From Geosiphon pyriformis (lineage: Eukaryota > Glomeromycota > Glomeromycetes > Archaeosporales > Geosiphonaceae), in assembly GCA_016748015.1 (NCBI GenBank), contig JAAOMT010000630.1:263254-327253 (forward strand): a stretch of 64,000 nucleotides of DNA. Reading direction: 5' to 3'. The notes beneath the pieces were generated by a model. It was not told the origin of the DNA and ran no database searches. It saw only the letters and a list, made by a program, of their open reading frames with translations. Every line of letters begins with the position of its first letter. Position 1 is the stretch's first letter. Both the position numbers and the translations under genes were made by a program. Below are positions 1 to 64,000 of the stretch, piece after piece.

Positions 1-2850
1 TTAAAAAAAAATAAAAAATTAATTTTATTTTTTATAAAAAAAACTCAGCTTTAAAACATAAAAACTAATATTAAAAACACCAAAAAAAAATTTTTGCACT
101 TTAAAAAAGTTTTTATTAAATATAATAAAGATTTAAAAATATTGTTTTTTGGTTAACTTAATTTTTTTAATTATTTAACAATAATAAGAGAAAAAACAGA
201 AAAAAAGATAATTTAATTATTAACTTCTTATTAAAAACTTTAAAAATTTAAAAAAAACAAAAATTATATTAAAATTATTTAAGTGGGTTTTTTAACAGAA
301 TTTTAAAACAAAAAAAACTTTTAATTAAAAATAAAAACAGTATTTTAGAATTAACAAAAATTCAGTTTATTATTATATTTATAAAAAATATTTTTATAAA
401 ATATTATTATAATTATAAATATTTTATTTTAGTTATAATTATAAAAATACAAATTTTTTAATTATTTTTTTAAATTTACTAATATATTTTTTTTATTTAA
501 TTTAATAAATAAGATTTAAATATTATTTAATAAAATAATTTAAAACAAACATATATTATGTACTTAATATATATAATTAATTATTTAGATTAGTTAAAAC
601 AATATTATAAATCTATTTTAATTAAAATATTATTAACAATATTTAAAAAAAATACATATAACTTATATATTTTAAAACAAATACATAAGTTTTTTACAAT
701 TTTAAACAAATTTATAATGTTATTTAAAAGTCAGAACTCAAGTTTATAAATAATAAAAAACACAAAACTATTTTAAAATATTAAGTTACTTTTTATAATA
801 AAAGTTTTAAGTTTTAAATAAACCAACCAAATTTTATTTTGATAAATCATATTTAATATTCAAATAAATTTTACAATTTTATTATCAACTACTATAGTAT
901 TTTTAAAAATTGAAAAATTTTTTTAATACTAATTTCTAAAAATAAAATTTTTATTTAAAGTTATATATAAACTAATATTGTTTATATATAAGAAAAATAA
1001 CTGTAAAACACTCAAAAATAACTGGCACAGATCTAATATAAATATTCAAAAAGTTATATGTAAATTCCAAAGACTTTTATAAATCTTAAAATTAGTATTA
1101 TATAAATACAAATAATTAAAAAATTCAATTTTATTACAATAAAAACACAGAACACTACAATAATACCTATTATAAAGCTGTTTTTAAATAGTAATTAACA
1201 AATATTAGTACAAAGATTTTATAAAATAAAAATGTAATTTTATAATAAATTTACTTATATGGCTTAAAATTATATGTAAATTAAGATGCCAAACCAAAAA
1301 TAATTTTTTTTAATTAATATTTTTCATCAAAATTCTTTATAATCACATTAATATTAAAATTAACTTTCTAATAAGCTTAATATAAAGCTTTGAAAATATT
1401 CTAAACTAAATAATATGTATTACTTAAAACAATTATGTTAACTGTTTTAATATATTTTTTATAAATATAAATAAAAAGCATAAGACCAATTAAAAGCAGT
1501 TAGCTAATATATTAACTCTTATATTAATTAAAATATTAATATAAATTCTAATTTTCAACCAAGTAATACTAAAATTTTTATTTTTTATAATATTTGTAAT
1601 ATAATATCTTTCTAATTAGTAATAATTATAAAAATTTGGCAAATTCAAATCTAATTTAAAAAAAATAAAGTTTAAAACAGTCTAATTATTGAAATATATT
1701 ACTATTAAATTAAAAACAAAACAGATTTTAAGATTAAACAATTACTTACAACTTTATAAGTATTAAAAAAACAAATCATCTATTTTAACTTTAATGTTCA
1801 AATTTATGTTAATAAAAAATACAATTTTGTCTTTAATTTTTAATAAACCAAAATTTCTTAAAAACTTATTTATATAAACATTAATAATATTCAAATTAAC
1901 ACTAATAAGACTTTTTTTTACTAAAAAAAACTTATTAAAACCAATTATATTAAAAAAATATAAACTATTAACAAAGAAGAATATGACATAATAAATAATA
2001 TTAATATTTTAAAATTAATTAATTATTAATTTTAATAAATTAAATTAAATTAAATTATTTTAGATTTAAAAATAATTTTATTTATAAGTTTTTTTGTAAA
2101 AAAGTTAACTTTTATTGTAAAGTTAATACATATATTTTGAAAAATTAAAATTAAAATTTTTTATAAAAATTAATTTTTATTATAAAATAATTATTAAAAT
2201 TTATTTAAATAAAAATTAATTATTTTATTATTATATAAATTAAAGCAATATAAATTAAAAAAAAACAAATAAAAATTAAAAAATAATCTATATTAAATAC
2301 TTAAACATAAAAATAAGCAATAAGAAAAAAAATAAGAAATTAAACTTTAATTACTTAATGTTTTTTTTAATTAAAAAAAAAAGGTAATAACTTTTATTTT
2401 AAAAATAAAATAATGATTTTTAGTTATAACAACATAAATAAAACCTTTAATAAAAGTATTTTTAATTAATAAAAGTTATTATTATTTTAATATATAATGT
2501 TTTATATAAATCAAAAATATTTAATTTGTTAAAATTTTTAATTATCATGTTAATAAAAGTAATTGATTTTGTTAATTATATTAAAAAGTCAAACAATAAA
2601 AAACACTGTAGGCATTAAAAATTAGTAAATTTATATTATATTTGTATTTAAAACCAATTATTTATTATATAATATAACTATTTAAATTTAAAAAATTGTT
2701 TTTTAGAAAAATTATAGGTAAAAAATATAAACAGCATTTATTTAAAATTGTATTTTATGTAAATAATGAACAAATTAAAAAAAATCAATCAGAACAATAA
2801 ATATCTTAAAACACAATTGCTTTTAATAATACATGTATAATAATAATTTG
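1..2850. other. Gene-free AT desert without CpG
   Basis: No open reading frame of 60 codons or more lies here on either strand, and I recognise no gene. Composition is almost pure A/T, with C and G in isolated contexts such as AACA, AGC and CAG. Reading through it I find no CpG dinucleotide until about 2854. Loss of CpG fits long-term deamination of methylated cytosine in silenced DNA, for example old transposon sequence. The original element can no longer be identified. Confidence 0.7.
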
Positions 2851-2955
2851 TTACGTATTTTAAAATTAAATTTTAAAATTTGGTTACAATAAAATTTGAA
2901 ATATATAACTTGAACGTTAGAATTCTATTTGGATGTTTTTTTTTAATACATTTAA

Positions 2956-2956
<1 letters not shown>

Positions 2957-2996
<40 letters not shown>
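2957..2996. repeat. (TTA)n microsatellite
   Basis: Uninterrupted ATT/TTA triplets just downstream of the stop codon of the PACT-domain gene, which is on the minus strand. No function is evident. Confidence 0.9.
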
Positions 2997-2998
<2 letters not shown>

Positions 2999-3052
2999 TT
3001 GCATCAATATTTGGAAATTAAATTAAAATTTGAATAGTGCATTACTTTATCG

Positions 3053-6000
3053 TTATTGCTGCTTTTGCCGTTGTATAAAACGCTTTAATTCGCGGGATTG
3101 AGCCCAAGAATTCTTTAAAATCCTAGAAATAAAGGACAGATATTTGAGATGCTTCTATTTAATTAATGAATTTCAGTTATAAATAAGATATTTAAACTGG
3201 AATTACCGCATTCGTTGAATAGCTATCACGGCTGTGACTGCGCTGCGAAATTTAGCTAATGATCGTGACGCTTGGGTAAGTGTAGTAAAATTGTACAGAC
3301 TTGAATGTATCATTGAGGCCGCGGTTTCACTAATTAATTTATTATAACTTTTTAAAATTTCGAAGTATGATAATATTTCGCAGTTTCAATTTAAATATAT
3401 TGAAAAGACTCACCACGACTCAAACCCACCAAGAAGTAATAGAATGAACTTTTTTTGGTAACTAAGATCCGCTCGCAACCCAGATTCACGTGAAAACTTG
3501 GCTTTTTGATACTGCACCTCTTTAGCAAGAAGAGTTAGTTCATCTGCATGCCTTTTACGTTCTCGGTTCAGCTCAGACTTTAATTTTTTTTGGTATCGGA
3601 CTAGTTCCGACTATCAAATTCACGCGATTAAGAATTAGTATGAAATACAGAATTTTTTGCCAAGTCTCAATTGAGTGCCCCAAATTGTTGGAGACCCAAG
3701 TGGATTAAAATCCCTAGTGATGGATATTGACTTTTTAACTTGCCTTAAAATCATCTTGTGGTCCAATGTTACAATCCGCCAAATTTAAATCTAATGACCA
3801 AACACCACTCCCATTCAAATGAGTTTTTTCTATCATGACAAGCTGTTGTTTTGTAATTTGAATTTCTTCTTCAAGCGCGTTTATCTCAGTGCGTGCGGCC
3901 TCCTGGGTTTCTTTAATGCGATTGTTTGCAAGAGATAATTCTCGATTGAGTTGTTTAATTTCTTCTCCATCCAAAGCCTGGATGAAGAATTAGGAAATGC
4001 CATTTAATCAAAAATGACTTTGTTCCGGATCCAGGATAATGAGAAAATTGAATAAGCTTACCCCCTTACGTTGGCTAATTATAGATTCCAATCTGGAAAT
4101 TTCGATCTGATGCTCATTTCGTTCATGAGCGAGTGTGTCTTGTAATTGTTCAAGTTCCTCGCGGTGTCGATTGCACTCTTCCTGAACAACCTGCAATTCA
4201 TCTTCATAGCGTGATAGTTGATCTTTTTTGTCTTGATGATCACGCCTTTCTGATTGCAATTGTTCAGTCAGATTTTGTATTTCAACTTCAAGAGCCTTCA
4301 TATGTTCTTGATGTTGACGTACTTCTCTTTCAAGATTCTCTTTCATCTAAAAGAATCGTATATTTAGAATTTTTTGATCAATATGATTAAAGAAGCCAGG
4401 TAAAACTCACCTCATCAACCATCATATATCTCCGATTCAACTCTGTTTTCTCTTTATTTAAGGTAATTTTTTCCTTGGTTAATTTAGTCAACTTGTCTAT
4501 AGTATCTTGCAATTCTTTTTGGAGGTCTGCGATCTTTTGAGTTGCTCTTTCAGAGTTAACATCTTTTTCTACATTAATCGATGTGAGGCTTATAAGTTGA
4601 TGATGGAAGAGATGGGTAAAGAAAATCATAATTATAGCAATAATTGATACCCTTCTGCAGCCGTCGACAACGAGTTTCCAATTCGACAATAGAAGAATTT
4701 TTTTTTCGATACCGCTCAGATTCCTATTCACAAATTCTTTATTAGTAGCCATTAGGCACTTTTTTAATAAAAAATTTTTATTTGAACCATCTTACTTTAT
4801 GGAAGTTATCCAATTGTTGTTGTAATTGGGTTTTGTCCTTGGCTAACGAAGCCTTTTCTAATGTTAGAAGCTTTTTGCTCGCCATTGCAGATTGAATTTC
4901 AATTTCTAGGTCTTTGATCTTGGCGATAGATTTTTCAATCTCCTAAAAAAATAAAAAATTGATGAAAGATATATTCATCCTAATATCATAAACAAAGCCT
5001 AGTATTTTATGAATATCAAATGTATTTATAAACTACAAACTTTTCGATAAGAGTTGATATCCTTTTCATAGGACTCTTTTTGTAATTTTAATTTTTTGTT
5101 CAACCCTTCTTTTTCTTGCTTCCATGTATCCTCCGTTTCTTTTTGGTTTGCATCAATTATCGCTAATTGCTGAGCCTTGGCCTTTGTAATAGACTCGGTG
5201 AGTATAGCACGTTCTTTTTCCCAATGAAGCTTCAAAGCATCAATATCTCGAGCATTTTGATCTATCATAGCTTCGTGTTCACAACGCAATTTGCCTTCAC
5301 TCTCAATCCGTTTTTTGAGAACCTCATTTCCTTCCTTATATTTCTTTTCAAATTTTTCACCACAAAGTTTAAATGACTGCATCTTTGCTGAAAGATTTTG
5401 AATTTGTAATGTCAAGGTTTCCACCTCGGTTCGTAGCTCCTGTTCTTTGCTAGAAGCTGTAACCTTCATTTCTTTCATCACTATTCGCAATGATGTATTA
5501 GCCTCAACTTCTTGTTGCCAAAGTGTATGAACCTCTTGTAATTGTGATTGCAAAGCACCCAGACCGTTAGGATCAGCTTCCCTTTTATCTACATCAATAG
5601 GATTTATTATAGTGTTCAACGCTGCCCGTAAGCTTTGGATATCGATTTCACTGCGTTTGAACAATTCTATAGTTGCTTCATAATCAAAAATTATTTGACT
5701 CTGAGTTGCAACCAATTTTCTTAATTTTTCCAAATCTTTTTGATGGGAATCAACTTCTTGGGAAATTATCTCAGAGTTACGGACAGGCTTCGAAAAAACT
5801 TTTTCTTCATCCCCGGAAGCGGTTATTAATCCGGCTAGCTGTTTCATTTGCATGGCCAAGTGCATATTATTTGCCGTCAATTCATGAACACCCGTGATTA
5901 GCGCGCCAAGTCGATCTGTTTGATACGCATAATTTTCTTTTACAGCCTCGCTGTTGCTCTTGAATTCTGCTTTATTGAGGATGACGAATGATGATATAGC

Positions 6001-9000
6001 TCAATTATTTCTAGAGTTGAGACCAAAATATATCAAATTGCAGAAATTAAATCGAATTAAAGACCTCTCAGAGCCTTTTGGAGAGATCCAGTTAGGATTT
6101 CTATTTTTTTGGCGGTATTTTGCAAATTGGGTGTTATTTGTTCAAAGAGATGAATTATTTCTTTTGATTCCGTAGACCGAGCTTCTTCATCCATCACGTT
6201 AAAGGCAAGATTTTCAATGCTTGATAAAAATTGGGCGGGGTGCTTGAACATATCATTTCCAGCAAGGACAATAGCTTGCAAGTCCTCTCGACTAATCACC
6301 AAAGTATCATCTGTCGGTTTTGACGAATTACGAGCAATGTGACTCAATCTGGTGTTTTGTCTTTTTTGCTTTTTCGAAGGAGAATCTGTTAAAGCTTTGG
6401 AAGCAAGCCTTTTCAGAACATTGCCGCTATCCACCATCATCCGCTGCATTTGAGAAGCTTGTTGAGAAAGTCCTTCAAGCAAGTTCTGTACGTTTTTCAT
6501 ATGTTGTGATCCTTTGATTGGTAATGTAACTAAATCATTACAATCTTGATTAGCTCTCAAGAAATTATTTTGCTGTGATACGACTCGAACTAATTGATCA
6601 AGGTATTGCGCCGTCTGCATATTCTGGTTCAAAGTAGCCTCAATTTCTTTCTCCACACTTGTTTGAAAGAGAACATTTATGAAGAAAAGAAACAAGAAAC
6701 GTATTAAAAAAGTATTAATTGACTGAAAACTCACGTCATGCTGTGGTTCGATTTTGCGCCGGTGATGGTAGAGGTAGTAGTGGACATCATATTCATTTCC
6801 TTTTTACCACCACACTGTCCACACTTGTAATTTTCCAGTTCTCTGATGTACTCTTCCCTTCGATTAAACTCTTCTTGGATAATGTTCATCGACTTTTCTG
6901 TATCTTCCATCAATTCTTCTATGCTGCGTATTTTCTGACAGGTCTCTTCTAGAGCGCTGGAAAGACCACGAGCAACTGCAATCGCTTGTTCCAAATCGAT
7001 ATTTTTTGCTTCTAATCTCTGGTTTAAATTACCTATTTGAGATTTTAAAGATTGCAAACACGGCTTTAATGATCTCATCTTTGCATTATTACGTGCAGGA
7101 ATTGATCCATGGAAAGAAACTTCAGCATTGGTCATACGTGGGAGTTCACGCGAAAAGGAAATATTCGAGGCCTAGAGAAGACAAATGATTAAGCACAATT
7201 TTTGAGAAATCTATTCTTAATGCTTAAATATCACAGCATACATTTTCCATCCTCAATGTTAAGGCGTTACCCAACAAACCACTGATGCCTTCAATGATTC
7301 CACCACGAGTGCTACGTCCAGTACGAATAGTGTAAAATAAGGATCTAGATTTGTTTTGCTCCTTTATTAATTCTTCTTCCCTCATTTTCAATACTTTTTC
7401 TAATTCTGACTTTTGATAGTCAAGATCTTGAATTCTCGCATCTTTGATATCATCTTGAATTTTTAGAGCAGCCTCAGTTATTTGATATTTAAGTTTTCCA
7501 ATTTCATTATAGGCTACATCCAACTTAGCATTTAACTCGTCCAACAAAAGTTCATACTCATTCACAATAATATGAGAACGTGATGAATTCTTTGATGTTT
7601 CTGGTAATGTATCATTATTTTCTTCCTGAAGTTGTTCGATGAGTATCAATTTGGATTTCATGTTCAATTGATTCAGCTCTAATTTAGATTTTAGCTCAAT
7701 CACTTCATTTTCTCTCAATAAAACTTGTTTCTTGGCATGATCCAAAGCCAATCTTAAATTATCAATCAAAGAAATTTGGCTTTCTTGGCTGGCCAACCGA
7801 GAAGTTAAAGATGCCCGTTCAATACGCAATGCCACGATTTCACTTTCCAAATGCAACAATTTCTCTTCCTCTAACCGAAGATTTATGGCCTCGCTATTTC
7901 GAGGTTGTACAATTTCGGCGGATGAAGGATCAGGCATTTCAGTCAACCGAATTTCTAATCGCGATTTTTCATCATCGAGCTGGTGCTTATCATGATTCAG
8001 TTTGTTATTCTCAATTTGAAGGCGGGCAATCTCATCTCTTAATAGACCCTTATCTTCTAATATATCATCATCGGGATTAATTTTCGTGTTTACTACAATC
8101 TTCTCGTAACTGGGGATAATGTTTGTATCATCGGGATCAGATAAAGAGGTGCGTTGAGTTTCCAAGTTTCGGACCTCAGAATTTAATTGGTCAATGTAGA
8201 CGATTAAATCATCTTTATATTCTTCCAACTCTTCTGCTTTTTTCAGCAAATTATTAGCTTCTACTTCTGTTGCTTCCATTTGTTTTTCTAGATTATTCCT
8301 TTCGTTTGTGACTGTTTCGATATCTTCTCTAAGTTCTTCGTTGATTTCTTTTATCTGTCTAATAGCCTCGGCCATTTCAGTACGTTGTTGGGCAAGCTCA
8401 TTTTTCTTCAATTCATATCGATCATTTAAAGAAGACAATTCTTTGTTTTTGCTATTTAGTGTGTTCGACAAATCATCCACTTGTGCGGATAATTTTTCAC
8501 GCTCCAGAGTTAATTCATCTCGACGGGATGAGTGCTCATTTCGTTGATTTTCTAACCATCGCCTCTGCTTCTCCAAATTACGCACTATTTCACCCAAATC
8601 CTTGAGGCGAGGCTCTATCCTCTTTTGCTCGCTTTGATATTCTTCAATCCATTCTTGTCCTTGTGCCCGAGCCATGGCCAATTGTTCACCAAGTTGTCCT
8701 ACCTCATCCTCTAAACCACCAATCTGTTTTTCGGCCTTTTCTTTTGTATCAATCAACTCAGATTCTAATTTTGAATTGATCACTTCTAGACGTTCAACTT
8801 TGTGTTTTAGCTTAATATTTTTTCCTTCTAGATCACCAAATTTATTTTTAAACTGTTCCAACTGTTTTTTAAGTTCATTATTTTCTTCTTGAAAAAAATC
8901 TCGTTCCTCTTGAAAGGTAGTGGTCTGATTTTTAAGTTCTTTCACTTTATCCTTCAATTGAAATATTTTCCCGTTAGAGACCTCCATTTTATACTCGGTT

Positions 9001-9542
9001 TCTTTGTGTTGCTTTTTAATTTGAAGTTGAAATTCCCCCAGTTGACCTTCAAGTTGTTCTAATTTTAGATCAGAGGTCAATTTTTCTTCTTCAATGGCCA
9101 ATTTTTCTTCTTCAGCCAGTTCTTTTTCCGTTTCAAGCTCTTCGATGCGTGCTGCCATATCCTGAGATTCTTTTTTGAATTGTAACAATTGGATTTGCAA
9201 AGTTTCAATTTGCTGTTGGGAATCTTGAGGGGAAATTTGTGAAGGGCTGGATCTTAAAGAATTGTTAACTGTCTCCTCCTGGACATTGTGATTATGCTCT
9301 TCTTCAAACTCGGGAGAAAGATTTTGGTCAAAATGGTTGCCTTCCCCGTTATCAAGAGAGTCAGAGAGATGTTGAGATTCAACCTTCTGTGAAGCACTTT
9401 GAAGCTCAAAAGCAAGCGTGTCAGGTGTAAAGAATACTTCTTTGTGATTTTCTTTTGTAAGTAAATGGGGTGGAAAGTGAGAAGCATGTTCCGTTGGAAC
9501 TTGTAATGCGTTTTCACTGTAGTTTAAGTCTCCAAAATCCAT
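3053..9542 (-). CDS. PCP1: PACT-domain coiled-coil protein (pericentrin/Pcp1/Spc110-like)
   Basis: Likely spindle-pole-body scaffold that anchors gamma-tubulin complexes. I join twelve exons (minus strand, descending): 9542-7242, 7171-6735, 6657-6065, 5966-5041, 4942-4796, 4723-4651, 4568-4411, 4346-4062, 3977-3744, 3610-3414, 3329-3207, 3122-3053. All phases close, giving about 1847 aa. Most of the protein is heptad-rich coiled coil (Glu/Lys/Gln/Leu). The diagnostic part is the C-terminus (about 1740-1830): a YQKKFILLLLGGFESCE-type stretch, then a KFRSAVTAVIAIQRMR-type motif, both hallmarks of the PACT centrosome/SPB-targeting domain. A CxxC pair lies near residue 890. The start is the first ATG after a plausible 5' intron acceptor (MDFGDLNY). 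The intron after exon 9 uses a GC donor. Exon 4 might instead begin at 5999, adding 11 residues. No kinesin motor is present. Confidence 0.85.
3611..3743 (-). other. GC-AG intron in the PACT gene
   Basis: The exon ends AAG and the intron opens GCAAGT, the usual consensus for rare GC donors. It closes at TGATAG. No GT donor nearby keeps the frame, whereas this junction joins two coiled-coil segments in phase 0. Confidence 0.75.
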
Positions 9543-10082
9543 TAGTGTTTGCGCGGTTAATTCAAGTTTCCAAGTCCTGACAAAAGTAAACAGTAGAAAG
9601 TTGGTACTACATTCTTTGCATAATCTATTTTCTGACAAGATAAGCCAGACTTTCAATAATGTGTAATCTATAATAAAGATTAATTAGCCTTAAAAAGTTA
9701 AAATTATAAATTTATTTATATAAAAAAGAAAAAAAAAAAGAAAAAAGAAAAAATGCAAAATACCTATTATTCAATGAATAAATATTTCAAACAACAATAA
9801 TTTATTTCAAATTACATAATACTTTATTTTGATATATTAATAATATATGAAATTTTTTTTAACTTTTAATCAATCAATTTTTTAAAAAAAATATTTTCAT
9901 TTATTTAAAAAACATAAATTCATTCACAATTTAAAATGATAATTTGAAAATTTTGACAAACATAATATTTTTATACATTGTTCAAACTTTTAAGAAACTG
10001 ATAAAAAGATGATAATTTAATTTTTGTTAAATTGAATAGTTTTAATTATATAATTAACAAGTTTTAGTAGTTTTTATATTGT

Positions 10083-10175
10083 AAATAAATAAATAATTAA
10101 TAAATAAATAATAAATAATAAATAATAAATAATAATAAATAATAAATATAAATATATATATATATATATATATAT
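10083..10175. repeat. (AATA)n followed by (TA)n
   Basis: Irregular AAATA/AATAA units run into an alternating AT tract of about 26 bases. Confidence 0.9.
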
Positions 10176-10984
10176 TTTCAAGTAATTTATTTACCGTTCA
10201 TTATATGATCTTTTAAAAAAAAAAATTAAAACGAGATATTTCTTTTTTTGTTCGATCGAACAAAATAAAAAAAAAATTTTTTTCTTTTTCCGGGGTTGAA
10301 ATTCTTTCGATTCAAAAATATTGTGTTAATTCATATGAATGAGAAATACATTTTTAAATCAAGATTTTCAAATATATGAGTAAAAAAATATGAAATTTAA
10401 TTTAATTAATTGATTTTAGACTAATTTATCAAATGTTCCAAATTTGATTTAATATTTCGCAAAAATTCTTCCTCGTGTAAATGACCACACATATTTTTTA
10501 TATTTTAAAAACAAGAAATTCTCCCAAAATGAAATTTCTGTCTAGCTTAAATTTTATCGAGATTTAAAAAAGAATTAGATAATCTTTCAAATAAATTCCA
10601 TGTTAATCCATGTGAAAGTTAAAGTTTATCAACTTGCAGGAAGCCCTTTTTTTGATGACAAAATTGACAGATTTCACAAACTTCTTGCTTCGAATCTAAA
10701 CCCTCGACGTAACCTTTTTTTAATTATGTTGCATTACATTAAAAAATTCATTAAACAATAAAATTAAAGATCCCAAAAAAAGGTTGAAGAAAAGGCTAAA
10801 GATTCAAAGTTTCACAACATAAAATGATGTTGATTTAATGATGTTCGAATCGATCGATTCGGAAAATCCAAAGGAGAATTTTTTATTTTCCAGGTTTCGT
10901 TAAGTAAATTGTCTTTTTGCTCAACAAAAAATTAATCGTCATATTGTTGTTATTTAATTTACTACTTACTTTTCTTTCCATTAT

Positions 10985-11055
10985 TCAAATCAAATCAAAT
11001 CAAATCAAATCAAATCAAATCAAATCAAATCAACTCAACTCAACTCAGCTCAACT
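10985..11055. repeat. (CAAAT)n grading into (CAACT)n
   Basis: About ten pentamers CAAAT, then several CAACT/CAGCT variants. The ordered change shows unit drift along the array. Confidence 0.9.
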
Positions 11056-11267
11056 TACTGTTTCAAAAAAAAAATTTTTTATCATTTTCCGTCTTTTATT
11101 ACTTAACTAAATAGATGTCAAAATATTTGTAAACAAAAATCATACAACAAATGAGATTTCCTCTTATAGGAGGTAATGGATAAAAATAGGATAAACATAA
11201 TCCAATTATAATGTATCATAGCCAAGAAAAACTTGATTCTTTGACAGATTTGAAAAATTGAGATTCA

Positions 11268-11320
11268 AAAAAAAAACAAAAACAAAAACAAAAACAAAAA
11301 CAAAAATAATAACAAAAACC
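11268..11320. repeat. (CAAAAA)n microsatellite
   Basis: Hexamer A-rich repeat with a C in each unit. No associated gene. Confidence 0.85.
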
Positions 11321-11809
11321 AAACTCTCCTACCCCCTTCAAATTTTTATTACATCATTTTAATAGTTAATAATAGTTCTGTTATATTTTTAATGGTAGAA
11401 ACGATATATCATTTTCTTTCATCATTTAATCAATGTGATGTGTATTTGCTTTTTGTCGGTGGATCGCTTCAGAATTTTTTTTCTTTTCTTGTTTACTACT
11501 TTATTAGAATTCATTTATTGAAACTATTTATACATGTTTTGGGTAGTGTAAAAAGGTAATCTTAAAAGAAAAATCAATCATTTTCAATGCATACATTCAA
11601 TGATTACAAATTTTGATTGAATACTTACGATTTTGCACATTTTCTGAAAAGTTAAACACAAATTTTGATTTCTTGTAACCTCTTTGACACTATATCTGGT
11701 AAAACAAAAAGAAAAAAAAGGAAAAAGAATGAAAGAGCCACAGTTACACTTATTCTAATCAAGATTAAAAAATCTTGAATCGGGTTTTTGATTCAGAAAA
11801 TTGTTCGAA

Positions 11810-11858
11810 TCAAATCAAAATCAAAATCAAAATCAAAATCAAAATCAAATCAAATCAA
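11810..11858. repeat. (TCAAAA)n / (TCAAA)n microsatellite
   Basis: Tandem TCAAAA units flanked by TCAAA units, similar to the CAAAT array about 800 bp away. Confidence 0.85.
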
Positions 11859-13179
11859 TTATTAGTGAAATGTATGCATTTCGAAATCTTTATTTGCAAT
11901 TCAAAATTACCATAATGTGTATCACTGGGAGTCAATGATAGGCTTGTACTTTACACTTTTTTTTAGCATTAATACAATTAAAATAATATTTTTAATTCTT
12001 TTTTTATTCTACACCAAAAACTTGTTAATTTTCTTACCAGATTTAAAAATGATAACCGATAGAATAGTCCCACCGAAGGATACACATATTTCATTAAAAA
12101 ATTGTATCATCATAATTTATTTTGTAACTCGCGATGTGTCAAGTTATGAATCAAAAATCTAGATATATTTAATCTAAGGAATAAAATATTATTATTAATA
12201 TGTGTGTGTGTTTTGTCCATGCGACGAAAATCAAAAAACTTTTTTTACTCTTCTCATCTTTCGAGAAATATGAAAAGCACTGCTTACCCCGTACAAATAA
12301 AGTCAGATTTAGTAAATGTGATTAATATAAACTTTTAATCAAATCTCAATAGGACTTCTCCTTTTATTCTCTTATTTCTTGGTTGCTTTCATTTACTTAT
12401 GTCCAATATTTCAAAATATTTTGCTCCTCGATTTTCAAACACTTTATAGTTTCCCCACCGATTAAAGTTTTCAAAAATTCAAACATTAAACAAACACATT
12501 CAAACATTAAAAAACGAAACGAAACCCAAACGAAGTTACGAAACTCGATTATTTTCAAAAATAATAACAAAAATCGTCTACGCGTGGAAAATCTACCGAT
12601 TTTCACTTTTAATTAATTTCATCATCATTGTCTTGGTGTAAATTTTAACCCCAAATCTTTAATTAAATTTTTTCATAGCCTCACACACGTATGAACTCTC
12701 GCTTCTCGGTCTTTCATAACCTACATATCATCCTAGGATTGTTTGATTATATGCCTCTCAATTTCTATTTGAAAAATCTTTGACGCCAAAATGAAATCAA
12801 TCTCCTAGAAAAAGCAAGACTTACAACCTATTATTGATCAAAATTGAACATCATTTAATTCCGTCAACAGAAAACTCGTTCTTAATCGAAAATTAAATAA
12901 TTATCAAGTTTACCCGAAATCTTCCAACATTATGGAAATCAATTTTTTGGGACGAAAATCAATCAGATGCTGAAAAACTAAACCGCTGAAAGAGTTCAAA
13001 GAAAGTCGTTATATCACATTTCCACACTTAAAATTAATTGTTTATCCATACAAAATAAGCTGTAAAAAAAATTCACACAGAAAATTTCTTCCTAATTTGA
13101 CCTCAAACTTTTTTCATTATTTACATTGGGCACATTTTCGTCCATTATAATATATAGAAACTTCTTAACCCCTAAAATA

Positions 13180-13448
13180 ATGAAACGGTCGTCAAAATGC
13201 AAAGAGACTAGACTAATGCTAGTAGCCAAATCTATTTTATCTACTAGCATTACTCGTTATAGTTACCCTACTATTTCGGTCCACAATTCCTCGCCGATGA
13301 TGGTGATATGGCAAAGGATCGTCTCTAAATTTCATCCCCATAAAAACTCTTCCTCTTCTTTACTGTTTTTCTTTATAATATTTATTACCGTTTTAACATT
13401 ACCATCTTCAGTTTCAGCTCAAAATAAATCATCAACTTCTAGTAATAC

Positions 13449-13499
<51 letters not shown>

Positions 13500-14820
13500 C
13501 AATAAAAATAATAACCCAATATTGACAGAATCTTCATTTGCCTTACCTTCTTCATTTCCTACTTCGTCATTATCTCCTCAGTCATCATCGGGAGTTATTT
13601 TTGTCTCACCATCCACCTCTACTTTTTCATCATCATTATCACAAAAACCGGAAACTTCATCGTCATTATTAACAAGCACCGTTGCCTTTTCTCCTCCTCA
13701 AATTCCTTCCACTTCTTCAACTTTTTTTTCAAAATCTTCTTCAATGACTACTCAACCAAAGACTTCTTCTGAACCATCATCAAATTCGTTAGATATACCA
13801 CAAAGTAATTCTGACTCGTCAATATGTATCACAAATTGTGTAGTACAATGGACTGTGACTGTTGCAATAGGTGCATTTTTTTTCGGGATAGTAATCTGGC
13901 GTATTTACCTTTGTTGCGCATATCAACGCAAAATTCATGAAAAACATAGGACTCTTAGACGTCCAGGTTATCATTCTTCTATTCCTCCTTCTTCTCCTCT
14001 TCTGACCGCTATTCCAACCGCTCTTCAGTCAAAACGGATTTCCACTTATTCCAATGATAACATGAGTCATGGATCAATGATGTTATTTCAACAACCAGGC
14101 GCAATACCAAGAGTTTATAATCAACGTGCATCAATGGTTTCCGCGAAATTTCATCCTACTTCTCGACCACATTCTATCATCTCGATCAATAATCAGATGA
14201 CAATGAACGCTCCGCGTAGATATTCTACCACATCTTCAAGTTTACCACCACATCGTAAAAGTTTTTACGCAGCAGAACGTAACTCAAGTAGTGGATTCTT
14301 AAATTCACGAAATTCTTTACTCGTACCACAATCATTGACACCAACATCACTCAAAGACCGTGATTCACCAGATTTAATGTTCTCTAACTCTTCAAATCTT
14401 TCTTCAGACACTTTCATAGAGAATATGACATATCTTACTGAGAAACAACTTAGTGATGGAAATAGTAGTGCTCATAGTTTGACTACATCCTCAATAAATA
14501 ATGGTGGAGGGTCAGAAAATGGTCTGGCAACGAATAACAATGAAATGGCAAATTCAACTTCACATTCTCGCCAAAATAGTCAAAGAAAATCATATCTTAT
14601 AGCGTCACGTGATGTGGAAATTTTGATCGATGAGAACAATCCTGCTGTGGAGATTTCTTCGGAAAGTGATTCTTCTTTCTATCAACACGAATATGAAATG
14701 GATATTGAGCAACAAAAATCACATAGTCAAAAAATTTCTCGTGCACTTCGTAATTCAATGCATTTAAACCACATCCTTGGTTTGGAGACCGATGACGATG
14801 ATGATGAGATTGATGATTAA
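13180..14820 (+). CDS. Single-pass membrane protein with Ser/Thr/Asn-rich ectodomain
   Basis: Single-exon gene, about 546 aa from the first in-frame ATG (13180). An internal Met pair at 13297 would place the hydrophobic segment LLFFFIIFITVLTLP nearer the N-terminus as a signal peptide ending at SVSAQ. A poly-Asn tract (AAT repeat, 13449-13512) and a long Ser/Thr/Pro-rich region follow. A transmembrane helix (VQWTVTVAIGAFFFGIVIW) comes next, then a Cys/basic juxtamembrane stretch and a cytoplasmic tail of about 300 residues ending in an acidic patch. The layout resembles fungal cell-wall stress sensors (Mid2/Wsc type) without a recognisable WSC domain. That analogy is inference from architecture only. 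The protein is probably glycosylated at the surface. Confidence 0.7.
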
Positions 14821-15604
14821 TCAGAATTGTTACAGGACAAAACATTGAATCAATTATGAGGTGAAATCTTTTGATTTTACTACCCATCCTTGATAGAAAT
14901 TGGGATTTTTTGAGTAAAAAGTGGTTCCATGCTTAAGCCATTGGGACAGTAACATTGGGAACTGTAATAGAATAGTGTGTATTAGTAGCACAGAGTTGAA
15001 CATATTGTACTTGTACATAATATAATAACATAGTATTTATCCAAAAAATGATTTTTGATTTTTTTTTTTTTATATTTTTTTGTTTAAAAGCATTCTCAAT
15101 TTTTTTCTTGTTCTGGAATCAAGAAAAATCTCTTTATACCAATATTAAAAAACGCAAAAAAAAAACGCAATACTTTAGTGAAAAAGTGTGATTGGTTCAG
15201 AATGATCTTTGATTTATTGAACATAAAAAAAGGGTTTTAATTGGTGGTTTATTGTATTCTATTTTCTTTTAAACGCTAACTTTAATTCAACTCAAAAGGT
15301 ACAATAGGCACCAAAAGTAACGCCCCATTTTTTATATCGTTACATATGCCTACTGTGCAAACTTTATTATTAGATGTACTAGACCAAAAGCACAGCGAGA
15401 ACTGCATATTTACTAATATATTCTCAATAATTTGAAATATGAAATTATAGAAAACGCTGTTTGTCAATAAGAGATATATTAATTTTAGCATAAAAATTGT
15501 CAGGTGCCCAACGAAATTATAAATAGCAGATCCTTATAAATTAATTAGTGTGACACAACATTTACGTGTTTATACAAGCCTCTTCTGACTCAAAAGTTAA
15601 AAAA

Positions 15605-16337
15605 TCATAATTTCGATTTCTTTTCATCTTTAGAATCAACTCGAAGAATGCCTTCTTGGGAAACAGAAGCAATCAAACGTCCATCCTGTGTATAAATCCG
15701 ACCAAAAGCTAAACCACGACCAGATGAAGCTCGCGTTGTTTCCATTTCGTAAAGTAGCCTATGTTTCACTCAAAAAATTTAATATTTGTGAAAATTATAA
15801 AGTAAACCTTCTATAGACTTGCCATTCATCAGCCCTGAATTTTGAATCATGATACCAAATTGAAGAGCATAATGAGGCCATCATTCCAAGGCGCGGTTTA
15901 GAAATGGGAGATAATCCGTGTGGCTTTGCAGCGGTAAGTAGTATGCTAAGAGAATAAGAAAAGAACGAAACCCTCAAAATCAGTATTTGCTCAAAATATT
16001 TTAGATTTCAATAAACTTATGCCTACTGGTAATCAGTGGCATATGCAAGAACAGTTTTGTGAAGAGATAAATCATCGCGTAAGCTTTCTTTCGCTTTAAT
16101 CCACATTAACTAATGTAAAAATTTTCGATTAAATTCACCAATAAAATAATAATAAACTAAAAAAGTAAAAATAATCAAACCTGCTTTGTACTTTTCTTCG
16201 GATACAAAACATCCTCCACGCTCATTAAACTTATATGACGAATTTCAAAAGGTGAATCCTTTCGATATATGTATATATAAAATGATAATTTAATAAGAAT
16301 TTAAAATCTGCCTTCAGTCATTATTCATTCTGATTTA

Positions 16338-16373
<36 letters not shown>

Positions 16374-17111
16374 ACCTCTAATTCCAATACTTTTTCAATA
16401 TATTTGGAATACCATTTCGGAACATCCGGATGTTTAACCAACCCTTTCATTAATTCTTGTTGACTGTCATTGAATCATGGTTGGTAGAAAATGATGGATT
16501 ATGTTTATGATCTTTTCGCGAATAATAACCAGAATCTTAAATAATCAAGAAAAGTAAATTTTATTTTACTATAGTTACGAAATAAATGAATCTGGCCCAC
16601 GACATTCTGGCATCGGTTGCTGATGTTCTACGCCAGTTGATTCAGGAATTGCAAAACTACAAGTCAACGTAAAAATGCAGCGTCCTTTCTGTTTTGCTAA
16701 TACAGTGCGAGTGCAATAACTTTTTCCTGAAAGAACAAAAATATTCTGCTAAATCAATTTGTAAAAAAAAAAGTTCGTGATAATTCACCAACCATCTCTT
16801 ATTCTTTGAACTTCATATTGAATTGGAATTTTATTATCCCCAGGTAAAATAAAGTAAGAATGTAAGGACTATAAAATTTTCAAAAGATTGTTTTTAATAA
16901 TGAAACATTAGAATTTTCCAATCTTTATTCTTACATGAACACTTTTTTCACGAGGAACTGTTGCAATAGCGGCAACGAGTGCCTGCCCAACAACCTGCCC
17001 ACCAAAAACACCTCTCGCGCCAATCGGAATCCATAAATGTCTGCTTCTGTAATAATTTATATCAATTTCTTCTAATTCTAAGGCACTTTCAAGAAGATTC
17101 TGATATTCCAT
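15605..17111 (-). CDS. TES1: Peroxisomal acyl-CoA thioesterase (TesB/ACOT8-like)
   Basis: Hydrolyses acyl-CoA to free fatty acid and CoA; the C-terminal SKL is a classic PTS1 peroxisome signal. Eight exons: 17111-16935, 16868-16793, 16726-16579, 16463-16376, 16258-16181, 16109-16027, 15945-15823, 15758-15605, giving about 308 aa, normal for the family. Family blocks are clear: LWIPIGARGVFGGQVVGQAL, LHSYFILPGD, YEVQRIRDGKSY, FRADEW joined to LLYEMETTRASSGRGL, and QDGRL...VSQEG. The last intron uses a GC donor (GCAAGT), which restores the conserved DEWLLYE junction. In the block normally read SLDHS(M/I)WFH this protein has SLCSSIWYH, so the catalytic Asp is Cys; the Ser/Thr and Gln partners remain. 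It may be inactive or altered. Confidence 0.85.
15759..15822 (-). other. GC-AG intron in the thioesterase gene
   Basis: Exon ends ...GAATG, intron opens GCAAGT and closes ACATAG. A GT donor 15 bp downstream also stays in frame but would insert five residues (QVYRR) into the conserved DEWLLYE block, so the GC donor is preferred. Confidence 0.6.
16343..16371. repeat. Poly-A run of 29
   Basis: Homopolymer inside an intron of the thioesterase gene; on the coding strand it is poly-T just after the donor site. Confidence 0.95.
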
Positions 17112-17353
17112 GTTATATTAATTAGATATTTTTTGTGATGGAAATCTAGAGCTTTGTTTCTTGTCAACATATCAGCTGATTGGTAGGGCAAAAATTACCC
17201 AATTCATTGAAAATCTCGGACTAGGTCCCAGAACATCCGAAGGGTTTTCTTTAAATTTTGTCATATACTCGAAATATTCAACGTGAAGGAATAGCGTTCT
17301 TTTTTTTAGAAATATGTTAAAATATTAATTAACAAGTCCTATTTGTCAAATTT

Positions 17354-18585
17354 CTAAACCATGCTATCAAATGCCCCAAGTTTCAATCTCAAATTAGGTC
17401 TCTTCTCTAACGAGTGCAGCAATCCTTCTACTGTAACATTAAAATGTGCGAATACATCAAAGTTTAAAAACTCATGAAACGGGTTCACAATTTCTAATAC
17501 TAGTAGGCAAGGGAGTTTTTCTACAATTTTGGCGACCGACTCATTGTCAATAAGTGGAGATTTATGGGAAACGTGTAGGGCAAGATGCTCCAGGGTGGGA
17601 CAGGTCTCAAGAAGACGCAACAAACCTAATGAGGAAAACCGCATGTTATATACTCCCAAATTATTACCATCATCCAGATGGCGCCCATTATCATCCATGT
17701 CAAAATAGAGATGAGATTCAACGTAGATGAAAGATTTCAGCTCAGGTAGTGTATATTTGCGAGAATGGAGTTTGCTTGGAATGCTTGTCAAAAATGGTCC
17801 GTCATCCAAATCACAATTTTTTAGTAATAGATGTTCTAAAGACTGGGATGATTTTCCCTCCAATATGGCAAGTATGATTTCTCCCGTAACTTGTCGACAC
17901 CAGATAGTCAGGCTCACCAAGTGGCAACTTTGAAGAATATGCAAGATTCCATTACCGTTAAAATATCGAGATTCCTTATAAAAAGATGATTTTCAGCAAA
18001 ATTGAATTTAGAGTCAAAAAACTAAAGATACATAAAAATACAGACCAGAACCAGTTTTTTAAGTTGAGGACAGTACATGCCAATTGAAGTTGACAATGCA
18101 TCGTTTAAGAAAGGTGATGACCCATGTAAAGAAATCTCCTCAAGGTTTGCTCCAATTTTTTGGAAGAAATCATACCATTGACCAGATATTTGACACTCTC
18201 TAAAATCCAAATCTAATGTAAAGGAGGTTAACTTCCATGGGCCATCAATGAATGCTAATCTCTTTAACAAAATCGCGTTTTGCTTTGACCGCTGTTCATC
18301 AGGGGCTCTTAATGTTTTAGATTTTATCTTTATAATCCTAATAAAATCAATATATTCCACAGTCTTTACAGGGGAGTTCAATGCCGAGCAGAAAGACTCG
18401 ACTTTAAAAAAGCTGTCAAGCTGAACATCACGCCAAAGGAGCGGGACTATGTTTCGGAAGAATTGCCAACTAACAATAAGCCAAGGTTGAAGTTTTGTGG
18501 AAACGTCATCGTGAAGCAGTTCAAAGATTGAGTACCAAACCTCGTCAGGAAATGAGGGTTTAGTTATACTCGTTGAAACTTGCAT
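17354..18585 (-). CDS. F-box protein with LRR-like C-terminus
   Basis: Predicted substrate receptor for an SCF ubiquitin ligase. Two exons, 18585-18046 and 17974-17354, phase 0 junction, 386 aa. The N-terminus shows an F-box (FPDEVWYSIFELL followed by the LIVSWQFFRNIVPLLW block, about residues 12-55). The rest has leucine-rich strand/helix units such as LEEISLHG, LKKLVL, LEHLLLKNCDL, LKSFIYVES and LEHLALHVS, typical of degenerate LRRs in large fungal F-box families. The substrate cannot be inferred. It lies head to head with the ROGDI-like gene, 142 bp apart. Confidence 0.8.
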
Positions 18586-18727
18586 TGTACAAACTCTTGT
18601 ATTTGTGAAAATCTAGGAATCAAATAATTTTTGACGATAATAAAAGTCAAATAATTCTGCCACTGCATAATTTACATATTTGAACTTATAGATACCAAAT
18701 TTTAAATCCCCTAACGCTGTTTTCAAT
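18586..18727. promoter_or_regulatory. Bidirectional promoter, F-box / ROGDI
   Basis: 142 bp between the two divergent start codons must hold both promoters and 5' leaders. It is AT-rich; I see no unambiguous TATA box. Confidence 0.55.
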
Positions 18728-20232
18728 ATGTTACATATAGAAGATGACCTTCAAACTAGTCTAATAAAAGAACTTGAAACTCAGGTCTTTTAATATACTT
18801 TAATTTTATTCTCTTCTCTTTTTTGAACCAATTATTTGTCAACTGTAGGAAAGAGAGTTGCAATGGTTGTTGAATTCTCAATTGCCAAACGCTATTTTGG
18901 AATTAAAGAGAGGCTTAAGGGTTAATATATTTTTTCAAATAAGTTTTGCCTTGAGTATTTAGAGGTCTCTCATAAACTTGAAGCCTGCCGTGTTGGTTCT
19001 TGTGATAGAAATGTGAAGCTTTAATTAACTCGCAAGAACACGGTAAACAATTTTTAAATATTCAATTTTGTATAATTCTGAAACGCCCCATTAATGAAAC
19101 AGATCGAATTCAGAATTTATCGGAACTACCACTTTGGCGGTTTCTTCAAACAAGTATTTTTTCAAAATTTTGATTTAATTCACAAGAGATCACACTAAAA
19201 CTTTAGAATTCTTTCATATAGTAATGATACGCTTAAAGGGTTTGTCACTCTGAATAGGAGCGCGATTCTAAAAGGGGTTGTTAAAGAAATTTATTGAAAC
19301 TTCGAATTTCTGATCTTCAGAATATTAATTAATATTTTTAATTAGGAATTACAATTAAAATTGCCAAATTATAATCGTGGCAATTTACTTAAAGTACAAA
19401 TAAATGCACTAAAGCCATATTTTGTTGAACAGGTAAACTCGGAATTTTCAACCTTGAAAACTTTTGTCGCAATTATCTAAGACTATATATTCATTGAAGT
19501 TAGTAGATGCACAAAATTATTTTACAATGGCGTTGGATGCTCTCGACTCTCTTAATGAGCCTTATTCTAAGCAGAGTATTACAGAGGTGGCAACAAAATG
19601 TGATCCAAGCTAAGCATTTATACAACCCGAAAAGTATTAAAATCCCAGTTCAACTTCAGATTCTAGAGAGCGCCCTCAAATATATTACTAACAGTCGAAA
19701 CGTGTTGAGCAGTGCTAACGAAGACCGGAATTTCCCTTATAAAATATGTGATCCTCAGGTATTTATTTAATGCCTTATAAACTTTACCTAGATAAAATAT
19801 TATGTATTGACTCATCTGTTTCAACCCTAAATAGATGTTCAATCCCCCACTAGCTGATGATTTTATAATCGAGTTTTTTGTTGAAGGTGCAGAGATCGTT
19901 ACTTCGGTTTATGCTCTTCAATATCAAATACCGGCCACACCCACACCGAAGTTGGTTCAGCTTGGGGGTATTTTAAGTTCAAAACAACCGGCAAAAGTTT
20001 GGTATCCTTTTGTGACAAGACGAATATTAATGATCAGGTTATCGTGTTGGAATAATATTTATTTCCTTAGTTTTTCAAAATGTGTCACAGTAAATATAAA
20101 GATAAGCAGGCAATTATTCTGGATCAGATCTCTGTGAGATCCTTAGATCCGAGACTTGAAGAGATTGTGGAAGGATTGCGAAAGACAGAGAGAGAATGTT
20201 TGGCATGGAGAGCTAAATTGTCTCTATTTTGA
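18728..20232 (+). CDS. ROGDI: ROGDI / Rav2 homologue (RAVE complex subunit)
   Basis: Rav2/ROGDI works with Rav1/DMXL and Skp1 to reassemble the V-ATPase. Ten short exons: 18728-18784, 18849-18920, 19009-19042, 19114-19153, 19222-19276, 19346-19432, 19500-19575, 19649-19758, 19835-20001, 20091-20232, giving 279 aa, close to the roughly 287 aa of animal ROGDI. Family features seen: LRKCEALINSQEHG, LKGFVTL, DAQNYFTMALDALDSL, then MFNPPLADDFIIEFFV with TSVYALQYQ, and a C-terminal SLDPRLEEIVEGL helix. All phases close. Read naively the gene seems to contain frameshifts near 19615 and 20010; a 73-nt intron (19576-19648) and an 89-nt intron (20002-20090) remove both. Confidence 0.85.
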
Positions 20233-20347
20233 AAATTCTTTATAAAGCACAAAGATTAGGTATTTCTATTCGCTGGTAGGGAGTATATATAAACAGTTTT
20301 AAATTTATATGTTTCTATATAATAATTTACAATGTAAAGAGGATTGT

Positions 20348-21459
20348 TCATTTAGAGCCATCATTTTTATAATTGGATTTTGAAAATTTAGAATAATTGC
20401 TATTTAAAGCCACGAATATTTCTGAAGATTGCAGAGCCCCATTTCTTTTTAGAAGAATAATTGTAAAGAATTAAAAACCGAATATTTACGTGGTTAAAAA
20501 TCTGTGAAAGAAATCATTTCACTCACGATATAAGTACTTGCTCCACAGTGTCTGGATCGAAATCCGCCTCTCCAATTTGCTCAGTTATTTTTACCAAGTT
20601 AGCTATCAGTGTGCCATTTTTGTAAACTAGAATAGCGGGTAATCCCACGGGATCGAACTCTAATTCTCGAGCCAAAATACGCAGAAATTTCACCTGGACG
20701 TATTTTCGAGCAAGAAGTGCCAGACACTCGTTCATACGTCGGCACTGTGGAATGAACTTTTCGGGAAATTGATATATGATTTCAGATTAGAAAGACAGTT
20801 CTCCCGCCGTCTAGTGTTTTTCATTTTTCAAAAAATATATGGGAACTCACATTTTCATATAAATGCAAGACAATTGCCACATTATTGGCTTCGTTGTCAA
20901 TTGCTTTGACATACTGATTGGCGGAAATCTCTTTGAGACTTCCGAATCGAGGATTATCACCTTTTGAAAATTCACCAACATTAATTTCTTTTAATCTTTT
21001 CTCCCTGTACTTTCTCAGAGCTTCTTTTTCTTCTTCGTCAGAACTGAGATTTTCAAATTCTTCAAGTAGCGCTTCATCACTGTTTTTTTTTAGTTCATCT
21101 TCACGATAACTCGTAGTGGTAAAAGCTTTAGACTGCATATGTTGATTGTGTGAAGCGATTGAAGCAACTTGACGTTCTCGGATCATTTGCTGATGGAAAG
21201 CGTGATCAGCCAATACACCTTTCGGACCAGTTTGGTGACCGCCATGTTGTGGTGGAGCCTGAAATGTCAAACTATCTCCGATAGTCTGTTTAGAAGCACT
21301 CATGAATAAATCTAAAGTGCTCTTGCCCTTTTAAAACACTATTCTTACTTGGTTTTCCTCTTCTCCTTCAGATATATCTGACCCTTCTGGTGTTCTTTGA
21401 GGCTCTCCTACTGCATCATCTATAGAAGTTCGAAGTAAACTCTCGACCAAGGCATCCAT
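20348..21459 (-). CDS. Phosducin-like protein (thioredoxin fold)
   Basis: Phosducin-like proteins are co-chaperones of CCT that help assemble G-protein beta-gamma dimers. Four exons: 21459-21349, 21285-20851, 20756-20527, 20444-20348, giving 290 aa. The N-terminus (MDALVESLL, acidic) leads to TGPKGVL, matching the TGPKGV signature of the family. An acidic/basic helical linker follows, then the Trx-like domain (FGSLKEI, VAIVLHLYE, IPQCRRMNECLALLA, VKFLRI, LPAILVYKNG). Exon 3 has an in-frame stop just past a strong GTGAGT donor at 20526; using that donor adds a last exon with the usual FDPDTVEQVLI tail extension. It converges on ROGDI (115 bp apart) and is divergent from the MAPKKK gene. Confidence 0.8.
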
Positions 21460-21609
21460 AGTTTTAAACAATCTAAAAATAAGATATCAATTATATCTGG
21501 TCTTATCAGATTTAAAGAAGGATCTGAATTATCACATGATGTAAATAACCGGAATTGAGACGGAACCCAAGTAGATAAACTTCACTGTTGGTTTTTAGTT
21601 CCTAGCAAA
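21460..21609. promoter_or_regulatory. Bidirectional promoter, phosducin-like / BCK1-like
   Basis: 150 bp between divergent start codons. It contains TCACATGATG near 21533 and AT-rich sequence; no other motif is certain. Confidence 0.55.
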
Positions 21610-24600
21610 ATGGGCGTACGGCGACCTTCTAATGGACACGTCTCACCACTTGTCAATGGTTCGATGTCTTCGAACGGGCCTGTACCTTCTTCCTCCTCGG
21701 CGTCCCCTCCTATAAATGGCTATCAAATACCAAACGGTCATTTCCCAAATTATGAACCAGAACGACACTCTTATTCATCCTCAGATTCGAGTGAGCATTC
21801 GCCTACTGGTTATTTTTCAAGAGGCTTCGATGTAATTACGTACAAAACAGATGATTTTTATGTGCGCGAAGCGTCCTCCTCGTCGAAGGGTCGTCCCTTA
21901 CCAACACCTATATCAACTAATGTTGGAACACCTCCAAGTCCTGCTAGCGCGCTGACTCGTAGAGATCATATACCGGCTCATACCCATGAACGATCTAGGT
22001 CTACCTCTATGGATGAGGAGTTTGATTACGACTCATGGACTCTTGACAAAGTATTAAAGTGGCTGGAGGACAACTCTTTCGGCGAATTTCGGCAGACTTT
22101 TCTTGGTATACTGAATATTGTATGATAGATTTTTGTTACTTTTTTTTTTAGAAATCTAACTATGATTTGCAATAAACGATTAACTACTTTAAACAGAAAA
22201 AGGCATATGCGGAAGGGAGTTTATTGGATTGAGTAGCTTTAAAAAGATGAAAGAACTACAAAAGAGTACCAGTGAACGAAATCGACTAATAAATGCTATA
22301 CGAAAAATCGGGGAAAAGCCTAAACGGGGCTCAATTTCAGATAGAGTAAACTTTGCAAAGATTTAATGATTTTGCCGAAAATTTCCCCAATTCTCATCAC
22401 TTTTTTTCAATCACCCATAGGGTATTCCAAACCTATCTTGTAGCCCACCTGCTGAATATTTGCCTAGCCCTTCTTCGGCTAATTCTTCTTTAATTGGGCA
22501 AACATCACCTACAACACCTATTAACTCCATTCCTTCTCCCACTGGAAAAGTCCCCGAAATAAATCCAAGAATCTCTTCCATAAATTGGAAATCAAACGCA
22601 AATAATACATCACATAGCCGCAAAACTGATGACACAGTGGCAAGCCCTCGGTCTCCCATTAGTAAAGAAGTTGACAACGTGAGAAAGCCTCCCAAAAAGT
22701 CTCACAGTTATCCTGTAAATACTTTTTCCTTCCCTGTTTATATGTTGAGGAATAACCATAATATATTTAATATTTATTTTCTTAGTCTGTTGTTAAACTT
22801 TTGGAGGGAGATGAAGAGAATAACAAAAATATGGAGGAATCTCCTAGAGTTGAAATTTTGGCCACGTGCGACCATTCAGTGTTTCGAGTGATAGATGTAA
22901 CTGGTATTGGAGATCCTTTCGAAATCAAAAAAAAAATTTTTGATCAATTAAACATTGATGGAGAGAGAGAAAAGTATGCTTTGTATTTGACCGGGACGAA
23001 CAAAAAGGAAATTGGTTTGTTCATCAGATTGGTTGTGAACCTGGGATTTTTAATCCACAAAAATAATAAATTTTTCTTTTGAACCAGGCCCATTGATTGA
23101 TGATGAAGAGTTGATTAAAAAGTGCAAATCAGTAGATGATCGGGATACTATAAAGTTTTTTATCGAGAGGGTTCAATCACAGAAAATGTCTTACACTTCT
23201 ATTGTTGATACATCGCCCAATAAAATACAACATTCCACGAATAAAGAAAATAAACCATTTTCACACTCTGTGCCTGAACTTGGCAGAACCTCATTTAACC
23301 AACAAGCCCATGATCAACGTAATACAAGCCTTCAATCCAATCTGCCTTTCCCTGGTGGGTTTGATCCAGCCCTAAGAACCCAAGTTGCTATATTAAGCGG
23401 AATACCTGGAGAGAACACTCCTGTACATGAAGAACCAAAGGACTGGAGAAATATAACATTTCCAATTCCACAACATTATGAGCACTCACAAAAAATTTCA
23501 ACAAACACTCCGCCAAAATCATCAGGAAATGGAAATCGAGGACTTGTGTCTATGAAACATTTACAAGATCGTAAATCTCAAGAACCCTTTCATCAGCCAT
23601 ATACATTAAATAAAGGTGATCGAAGAAACCCAGGAGATGGAAAGGCAAACTACCCTAATGCAGTCCCAGAATATCAACATACTCAGCCAAAACCTCCTCG
23701 TTCACATCCACATAGCTTACAACCTGGTAGACCTAATAGTGGTCACCAGCATTCTTCACAATCACACAATCTTAAACAGAGTATGAATCATAGTAAATCC
23801 ACACCTTTTTTCGTTCAGTCCACATCGTTAGAAAGTCACAAACAATATTCTATATCAAAAGACAATCAACTTACTGAATTTAAGACTGGAGCGGTAAATG
23901 CTTTGGGTAAAAAACAAATTTCGCATTTTTGTAAGTGTTCTAAATAATGAAAATTACTAAAATTACTTTTTCAAATGGAGGTTCAGTTGATGATGACAAT
24001 AATGATCGTGATAATGATGGTGATGATGATGATGATGATGATGACGATGATGGTGATGATGATGATGATGATGAAAAAGAAGCCTCATTGGAAGAACCAA
24101 ATCTATGGGAGAAAATAACAATACCTGACGTAAAAGATGCACAAGAAGAAGAATCTGATGATGATCTCTTTAAGGTTCCCCCTAAACCTACTAAGGCCTT
24201 AGTAGAACAAAAGTCTGGAGAAGAGTCGGAGATTTTGTCGACAAAAGCTTCTAATGGTTTCACTTTATTCCCAATTATTAAAGATAAAAATCGTGAAATA
24301 CGTAGTATCATGTTGAAAACCACCCTTAATAGCAAATCAGTAAACCCACCAAAGAAAATTGGTTTCGTTGAACCCGCAGAAAACCCTCAGCCTAATGAGC
24401 TGGAAATTCTTACTGCTCCTCAAGAAAACCCTCAGCCTAACGAACCGGAAGTTTTTACTGCTTCTCAAGAACTCAAGAATCTAGAAGATTTAAAAACACA
24501 AGTTGATGGAGGTGTAGAAGGCCCTTTTCAATCAAACTCTATCTCAGACTCTCCAGATCAACCACGCAATCCCAAATTAGCGCGCTCTGTCTCGCGGCGT

Positions 24601-26147
24601 CGTGGAGTCATAGAATCCTGGGTGGTAAGGCCATCGGCAGAAGATGTCCTTGAAAATTTGGCTGAATATTTCCCAGGTCATGACGTTGACAAAGAAATCT
24701 TGGAAGCACATGGGACTATAGTTAATCCCCCAAGTTCATCGACCGGCAACCGGAAATTAAATCGAGGAAAATCTATTCGCCTTGCAGCTGAACAACTTGT
24801 TGAACGTGAACGGGGAAATAAAATGGTCACTGCAGCTAAAGCTATTCAAGCTACTTATAAATTACGGAGGAAACCCACTAAAATAGGGGCGAATCGTACT
24901 AAACAAATTCGACCTGAACACTCTTTACACATTACCCAAAATTCTCAAGGGAGTTATGAAGGAAATTCTGGAGAGGCTGTTAGTAAATTTAATCAAGAAA
25001 AAGAAGGTGACATTTTTTCATTGAGTCCTAAAAAAAACTAAATTTTATTTTCCTATTTTCACTTATACTTTTGCATTAAAGTAGCCAAGATAGCATGGGT
25101 GAAAGGTGAACTCCTTGGTAAAGGTACTTTCGGAAAAGTTTATCTTGGCATAAACATGTCGACTTCAGAAATGATCGCGGTGAAGCAGATAGAGCTTCCA
25201 AAGACAAGATCTGATTTATTCAGTGACAGACAAGAAAAACTGGTTAAATCCTTTTACGATGAAAGGCACCTACTTGAGGAACTTGAACATGAGCACATAG
25301 TTCAATATTTGGGCTATGAAAGGACTGTGGATGTTCTCAATATTTTTCTTGAATATGTCACAGGTGGCTCAATTGGAACATGCCTTCGAATTAATGGCAA
25401 ATTTAAAGAATCTGTCGTGAGATCTTTTACGCGACAGATTCTTCTCGGATTGGAATATTTGCATGAAAAATTTATCGTACATCGGGACATAAAAGCTGAC
25501 AATATACTTGTCAGTGAAGAGGGATGCTGCAAAATTTCAGACTTTGGGATATCAAAGAAAAATGAACAAGCACTGGCATATGTTAATATGTCAAATATGT
25601 CTTTTCAAGGTACCATTTTCTGGATGGCACCCGAGGTATTTACAAATACTGAGGGATATAGCGCAAAAGTTGATATATGGAGCCTGGGATGTGTCGTAAT
25701 CGAAATGTTTACCGGTAATCGACCTTGGGCTGATTTCCACGAACTGGCAGCTATGTATAAATTGGGGAGTGAAAAAAAAGCGCCTCCAATACCTAATGAG
25801 TCGCAGATATCACCTGAAGCCAAGGATTTTCTCGAAAATTGCTTTATTATGTAGGTGGTTTTTCTCCGTCTGTTTATATACTTATAGAATTGCTTTTAAC
25901 ATAAACAATATTCATTTCATATCATTTTAATTTTTAGAGATCCTGAGCAAAGACCAACAGCAAAGCAGCTATTAAACCATAAATTTGCTGAGGAAGACCC
26001 GAATTTTCACCTAGAGGTAAATAGATTCAACGACAACGACCTTTCTATCTTGATAATATCTCACCATATATTCTTCCCCTTTAGAAATATATTAAAGTGC
26101 CCCAAATAGTCCCATCAAAGTCTACACAGAACGAATCACCTTCCTAA
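21610..26147 (+). CDS. BCK1: MAP kinase kinase kinase, BCK1-like, with SAM and Ras-binding-like domains
   Basis: Probable MAPKKK of the cell-wall-integrity cascade. Nine exons: 21610-22105, 22197-22345, 22421-22714, 22786-23014, 23088-23930, 23987-25006, 25085-25850, 25938-26016, 26085-26147, giving about 1312 aa. Order: Ser/Pro-rich N-terminus; SAM domain (WTLDKVLKWLEDNSF to FKKMKELQK, about 142-195); ubiquitin-like Ras-binding-type segment (FRVIDVTGIGDPFEIKKKI onward); long disordered region with an acidic Asp run (about 24000-24070); kinase domain about 1013-1290. Kinase motifs are complete: GKGTFGKVY, AVKQIEL lysine, HRDIKADN, DFG, APE. Residues such as GYSAKVDIWSLGCVV and KAPPIP resemble Bck1 more than Ste11. 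The donor after exon 6 is the least certain junction (25006 or about 25025). Confidence 0.85.
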
Positions 26148-27136
26148 ATTTTTCCTATGGATCTTTTCTTGGTCTTTTGATAGAAAATTCCGTTTCAAAG
26201 TATTGGCATTTTCATTTCCTTAGGGTTTTCAATTGTAAAGTCTTGTCTATTTTGTAGACAACTCAGACTTCAATTATAATTTATATGTACATATTTCGTT
26301 TCCTTCTTGTATACGTTTTTTGTTCCAATCGTATTCACGATGCTAAAAATATTACACCTATTTTTATCATAATAGTTTTTTCAATAAAACCACGAGATCT
26401 TGATTTTTTTTTAAAGCTGTCTAGCCGAGGTTTTATTAAATTTTGGGTTAGTTATCCTTACAACACAATTTCAAAAGCGAATCGCTCTTATTTCCCTCTC
26501 CACCTAATCGCGTCACACTTATTTACTCATGGAATTAATAGCTTTGGTTTTGATAACCGTTTTTTTAAACGCATTCCTCTGGTTGACGATTTATACTTGA
26601 ATGCCTGGCTTTCTTTAAAAAAAACGAGCTCCCTCATCAACAAGTGTAATTATTACTCCAGCATAGTCCATATTAAGGGATTCTTTTGTTTTCATGAGCT
26701 GTACCATCGTTGAAATTAGTGTGGATTGAAGACAATGAGGCTTGCATTATGCCAATCTTGATGTTTAATTCATTTTCCATCACGACAAATATCCTGGACT
26801 ATGATCAAAAATGCCTGAATTATTGTATTTTAATAGAATTATTATATAGAAATGGGTTTATTAATATTATAGAAACACAGGCACTCAGCAAAAATCGAAA
26901 TTTGATTTCTCAAATTGAAGGAATTAGAATTTTAAACCGTTGATTGAAACCCTATTAATCGAGCTCTGACTTTGACGATTTAAAACCTGATCTGTTTTAA
27001 AATTTTATCACATTGCTTTTCATTCGTAGCTCTGTGATTACGATTAATATTCTTATGCTTATTGCCTAAGAAAAAAGATCCTGCTTCTTTTCGTTTTAAT
27101 ATTATAATCTGATATATAAGGGAAGACTTCCGGTTG
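26148..27136. other. Intergenic region between convergent genes
   Basis: Holds the 3' regions of the MAPKKK and pyrroline-5-carboxylate reductase genes. Two open frames on the plus strand (26285-26713, 26710-26943) show no family resemblance, no clear start context and biased AT-driven composition, so I do not call them genes. Confidence 0.5.
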
Positions 27137-28314
27137 CTACTTGGATTGAACATTTCCTAGCGTAGATGCAACTTTTGTTGCCTCTTGTATAGTTCTTGCT
27201 AACGTGGATCTAATTTTTCCATCTTCCATTGTAAGCAATCCTGCGATGGTACATCCCGCTGGGGTTGTCACGCTATCTTTGATTTCGGCAGGATGCTTTC
27301 CAGTTTGCAGAACCATACGAGCAGCTCCTTGTAGGGCTGTAAAGGCAAAACACGTAAGAGGAATAAAATAAAAATTTTCGAATTCTAACAAATACCTTGG
27401 GCTGCTAGTTCTAGAGCAACATCGCGTGGAAGCCCCATCATGACCCCCCCATCAGCGAGAGCTTCTAATACAACACTGAAAGATATTTGGCGGTGATAAA
27501 ATAATCATGTGTTCACAATCAAGGCCGAATTGAATCGAAAGAGTGAACTAACCAAGCGAAAGCTGGTCCACTCCCTGATAGGCCAGTGACTGCATCCAAA
27601 TGTTTCTCATCTAAAAATCGTGATCTACCTAAGGCAGAGAAAACCCAAGATGCAAACGCCTTTTCCTCGGTGCCAATGCTAGTCTGACAACTCAAAACTG
27701 TCATACCTTCACGGACCTGGTGAAATATTATATAAGCAGGGTCACAAATATGCTTAAATGTATCAAGAGACAATCACATACCCTGCAACAAGTATTGGGC
27801 ATGGCCCGTATGATTTTGGTGGATCCAGGTAACCATTCTTTAAGCTGTTCTATTTGAACACCTGCCAAGATGCTAATAAGCAATTTGTTCTCCAAAGCTT
27901 TGAACATTCCATCTTCAGTCAAAATATTCTTAGCAGTTTGAGGCTTCGAGCTGTTTCGACGCATTATTGATAAGAAATCTTAGCGTACATATAAAGTAAA
28001 AAACAATTGAAGCTGAATTATTTCTTAAAAAAACCGCAGCTACGATGAACCAACCATAATAAGATGACCGTTGCTTGGGCTGCACCCTCAACATTCTTTC
28101 CGGTAAAGATTTTGAGACGAGCGTCATCAAAAACCCGGGCAAGTCGTTGGGCAGATTCTTCTTGCGAAACGCAAGCAATAAATTCGCGTGGGGCGAATGA
28201 AGTTTCGGAATTTGAGGACTCGTAGTCTCTAATACTGTCTATAATGCCTGACAGTATAGCAACGCCCATAGTACCACACCCAAGAACACATACAGTTGGA
28301 TTGTTCAAACTCAT
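27137..28314 (-). CDS. PRO3: Pyrroline-5-carboxylate reductase
   Basis: Catalyses the last step of proline synthesis, NAD(P)H-dependent reduction of pyrroline-5-carboxylate. Five exons: 28314-28055, 27950-27782, 27716-27553, 27475-27396, 27336-27137, giving 290 aa. The Rossmann dinucleotide motif is at the N-terminus (VCVLGCGTMGVAILSGI). KPQTAKNIL, the IRAMPNT block, the family signature around LSGSGPAFA, and the C-terminal PAGCTIAGL motif all follow in order. Length and motif order are normal. It is divergent from TAF11 across 152 bp. Confidence 0.95.
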
Positions 28315-28466
28315 ACTATCTTCTAAATTGCGTGTTAAGAAGGACCCTAATACCAGAAATTTTTATTATGCATATATATAGCCAATAGCGTGTCCCAACT
28401 TAAATCATAAGACTTGATCATCGCTATAAATAACGCGCGAGTTGAAATCAATCAACTTTTAGAAAA
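28315..28466. promoter_or_regulatory. Bidirectional promoter, PRO3 / TAF11
   Basis: 152 bp between divergent start codons. It includes a TATATATA stretch near 28372-28379 and a CGCGCG-like stretch near 28435, unusual in this AT-rich region. Confidence 0.55.
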
Positions 28467-29584
28467 ATGGATTCCTCTCCTTCACAAACACCTCCTTCCC
28501 AACGTAAAGTCCCTGCTGGTTCGTCTTCCAATAAGAAGCGCCCTAAAATGCAGAAATCGCTTTCAACTCCCGGAGGTGTGAACGCTAGCTTGACTACGGG
28601 CAGAGGTGGGAGAGGATCAAGAGGAAGCGGACGTGGTGGAGGCAGAGGTAGCCGTGGAGGAACAGGTCGCAAATCATCCAATCCACGAAAATCCTCCCTA
28701 CAAACAACAAGCGTACTCCCAGAACAAGCCTCAGGGTCAAATTCAGCAGCGGCAACTCCTGCTCCCACCATTCCAAGCATACCGTCCACTCCTCGGGATT
28801 TTTCCGTACCGCCTACTCCACGTGGAGAATATTTTGAATTTCAAACGACCACCAGTCCAGAAAATGCTCTCCTCGAAGAAAAAGAAAAGTCCGGAAAGGA
28901 GGAAGCAGATGATGAAGAGGAGGAGCATGATGAGTTCGCTATCGATCTTGATTTACACATGCAGGCACAACTTAAGAGATCCAAAGAAGAGCTAAGGTAG
29001 GGAAAACGTTTTTTAAAAGCTTCTTATTAATATATTAGAAGGAAGAGAAGATGGTCTGGTGGAGAAATGTTCTTGTTCTATAATCGTTTTTTTCATCGGT
29101 GAAGGAATGTCAACATTCCTTTCATAGGGCTTTATTAGAAAATTTTTCTGAAGAACAATTGCAACGATATGAAGTGTATCGACGCTCTTCTTTGAGTAAA
29201 CCAAACGTTAAAAGGGTATGTATTTAATTCAAGGTTTCATTGTGGAAACAGCTCAAACTCATATTTATTTCATCAGTTGGTCGGTCAAGTGCTCAATCAA
29301 CCTTGTTCACCAACAATGGCATTTGTGATCGCCGGATTTACAAAAGTTTACATTGGGGAGATCATTGAATTAGGTATAATTGTTTCAAAAGTTAGGGCAT
29401 TTAATTTATACCTCAAATTAGAATCTGACTTTTTAGTTCCTTTTTAGCTCGAGAAGTGCAAAAAGATTGGAATCAATCGGGAGCTCTCACTCCAGAACAA
29501 CTTCAAGAGGCTAACAGAAGATATAAAAAAGAAAGTGGAATGGTATTAAACCATTATCAAAAACGATTGTTCCGAAATCAATGA
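28467..29584 (+). CDS. TAF11: TFIID subunit TAF11
   Basis: TBP-associated factor that pairs with TAF13 through a histone fold inside TFIID. Four exons: 28467-28996, 29128-29215, 29277-29373, 29448-29584, giving 283 aa. The N-terminal two thirds is low complexity: Ser/Thr/Pro, an RGG-like Gly/Arg stretch (about residues 46-72) and an acidic stretch. The conserved fold follows: ALLENFSEEQLQRYEVYRR, LSKPNVKRLVGQVL, MAFVIAGFTKVYIGEI, then REVQKDW and LTPEQLQEANRRYK. Phases 2, 0, 1 all close. The RGG-like segment is longer than in most TAF11 proteins I know. Confidence 0.92.
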
Positions 29585-29809
29585 AGTAGAAAATTTAGAC
29601 TTTGGTATTTTGTCTGTTTTATTCTAAAAGAAAATAAAAAGAGCGATAGTCAAGTAATGAAAGAATGCCCGAGTATTCTAGAGCTAAAAAAATATAGAAA
29701 ACTAAGGTAGATATGCTGGTCATTAAAGATTTAATATTAAGGCAGAATCGCAGATAGTGTTGATGTGAAAGAATCGCTTGAAGTAATAAGCTTTTTCTCG
29801 ATCTAAAGT

Positions 29810-32800
29810 TTACAATCGTTTCAACACAGACCAAGCCCGCGAAGCCCGATTTTCAAATTCTCTTTTTTCACAACTTTCAACTTGATCGTTGTGTTCGTAA
29901 CCAAGATCTTCACATTCCTCAGCACCACCCACAAGTTGAGACAGTGCATGGAACTGCTTCATAATTTCACTTCGCGGTTTTGCAATATCATTAAACCCCT
30001 CAACTTTGGAAAGTCGCCGCATATAAAGCAGCCATTGTTGAACACCTGGTTTCATACGTGTCTCGATGTCTAGAGTTTCAGGTAATTTTATATCCTTTTT
30101 ATCCGCCACGAGTTCCTCCATTATTTTCCAGCCAAAAATTCTCGCCTCCAAAACCATCCACCCAACACAGAATTCGGCCAGATCATGAATTTCACGTTCG
30201 ATTTTATTAATTTCGTAATCTTTATCATCAGGGAACACAGACACTTCAGGTATAGTTTTCTCCTCTTTATTTCGTCGAGTGATGGCTGCGATGGTTTTTT
30301 CGGCGCATCGAACAGAGGCCTCCACCTTCCCATACATCATCAACGTATAAGAGAACAATCCCAATGCAATCACTTGTTTGTTATTATTAGTATCACTCTT
30401 TGGATAGTGTTCCTTAAGATAGTTGACGAGTTTTTCGCCTAAAAGATTATTTCCAGTTGAGAAGGCCTTAACTGCACAACCAACCAAAGCGTACCAATGT
30501 GTCAACGAAGTGAAATTTGTAACATTGAGGAGCTCGTCAAAAGAGAAAGACTGGCGATTTTTGGTCTTCTTTTTTCCATGACGCATCGAAATAAAGTTGG
30601 AATATGCATCTTTAAGGTGGAACAGGGCTTGGGCATCGGAGATGTGATTAAGTGGGATTGTGCCAGTCACTATATCCTCAAAGGTTTCTTTTGCGACTTT
30701 ATTTTTTCGAAGAGCTTGTTCGGCAATCCGATTTACAACCCCTCGCCAAATATTACTTTTTTGATCACAATTCAGTGCAATCTCGAGCCATTTTTCCTCT
30801 GAATTATTGCGCTCGTTTTGGGCACGCTGCCAAAAATGAGAAGCTAACTTTTCAGCAATAAAATCAATTGATTGGAAACCAATAAATAATTGTATTGCTG
30901 CATCTGCATAAATACGTGATGTACTAAGGTATGTGGAATTATAGGTAGATTGACAGGTTTCTAAAAGATTAATCGAGCGAAGGCACGTGTATAAAATTGA
31001 GAGTCGAGACACCTTATCATTGCCTTTATTAGGCAAAGACAAAGACTTTTCGTTAGAAACGGAGGTCATTCGATTCCAAACTCTGAATTAAAAACCCCCC
31101 CCCCCCAAAAAAAATTTTTTTTTTAAATGCTCACCGCCACTTAATTCCACTTCCCCTAATCTGCTCCATAGTCCAACTTCAGTAGGTCTGTATTCGATAT
31201 CATGAATGACCGAACGACTAGAAATATCCCATCCAATGAATCTCCTAATGAGAAGCTTGAAGCATTCAGTCAAAATACCGATAATTTGGTTAAATAAATT
31301 TGAGGGAATTGGCGATGCAAGCTTATGAAGCGAACGATAAAGTTCTTTTGCACTCTTATTCTTAGAGGCCAAGACTGAAGCAATAACCTGGGTGGATTTG
31401 TAACCACAGGATTTATTGTAGAAAAACGAAGGTCTTAATATATAGGTGAAGCACAATAGGAAGGTAAAAATTCGTATAAGGTACCTGTTTATTATAATGG
31501 GTAGGGCAATTCAATTAGGAGTTCGAAAAGAGGAGCATTTGGTAAAAATACAGAGAACAAAATAAGTACCATAGATCGATGGCAAGTGTTCCATCATTTG
31601 TAGAGAAACTATTTTTTAAAGAATTGGGACTCTCTTGTATAACATTATCATTTGAATAGCTCATAGCACGACCCTCATGTTTATGAGGGCCAATAGAGTG
31701 ATCCGCACTAACTCCAGAATTTCCATATTCTGATGGTGGTGCAAAGAAGGTAATGCACATGAACAATGCCATCAATGCTCTAGAACCAGTATTTCCATTT
31801 GGTGGAGTGGGAGGATCAAGCGAATTTTCTGAATCTTCCAAGGGAGGACCTGAGCAATAATCACTACCCTCATTGGATGAATGGGAATCGGACTCGTTTT
31901 TTGGGACGGTACGTGTACCCAGGTACGTATTATAAAGTTCAATACCACCAGGTAGTTGTGCAATTATTTTTTTCAAAATTTCATTTTGATCCTTGAATTC
32001 TTGATTGTTCTTTTTCAAATGAATTATATACTCTGTAGCTTTTCGGAGAATGGTTGCTTTATTCAATTTGGTAGCGGCAGGAATACCATCAACTTCGTCA
32101 TCCTCGTCCTCGTCTTTATTGTCTTTACTTTTCAAATGGCATAAAGCGGGTACCACATTCTTAAGATCATTAATGCGATCATTGATATTATTTCGATAAC
32201 GACGTTCAATCGCATTATGGGCAACTTTTTTTTGCTGCTTATTAGGTTGTGATTGCGAATTATTGCTCGGCTGCGATCCCACTGGCTTAAGTCGATTTAT
32301 AGGAAGTTTATTGAGAGTACTTATTATTGGAGGGTTCGGTGATTCATCACGTGTTATTGATACAACGGGAAGGTTAGAGAGTTGTAAGACTCGATCTATG
32401 GGTAGAAGGCAAGTCAATGCATAATATGGATTCGTTAAACTGTAGATCAATTTTGAAATTTTCAATAAGAAAAATCAAAGCTTATACCCATTAGCCCATT
32501 TTGTAAATCGGCATTATTCAAACCCGTAAAAAAATTCGAGTTCGAGGGTGAGAGCGTTTGTGTTTGGCCAGGCCACACTCCTTGACCAAAGGTTGAAAAA
32601 GCAGTTGTGTTAAAGTTAGATGGAACTTCGCTCGGTGAACTTGGCAGAAAAATGCCTTGAGTGTCAGTAAGAGGAGTTGTTGAATCTAGACCTAATAAAG
32701 GAGCCCTCAGTGTTTGTACATAAGTATTTACAGCAGAAGTAAGATCAACGGGTTCATCTTTGGTACACTGCTTCTTTTTAGAAGTGATTCCAGCAGGGCT

Positions 32801-33412
32801 ATTAATTAAATTTTTGTAAGCATTGGCGTTATTAGATGCCTTGCGCTTTTTAATTTTATATCTATTGTCTTGATTCGCAAAGAGATGGTTTTCGTCAACT
32901 GTTTGACATTTATTTGAAGTCTCTGCTTGTTGAGCCATGGCAGCTGCTATATCCATTTTGTTTGGTAATAATTGATCAAATGAATCATCAAAGCCAGAAA
33001 AATCATTTAATTCATCCCCGGTTGTGTATGAGTGAGGCGAGTTAATTAATGACTGAGATAAAGCTATTGTATCTAGGGGACTCAACGCAAACAAATCAGG
33101 GGCGAAAAGGGCAGCATGTTCAGGTGAAGAAACTGACTCATTTTCAATTTTCCATTGCAGATTTGAATAGTTCGTAAAATCATTTTGTTGGGAGGAGTTT
33201 CCCAAGTTAGTCGTATTTGCGGCGATTAGTGCTTGTAATTGAGCCTCAAACCCAGCGTTCGTGATGTTGGAAGAAGCGGGACTCGAACTTTCAAGAAGCG
33301 AAGAATTTGTAAGGTTGTCAAAATAGGTTTGGCACATTAAGTCTTGTAGGTCATCGTTTGTGATCGACTGCATTGGGAGTGTGTTGAGTGTAGAATTACT
33401 TTCGTCCATCAT
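29810..33412 (-). CDS. SRE1: Sterol regulatory element-binding protein (Sre1-type), full length
   Basis: Membrane-bound transcription factor that is cleaved to release its N-terminal bHLH-ZIP part when sterol or oxygen falls. Four exons: 33412-32488, 32395-31570, 31484-31135, 31080-29810, giving about 1123 aa. Order: Ser/Asn-rich activation region; bHLH-ZIP about 366-460 with AIERRYRNNINDR, carrying the Tyr (about 375) diagnostic of SREBP instead of the usual Arg; two hydrophobic segments (about 514-528, RALMALFMCITFFAPP, and about 583-600); then a long regulatory C-terminus. The segments are normally translated as separate open frames; the joins restore TM2 across exons 2-3. Exon 4 begins at the second of two AGs (CAGAG). 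Confidence 0.88.
31095..31124. repeat. C12-A8-T10 homopolymer block
   Basis: Three back-to-back homopolymers in the last intron of the SREBP gene, between donor and acceptor. Prone to slippage and to sequencing error. Confidence 0.9.
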
Positions 33413-33429
33413 GATATTTACAAATTGCG

Positions 33430-34378
33430 AAAAATTATCCCGTATTTTACAAAATATCAAAGTTTTAAATAGGTTGATTTTAATGTTAAAAATTAATTTT
33501 TTGGCAGGGTAGACATTAAATAATTAGTGAAATCGTTATCATTTGTTGGTTAGAGGAAAAGAGTAGCGGAACTAAGAACCAATCGAAGGTATAGTGCAAG
33601 ACACTTAAAGACTAAAATCACGTGATTTTTCCCCATTTTTGAGGGTAGAATATATATTAGGCGGTTTTATGCTATTTTCCGGGAAAATCACGCAACTTCA
33701 TGCTAATTATTGTGATTGTGATTTGTTCTGACTCGTATTTTGGCATTTTTTGTTTGCATGATAATTTAATTTGGGTAATTTGGCTGAAATCTTAAAAATA
33801 AAATTGGAAAATGTATAGTACTATTTTTTTTGTTAAAATATTATATTTATTTTAATGATTTTAAAATGATTTTATAATTACATACATATATATATTTATA
33901 TTTTAATATTTTTAAAAAAATTAAAAAAAAAGCAATTAAATTATTATAAATTAAAGAAAGATGTTTTTTTATGATGTTATAAAAACCAATATTTTTTGCT
34001 TTTGCCAAATTAAGAAATTACATTTATCAACAAAGTGTGGATTTATATATTCAAAAACTAAATATGTCTTATTATAAATACAGCTTATGCATTTTTTATA
34101 TTTAAATTTATATTAAAATTACATTAAGCTAAAACAATCCGTTTTCTTGCAAGTCAGTATGAGTCGAAAACGTTTGTGCATTATTAAGGAGAAAGGTATT
34201 ATTATAAACAAATCATTGTTAGAATGACTCACCTAATCAATCATTTGCTCTTTTCACTTAATATAGACTTTGTGTTACCTTTTAAAACCTATCAAAAGGA
34301 ACATGGAACGCAGCCAAAAGAAAATAATTTTTTTCTTGTCTTCTCTTTAAAAATTTCAACAGATCAGCTGGCGACAAG
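33430..34378. other. AT-rich intergenic region
   Basis: Between the divergent SREBP and CBS-PB1 genes. Apart from the E-box at 33614 and a related AAAATCACG at about 33684, I see only AT-rich sequence and an ATATAT run near 33883. Confidence 0.5.
33614..33629. promoter_or_regulatory. Palindromic E-box upstream of the SREBP gene
   Basis: A perfect 16-bp palindrome with core TCACGTGA, about 200 bp upstream of the SREBP start codon. bHLH proteins bind CACGTG, and SREBP also binds E-boxes because of its Tyr substitution. Autoregulation is an inference. Confidence 0.5.
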
Positions 34379-36842
34379 ATGTCCTCCACTACTTATCGAA
34401 CTCGAAAATCTTCTCCACAGAGTAGTGGGTTTCCTACCCCGGCACAAAGTCGTGAGACTTCTTCTGAAAGAGGCTCAACTGTAAGTGATACAGCTCGTCA
34501 AAGACAGTCAAAGAAGGATGAGGTAATTTAGAAACCAACATCCTAAACTATTGACGGTCTTTGGAGTTTTTACCACTGATCTATCTTAGGGTGCTTTGAA
34601 CTTACACTTACAATTTTTTACCAACTTTTCTGTAGGCAATACGCAAAAAAGCCGAACATGACCTCTCAAGCAAAAATAGGCGCTCAAGAAAACCAAGACA
34701 ATTATCTAACAGTCAAAAAATGGATGGAACAGTTGCCGCCTTGCGACCAACTCAAGCTCTTACTGTTCGGGAAAATTTCTTGGTAGAAGAGGCAGCACAG
34801 TTCATGGCTGCCAAACGTGCCGACTGTGTCCTCGTTATTGACTCTGAAGAACACTTATCGGGTATTTTCACAGCCAAAGATCTGGCTTTTCGTGTAGTGG
34901 GTGATGGATTAGACGCAAGAACTACCACAGTAGCTAAGATCATGACCAGAGAGCCAAAATGTGTAAAGCTTGATACGTCGGCTACATTTGCTTTAGAGAC
35001 GATGGTTGACCGGGGTTTCAGGCATCTTGTATGCTGAGTATTTATACTATTAGTTCTTGCGATCTTTAATTATTTGACTAATCATTTCTAACAACATCAT
35101 CATATCATATTTAAAGCCGATTTGTAACGAAGATGGCGATGTTGTTGGTCTGCTTGACATTACGAAATGTTTATATGAAGCTCTTGAAAAAATGGAACGT
35201 GCATATGGTTCATCAAAAAAGTTATATGATGCACTGGAAGGCGTGGAAAAAGAATGGTCTAATCAACCGGCTCACATAATACAATATCTTGATATTTTAC
35301 GTGAAAAGATGTCTTGTCCGGATTTAACAACAGTGTTGGATGAACGATCGGTACCTGTTTTCGTCAGTATTCGTACCTCCGTGAGGGATGCAGCCCGCAT
35401 GATGCGAGAACACCGTACTACAGCTGTTCTAGTAATGGAACATGATGTGATCGCTGGTATCTTCACTAGTAAAGATATTGTATTAAGAGTCATCGCGGCT
35501 GGTCTTGATCCTTCGACTTGCCCTGTGGTCAAAGTAATGACACCACATCCTGACACTGCTTCATCAAATACAAGCATCCTTGATGCTTTAAAAAAGATGT
35601 ATGGTAAAGATCATATTTTTATTAAAAAATTAATTTCCGATATGGAGTCGAAAGTTTCTATGCACCTTCTCCTTTCAATAGCAAGTTTTGTGCCCTTTGG
35701 TGAATTTCTTTTTGCCAAATGATACCATATACAGTCCTTGTTATCCAAGGGGAGAGATAAGAAAATCATTTCAAAATTTTATTTTTAGAGGAAACAAACT
35801 TCAACAGTGCTTTTCTCACTGAATTCTGAACTGACATATTACACCGCATTTTCATTGTATTAAGAATAGAATTTTGTTTAATGATCGGTGCTAACAATTA
35901 TCTTTTTGATCGCTAGACGGTCATTTTCTAAATCTTCCGGTTGTTGATAGCGGTCACATTATGGGAATGGTTGACGTGTTAAAACTAACTTATGCAACCA
36001 TGGAACAGGTAAATAAAAGCCCGAAATTCCTTTAATTTTGGGATTATCACTAATGAGTTTACCCTTTTGCTTGTTTACAGATGTATTCCATTCAAGGGCA
36101 AGATAATCATGAGTCTAGCGCTGGTCCAATGTGGGGACGATTTTGGAATTCTTTGAATAATGAAGATAATGAATCAGCCGTTTCAGATTCTATATCACCC
36201 TCACAAAGTGCCTCCAATATACCTCCCCCTTCACCAGCCTCTCATATGAGAGGCTCAGGTCACATTTCACCAATCCCCGAAATTCATCCTAGTGAATCTG
36301 CATCAGCTATTGATGATAGTGGTTCGATGGCATCTTTTGTCAGAGGACATGATGAAAATATGTTCACCTTCAAATTCAAATCACCAGCTGGCAAAACTCA
36401 TCGATTTACCGTCGATTATCATCATCTCTACGACCTGAGAAACCATGTTGCCTCAAAGCTTCCGAAGACGATAAAAGCTTTCACGTTAGCTTACGTAGAT
36501 GATGACAATGATCAGGTTATCATGTCAAGCGATGAAGATGTGATCGACGCCGTGAAAATTGCCCAGCGGCAGGGTCTTTCTCGAGTCTTATTGCATGTTA
36601 ACGAAATTGAGGAAAAGAAATCCAGTTCAAAGTCTCGAGGTAGTCGAACACAAAGTGAAGAAGAATATGGGGAAGATGATTCGCAAGACAAGAAAAGTAG
36701 GAGGAAGAGACGAACTAAAAATTTTGAACGTCAAATTCCACCACCGCTGCCAGCTGGAAACGATATTATACTACCTGCGGCGCTCATAACGCTTGGTATC
36801 GTCATCGTAGGAGTATTTGCTGTAACAAAATTTGTACGCTAA
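34379..36842 (+). CDS. Four-CBS plus PB1 domain tail-anchored protein (Mug70-like)
   Basis: CBS pairs usually bind adenosyl ligands; the PB1 domain mediates protein pairing. The biological role in fungi is unclear. Five exons: 34379-34522, 34636-35028, 35117-35603, 35917-36008, 36081-36842, giving 625 aa. After a Ser-rich N-terminus come four CBS repeats, seen in the repeated pattern DCVLVID...LSGIFTAKDLAFRVV, LPICNEDGDVVGLLDI, TAVLVMEHDVIAGIFTSKDI, LPVVDSGHIMGMVDVL. A PB1-like segment follows (FTFKFKSPAGKTHRF with the acidic DDDNDQVIMSSDEDV loop). A basic stretch then leads to a C-terminal transmembrane helix (IILPAALITLGIVIVGVFAV) and a short basic end, so it is tail-anchored. The architecture matches fission yeast Mug70-type proteins. 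Confidence 0.88.
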
Positions 36843-37683
36843 TCTTTTTAAATGGCAGAAATGTCAATATTTTCAGCTTCACAAAAAATCATTTAATCAC
36901 AAGTGGGAGATTCAAATCGGTTAGAGTATGTTTTTCTCTAGACTGTAATATTTATCAAACCTTGAGCCGCCCATTTCTTTCCTATTATATATTTTCTGGA
37001 TCGCAAAATTTCCCCATTTTATAGATTATGGACATTTTGGAATATTTCGAACCTTTTGCTTTTCAAAAAGTTTTCCTTCCCAAGTTGTTAACGTCAAAGG
37101 CGTCCATTTTCCCTAACATTTATTTATGTTTAGTTTTCAACTATTTTTCTAGGATTATTATCTTTGTATATTTCTTTTTTGTCTTTAGAAGCAGGAATTT
37201 TTATTTCAAAGAACCCTTCATCTTCGCCAATCGATCCTGACACCACACCATTTATTCATCATCTTTTTTAAATGCATATTGCACCTCTAAGGCTCATAGA
37301 ATGGTTGATGATGTTGGGTGGTACAAAAGAAAATTACGAGCTTAATATTTTCAAGAGTAATTAATCACTATATCTAGTTCATCGTTTTTATAAACCAAAA
37401 TTTAGCCATTCAATTTTGTTTAATGCCAGTTAGTAAAATGAATTAGCCACTTGTATGTATAACAGAATTTGTTACTCTAAACCAAAGTGAAATGTAAACG
37501 TCACTCAGTTATGACATTTGTGAAAATATTTCAGACCGCCATAAATAGTCAACACCTTACCAGAAAGGTCCGTGTCTCTAACGCCAAGCAGAAAGAGGAT
37601 CTCGAACAAAAGTGGCTCCCCTCTTCTAATTTCTAACACACAAACTTCTCAGCAATAATATCAGTTCGTGCTCTGTTCTAATT

Positions 37684-37880
37684 CAGGTAGATGGAGGACT
37701 ATTTCGCACCTCTTGCTGAGTGCGCCTCGGCGGAGTGAGTGCGTTTCAGCGAATTAGCTGAATCGGGGAACTGCCTTAACTTCGCGCTGAGGCAACAATC
37801 ACCTGGTCACTTGCTGCCCGCGGGTCGGGGAAGGTGGGCAAGCGGAGGCACTCCATCCACTTACCGCTAATATTTTGCTT
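37684..37880. other. GC-rich, potentially structured island
   Basis: About 200 bp with much higher GC than anything around it. It contains short inverted repeats: TTCAGC...GCTGAA separated by six bases, GCCTC...GAGGC about 70 bp apart, and CTTGC...GCAAG. No open frame or known RNA family is recognised. It could be a transposon terminus or a structured RNA. See findings. Confidence 0.5.
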
Positions 37881-37944
37881 TTGTGTTTTGTCGTTTCTCT
37901 GTTAAAACGTATTACTTACCACGATGTATTCTCATTATTATTAA

Positions 37945-38315
37945 GGAGGATGTCAAATCAGTTAGGTCTCTGGCCGTTTTGAAACCCTCAGAAGCAGCTA
38001 TGGATGGGCTTGACGAAATTTGCCTTTAATACCGTAGTCAGGTGGAACAAAAGGCTTTGTGTTATGTTGAAGCAAAATGGCATTACGAAAAAGAAATGGG
38101 TGAAGCTTATGATAGTTTAACAAAAACGTCTTCTTTTTGATAATCTTTTGGCTATCTGGGGGAACAAATGTTTTGTAAAGCTGTTATCCATTTTGGCATG
38201 CTCTTACGAGGTTGTTTAGTTTCGGCTCCTGCTAATATTACTGATAAAAGCATCGATCAGATGCTGACAGCACGAGACGAAATTGTTAAACATAATACAT
38301 AGGGACAACAAGGCG
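37945..38315 (+). other. Broken open frames of unknown origin
   Basis: Plus-strand segments look coding (VRSLAVLKPSEAAMDGLDEI; KALCYVEAKWHYEKEMGEAY; AVIHFGMLLRGCLVSAPANI) but are interrupted by several stops without clear splice sites. I do not recognise the family. It could be a decayed gene or cargo of the adjacent Fanzor relic. Confidence 0.35.
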
Positions 38316-38324
38316 CGGCAACAC

Positions 38325-38826
38325 ATCATATTTCTTTCTTCACTTGGTATTCCCCTTTAATAGGGTGATTAAAACGGGGTCGATGAGATCGGAAGAATTG
38401 TTCCTCCATCCAAGTATATGGATAACCTGATTTCGAAAAAGTTAAACTAGCTTTCTGCTCAAAACTTAAAAAACACAAGATCCAGGGATTTGACAAAGCA
38501 GTCTCGCACATGCGACGAAGGATTATGCGTCTGCAGTGAAATCCACAGGGTGACGATTGTATTCTTCACTCGCGGGTTGGACCCAATCGTCATCCTGCCG
38601 TTTGAAGTGTCAGACATGAGAAATCGTAAGGGGAAAATACTCTCCTTGGATACATTAACGTGTTGTCATCCAAAATGAGGCTTATAAATTAAAGGTTTGT
38701 AGTTGGTGTGGTAGCATACAAAGCGGGGTTTTAACGGACAGAGATGAAAATGGTGCTCGGGGATCCTTCTCCAGGCATTGCTTGAGGGACATGCAGGAAA
38801 TAGTAATCTTACTAAGTAATTCCTAA
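38325..38826 (+). pseudogene. Decayed Fanzor (TnpB-like) nuclease
   Basis: Fragments in three frames line up in the order expected of a Fanzor/TnpB RuvC nuclease. FFTWYSPL and DEIGRIVPPSKYMDNLISKKLN (38381-38448) resemble the region after RuvC-I. KLKKHKIQGFDKAVSHMRRRIMRL is the basic helix. VFFTRGLDPIVILPFEVSDM resembles the IxLPxFEVSxM strand with the RuvC-II glutamate. KVCSWCG then DRDENGARG (38692-38763) gives half of the zinc ribbon and the RuvC-III Asp motif, normally DRDxNGARN. Frameshifts and stops separate the blocks, so no active protein is encoded. Assignment is by motif memory, not by a search. Confidence 0.65.
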
Positions 38827-40442
38827 TAATACCCACTATTTATATGTTACAATTCATCCGCAATTCTGTAAACTTGAAACTCAAATTGATTAACAAGCTA
38901 AAATGAAGAAAATATCTTCGCAAAACATTGATTTGTTTAAAATTATAATTTCATTTACCGTATAATAAAAATTGATTTTATCATAAATTGTCTGAATTTT
39001 AATTTATTTTTAGGTAAAAGGGGTATTTTGGCGAAATTAATAAATTTGTTCAGGGTTGTGATAAAAATGCTCTACTTTCACGTGTCTTATTCTCTCACGC
39101 GAATTTATTTCGCTAACTTTGCCACAATTTACCTTATTTATCAAAGTGATTTTTTGATTAAAAATATTACCGAGTAAAGTGCTAAAGATAATTAAATTAA
39201 TTAACAAATTTTTGATCATTTGTAATTATATTATTTATTTTATTTATAATTATTGTTAGATTAATTCAATATTACTCAAAAAAATTATGATATTAAAAAA
39301 ACCATTTATATATAAATGATCATAGATTAAATAATTTAAGATTCGTTCATCAGACCATTACGCATTAATTTAAATAAACATTAAAATCTATTTGTAAATT
39401 TTTTTTCTTAATTAAATTTCAAATAATATTTTTAAAAAATATTTCCAAACAATATTTTCAAATTGTTAAATTATTTTTAAAATCAATGATTAATTATTTT
39501 ATTTCAAAAAAAAATTTTTTTTTATTTATATACTTTTAATAAATTATAATTAAAATTTGTAAAATAATTAGAAAAAAATTTTTTTTTTTTTAAAAAAAAC
39601 CCCATTAATTTGATTAAATTATTAAGAAATTATTTTTAAATCATTTAACTAATTGTTTAATCACGTAAAAAAATAATATTGCTTTCATTCATTCATTCAT
39701 TAATTATTATCATAATGCTTTCTAAAGAATAACTTTTAATAAAATGACCAATTTTTTTTTAATCAAAAATAGTTTTGATTAAAAAGAGACAGAATTTATA
39801 AAATTGCCAAAAGTTAATTATAATTTCAAAATTTAAACATTTAACATTCGAAAGAATTCGTTCAAGTTTAATGTAAACATTTTAATAAAAATTATTGTGT
39901 AGTTGATTAAAATTAATATATATTCATTTATATAAAACTCTGGGAGATTTTTTTTTTCTAAGTTATGAATGAGTTTACTAAATTTATATTTCAATCTCAC
40001 TTTTCATGAAACGTCAGTTGTCCTATTGTGATAGCATATTAAACATTAGAATAATTTTTTTCACCCAAAAAAAAAAAAAAACAGTATTCGCTCCTTCTTA
40101 AAAGAAAATTTTGTTGATTTACAAATTTTACATTTAGATGGCCTCGATTTGCCATTTTCATTTGTAACTACTCAGAGAATGGTTTACAAAGTTGTAAAAT
40201 CCCAAGTTTTCGCTTTTATCAAAAATTTCCCGGAACTACCTTTCGCTTGAATAGTATTTTCTCAAATATTCCGAAATGAGAGATCATATTTAATTATAAT
40301 TTAAGAATTTATTAGCGAATGAATCTTTGAGACACGATTTCCAATAAATCCATTTACCATCCTAAAATAATGATCCCAAAGATTAGATTTTTTTAAAAAA
40401 ACGGAACCAAATTTTTATAAAAAAAGTTAAAATACCTAGAGA
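38827..40442. other. AT-rich intergenic region
   Basis: No supported gene. Contains homopolymer A/T runs and an ATTC repeat near 39685-39701. Confidence 0.55.
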
Positions 40443-41245
40443 TCAGACCAATAGTAATCCACGAGCAGCCTGAAATACAACCTCGGAATGTATCTTCACC
40501 CAAAGTAGTTCCAATTTATGCTTTTCTTCTTTCTCATGACAATAAAACATTTGTGCCTGAGTATTAATCCAGTTATCCCTTACAATCTCTAAATGTAGAC
40601 CAGAAGAACATTGCTCGAGATCGTCAGTATTAAATTCGGCTATCTTCATACTGTTTTGACGAAACTCGAATCGATAACGAATGATTGTTGCGGAATTACA
40701 ATCAAAGTTCAAAATGGAGTCTTGAAGGGTAACAGGTGTAAAAGTGAAGATGCCAGATGGAAAGCAATCGTGTAGATCTCCATTCAAATCGGTTTGAGGT
40801 TCGTAACCGAGTTTTATGTCGGGACCGGCGTGGATATTCTTGTTCTGAAATGCGACAGCATTGATTATTATTTAAATAAAGGAAATGAAAATTTGAAATT
40901 GGCAATCTTTGAAAAAAAAAATTGAAAAATTGAAATCAAACGAGAAATAAAATACCGGAGAACAAAGAGACCAAGTATTATCTCGAGATAGTACTTCTAA
41001 TATAGCTATTTGAATCAATTTTCGAAAACTTTTCGAAGTTCGTTGAAGAACACATAATTCTTTGTAATTTCTAAAAATAGAATTTTCATTTGCACAACAA
41101 TGGTCATTTTCAATGGTTTATATTAATGGATAAACCTTTCTAAGCGACTCACCACGTATAAAACTTTCCTTTCCCTTTTTAAGGAGTGTTTGAAAATTTC
41201 TAACCAGAGTTCATTTGGCAGGCTTGGAAATCCCGATAAGGACAT
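40443..41245 (-). CDS. Small F-box protein
   Basis: Probable SCF substrate receptor. Three exons: 41245-41136, 41070-40956, 40844-40443, giving 208 aa. The F-box spans exons 1 and 2 (LPNELWLEIFKHS, then ELCVLQRTSKSFRKL). Using donor GTTTAT at 41135 instead of the earlier GTGAGT keeps this motif in frame. The C-terminal part has alternating hydrophobic residues suggesting beta strands (GIFTFTPVTL, IIRYRFEFRQ, GLHLEIVRDNW, KLELLWVKIHSEVVF), like a PP2-type or FBA-like sandwich, but no family is certain. The gene stands alone in AT-rich sequence. Confidence 0.72.
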
Positions 41246-42039
41246 TTGAGGGAAGAGGGATAAGATAATATTTTAGAGGAAATTGGGTGATAGTAAAAAA
41301 GGTTGTATTTATAACGGCCAGGAGATGATCTTTGCGGTTGATGGAAGAAGAAGTACAGACAGAGGTCGGACTAAGAACTGGTTGAATTTTAATTGTGGAT
41401 TAGCCACACGTGGCTGCAGCTGGATGATCAAATGATTTGTTCAATCACGTTGTGACACACCCAGGAGCAAAGGAATGTTGTAGAAAAGCATCATAATTAC
41501 ACATGGATATACGTCATAAATGCGCTTTTAGGATTGGAACCATAAACCATTTTCATTTTTTTAAATGAATAGAGCTTTAAACTTTAAAAAGATTTTCATT
41601 CAAAAATATCCAGAAAGAAAGAATGAGTTCAAAAATTTGATTAATTCTGATTCTGATTCTGATTCTGATTATTATTTTCAAGATTAGAGAATATAATTTA
41701 AAAGCTAATAAGTTTAAGTTATCGATATGTACAATGATCGTTAAAAATTTGAAATGAAAATTTAAAATAAAATAAAATAAAATATTATTACCCTTTATTT
41801 ACAATTTAAAAAACTTTTTTCTTTCAAATCTTTTAATAAAATGACTAAATAAATTTTTTTATTTGTAATTTTACGTCATTCATATAGAAATTTCATCAAA
41901 TTATAAAAAATATTATTACAAAAAGATATTGAATTTTTTGAATTTTTTGTTTTTCTTTTTGTATTTGTTTACATGAATTATATTATTAAAATGATTTTTA
42001 ATCTTAACAAGCGGTAATCGGTTAAACAAATGGTTTTAA

Positions 42040-42070
<31 letters not shown>

Positions 42071-42820
42071 TAAATCAAATATAAATTTTTATGAGATTAG
42101 GAATAATTGCAATTAGTAATTAAAAATTAATGAATTTGAATAATTTCGCATAATCAGTTTTTTACCTTAATGAAATGAGTGAAAATATACGGGGGAATTA
42201 TATCCTCCAATATTCCAAAAAAGACTTCTTGTACTTGTTTTTTTTTCTTTATATGAGAAAAGCTTAATTTCTTTTACAGCCAAAACTGAAAATTCCTCAA
42301 TTTGCTTTTTTCTTTAAACATCATTTTTATATTCCCCTTGAAAACTTTATACAAGTATTTGTTATTGTTAACATTTAATCTTGTAAAGTTTTTTTTGAAC
42401 TTGAATCAAATATTTTCTAGAAATCCACGAAAACCATCTAATCTGAATAACTTGATTCAAATATCCCCAAGTGATTAATTGAAAAAAATGATTTTTATTG
42501 AATTTACTGAAAATCCTGTACAAATGCCCTGAACTAATGTTTGAAATCCTAACTAAAATATTTTCGCAGTTTTGGAATGTATTATAAATGTACGATTTAC
42601 CAAGAATGATTTGAAAATTTCAAGTTTCAATTGAAATTTTTTTTGATACATATTGTAATCGTGGATAATTTCTTTTACTTTCAAGATCCAAACGAACCGG
42701 TTGAAAAGAGTCCTGGGTATCTCGATCGATGGGATGTAAAAAAAAAATTTCAATAAATATAGATAAGCTTGCCTTCTTGAACTATCAACCGTTAAATCTT
42801 TGAAGGTATAGCGAATTAAT
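41246..42820. other. AT-rich intergenic region with microsatellites
   Basis: No gene seen. Contains a (TTCTGA)n array at about 41642-41671, (AAAAT)n at about 41762-41783 and an (AT)n run at about 42040-42066. Confidence 0.55.
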
Positions 42821-44098
42821 TTATTTTTCTTCGGTCACAGGATCACGAAAATCTGTCAGACCAGGAATTGAGATTCGAAATTGTTCTCCGTTAGAACAAT
42901 TATTGATGTCAATAGGAATATAGTGTTCTAAAGTTAAACCTTTTTCTGTTCCAACATCTTTTAATTTACCATTGACAGGGGAGGGTTCCGAAACATCGAC
43001 CTGTGAATGCCTTACCAGAAGGACAATAACAATACTGTCGACCATATTTACAGCTAAAATACATTTAAAAGATTAGACTTATGAAACCAAACGTTAAATT
43101 GTTGTTTTTTTTTTAAAAAAAAAAACGAGATAAAAATAATAAATATAATACTTACACCACTGCCCTGCAGCTAAAAAGAAGATCAAAGCCCTAATTAATG
43201 GATCATCCAACTTCTCATTTCTCAAATTCAAAATCACCATAGGAATTCCAAGTGTAATTGCGCTCAAGATTCTACTTTTGTTATCCTTCAAGAACTTTTT
43301 GAAAACTGGCGAGGTCAAACTATTTCGCTGCCGAGATTCCACACGTAAATTTAGAAGAATGATGAAGAGGCATGAGAGATAGAATAAGATTGTAAGACCA
43401 TTTGAAATTAGGAATAAGATTTGGTTTCGGAATTCGTTAAAAAGTTCGATTTGCCAATCAGTATCAGTCCTTTTCCAGGTTTGACCCCAGAATCTAGAAA
43501 AATATTTTATGTAAAATTCCGAGAAGTAGTTGGAAAATTCAAGTTTGAGAAATACTTACGTCGAAAGAATGGCTAAAGTGAATGAACCAAGAATCATCAA
43601 CAGCAACAATAAACGGATAATGTATTTTATTGCCTTATCTTTACAGGGAATCAAGGTTTGAGTTCTTGTAAAGATGTAAAGCAATGATAACATGGCTGCG
43701 ACCAAATAAAATCCAATGGATATTTCTCGTAGTATAGGACTCCAAATCAAATCATTGACCAAACCACAATAGCTTAATTGAAATGAGTTGATAAGGAATA
43801 AAATCCCACCAGTTGAGTAAGCTGTGCCAGCTAGAATATTTATCATTACGATTCTTTCCAAAACAAAATGAAGAATGTGAAAAATTCATATTTTTTGGCA
43901 TTAAATTACATCAATTAAAAAAATGGGTTTAAAATACCTGTTAATTTTTCCTAACGAAAGCAACAAAGTAAAGCTCACGATTGTAACAAGACCAATCGAG
44001 AATGGTGGTATTGCTTCGAGAACCACGTACATTTGTGTTTTAATAACATCAACGGTTTTTTCCTCAGTCAAAACACCGCACGAGTTGGTTTGGCTCAT
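42821..44098 (-). CDS. Seven-TM family protein, paralogue A
   Basis: Member of an unrecognised multi-pass membrane family with two more copies in this window. Four exons: 44098-43938, 43853-43560, 43493-43156, 43053-42821, with intron phases 2, 2, 1, giving 341 aa. Predicted helices: one in exon 1 (FSIGLVTIVSFTLLLSL), three in exon 2 (INILAGTAYSTGGILFLI; ISIGFYLVAAMLSLLYIF; IIRLLLLLMILGSFTLAIL), and in exon 3 LISNGLTILFYLSCLFIILL, ILSAITLGIPMVIL and ALIFFLAAGQW, the last running into NMVDSIVIVLL in exon 4. The N-terminus is about 30 residues with a CG motif (NSCGVL); the tail is polar. Seven helices with a likely outside N-terminus suggest a GPCR-like receptor. That is inference. Confidence 0.8.
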
Positions 44099-44109
44099 TA
44101 TGATTAATG

Positions 44110-44335
44110 AAGATTATGGTGGGTGGTGAGTGGTGTTGGTGGTGGTAGTGGTGGATGGTGAGTGGTGGTGAGTGGTGGTGAGTGGTGGTGAGTGGTGGTG
44201 AGTGGTGGTGAGTGGTGGTGGTGGTGGTGGTGGATGATGATGATTACGATGATAATGATAATGATGATGGTGATGATGATGGTGATGATGATGATGTTGT
44301 TAATAATAACAACAATAATAATAATAATGATGAAG
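44110..44335. repeat. GAGTGGTGGT minisatellite and GAT/AAT-rich tract
   Basis: Repeated GTGGTGAGTG units, then (GGT)n, (GAT)n and (AAT)n, immediately upstream of paralogue A's start codon. Open frames here translate to poly-His or poly-Trp/Met and are repeat artefacts. Confidence 0.9.
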
Positions 44336-45035
44336 GTAATGCCCAAAGACCAAAATTGTAGGAAAGTTAAATGCGAGAAAAATTTATAATAATAAAAATC
44401 ATTCAAGTATGAATCTTTTATAAGAAGCATCGATAAAAGAATATCTTTAACGCCAAACATGTTTGTCAAATATTTACAAATCCATATAAATTAGTGTTTA
44501 TTTAAAAATCTGTGGGATATAATTAATGTCGGTAATAGTTAAATTTTAATTCGGATGTTGATAAAGATATTATAAATTTTGGTAAATATTTTTATTACTA
44601 TTTGATATCCGTGAAGCTTTTGGTGAATAATCTTGGATCAACAATAAGTCTCATCTTTTCTTCGTATACAATGTATAAAGGACTCATTTAAGTTCATGAC
44701 ACGAGGTAAAAATTTCGAATTTCTCTAAACATTATGATAAAAAATTATTGGTAATTCACAAGAGAAACAAACAAATTTATTTCGAAACAAAAAGAAAAGT
44801 ATTGTTACACAAAATATTTTTCTCTTTTGTAGGCTTCACCCATTGAAGATTTAAAAATCAGAGTAAACAAAAATTCTAACGTATAATTTTTTTTATCAAA
44901 GTGATTTACGAATTACAAAATGATTGTGTGTACAATGAACAATGACGAAAAGCTTTAATTATGTGATTACTTTTTTAATAATTGTTTTAATCAAGCTATT
45001 TATTAAAATACAAAAAACTCGGTTTTGAATTCTCC

Positions 45036-45072
<37 letters not shown>

Positions 45073-45085
45073 TATCATCATCATC
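45036..45085. repeat. (CAT)n microsatellite
   Basis: About 16 CAT triplets with one ATT interruption. The overlapping open frame reads poly-His and is not supported as a gene. Confidence 0.9.
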
Positions 45086-45427
45086 TGTTACTGTTTACAG
45101 AAAACGGATATGAAATTACCAGTTTTGGAATATTTTTTTCTTGTATATCGAAAAAAAAAAAACCGAAATATCCGATCTTTAATGGTGATTATCTATATGA
45201 TGATCTAAAAATAGATGATATTTTTAGAAAACCAATCACACACACATACACATATACATACAACAAAATAGTTTCAAAATTATCTTTTTTTTTAATGAAA
45301 AGAGATCTTTCAGTGTTATTCCTAGAAAAAGATCTCTAAAAAAAATTTGAACAATCGACTTTTATATGGAATTATATCCTCATTAATTTTGGATGATTTA
45401 TTTGTTTTAAAATTATAACGAATTTTG

Positions 45428-45431
<4 letters not shown>

Positions 45432-45460
<29 letters not shown>

Positions 45461-45652
45461 GAGTGCAGCCCAACCGCTACCACCTATTACAATACAATCA
45501 CGAAAGATTTCAAAATAAGCGTGGTTCATGCTTTTTCTACACATGACCAGCCATGTATTTTGTTTTTAATAACAAAAAGGATTTAAACATAGGAAAATCA
45601 ATTTAAAATTTGAAAATCTTTGAATAAAAATTTTTAATAAAATTTATGTTTA

Positions 45653-45683
<31 letters not shown>
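45432..45683. repeat. Two (TTA)n arrays
   Basis: Arrays at about 45432-45459 and 45653-45683, separated by unique AT-rich sequence. Confidence 0.85.
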
Positions 45684-45689
45684 TTCATT

Positions 45690-47340
45690 TAATTCAATTC
45701 AATCTTAGATTTTAATTAGAAAAAGTAATTATTTTTATTTGTTATTAAATAAATTTTGTGATAAAGAAATTATTCAAGTTATTTAAATTGTACAATAATA
45801 AATTTTTTTAATCTTATTAATTTTGATTTTATTCAAAAAAAAATAAAAAAATAAGTGTTTAATTTCAATCTTTATTAATTCTGACAAATAACTTATTAAT
45901 ATATATACAACTTTTTTGGGAACATTATTTTTTTGGAATGAACATTAGGAACAATATTAAAATTTGATAAAGTAAAAAGACTATAAGTTCAAGAATTGAT
46001 TGGATAGTTGTTGTAGCATAATCTTTTGTAATTAATGATCATATTTCTTATTACTCGATAATTAAATTTCGATATCCGAATAAAGGTTTTGATTTTTGAT
46101 TTTATGTTTTCTATCTATCTCAAGACAATGAAATGAAATTCTAGAAAAGAATTATGCACATTTATTTATTTTCCAATTTCTATATCCAGATTGTAGATTA
46201 CCAAGTACTTATAAATTTAATTCACGTTATCTCATCAATAACATCAATAACATCAATATTTGAAATTTAATTATTTCAATTACCACAATTTTTATATTCT
46301 CAAAATTTGAAGTAATCATAATTTCTCTTTGAAAATGCTAATTACAATCAATTATCAATAATTGAAATTTTATTTTAACCAAATAATTTTTAACTTTAAT
46401 TAAATATTATTATAATTATCGAATTTTGAAATATATAAGTGATAATTTTATTAAAAATACTTTGAAATGTATAATTCAATGTTAAAAACTTGACAAAAGC
46501 AAAAAATATTACCCAAAAGTTTGAGAATATTATATGACAAAATTTTTCTAAAATTTGGTTATTAAAATTCATTTTTTTCTTTAAAAAAATAAGATTCCAA
46601 TTCTACTTAAAATTTTATTAAAATATTAAATATATGTAAATATAATCTATTATATCATCCAATTGCTACCAAAAAAATAAAAAACTTTATCATATCAATA
46701 CATTTTTTTTATAATTTTTTATAATTAAAAAAAATTATAAAGAGTCGAGTAATATTGATTAAATAAAACTTGAAAAGCTTTTAACTTTATTTAAAAAAAC
46801 GAAATAAAAAACAAAAGAACTTTATAACACATAAATTCTCTTAACCAAATTTGTTTTTAACTTTTTTGATCCTTGCAAAAAAACTAATAGGGTTTAAAGG
46901 TTATTTAGTCTATATTTTTTGGTTCATTCTAAAGTCCCTTCATAAAAAGGGAATTTTAAATTTTCATCAAAATCAACCCAAAACTTTCTAATATCAATAG
47001 GGATATCAGCATCAGCCAAAAAGTTTAAAACATTATATGACTTCTTAATTTTAGATTTAAATTGTAAATGAAATTAAATTCAATTAAAACATGAAAATAT
47101 TTTTCGCCCCAAATGAATTAATTTCCAAGTATTTTTAGTTTATTTCGATATTTTAAAATATTTTCTCTTTCGAAAAATATTTAGCCAAAGAGTTTTGATA
47201 AAATGCAAAGCTGGTTAAGAGTGAGAAATTTTTATTCTTCTTGAATATTCTAAAATATTAAATAATTTTGTTTAAAAATTCTCCAACAAATTGAGTGGAA
47301 ATACCGACAAAAGATTTTAGGATTACATAAATTTTTTTCA
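45690..47340. other. AT-rich region without recognisable genes
   Basis: I see no supported gene, RNA or element here, only AT-rich sequence. Confidence 0.5.
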
Positions 47341-47344
47341 AATC

Positions 47345-47437
47345 CTCTCTCTTCTTCTTCTTCTTCTTCTTCTTCTTCTTCTTCTTCTCCTCCTCCTTCT
47401 CCTCCTCCTTCTCCTCCTCCTTCTTTCTCTCTTCCCT
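47345..47437. repeat. (CTT)n / (CTC)n pyrimidine tract
   Basis: Long pure-pyrimidine run, a purine run on the other strand that could form triplex DNA. The minus-strand open frame reads Lys/Glu repeats and is rejected as a gene. Confidence 0.9.
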
Positions 47438-47677
47438 TCCCTCTAAATTTTTTATCATTTTTTCATGTCATAATAAAAACCATGACATTTGGTCAGAATA
47501 TTTTTTCTTTAAAACAATCGAAATCCCTCGATCTGAATCATGACCAAATTTAGTAATCATATTTTACAAAAGTGATTACAATAATCAGTATCCTTAACCA
47601 CGTTTTCCCAAAATCTTGAAAATCTCTACATCAAAAATGTACAAAGTTTATCCACGATTAAATATCAAAACAACCAT

Positions 47678-47735
47678 AACAACAACAACAACAACAACAA
47701 GAACAACAACAACAACAACAAAAACAAAAACAATC
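47678..47735. repeat. (CAA)n microsatellite
   Basis: CAA triplets with few interruptions, just upstream of the small open frame at 47831. Confidence 0.85.
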
Positions 47736-47830
47736 ATTGAACCTGCAAAACCCTTTCATCATTTCTAAAATATAAAAGTCTTTTACAAATAGCCCGATGA
47801 CGCAAATGAATTAAACCGTGTACTTTTAAA

Positions 47831-48121
47831 ATGGGACAAATCAATGATCGTAACAATTACATCACCTCCGAAAACACACATACATTGCTCAACGATCTTG
47901 ATTTCAATTTGTCAAAACTTTTTGAGGTCCTCGAGAGACTGTTGTTGGAAATTACACGACAAATGTACCGACTGACTCGCGTGGACAAAGTTTCTAAAAT
48001 TATTATCATGATGATGATCATTTGGGAAAAATTATTCAAATGTTTATCAAACTTCCATCTGGGGTCAATCCAATCTCAGCTCGTCATCTACTGGTTACTC
48101 TCTCAACAGGGAAATTTTTAA
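47831..48121 (+). CDS. Small hypothetical protein (96 aa), uncertain
   Basis: An ATG-started frame of 96 codons. A TATAAAAGTC element sits about 53 bp upstream (47771-47780); the same ten bases occur upstream of paralogue B. The protein begins MGQIND (a possible myristoylation glycine) and is rich in Leu/Ile/Arg in its middle (LFEVLERLLLEITRQMYRL), likely helical. No family is recognised. It could be the first exon of a longer gene or a chance frame. Confidence 0.3.
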   Translation: MGQINDRNNYITSENTHTLLNDLDFNLSKLFEVLERLLLEITRQMYRLTRVDKVSKIIIMMMIIWEKLFKCLSNFHLGSIQSQLVIYWLLSQQGNF

Positions 48122-48653
48122 ACTAAAAAAAAACATGATATAAAAAAGGTCTGCCTAGGGCTGAATATCTCTTAATGTAAAAACAGTTTGCAGCTGTAAT
48201 TTAAGCCTCTTTATTCCTAATCCTACCTCTTTAATCAAAAAATAAATCAATTCCAATATTTATTTTTTCGGATGGCTGAATCTCGGCATTCAAATTAAAA
48301 AAGTTTGTTTAAATGATTTTATGCTAAATTTTCTTTTTTACCTTTTCACCAATAAATTATAAAGCAAAAATTATATTTTTTCTAGTAGATTCTCTTGATA
48401 TTCTGTGATTGCTATTCGAGGTCTAATAAATGTTTCGTATGTTCACGAAACAACAATTGAGAGCTTGTATTTTTTTTTATTTGCCGACAGTCACCGAAAA
48501 TTTGCCTAATCCCGTATTCAGAGTAATATTGTAAAAATTTATTTTTTTTGATTTTTATGATGCCATTAAATTTATGCTTTTTAGATTCTGGTTAATTGTA
48601 TTTGCCCTCACTTCGAAAAAGTTTTTTGCATCTCTTGACTAAAGATCATCGAA

Positions 48654-49121
48654 ATGCACTCTACTAGAACCGATCAAAATCCTTGTGATCAATTTTATTC
48701 CTATCAATTGTACGACCACCATCATATTAATAAAGAAATGACTCATATTACCCAAAACGAAGCAGCAGCAACAGACTGGGCATCTAATACCCTGCTGCAA
48801 ATATTTCCATCACGAGAAATTTACAGGAAAAATTTAACGACAAAAGTACGATTGGATAAAATTTGGAATTCAATAATTCCTAACAATAGTCGGAAAGACG
48901 TAGAACAGCAAAGATTCGAAAATCAGAGTAATATCCCCATTGAAAAATCTGGAATTTTAACCTATTCTTCAACAGATTCTGATAGTTCTGATAGTACCAT
49001 TGATACTCCAAATTCTTGGTCTTTACAATTTAATGGAACCTTTGAAGATTGGAATGAGGATAATTTCGAAATTCCATTATTCGATTTTCAGATTTATAAT
49101 AATGCTACAACTACAACAACG

Positions 49122-49156
<35 letters not shown>

Positions 49157-49934
49157 CAACGCCACCGCCACTGGCAAAACCAAGGAGTCGATAAGACATA
49201 ATTGGAATATAAAAAACAAGAAATCAATTTCCCTTATGCAACAAAATCCCACTCCAGACTCAAATTTGAATGACATAACTCCAATGACCAAAATTCAGCC
49301 TGCGCATTTATCAGACTACTCAATTGATACCGATTCATTGAACTTGTCACCTAAAAATAGGACTTCATTTTCCTCCTCAATAACCTCATCAACTATTGGC
49401 CTATTATCTAATGGCTTCTCATCAACCACAACCCTTAATTCATCACCTCAACAAGCCACACTAAATATAGACCGTCTAGCAGCCCTTCGTATCATCAAAC
49501 CTTCTCATCCTTACATTCGACAAAATCGATACCCACAACATAACCTTATAGCCTGTTCAAAGATTGAGGAAGAATTAAAACTCGATGATTTTTCGGAATC
49601 TCACCGGCTAGAAGCCATTGACTTTATTTATGACGATTCTGTCCTATTTGATAGCTCAAATAATGAAAAAGCACGTGCTTACCCTAATGCTCCTTTTCAA
49701 GATGAAGAATTAAAAAATTTGATTGCTGGAAAGTGGTTATTCTTTGCCGGATTCTTTTTTTTTCCATTATGGTTTATTGGTGCAATGTATAAAAAGCCAG
49801 GAGCTACACCATCAGATTTCATATGGAGACGAAGAAGTCGGAAAGCTGGCTTATTTTTTGTGATTGCAATAGGATTAATCGCTCTAGGGTTTGTTATTAT
49901 GAATCCGGATTATTTTGGAAAGAGGGGCAAATAG
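48654..49934 (+). CDS. Two-TM membrane protein with poly-Thr tract
   Basis: Single-exon gene, 426 aa. The N-terminal 350 residues are polar and probably disordered, rich in Ser/Thr/Asn, with a poly-Thr run encoded by an ACT repeat (about 49106-49157). The C-terminus holds a conserved-looking module: FQDEELKNLIAGKW, a hydrophobic helix (LFFAGFFFFPLWFIGAMY), a basic loop WRRRSRKAG, a second helix (LFFVIAIGLIALGFVIM) and a short basic tail. This two-helix hairpin with PLWxIGA and a W-R-R loop resembles the end of poorly characterised fungal membrane proteins. Function unknown. The start is the first ATG in frame. Confidence 0.72.
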
Positions 49935-49991
49935 GATGAGTAAATAATTAAATTGGCGAGTGTGGGAATGGACATTGAAATTAACCAATTT

Positions 49992-50029
<38 letters not shown>

Positions 50030-50031
50030 CG
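49992..50031. repeat. (GAT)n microsatellite
   Basis: About 13 GAT triplets in the 3' region of the two-TM gene. Confidence 0.9.
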
Positions 50032-51516
50032 AAAATTACTATTTCGAATTGGGATTTGAGTGTAAATGATCATCAATAATAGATGACAAATTCTAAAGAC
50101 AATTTATTCAAAATGAAATAATACCGATGATTTGTTTTTTTTTTTTGGAAATTATATTTTAGAAAATACATTATGAAAGTTATATATATTATTCAAAAAT
50201 CTTTAAATTAATTTGTAAAATACAAAAAATAAACGTATGTTTGGTTGAAATCGAGAAATGGCTAAAACGGACCGTTATTGTATTATTTTAGCAAAACAAG
50301 AACTTTTTAACAAAATATCAACTTGTGAATGCTTTATTTAGCATAATGAATATGAATTCTGAAAATGTCATTTGAAAATATTCGAAAATACAATGGATTT
50401 TTTTTTATCCTCAGTTTAGATATAATTTATTTTAAAGAAATATATTGTAAAGAGTTTTTAGAATATAATAATTTTTTAAAAAAAAATCTTTTTTTTTGGG
50501 TTAAAATATTACAATATATACTTTTAAAAATTGTATAATATATAATACCGGGTACAAAATTAAAAAATTAAGTTATTGTTTTCATTTTTTTTTTTGATTA
50601 TAAGAAGAAAAAAGAATTTCTAAAAACTAAAAAAAAAAAAAAAANNNNNNNNNNNNNNNNNNNNNNNNNNNNNNNNNNNNNNNNNNNNNNNNNNNNNNNN
50701 NNNNNNNTCAAAACGGAAAATATTTTTAAATATAAAATATTATTGCATAATCGCTTTCTTTTCAAACCTTAAATTTTAAACACTTTTTCTTTTTCTTTTT
50801 CTTACTTTATGATAGATTATTACAAATTGTAAAATATCTTTTATTTAATTGGTTCGATTTCTCATAGTAGTACTAATGTTATCACACATGAATGGTGTAA
50901 CAAATTTTATCTTAATTTGATTAAATTCTTGGAAAAAATATAGTTTTATTTTATTTTATTTTTAAAGAAAAAAAGTATTAATTCGAAATTTTTTTTTTAA
51001 TTTAAACTCTCGTTTCTAAATAAATAATTCTTACAGTTTTTTTCACTGTTAACTCTTTGTGTGAGTTAAATTTAAATTTGATTGCTAATCTTCTGAGTTA
51101 CCCTTTTGATTAAATCTATTGAAAAAGTACTGATAACAAAATTGGTGAAAATTTTCTCTTCCTTTTTTGGTTCATAGTGTCACTATGTCAAACAAAATTG
51201 AAGAGATAAAGAAAGTCCACATGATTTTTAAAAGTTAAAAATTAAAATCAACCGATAACGTTGAAGATTTTTTTCAAAGCTTGTAATATCAATACAAGAT
51301 GTTCATTATGGATATAAAAGTCCTTCATTGAGGAGATACTTTTTCTCATATTCTTCAAAACCATTTACCCTTAACGATCTTTGGTTCTTGTGAAAATTTT
51401 GACTCTTTCTTTCTTTCCTTCCTTCTTTCTTCCTCCTTTTACCCTCCCTTCTCTATTCTTCAATCTCAATCTTAAGCTCTTGGTTATAATTACCTGACTT
51501 TTTAAACAAACCAAAA
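50032..51516. other. AT-rich intergenic region with assembly gap
   Basis: No gene is seen on either side of the N run. The last part, before paralogue B, carries TATAAAAG at 51313-51320 and a pyrimidine-rich tract at about 51403-51455, plausible promoter elements for that gene. Confidence 0.5.
50645..50707. other. Assembly gap (63 N)
   Basis: Run of N between a poly-A stretch and AT-rich sequence. Its true length and content are unknown. Confidence 0.99.
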
Positions 51517-52147
51517 ATGAATTCAACAGCCTCTGACGCCCCTTTAAACGCGACTTCAGCAGGAAATATTACCGCGCTATTACCTCCTGATATTTTTACG
51601 AATCCATGTGGATTTTTACCACCAGATGTTATTGTTTTAATGGTTAGAATTAGGATGTACGGTGTCCTGCAGACAGCTACACCGTTAGCAATGGGATTAG
51701 TGTCATTGGTCAGTCTGCTTTTGTTAGCTTCGTTGAATCGATTGAATAGGTAATAAAAAAAAACATCTATATTATTCACAATAATTGTCGATTAGACTCT
51801 TACATTTTTTTGATTTTAAAATTTTTTTCAGATATACAATCCTAAATATCGTCACTGGCTTTATTTACATGTTTGGCGCTATATTTGCCATAACCAATTT
51901 AATCCAATTTGATTTCTGTGCTCTGACTCAATTATCAATGTGGAGCGCTTTCACGTATTGTTTATCCTTCGCTCTTTATAACATTGGTGGATTCTTGATT
52001 ATGGCCTATATTTATTTACAAGTCATTAACAAAATGGCCATCGAAAATGTGGTAGCGTCGAATTCCGCTCGAATTGTTTTATTGATTTTGATTTTCTTAA
52101 CTCAATTGTTGACTTGGCTTGCAAGGTAAATCACTAATCCTTTTTCT

Positions 52148-52211
<64 letters not shown>

Positions 52212-52915
52212 CTTGATGGTACACTAACAATCTACTTATCATAAAATGATGCACACAGTTATGTTGGATTGAAATTCTCCAAAACTCCAACAAACTATTG
52301 GAAAGTTGCTCAAACCCAGAAAGACCTCAACACAAACCTTCTTCTATCTTCACAAATCGTCTCAATTGTATTCTACACCGTGACATCTGGACTTGTCGTT
52401 AGAGGATTACACAAAAACTCAAAAGATTTCACAGGAACAACAAATGAATTTATGAAGTTGATTTTCAAGAATAGCGAAGGTCGGCTCTTGATTTCGTTCC
52501 TATTTGGCATTATAAATGCAATATTGGGATTCGCAAACACCCACACCAAGAGTTACAGTATTATTGGGCTGATATTAATATTAACTGGTCTCCAATGGGG
52601 TAAGTGACGTTCAATTTCTTAATTAGTGTTTGATCCCCCCCCCCTCACGAACTTTGTGAAATCGCAATTACTAATAGTTCTAATTTTTTCCCAATCTTTA
52701 CAATAGGTATAAACATGACCGATAGCATCATAGTAGTCGTGAAAGGTTCTTCAATGGATAAAACTAATCCTAAACAAATATCGGGCATGGTTATAAACCG
52801 AGAAACGAATAGAACCAGCGTGATTAACACCTCCTCTGGAACTCTTAGCGATAATACTGCTAATGAGAAAAGTGGAGCCATGGTGGAACACATGAGTATT
52901 GATTTAAGCAGTTGA
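51517..52915 (+). CDS. Seven-TM family protein, paralogue B
   Basis: Best-formed member of the family. Four exons: 51517-51749, 51832-52125, 52259-52599, 52707-52915, phases 2, 2, 1, giving 358 aa. The N-terminus (about 50 residues) has three N-glycosylation sequons (N2, N11, N17) and a PCGFLPPD motif matching SCGVL in paralogue A. Predicted helices: 54-73, 80-100, 114-140, 158-176, 202-222, 251-268 and 275-300. Shared family marks are LNR at the first junction, the NSEGRLLISFLFGI-type motif before helix 6 and QWGINMTDSIIVV at helix 7. The tail of about 60 residues is Ser/Thr/Asn-rich. Exon 2 is exactly as long (294 nt) as in paralogue A. Topology suggests a GPCR-like receptor; no DRY or NPxxY motif is present. 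Confidence 0.85.
52149..52209. repeat. (TAA)n microsatellite in intron
   Basis: About 20 AAT triplets within intron 2 of paralogue B. Confidence 0.9.
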
Positions 52916-53992
52916 TCCTAAAATCTTAGTAAAGTTAAATTTTCTCACTAAAGCCAAAGACTCGAGTTCATTGTATAAATAATTTTTACATTATAAGTCT
53001 TATCATCATATTAATATCTTAATAAAAATTACAAATGAATGATTTGATATCAAATAAGTCTTAACAAATAAGTTTAACTTTGAACCAAGATGTACAAAAA
53101 GGTGACGATAAGCAAGGATGACAAGCAGTTCTTTGACTTTTGATATTCGTTTATAGTGATAGATTTGTAATATGATAAATTTTGGATGAATTTCTCTTTT
53201 TGACTGTAATTTACTTGATGAATCTTGATCCGTGGGTAGCTTCAGAGAAAAAAAAACGAATTTCTTGTTATTATTAATCTTTGAGTTTTTTCAAAAAAAA
53301 TTTAATTCTTTTTAAATTTGTACATCCTGAATTATCACAATCTAAGCTAAACTAAACTAAATTAAACTAAACTTGTTACATGTACTACGGAGAATTTCAA
53401 ATTCACGGAATATCATTACATATACACACATACACACATACACACGCGTGTAAACAAGATATACACCGGAAATTTTTTTATCGGAGAATTTTAATTAAAC
53501 AAAGATTTACATTTGTCATATTAGTTACCTAGCGAGAATATTTTTTCACTATACAAAAATTTAAAATCTTTGAATTTACCTTTGTGATTTTTTTTTTTGT
53601 CAAGGTTTTTAATCACCTATATATAGCAAACTACTATCTTGAATAAATTTTATGAAAACTGAATTTCTGAGTGAAAGACAAAAAACTTGATTGAAAGATA
53701 AAAGTTGGGTAAAATGAATGAACAATTCTTCAAACAACAAAAAGAGGTTTAACAAAATTTTCAATTTAAAAGAGTTCTTGAACATATATATATATATATT
53801 TTTTTAATATTTCATTTTGCTCAAGAAAATCATATTAGTTGATAAAATAGATCATCATTCAATCTTTTATAATATCAAAAAGCGTTCTTGATAAAAAAAG
53901 AATTTTCTTAAATTACACGAGTATTTTTGATGAAAATTGTAAATAATTAATCTCTACATAATAAATTAAAAGATGGAATTTATCAACTTTTC

Positions 53993-54034
<42 letters not shown>

Positions 54035-55367
54035 TGTTTATCTCAAGATACTTAAATTATGTACTAGGAACATTAATTAATAAAGTAAAAGTAAGATAAA
54101 ATAAAAAATTTATTATAAGTTTCAGATTAAAATTATTTTGATTTTTAAAAAAATTCCCTTAATTTTTTAATTAGTGATCATCTAAATTATAATTTAAAAC
54201 CTCGGGTTCACATTTTTTTTTTTTTTTTTTTGAATATACGAAACAAGGTAAAAATTAAAACAATTTTTGAATCCCCTTTTTGAAAAACTTTAATTAAAAA
54301 TTATCCGATAAAAAATAAACAAACCTGAATATTTATTTGTTAAAAAAAAAAAAAAAAAATGTTTTTTTTTTAAGCTAGGTTCTCCGATTTTAACTTTTTC
54401 CTACACTATTGTTTAATCAGATTTACATGAAACGAAATGTAATTACAGAACTAAATATTAGGAATTAGTTAATTAGTTAGTTAGTTAGTTAATTGTGATA
54501 GATTTTTATTTTAATTGAAAATTAAAAACTTGTGATAACATTATTTCAAATCTCTTTTGTTCATAAAAAAAGTGATTGAAAAAAAAATATTATCAGTAAA
54601 GAGTTTTATAGAAAAATATTTTATACTTTTACAATTTATTGCTTTTTTCAAGCCCTTACTTCTCCTCCTCCCCCCCCCCCCCAAAAAAAAAACTATTAAT
54701 ATTTTTTCTAGGTTCCAGAACTGATATATTTTTTTTAAATATTCAAGTTAAAAACAATTTTTTGTTTACTATTTTCCAATCATTTTTCTCGAAACATACA
54801 TTTCCAAAAATCTATCGGTTAAATTCAAATCTGACACAGTAATAAAGATTTATTCAAGATACATGCAATTCTCTCTAGGTTAGAAATTTTTTTTTTCGGT
54901 TTCAGCATCAGTATTAGCATCGTCATCATTCAAAAACCCCTAACATAATAGGTAAATATTTTTCAAATCTTACCATTAAATCAGCAATCGAATTTTTTAT
55001 ATATATAAATAAATAAATTATCAATAAATCAATAAATCAATAAATCACATTTCTAAAACACGGATACATAGATTCACTTCAGAGTAATCCCCTTCAAAGT
55101 TCCTTCAATGAATTAATCAAGCTATGGCGTAAAACCGGTCCACTTTAACAATTCAAAAGCATTCAGTGAGTTATCATGAATCAAAACAAATGACCTGATT
55201 TTCTCTGATTTTTTCCGGAATTGTCTGGTAAAAAACTAGCATGAATCCTTTGACTCTTTAACTTTGAACGATATAAGCTCGTGGAAAGAAATTTTAGTTA
55301 TCAACCTGGAAAATGAAAGTAATTTAACACGAAAATCTCTGCTCAAATAAATGTAGCGCTTTTCAAA
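52916..55367. other. AT-rich intergenic region with repeats
   Basis: No gene seen. Contains CTAAACTAAA near 53343-53370, (CACATA)n near 53420-53440, (TAA)n at 53994-54033, poly-T/poly-A runs near 54211-54231 and 54342-54359, (TTAG)n near 54469-54491, a C run at 54670-54682 and (AATC)n near 55018-55046. Confidence 0.55.
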
Positions 55368-56517
55368 ATGCCGATATCGCTAAAGGTTCTCATCGCAGTA
55401 CCACAAATCACGCAAGGTGTTGTTGCGATAATGAGTTTTATGATTTTGTTGGCGGTTAGGAAACTCAATAGGTAAAATATTTGGCGGAATAATATTTCTT
55501 ACACATCTTCTCAAACTCGGAGGTCAATCTTTTTAATTCTTCAACTTGATTTAATCTACTACCAAAGGATTGTGTTCATAAATATCGTATCTGGCCTATT
55601 ATTCTTTTTAGCTGGACTAGTTCTAATCTCGTCCTCCTTCAATATCAATCTACCTTTGAATCCAGCTATCATCATTCTTTATGCTATCACCTTTATAGGA
55701 GGAATGGTATTATGGCTAGTGTATATTTTTGCCAGAAGTTATTCGTTGATACCGGGAAGGGAAACATGTTTTAGAAAATTTATTCAGTTTTTATTGTTTT
55801 GTCCAATTTTCGTTATCACTGGGCTTTTGATTCTTTTCTTGTAAGTATCCTGAAAAAAAATATTTTAATCAAGGAAATCACTATTTTCTAATCTTTTATA
55901 AATATTCTGATATGACCTAACTCCTATTCCAAACACTTTTGCAAAATAGAATATATGGACTTTCTGAAATAGAAGATGGTGAGCTAGTTGAATACCGACA
56001 TCCAGAAATAAATCAACTCTTTTTCTTGCTAGCGATTGGATCCACAATCATTTTCGACCTTATCTGTTCTTTAATACTCATCCTTAGTATTCGACATACA
56101 CTTGGAATATCGTCTGGACATGCAAGCGAAATTGTTAAATTAGTGTTAAGAAACTCGGAGATACGGTTGTTCGTTGGTTTAGCGTTGGGAATCACATTTG
56201 TGATTTTAAATGTAATTTTAAACGTGATGCTGAATCGAAAAGATGGACCACCAGCCGATGGTATTATTAGTTTTTCGGTATGGTTGATTGCTGTCAAGTG
56301 GGGTAAGTGATGAGAATTGGGTTCGAAAATTTGAATTTTGAAAATGGAAATAGCTTTTAGTCTTTTCCAGTTAATTTAACCTCCCCTCCCCCCCCCCCCC
56401 CCCCCCCCCATTTCCATTTATTCAGTGATATACATGGTGGATAGTTTAATAGCCCTTATCGCAACCCCATCAAATTTGGTCATTTTCACCCCAGATTCTT
56501 CACTAAACATTCCATGA
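55368..56517 (+). CDS. Seven-TM family protein, paralogue C (short N-terminus)
   Basis: Third family member. Four exons: 55368-55471, 55568-55840, 55950-56302, 56426-56517, the same intron phases 2, 2, 1, giving 273 aa. It keeps LNR at junction 1, the NSEIRLFVGLALGI motif before helix 6 and KW joined to VIYMVDSLIAL at helix 7. It lacks the Cys-containing N-terminal ectodomain of A and B, and its tail is only about 20 residues. In-frame sequence just upstream of the ATG (QINVALFK) resembles the family but is closed by a stop further up. An unseen upstream exon, or true loss of the ectodomain, are both possible. Confidence 0.78.
56388..56409. repeat. Poly-C run
   Basis: About 22 C in the last intron of paralogue C, close to the acceptor. 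Confidence 0.95.
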
Positions 56518-57956
56518 GATGATAATCAACAAATAAACCTTGGGAACCAAATCAACAAAATTACACAAATAATCGCGCTTCTCATGAGATTTTTGACTTG
56601 ACACCTACAAATTGTGAAGGAATTATCACAAACACCTTATGCAGCAGATTTACAAAAATACTTTTCAAAAAAGCAAAACGCTTGTTGGGAATTTGGAAAT
56701 TAGTAATATCAGGATATTATTAGTTTTTCAATTTCAAAGAAACTTGTGTCGTCTGTTAACGTTACAACAATAAAAGGGACAAAATACTCAGAAATAGAAT
56801 AATTTAATTTATCATAATTTGAAGAAAGAATAAAGGATATTATTTTAACGAGAATGATGAGAATGGAGATTCATGACTGAGTTGAAGCTGAAGTATTATG
56901 AAAAAGATAGTAGTGCATTGGATAAGGAACTCAATCACCAGAAACATCCTTGACAATTAATATATAGAGGATGTCAGTTGATGCGTGAGAATAGGAATTC
57001 TAAATTATCTTGAAAAATTAGGTTTAACTTTACTGTACAGTTTCAAAAAGGGGATGGTATAATCAAAAAAATTGATACAGTGGAATTAAAAAAATTCATG
57101 CCCAAGTTATATAGTGTCTTAAGTTTCTAAAATTATCTCATTAGCTTTTTATCATCAGAGATGAATACAATGCTATTTTGAAATAGTTCAATTTTAATTG
57201 GTATTTTTAAAAGATACACCATAAGTTGCTGATTTGTAAACCTCAATTTATACCCTTAAGTAAAAAATCTACCATTCCATATTATAATTCAAAGAGGAAA
57301 ATCTTTACTTTTAATTATAAAGTTTTTCATTAAATTAACAGATTTTAATTTTTTCCTAAAGTGATCACAAAAAAAACAATTTTAAATACTTTATATTCTC
57401 CAAATTTTCGATTTAAAAAAAATCAATAAATAAAGCAAAATTATTAGATTATTTCCAATTTGAGATATATTAAAAAAAAAAAAAAACAAAAATTTTTCAT
57501 TTCTAAAAGGTTAAAAATAAAAATAAAAATAAAAATAAAAATAAAAATAAAAACACTAAAAATTGAATAATCTAGTGATTACTTTTCGAATAATATCATT
57601 TTCAGAAATCTGATCAATTTTCCTTTCCAGTGAAAAAACTTTTATGCAATCTCTTAAAACTTTCCTATATATATATACAGTATATTTATATCGAATAAAT
57701 CAAAAAAAAATGCGAGATTTTGAATTGTAATTTTTTTTCCCATTTGAAGTAATGTGATAATATCAATAACCATCTTTTTAGTAAATATCAATGAAAATGA
57801 ATCAAATGATGCCTTTGATCTTTCAAGTCCATTTACATTAATGCATCGTTAAATAGAAATTTTTTTCATTTTTTTTTGTATAATATAAATAAGCGTAGCT
57901 TTGTTGCCATTAAAAATAATTATTCCAATTTGTTTCTTTTCAATTTTCCGCTTGAA
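56518..57956. other. AT-rich intergenic region
   Basis: No gene seen. Includes (AAAAAT)n at about 57513-57553 and TATATATATA near 57666-57676. Confidence 0.5.
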
Positions 57957-58562
57957 ATGACGAAAAAATTTATTTCACCTCTTTTCAGCTTCTTTTTCAT
58001 CTTTATTCTCATGGTTATTCATATCACGCCAAATGCAGCTATTTCAACCAACAAATCTGTTAAATCACGAAAACCTCATAAAAGTCATAATCGCAGGCCA
58101 GTCCAATTTTACCAGCCACGTAAAGCCTCAAAAAAGCCAGTTAAAAGGCCTCGCAAATCTGAATATTCTATATCAAAACGATGTTTTAATGACGATGAAA
58201 TTCTAGATTATGATTTTTATCCATGTTATCCGGAAGATTATTATTGCTATGATGATGATGATGATATATACCCATGTTACGATGATTTTGATTATGACGA
58301 TTGTGATTACTACCCTTGCTCTGACTATTCCGATTACTATCCTTTTTTTGATGATTATAATTGTTATTCACCCCAACCTGATTATTGTGAATGCTATCCA
58401 CATCCAAACCCATATCTGATTCCAATTCCTGTACCTTGCCCCGAACCATGCCCAATTGAATGCTGCGTTCCTTGTCCTCCAGTACCTTGTCTCGAACCAC
58501 GTCCATGTCCAATACCTTGTCGCGATATTTGTTTGCCTGAACCATGCCCTATCCCATGCTAA
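57957..58562 (+). CDS. Small secreted Asp/Tyr- and Cys/Pro-rich protein
   Basis: Single exon, 201 aa. A signal peptide (FSFFFIFILMVIHITPNAA) is followed by a strongly basic region (Lys/Arg/His/Pro) ending SISKR, a plausible Kex2 site. The mature part is acidic and Tyr-rich with YPCY-type repeats (DDDDDIYPCYDDFDYDD), then a C-terminal Pro/Cys array of PCPxPC units. There are more than 20 cysteines. No family is recognised; the layout fits secreted structural, wall or effector-like proteins, and metal binding by the Asp/Cys stretches is conceivable. The ATG at 57957 is the first in frame and places the signal peptide at the N-terminus. Confidence 0.72.
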   Translation: MTKKFISPLFSFFFIFILMVIHITPNAAISTNKSVKSRKPHKSHNRRPVQFYQPRKASKKPVKRPRKSEYSISKRCFNDDEILDYDFYPCYPEDYYCYDDDDDIYPCYDDFDYDDCDYYPCSDYSDYYPFFDDYNCYSPQPDYCECYPHPNPYLIPIPVPCPEPCPIECCVPCPPVPCLEPRPCPIPCRDICLPEPCPIPC

Positions 58563-58981
58563 AGAGAGCATTATAAAAGTGTTTGTATCCAAGGTATCTA
58601 GTTTAAAGTTTATAACAAATTTAAAAAGTAGTATAGTTTTATAATTTGAATTTTTTTTTTGTACTCTAGTAAAGTATTGTAGTTAATCAATATCTTATGT
58701 ATTTTAAGTGGGAAAAAGGAATTTATCTTTGCCCAATAAAATAAATGTCTTTATTGGTTATTTTTATTCTAAAAAGTCAGGTATCCTGAGCTTATATTAT
58801 TATGGAGTCATATGTTTAGAAGAACATATCACAATCAACCTCAGAATCTAATCTTCTTGTTTTAGAGGATATGAGAACGTTTATATTTTAGCCTTCTGTA
58901 AATTATTGACTTGATCATTTATTCTTTTTAAAAAATATATAAACAAAGACTTTACAAAACTATAGAAAAAATAATTTATTT

Positions 58982-59028
58982 GGGAGGGAGAGAGGGAGGG
59001 GGAGGGGGAGGGGGAGGGGAAGGGGGTT
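58982..59028 (+). other. G-rich tract, potential G-quadruplex
   Basis: Repeated GGGAGGG and GGGGGAG units with at least eight runs of three or more G and single-base loops, in otherwise AT-rich sequence, 420 bp downstream of the secreted-protein gene. Confidence 0.7.
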
Positions 59029-59029
59029 A

Positions 59030-60140
59030 AAACAAAAAATTTTATATTAACTAAGTAAGTTTCATTAAAAACTGATTGTTATTTTTAGAAAAAGAATTTT
59101 GGTTTCATTATGAAATGTAATATTATTCAAAAATCAAGGTTAGGAATTCAAAGATTCATTGGAAAATATTTTCGAATGTTTACAAAAGAGCGTATATCAA
59201 TAGATGCTTTTATTTAAATCAAATGGTTTGGTAAATGATTAAATCAATAATTATTAACTAAAAAAGGGTTGGCTAATTATATTATTATTGTGTTTTTTAA
59301 ATTAGATTATCATTATATTTACAATTTATAATATTTCAACTTAGTTTTTATATATTATTATATTATAATTAATTATTAATTATATATGAATTTTTTTATT
59401 AACAAAAAAACTTTTAATTTAATTAATATAAGTTACTATTTTTTAACTTTATTTATTGTTAACTTTATTGATGTTTTTTTTTCTTAATCTAAACTCTAAC
59501 CTGTTTTTAATTTCATTAATCATAATTTATATTATTGTTATATATATATGTATATATTTGTTAATTTTACAATATAAACAATTATATATTTTAATGTTTA
59601 ACAATATTCAATATTTCAATATTTCAATAATTTCTTGATTTTACCATTTTTTCAATATAACTAAATAATTGAGTTACAATAATTTATTGAATATATATAC
59701 TTTTTATTACGTAACAATTAATTGATTGATAATTTAAGTGTTTTGGGAATTACAAAAAAAAACAATAACAACAACACATCCCCCACATGTCAAACGTCAA
59801 AAAAGAGCTAGTTTGGCAACGGCCTTTCAAAATGACTCATGGATTTTAATTTTTTATTCAGGTGTTGAACGCGTTAATACATTGAAATTATATGATGAGC
59901 AATCATAAAAGAAATAAAAACAAGGGGTTAAAACTTGAAAGGCTAAAATTCAGGATAGTTTCCTTAATAATGAAATCGATTAGGTCATTATCATCAACAT
60001 CTAATCAGAATAGATTATTCTTTTTAAAATGTGCGGGACTTTCCCTCTATATTCTCAGCATAAAGCTTTTTTAGATTTTGGCTATAAAAACTCCTCGGCT
60101 TATCGCTTTGCCTAAGGGCCTCGAGAAAAAGATTGTTAAT
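59030..60140. other. AT-rich intergenic region
   Basis: No gene seen. The end, near 60078-60090, carries TTTTGGCTATAAAAACTC. A similar TTTGGCCATAAAAAC lies the same distance before the paralogous BTB gene (63612-63629), so this is probably a shared promoter element or leader. Confidence 0.5.
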
Positions 60141-61681
60141 ATGTCCGACATTTCTAACTTTCAAATAAAATTTTGTACAGAGATTGGAAAATTTCTAGAG
60201 CAAAACAATACACATGATGTAATTATTCATGTCGGCCAAGAACCAAACATAAAAAAAATATAAGGCCAATTCTCTTGTACTGTGTGCAAGGTCGCGTTAC
60301 TTTCGCATCGGTCGATCAGCTGATTGGGAAAAGAAAGAAGATGGAATCTTTGTATTCAAAAAGCCAAAAATTTTACCAGAAATGTTCGAAATTATTTTAA
60401 GGTATGTTCTTAAATATTTAGCGTTTAAAGAACATTTTTAAAATATGCTGAAAATTCATTTGCCTTTTTTAAAAACGGAATAGATTTTTATACAGCGCAA
60501 CTGTTGACCTGAAAGGTCAGGAAGGTCCAGAAATTTTGAAACTTTTGGTTGCTGTTGATGAATTAGAATTGGATGATTTATCGGCTCATATACAACAATA
60601 CTTGATCAAAGAGAAACATGAATGGTTACACCAAGATCCCGTGCAAGTGCTTGATATTGTTTTCCGCCATGAAGCGTGTCACAGCCTCCGTGATTATTGT
60701 CTCGAGGCTATTTGTGAAAACCCGAAATTAAATTTTGAATCAAAGGGTTTTCACTCTATCGACAGATCAATTCTTTTAATGCTCGTGAAACGGGATGACC
60801 TTGACATTGAAGAAATAAAAATTTGGGAGTATTTAATTGATTGGGGTACAGCACAACACACATCTTTGAAAAAGGAGGTTTCTAAATGGTCTCGGGAAGA
60901 CTTCATGGCAGTAGCAGCTACCTTAGAACCACTGCTACCTCTAATCCGATGGGAAGAGATTAAGTCATCTGATTTTCAGCACAAGGTTTTCTCTTATAAG
61001 CGGGTATTCCCTGAGCCTCTTTTTGACAACATCATTGAGCATTATCTGAATTCGAGTATACCAATTCAATCTACTTTGAAACCTCGATTACGAGCTCAAA
61101 TTGACTCCACTATAATTGATAAGAAGATCGCAAGAGTAATCGGTAATTGGATAGCAGGAACGAACTCGATATCAGAGCAAAAGCATTCCTACAAATTTGA
61201 AAACTTTTTTCGCGCCAGTCGGCATGGATTTGATAATGGAAATTTTCATAGTAGATGTGATAATAAAGGACCTACATTCACTATCGTAAAGCTTTCATCA
61301 AAAAATATTATTGTTGGCGGTTATAATCCTCTAAACTGGAACAGTAATGGAACTTATCAAAATTCGAATTCTACTTTTATTTTTCAGTTTTCGGATTCGA
61401 GTAGTCAATCAGGGAAGATTGGTCGAATTACCACCAATTACCAATATGCTGTTTATAATAATCCTAGTTATGGACCAACTTTTGGTGGTGGACATGATTT
61501 TTATATAAGTGGAAATTATTTGTACCACAGTTCAGTACATACCTATCCCAACATTTTTTCAAGCCTTGGAAATAGTAGCCTACAAATGCAAGACTATGAA
61601 GTTTTTAAAGTTTTACAACCATTTAACTTGATTTTTTCACTTTTAAGAGTGGTATCCAACATGATTATTTCTTTGCTCTAA
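60141..61681 (+). CDS. BTB-BACK-TLDc protein with a one-base frame break
   Basis: BTB proteins of this type act as Cullin-3 adaptors; TLDc is a fold linked to oxidative stress. Two exons: 60141-60401 and 60484-61681. Order: BTB (HDVIIHVGQEP, LVLCARSRYF, PEMFEIILR), BACK-like helices (VLDIVFRHEACHSLRDYCLEAI), then TLDc (VIGNWIAG, FRASRHGFDNGNFH, TIVKLSSKNIIVGGYNPLNW, FGGGHDFYI, DYEVFKVL). In exon 1 a run of eight A (about 60250-60257) shifts the frame to a stop; removing one A restores KANSLVLCARS. The exon is 261 nt against 260 in its paralogue at 63677, so one extra base explains it. Everything else is intact, so either an assembly error or a very recent pseudogene. Confidence 0.75.
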
Positions 61682-61689
61682 ATTTATTA

Positions 61690-63600
61690 TATGAAAGTAT
61701 ATTCTAAAATACATTCTAATAAAGTTGAACAAAAATTATCAATAATAATTAACATTGCCAACCACTAACTATTATTATATAACTTTAATTATTGTATATT
61801 AGATGTGGATCAGGCTACAAACAACACGTGACCAGCCACAACAATTATTCACTATCCAGATTTTTATAGCTTTTTTAATATTATTAGATTACTAAATACA
61901 TATTCACTTGAAAAAAAATCCGTAGCATTAATTATTTTATTGCTACTTAATAAACATGCTTCATAATTATTTTTAAAAAAAACTCTATTCTGAGTTCCCA
62001 ACGATAAATGCCAAGAATTTAAGCTTGTTATAAATATATTTTTAACAGCCAGTAAAAAAATAACTAAAAACTAATAGATTTAATTACAGATTTAAACCTA
62101 TTTTTAGAGTCTACAAAATAAAACACTTGAAATAAAACAATAATTTTGACATAAAAAACTAAGTAACAAACTGATTTACAAAAACTTTAAACATAACAAA
62201 TAACTTAACAGCAGATTTTAATAGCTAAAAAAAGCATTTTGTATTTCAAAACCAAATAATCCAAACTTTAACACTTGTAGCAGTATTAATATTTTAGAGT
62301 TTTTTATTAAATACAATTTTATTTCAAATATTAGTTTTGATAATTGCAAAGCTTAAACTTTTTGAAATCTAAAAAAAATTGCTGACTTGGTTATAAAAGC
62401 ATTCTAGAATATAATTACTTTTTTGTTTAAAAATTTTTAAATACGACTTTTTTTTACCAAAACAACGCTGTAAGCAAAAACAACTTTACCAAAATTTAAA
62501 AGTTTTACAATACACAATAACATATTGCTACAAACCAACAAATTTTAATTTTACAGCATAAATGTTATCAAATATTATAAAAATGTTTAAAAAAGCAATA
62601 TAGAAAATAATAGCAAGAGCAAAACCAATACTAGATATTAAAACAGATTTTGCGTTTTAAAAGCAATAAAAAAGATAAATTTAACAAATTTAATCTTAAT
62701 AAAAGCATTTAAAAAGATTTAAAATGCAAACTTTATATATAAAAGCTTAATATTGTTTTTATTAATCAATTTAACATCAATAAAACTATACAATAGATGA
62801 AAAACAATAAAATTAATAATAGCATTAAACATCAAAGCAAAGACACTTTATTCAAATATCTTAATAACTAGTAATAATTTATTAAATACTATTAAAATTA
62901 CCAATGGTTTCAAAATAAAATAAAAAAACAACTTCGATTTTTATAGTATTAGCTCAATCTAGTTAAAATACTTAGGATCTCAATATCTTTAAAAAAGATT
63001 GTTCAATGAATACCTGTTAAACTTGAAGATACAGCTGCCATTTCTGATAAGATCCAAAATTTCTGTGATTTTTTTATTTGCGTTTATTATAAAAAGATCA
63101 CTGAAATCTTTTGATTTGAAAAAATTGTGTGAATAGGTTAGCAAAAGATTTTGCGCGATTTTCAATTGTCATTGTTTTACCTTAAAAGTGAACAATAACA
63201 ATGAAATTTTTCTTTACGCGGGTGGTATTTTTATCTCTTGAATAGGTTAAAAATCAAACCTGCAATCTCGGTAAAATAAGCAGATGATCAAATATCTCGT
63301 TGGATAAATCTTATTCAAGTCTTAGAAATCAGCACAATGCAAATTCTCAAAGTTGCTAATTGGTTTGCTTTTATTCCCTCCAATAATAACTAATACCGAT
63401 TTGCGCTGCAATGCATACCTTTTATACCTTAATAAAAATAGCAAAACAGCGAAGCCAATTGTCACATTTAACTTATAAAATCCAATTCGAAAAAAGTACC
63501 GTTTGCGCTTCCATTTGAAAATAAAAAAAAAACAGGTTGAAATTTTTAATTAGGCAAAATTAAATTTAAACTGTTCAAAGTGCATAATAATTCTCCCAGC
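61690..63600. other. AT-rich, CpG-poor spacer between BTB paralogues
   Basis: No gene seen. About 61.9-63.0 kb has the same composition as the first 2.85 kb (TTAAAACA, AAAGCA contexts) with only about half a dozen CpG. The 3' part is normal AT-rich sequence leading to the paralogue. Confidence 0.6.
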
Positions 63601-63676
63601 CTCATAATTGGTGTTTGGCCATAAAAACTGTCCAGCTTATAATTTTACTACAGAACTCGAGAATAAGACATTAAAT

Positions 63677-63998
63677 ATGTCTGAAATTTCCGACTTTCAA
63701 AAAAAGTTTTTCGTTGATATTGGGAAAATTCTGGAACAAGACGATGCACATGATGTAATTATTTACGCTGGTGAAGAACCAAGCATTAAAGAATATAAAG
63801 CTCATTCTCTTATACTATGCGCGAGGTCGCATTACTTTTCCACCGCTCTATCAGCTGATTGGGCAAAGAAAGAAGATGGAATTTTTGTGTTTAAAAAGCC
63901 AAACATTTCACCCGAAGTTTTTGAAATTATTTTGAAGTATGTTTTTGCATATTTAGTATAATAAAATTTTTAAAAGATACTAAAAGTTCATTCGTATT
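63677..63998 (+). CDS. BTB-domain protein, 5' part only (cut by window end)
   Basis: Paralogue of the gene at 60141. Exon 1 is 63677-63936 (260 nt, phase 2), ending before GTATGT exactly where the other gene has its intron. It encodes the BTB core: MSEISDFQKKF, DVIIYAGEEP, KAHSLILCARSHYFSTALS, then FKKPNISPEVFEIIL. The second exon, expected to carry BACK and probably TLDc, lies beyond the window. Here the A-run site reads ATTAAAGAATATAAA and stays in frame. Confidence 0.75.
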
Positions 63999-64000
63999 CG

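What the first reader, a model, noticed from the sequence alone, without database searches (positions are those of the whole stretch)
42821..56517. Undescribed seven-TM receptor-like family, three copies with one exon plan
Genes at 42821-44098 (-), 51517-52915 (+) and 55368-56517 (+) share four exons, intron phases 2-2-1, the LNR junction, the NSExR(L/I) motif before helix 6 and a (Q/K)W...NMxDSI-type motif at helix 7. A and B have identical exon-2 length (294 nt). I recognise no known family. Seven helices, a glycosylable Cys-bearing N-terminus and a Ser/Thr tail suggest surface receptors expanded in this lineage.
Basis: partly seen in the sequence, partly recalled or inferred. Interest (0 to 1): 0.75.

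Follow-up and report, generated by a model that had tools for sequence, protein, structure and literature searches.

The report
Unclassified seven-helix fungal receptor-like family
Three genes in this window, and two more elsewhere in the same genome, encode an old family of seven-helix membrane proteins that look like surface receptors but fit none of the receptor classes described for fungi; what they sense is unknown.

Summary
A, B and C are four-exon genes with GT-AG introns in phases 2-2-1. The same genome has two more copies, D and E, with the same plan; all 15 introns of the five genes fall at the same three alignment columns in the same phase. Pairwise identity is 23-40%: an old family, not a recent burst. 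Some details fail: NSExR is only in B and C, and the N-terminal Cys and sequons are not general; C lacks both the N-terminal Cys and the Cys before helix 3.

Best reading: an unclassified GPCR-like receptor family; coupling and ligand untested.

The parts
43938..44098 (-). gene A exon 1 (N-terminus with Cys7, helix 1)
   Evidence: ATG, GT-AG intron, phase 2; in-frame stop upstream at 44116
43560..43853 (-). gene A exon 2 (294 nt; helices 2-4, Cys83 before helix 3)
43156..43493 (-). gene A exon 3 (helices 5-6 and first half of helix 7)
42821..43053 (-). gene A exon 4 (second half of helix 7, cytoplasmic tail, stop); protein 341 aa
51517..51749 (+). gene B exon 1 (N-terminus with three N-glycosylation sequons and Cys31, helix 1)
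51832..52125 (+). gene B exon 2 (294 nt; helices 2-4)
52259..52599 (+). gene B exon 3 (helices 5-7a)
52707..52915 (+). gene B exon 4 (helix 7b, tail with 17 Ser/Thr of 56); protein 358 aa
55368..55471 (+). gene C exon 1 (very short N-terminus without Cys, helix 1)
   Evidence: in-frame stop upstream at 55320
55568..55840 (+). gene C exon 2 (273 nt; helices 2-4, the Cys-bearing loop before helix 3 is shortened)
55950..56302 (+). gene C exon 3 (helices 5-7a)
56426..56517 (+). gene C exon 4 (helix 7b, 17-residue tail); protein 273 aa

Best explanation
A, B, C (and D, E elsewhere in the genome) are paralogous seven-transmembrane, G-protein-coupled-receptor-like proteins that fit none of the described fungal GPCR classes. 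Shown: gene structures, homology, seven hydrophobic segments, basic residues at the ends predicted to be cytoplasmic. Partly supported, by a moderate-confidence model of helices 2-7a: the helix arrangement of GPCRs and rhodopsins. Inferred mechanism: the N-terminus lies outside the cell, tied in A, B, D and E by a disulfide to the loop before helix 3; a ligand (unknown; peptide, lipid or small plant- or fungus-derived signal) binds the variable outer half; the bundle then shifts at the more conserved inner half (invariant Asn in helix 2, Tyr in helix 3, Arg at the start of helix 6, Asp-Ser in helix 7) and activates a heterotrimeric G protein. The genome encodes G-alpha subunits. C, lacking the cysteine pair and the N-terminus, has either another ligand or another role.
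Confidence: 0.6

Rival explanations
1. The family is a strongly diverged branch of a known fungal GPCR class, most plausibly class I (Ste2-like pheromone receptors, class D) or class V (cAMP-receptor-like), that profile methods no longer recognise.
Against: Z differences under 1 are ties. ScSte2 scores below its own shuffles against the family profile (21.8 v mean 24.5, z -1.07, 30 shuffles). Five of the six CAR-like receptors are within about 1 s.d. of their shuffles; one (L043) reached z 3.35 with 33.2 against a shuffle maximum of 34.2. hhalign family v CAR is no better than reversed controls; the profiles are small (5 and 6 sequences) and the test had no positive control, so its power is low. 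Neither STE2 nor Dicty_CAR Pfam models match any member at E <= 10.
Confidence: 0.2
2. A seven-helix membrane protein that is not a receptor: transporter, lipid enzyme or trafficking/chaperone protein with the same number of helices.
For: Seven-helix counts and moderate Z to GPCRs do not prove function; Foldseek's best E-values include ABC transporter helices. Fungi hold very many unclassified 7-TM proteins (141,666 in 1,357 species, PMC12842992, passages).
Against: No transporter or enzyme family over its cut-off in Pfam or NCBIfam. No internal 3+3 repeat as in SWEET/PQ-loop proteins found by a small-profile hhalign. Helices 1-6, as drawn by hand, hold no conserved acidic or His column and helix 7 one Asp, unlike hydrolases of the PAQR/CREST kind (recalled). 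The 50 structural rows listed are all GPCR or rhodopsin.
Confidence: 0.17
3. A light-sensing microbial rhodopsin (class IX) or its retinal-free relative.
For: 33 of the 50 structural rows listed are microbial rhodopsins.
Against: No conserved retinal-binding Lys in helix 7; only C has a Lys in that helix. No Bac_rhodopsin Pfam match.
Confidence: 0.02
4. Gene models are chance or decayed copies.
For: C lacks the N-terminal part and the Cys loop; B and C have long branches in the tree.
Against: Open frames across all exons, GT-AG introns at the same columns in five genes.
Confidence: 0.01

Closest known systems
Ste2 (fungal class I / class D pheromone receptor; PDB 7ad3, 7qa8)
   Different: No sequence similarity above shuffled controls, no STE2 Pfam match at E <= 10; the rank is a tie with other GPCRs and rhodopsins.
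cAMP-receptor-like GPCRs (class V, Pfam Dicty_CAR) of the same genome (L042-L046, L048)
   Same: Seven helices, Cys before helix 3, Asn in helix 7 (by eye).
   Different: Profile comparison no better than reversed; the CAR-like genes match Pfam (four loci over the cut-off), this family does not.
Microbial rhodopsins (class IX)
   Same: Helix arrangement in the partial model (33 of 50 rows listed).
   Different: No conserved retinal Lys.
DUF6534 proteins, proposed as a new fungal GPCR class (PMC12842992)
   Same: Unclassified fungal 7-TM proteins found outside the known classes.
   Different: The candidates there come mostly from Agaricomycetes (passages); no DUF6534 match appears for this family.

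Membership tests
GPCR-like 7-TM receptor (general) | Seven transmembrane helices | tested here: met
   Family-averaged hydropathy (seventh segment split by smoothing); seven long helices in the unspliced whole-A model, though low confidence.
GPCR-like 7-TM receptor (general) | N-terminus outside, C-terminus inside | tested here: met
   Prediction only: conserved basic columns at the ends predicted cytoplasmic, sequons in the N-terminus of B, D, E. Loop charge counts alone are a weak signal.
GPCR-like 7-TM receptor (general) | GPCR helix arrangement | tested here: inconclusive
GPCR-like 7-TM receptor (general) | Activates a heterotrimeric G protein on ligand binding | not testable with these tools
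   G-alpha genes exist in the genome; coupling needs an experiment.
The 17 fungal GPCR classes (table of PMC13308352, section 5 read) | Match to the class's Pfam model | tested here: not met
   None of the Pfam entries of that table is among the seven families found for the five members at E <= 10; HMMER's filters drop most matches above about 0.1.
Class I, Ste2 | Sequence homology to Ste2 | tested here: not met
   ScSte2 v family profile z -1.07 against 30 shuffles; only one Ste2 sequence was available.
Class I, Ste2 | Class D fold | tested here: inconclusive
   Ste2 is rank 1 but tied.
Class V, cAMP receptor-like | Profile homology to Dicty_CAR proteins | tested here: not met
   hhalign with six CAR-like proteins of the same genome: probability 0.2%, reversed controls 0.3%; low power.
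Class IX, microbial opsins | Retinal-binding Lys in helix 7 | tested here: not met
   Lys in helix 7 in one of five members (C) only.
SWEET / PQ-loop transporters | Repeat of helices 1-3 in helices 5-7 | tested here: not met
   hhalign of the two halves gives nothing above the reversed control; no PQ-loop Pfam match.

The most novel reading that the evidence does not exclude
The family is a separate fungal GPCR class of this lineage, with its own activation motif (Asn in helix 2, Arg before helix 6, QWxxNxxDS in helix 7). Its members could be the unfound peptide-pheromone or host-signal receptors of these fungi, the structural counterpart of Ste2, which in Fusarium oxysporum serves both pheromone perception and growth towards root exudates (figure legend in PMC13308352 section 5).
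Probability: 0.12. Interest if true: 0.75.

Novelty: new variant of a known kind. Interest (0 to 1): 0.42.

Why it matters
Most fungal GPCRs are orphans (PMC13308352, abstract passage), and the classes are recognised by existing profiles, so families without a profile are overlooked. A small, clearly defined family with a conserved exon plan and a recognisable motif set would be a practical candidate list for signal receptors in a fungus of this kind. It is not rare as a type: a survey of 1,357 fungal species left 141,666 seven-helix proteins outside the GPCR classes (PMC12842992, passages), which keeps the interest moderate.

Tried and rejected
Pfam, NCBIfam for A, B, C (12), PHROGs for A only: best are single-member hits such as DUF1235 (E 0.0054), ABCC10_N (0.016, 15.1 bits against a cut-off of 26), TMEM220 (0.19) and bla_CfxA (0.054, 12.5 bits against 625); each of the seven Pfam families matches one member of five, so I take them as chance. 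PDB by sequence, A alone and the five-member profile: no match at E <= 10. Relatives elsewhere: viral contigs by profile (24: 56 pattern stretches, no relative) and by D (83: 5 stretches, none), genome contigs (bacteria and archaea) by A (75: 86 stretches, none). Other fungi could not be searched, so lineage-specificity is unknown. Pfam 7tm_1 in the genome: one hit under the cut-off with four stops inside, taken as chance. Git3 and STE2 (58) found nothing in the genome, but the tool says that such an answer does not show absence. Family v CAR by hhalign and family v Ste2 and CAR by my own profile alignment (65) gave no homology; one CAR protein of six (L043) stood out at z 3.35, not followed further; neither test had a positive control. 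Tree of the five genes: no supported fork, long branches for B, C and D (82), so the duplication order is unknown. Internal repeat: none found. The AM-fungus 18S primer AML2 (sequence recalled; it occurs with the name AML2 in 47 papers of the library) has no exact match in the genome, and the rRNA search failed twice, so the organism's identity stays open. Structures of other families not listed are not excluded.

Papers: PMC13308352 passages and section 5 (74, 76); PMC12842992, PMC3834313, PMC7490403, PMC8401276 and PMC12716839 passages only; the Fusarium Ste2/Ste3 papers (PMC9769807, PMC10794396, PMC7329813, PMC11124031) search listing and start of abstract only. Whether this family is in print: the listings of searches show no title or abstract start naming it, but they are capped lists of a partial library and no search was by sequence.

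Full report
1. Observation. Splicing at GT-AG sites gives A (341 aa), B (358 aa) and C (273 aa), each with four exons and intron phases 2-2-1; exon 2 is 294 nt in A and B and 273 nt in C. Two-sequence BLASTP between the spliced proteins gives 1.4e-33 (A/B), 2.5e-27 (A/C) and 3.5e-10 (B/C). In-frame stops lie close upstream of all three start codons.

2. The family in its genome. The window lies in an unnamed 124.7-Mb assembly of 406 contigs. Searches with each of the five proteins (at E <= 1; 27, 28 at E <= 10) together find only five loci: A, B, C and two more, D on contig C303 and E on C81. The tool scores only its best candidates, so five is a lower bound. D (311 aa) and E (325 aa) have the same four exons, exon 2 of 294 nt and phases 2-2-1. 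All 15 introns of the five genes fall at the same three alignment columns with the same phases. Identity between the ten pairs is 22.6-39.6%; A is nearer to E and D than to its neighbours B and C, and no fork of the tree is supported. The cluster therefore does not look like a recent tandem burst.

3. The motif before helix 6 is NSExR in B and C only; the Arg alone is invariant. The helix-7 motif is QW/KW..(N/Y)..DS, with W, D and S invariant. N-terminal sequons are in B, D and E. The N-terminal Cys and the Cys before helix 3 are present together in A, B, D and E and absent together in C, whose loop is also seven residues shorter. Joint presence and joint absence suggest, on one event, a disulfide between the N-terminus and the loop before helix 3. 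The tail varies from 13 to 64 residues; Ser+Thr make up about 30% of it in B, C, D and E and 14% in A.

4. Topology. Family-averaged hydropathy gives seven segments (the last is split in two by the smoothing). Conserved basic positions lie at or near the ends predicted cytoplasmic (A51, A54, A117, A134, A202, A226); loop charges alone are a weak signal. The only conserved acidic position inside the helices is the Asp of helix 7; another invariant polar position is an Asn in helix 2. The inner half of the helices is more conserved than the outer half (pair identity 0.389 v 0.304, permutation p = 0.03). Helix limits were set by hand, so this is a modest sign, but it is the pattern expected of receptors with one transducer and different ligands.

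5. Known families by sequence. No credible Pfam, NCBIfam, PHROG (A only) or PDB match. The 17 fungal GPCR classes with their Pfam models are listed in PMC13308352 (section 5); none of those models appears for any of the five members at E <= 10, with the caveat that HMMER's filters drop most weak matches. The genome does have ordinary class V receptors: four loci over the Dicty_CAR cut-off. A six-protein profile of CAR-like proteins and the family profile align no better than reversed controls. Yeast Ste2 scores below its shuffles against the family profile, and five of six CAR proteins lie near theirs; the sixth (L043) reaches z 3.35 but stays under its best shuffle. These tests use small profiles and had no positive control.

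7. Function. The best-supported reading is a GPCR-like surface receptor: extracellular N-terminus, variable outer half for a ligand, conserved inner half for a transducer. Three G-alpha loci in the genome have matches over the cut-off. Rhodopsin function is unlikely, since no helix-7 Lys is conserved. A SWEET/PQ-loop transporter is unlikely, since no internal repeat was found. Other transporters or enzymes cannot be excluded.

8. What is known. The AM-fungus study PMC3834313 reports one STE3 gene and no peptide pheromone genes, and says that the remaining pheromone receptors need new methods (passages). A survey of 1,357 fungal species leaves 141,666 seven-helix proteins outside the GPCR classes (PMC12842992, passages). 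So an unclassified family is a common thing in fungi; the conserved gene plan and motif set make this one easy to define. Whether the organism is an AM fungus was not established: the AML2 primer had no exact match, and the rRNA search did not run.

9. Verdict. The receptor reading is likely but unproven (0.6). On present tests it is not a member of any described fungal GPCR class; I rate it a new variant of the GPCR-like seven-helix kind. Interest 0.42.

Noticed in passing
window 20824-21303 (-): Exon of a phosducin-like protein (Pfam Phosducin, E 4.1e-12); phosducin-like proteins handle G-beta-gamma (recalled).
   Followed up: partly
window 25099-25851 (+): Serine/threonine kinase domain (Pkinase, E 2.6e-63). 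With ORFs upstream from about 21.6 kb it looks by eye like a MAPKKK of the Ste11/Bck1 kind; the two upstream ORFs scanned had no Pfam match.
   Followed up: partly
window 31515-33460 (-): Basic helix-loop-helix protein (Pfam HLH, E 5.5e-17 in 31515-32465).
   Followed up: partly
window 34720-36842 (+): CBS-domain pieces followed by a PB1 domain and a C-terminal hydrophobic stretch, probably one gene.
   Followed up: partly
window 57876-58562 (+): Downstream of gene C on the same strand: ORF with a hydrophobic N-terminal stretch and a Tyr/Cys/Pro/Asp-rich body, no Pfam match.
   Followed up: partly
window 60536-61681 (+) and 63608-63961 (+): A BACK-TLDc protein and a BTB domain, two genes or pieces of the BTB-TLDc kind.
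   Followed up: partly
L042, L043, L044, L045 (also L046, L048 below the cut-off): Class V cAMP-receptor-like GPCR genes of the same genome; by eye they share an exon plan that differs from the family studied here.
   Followed up: partly
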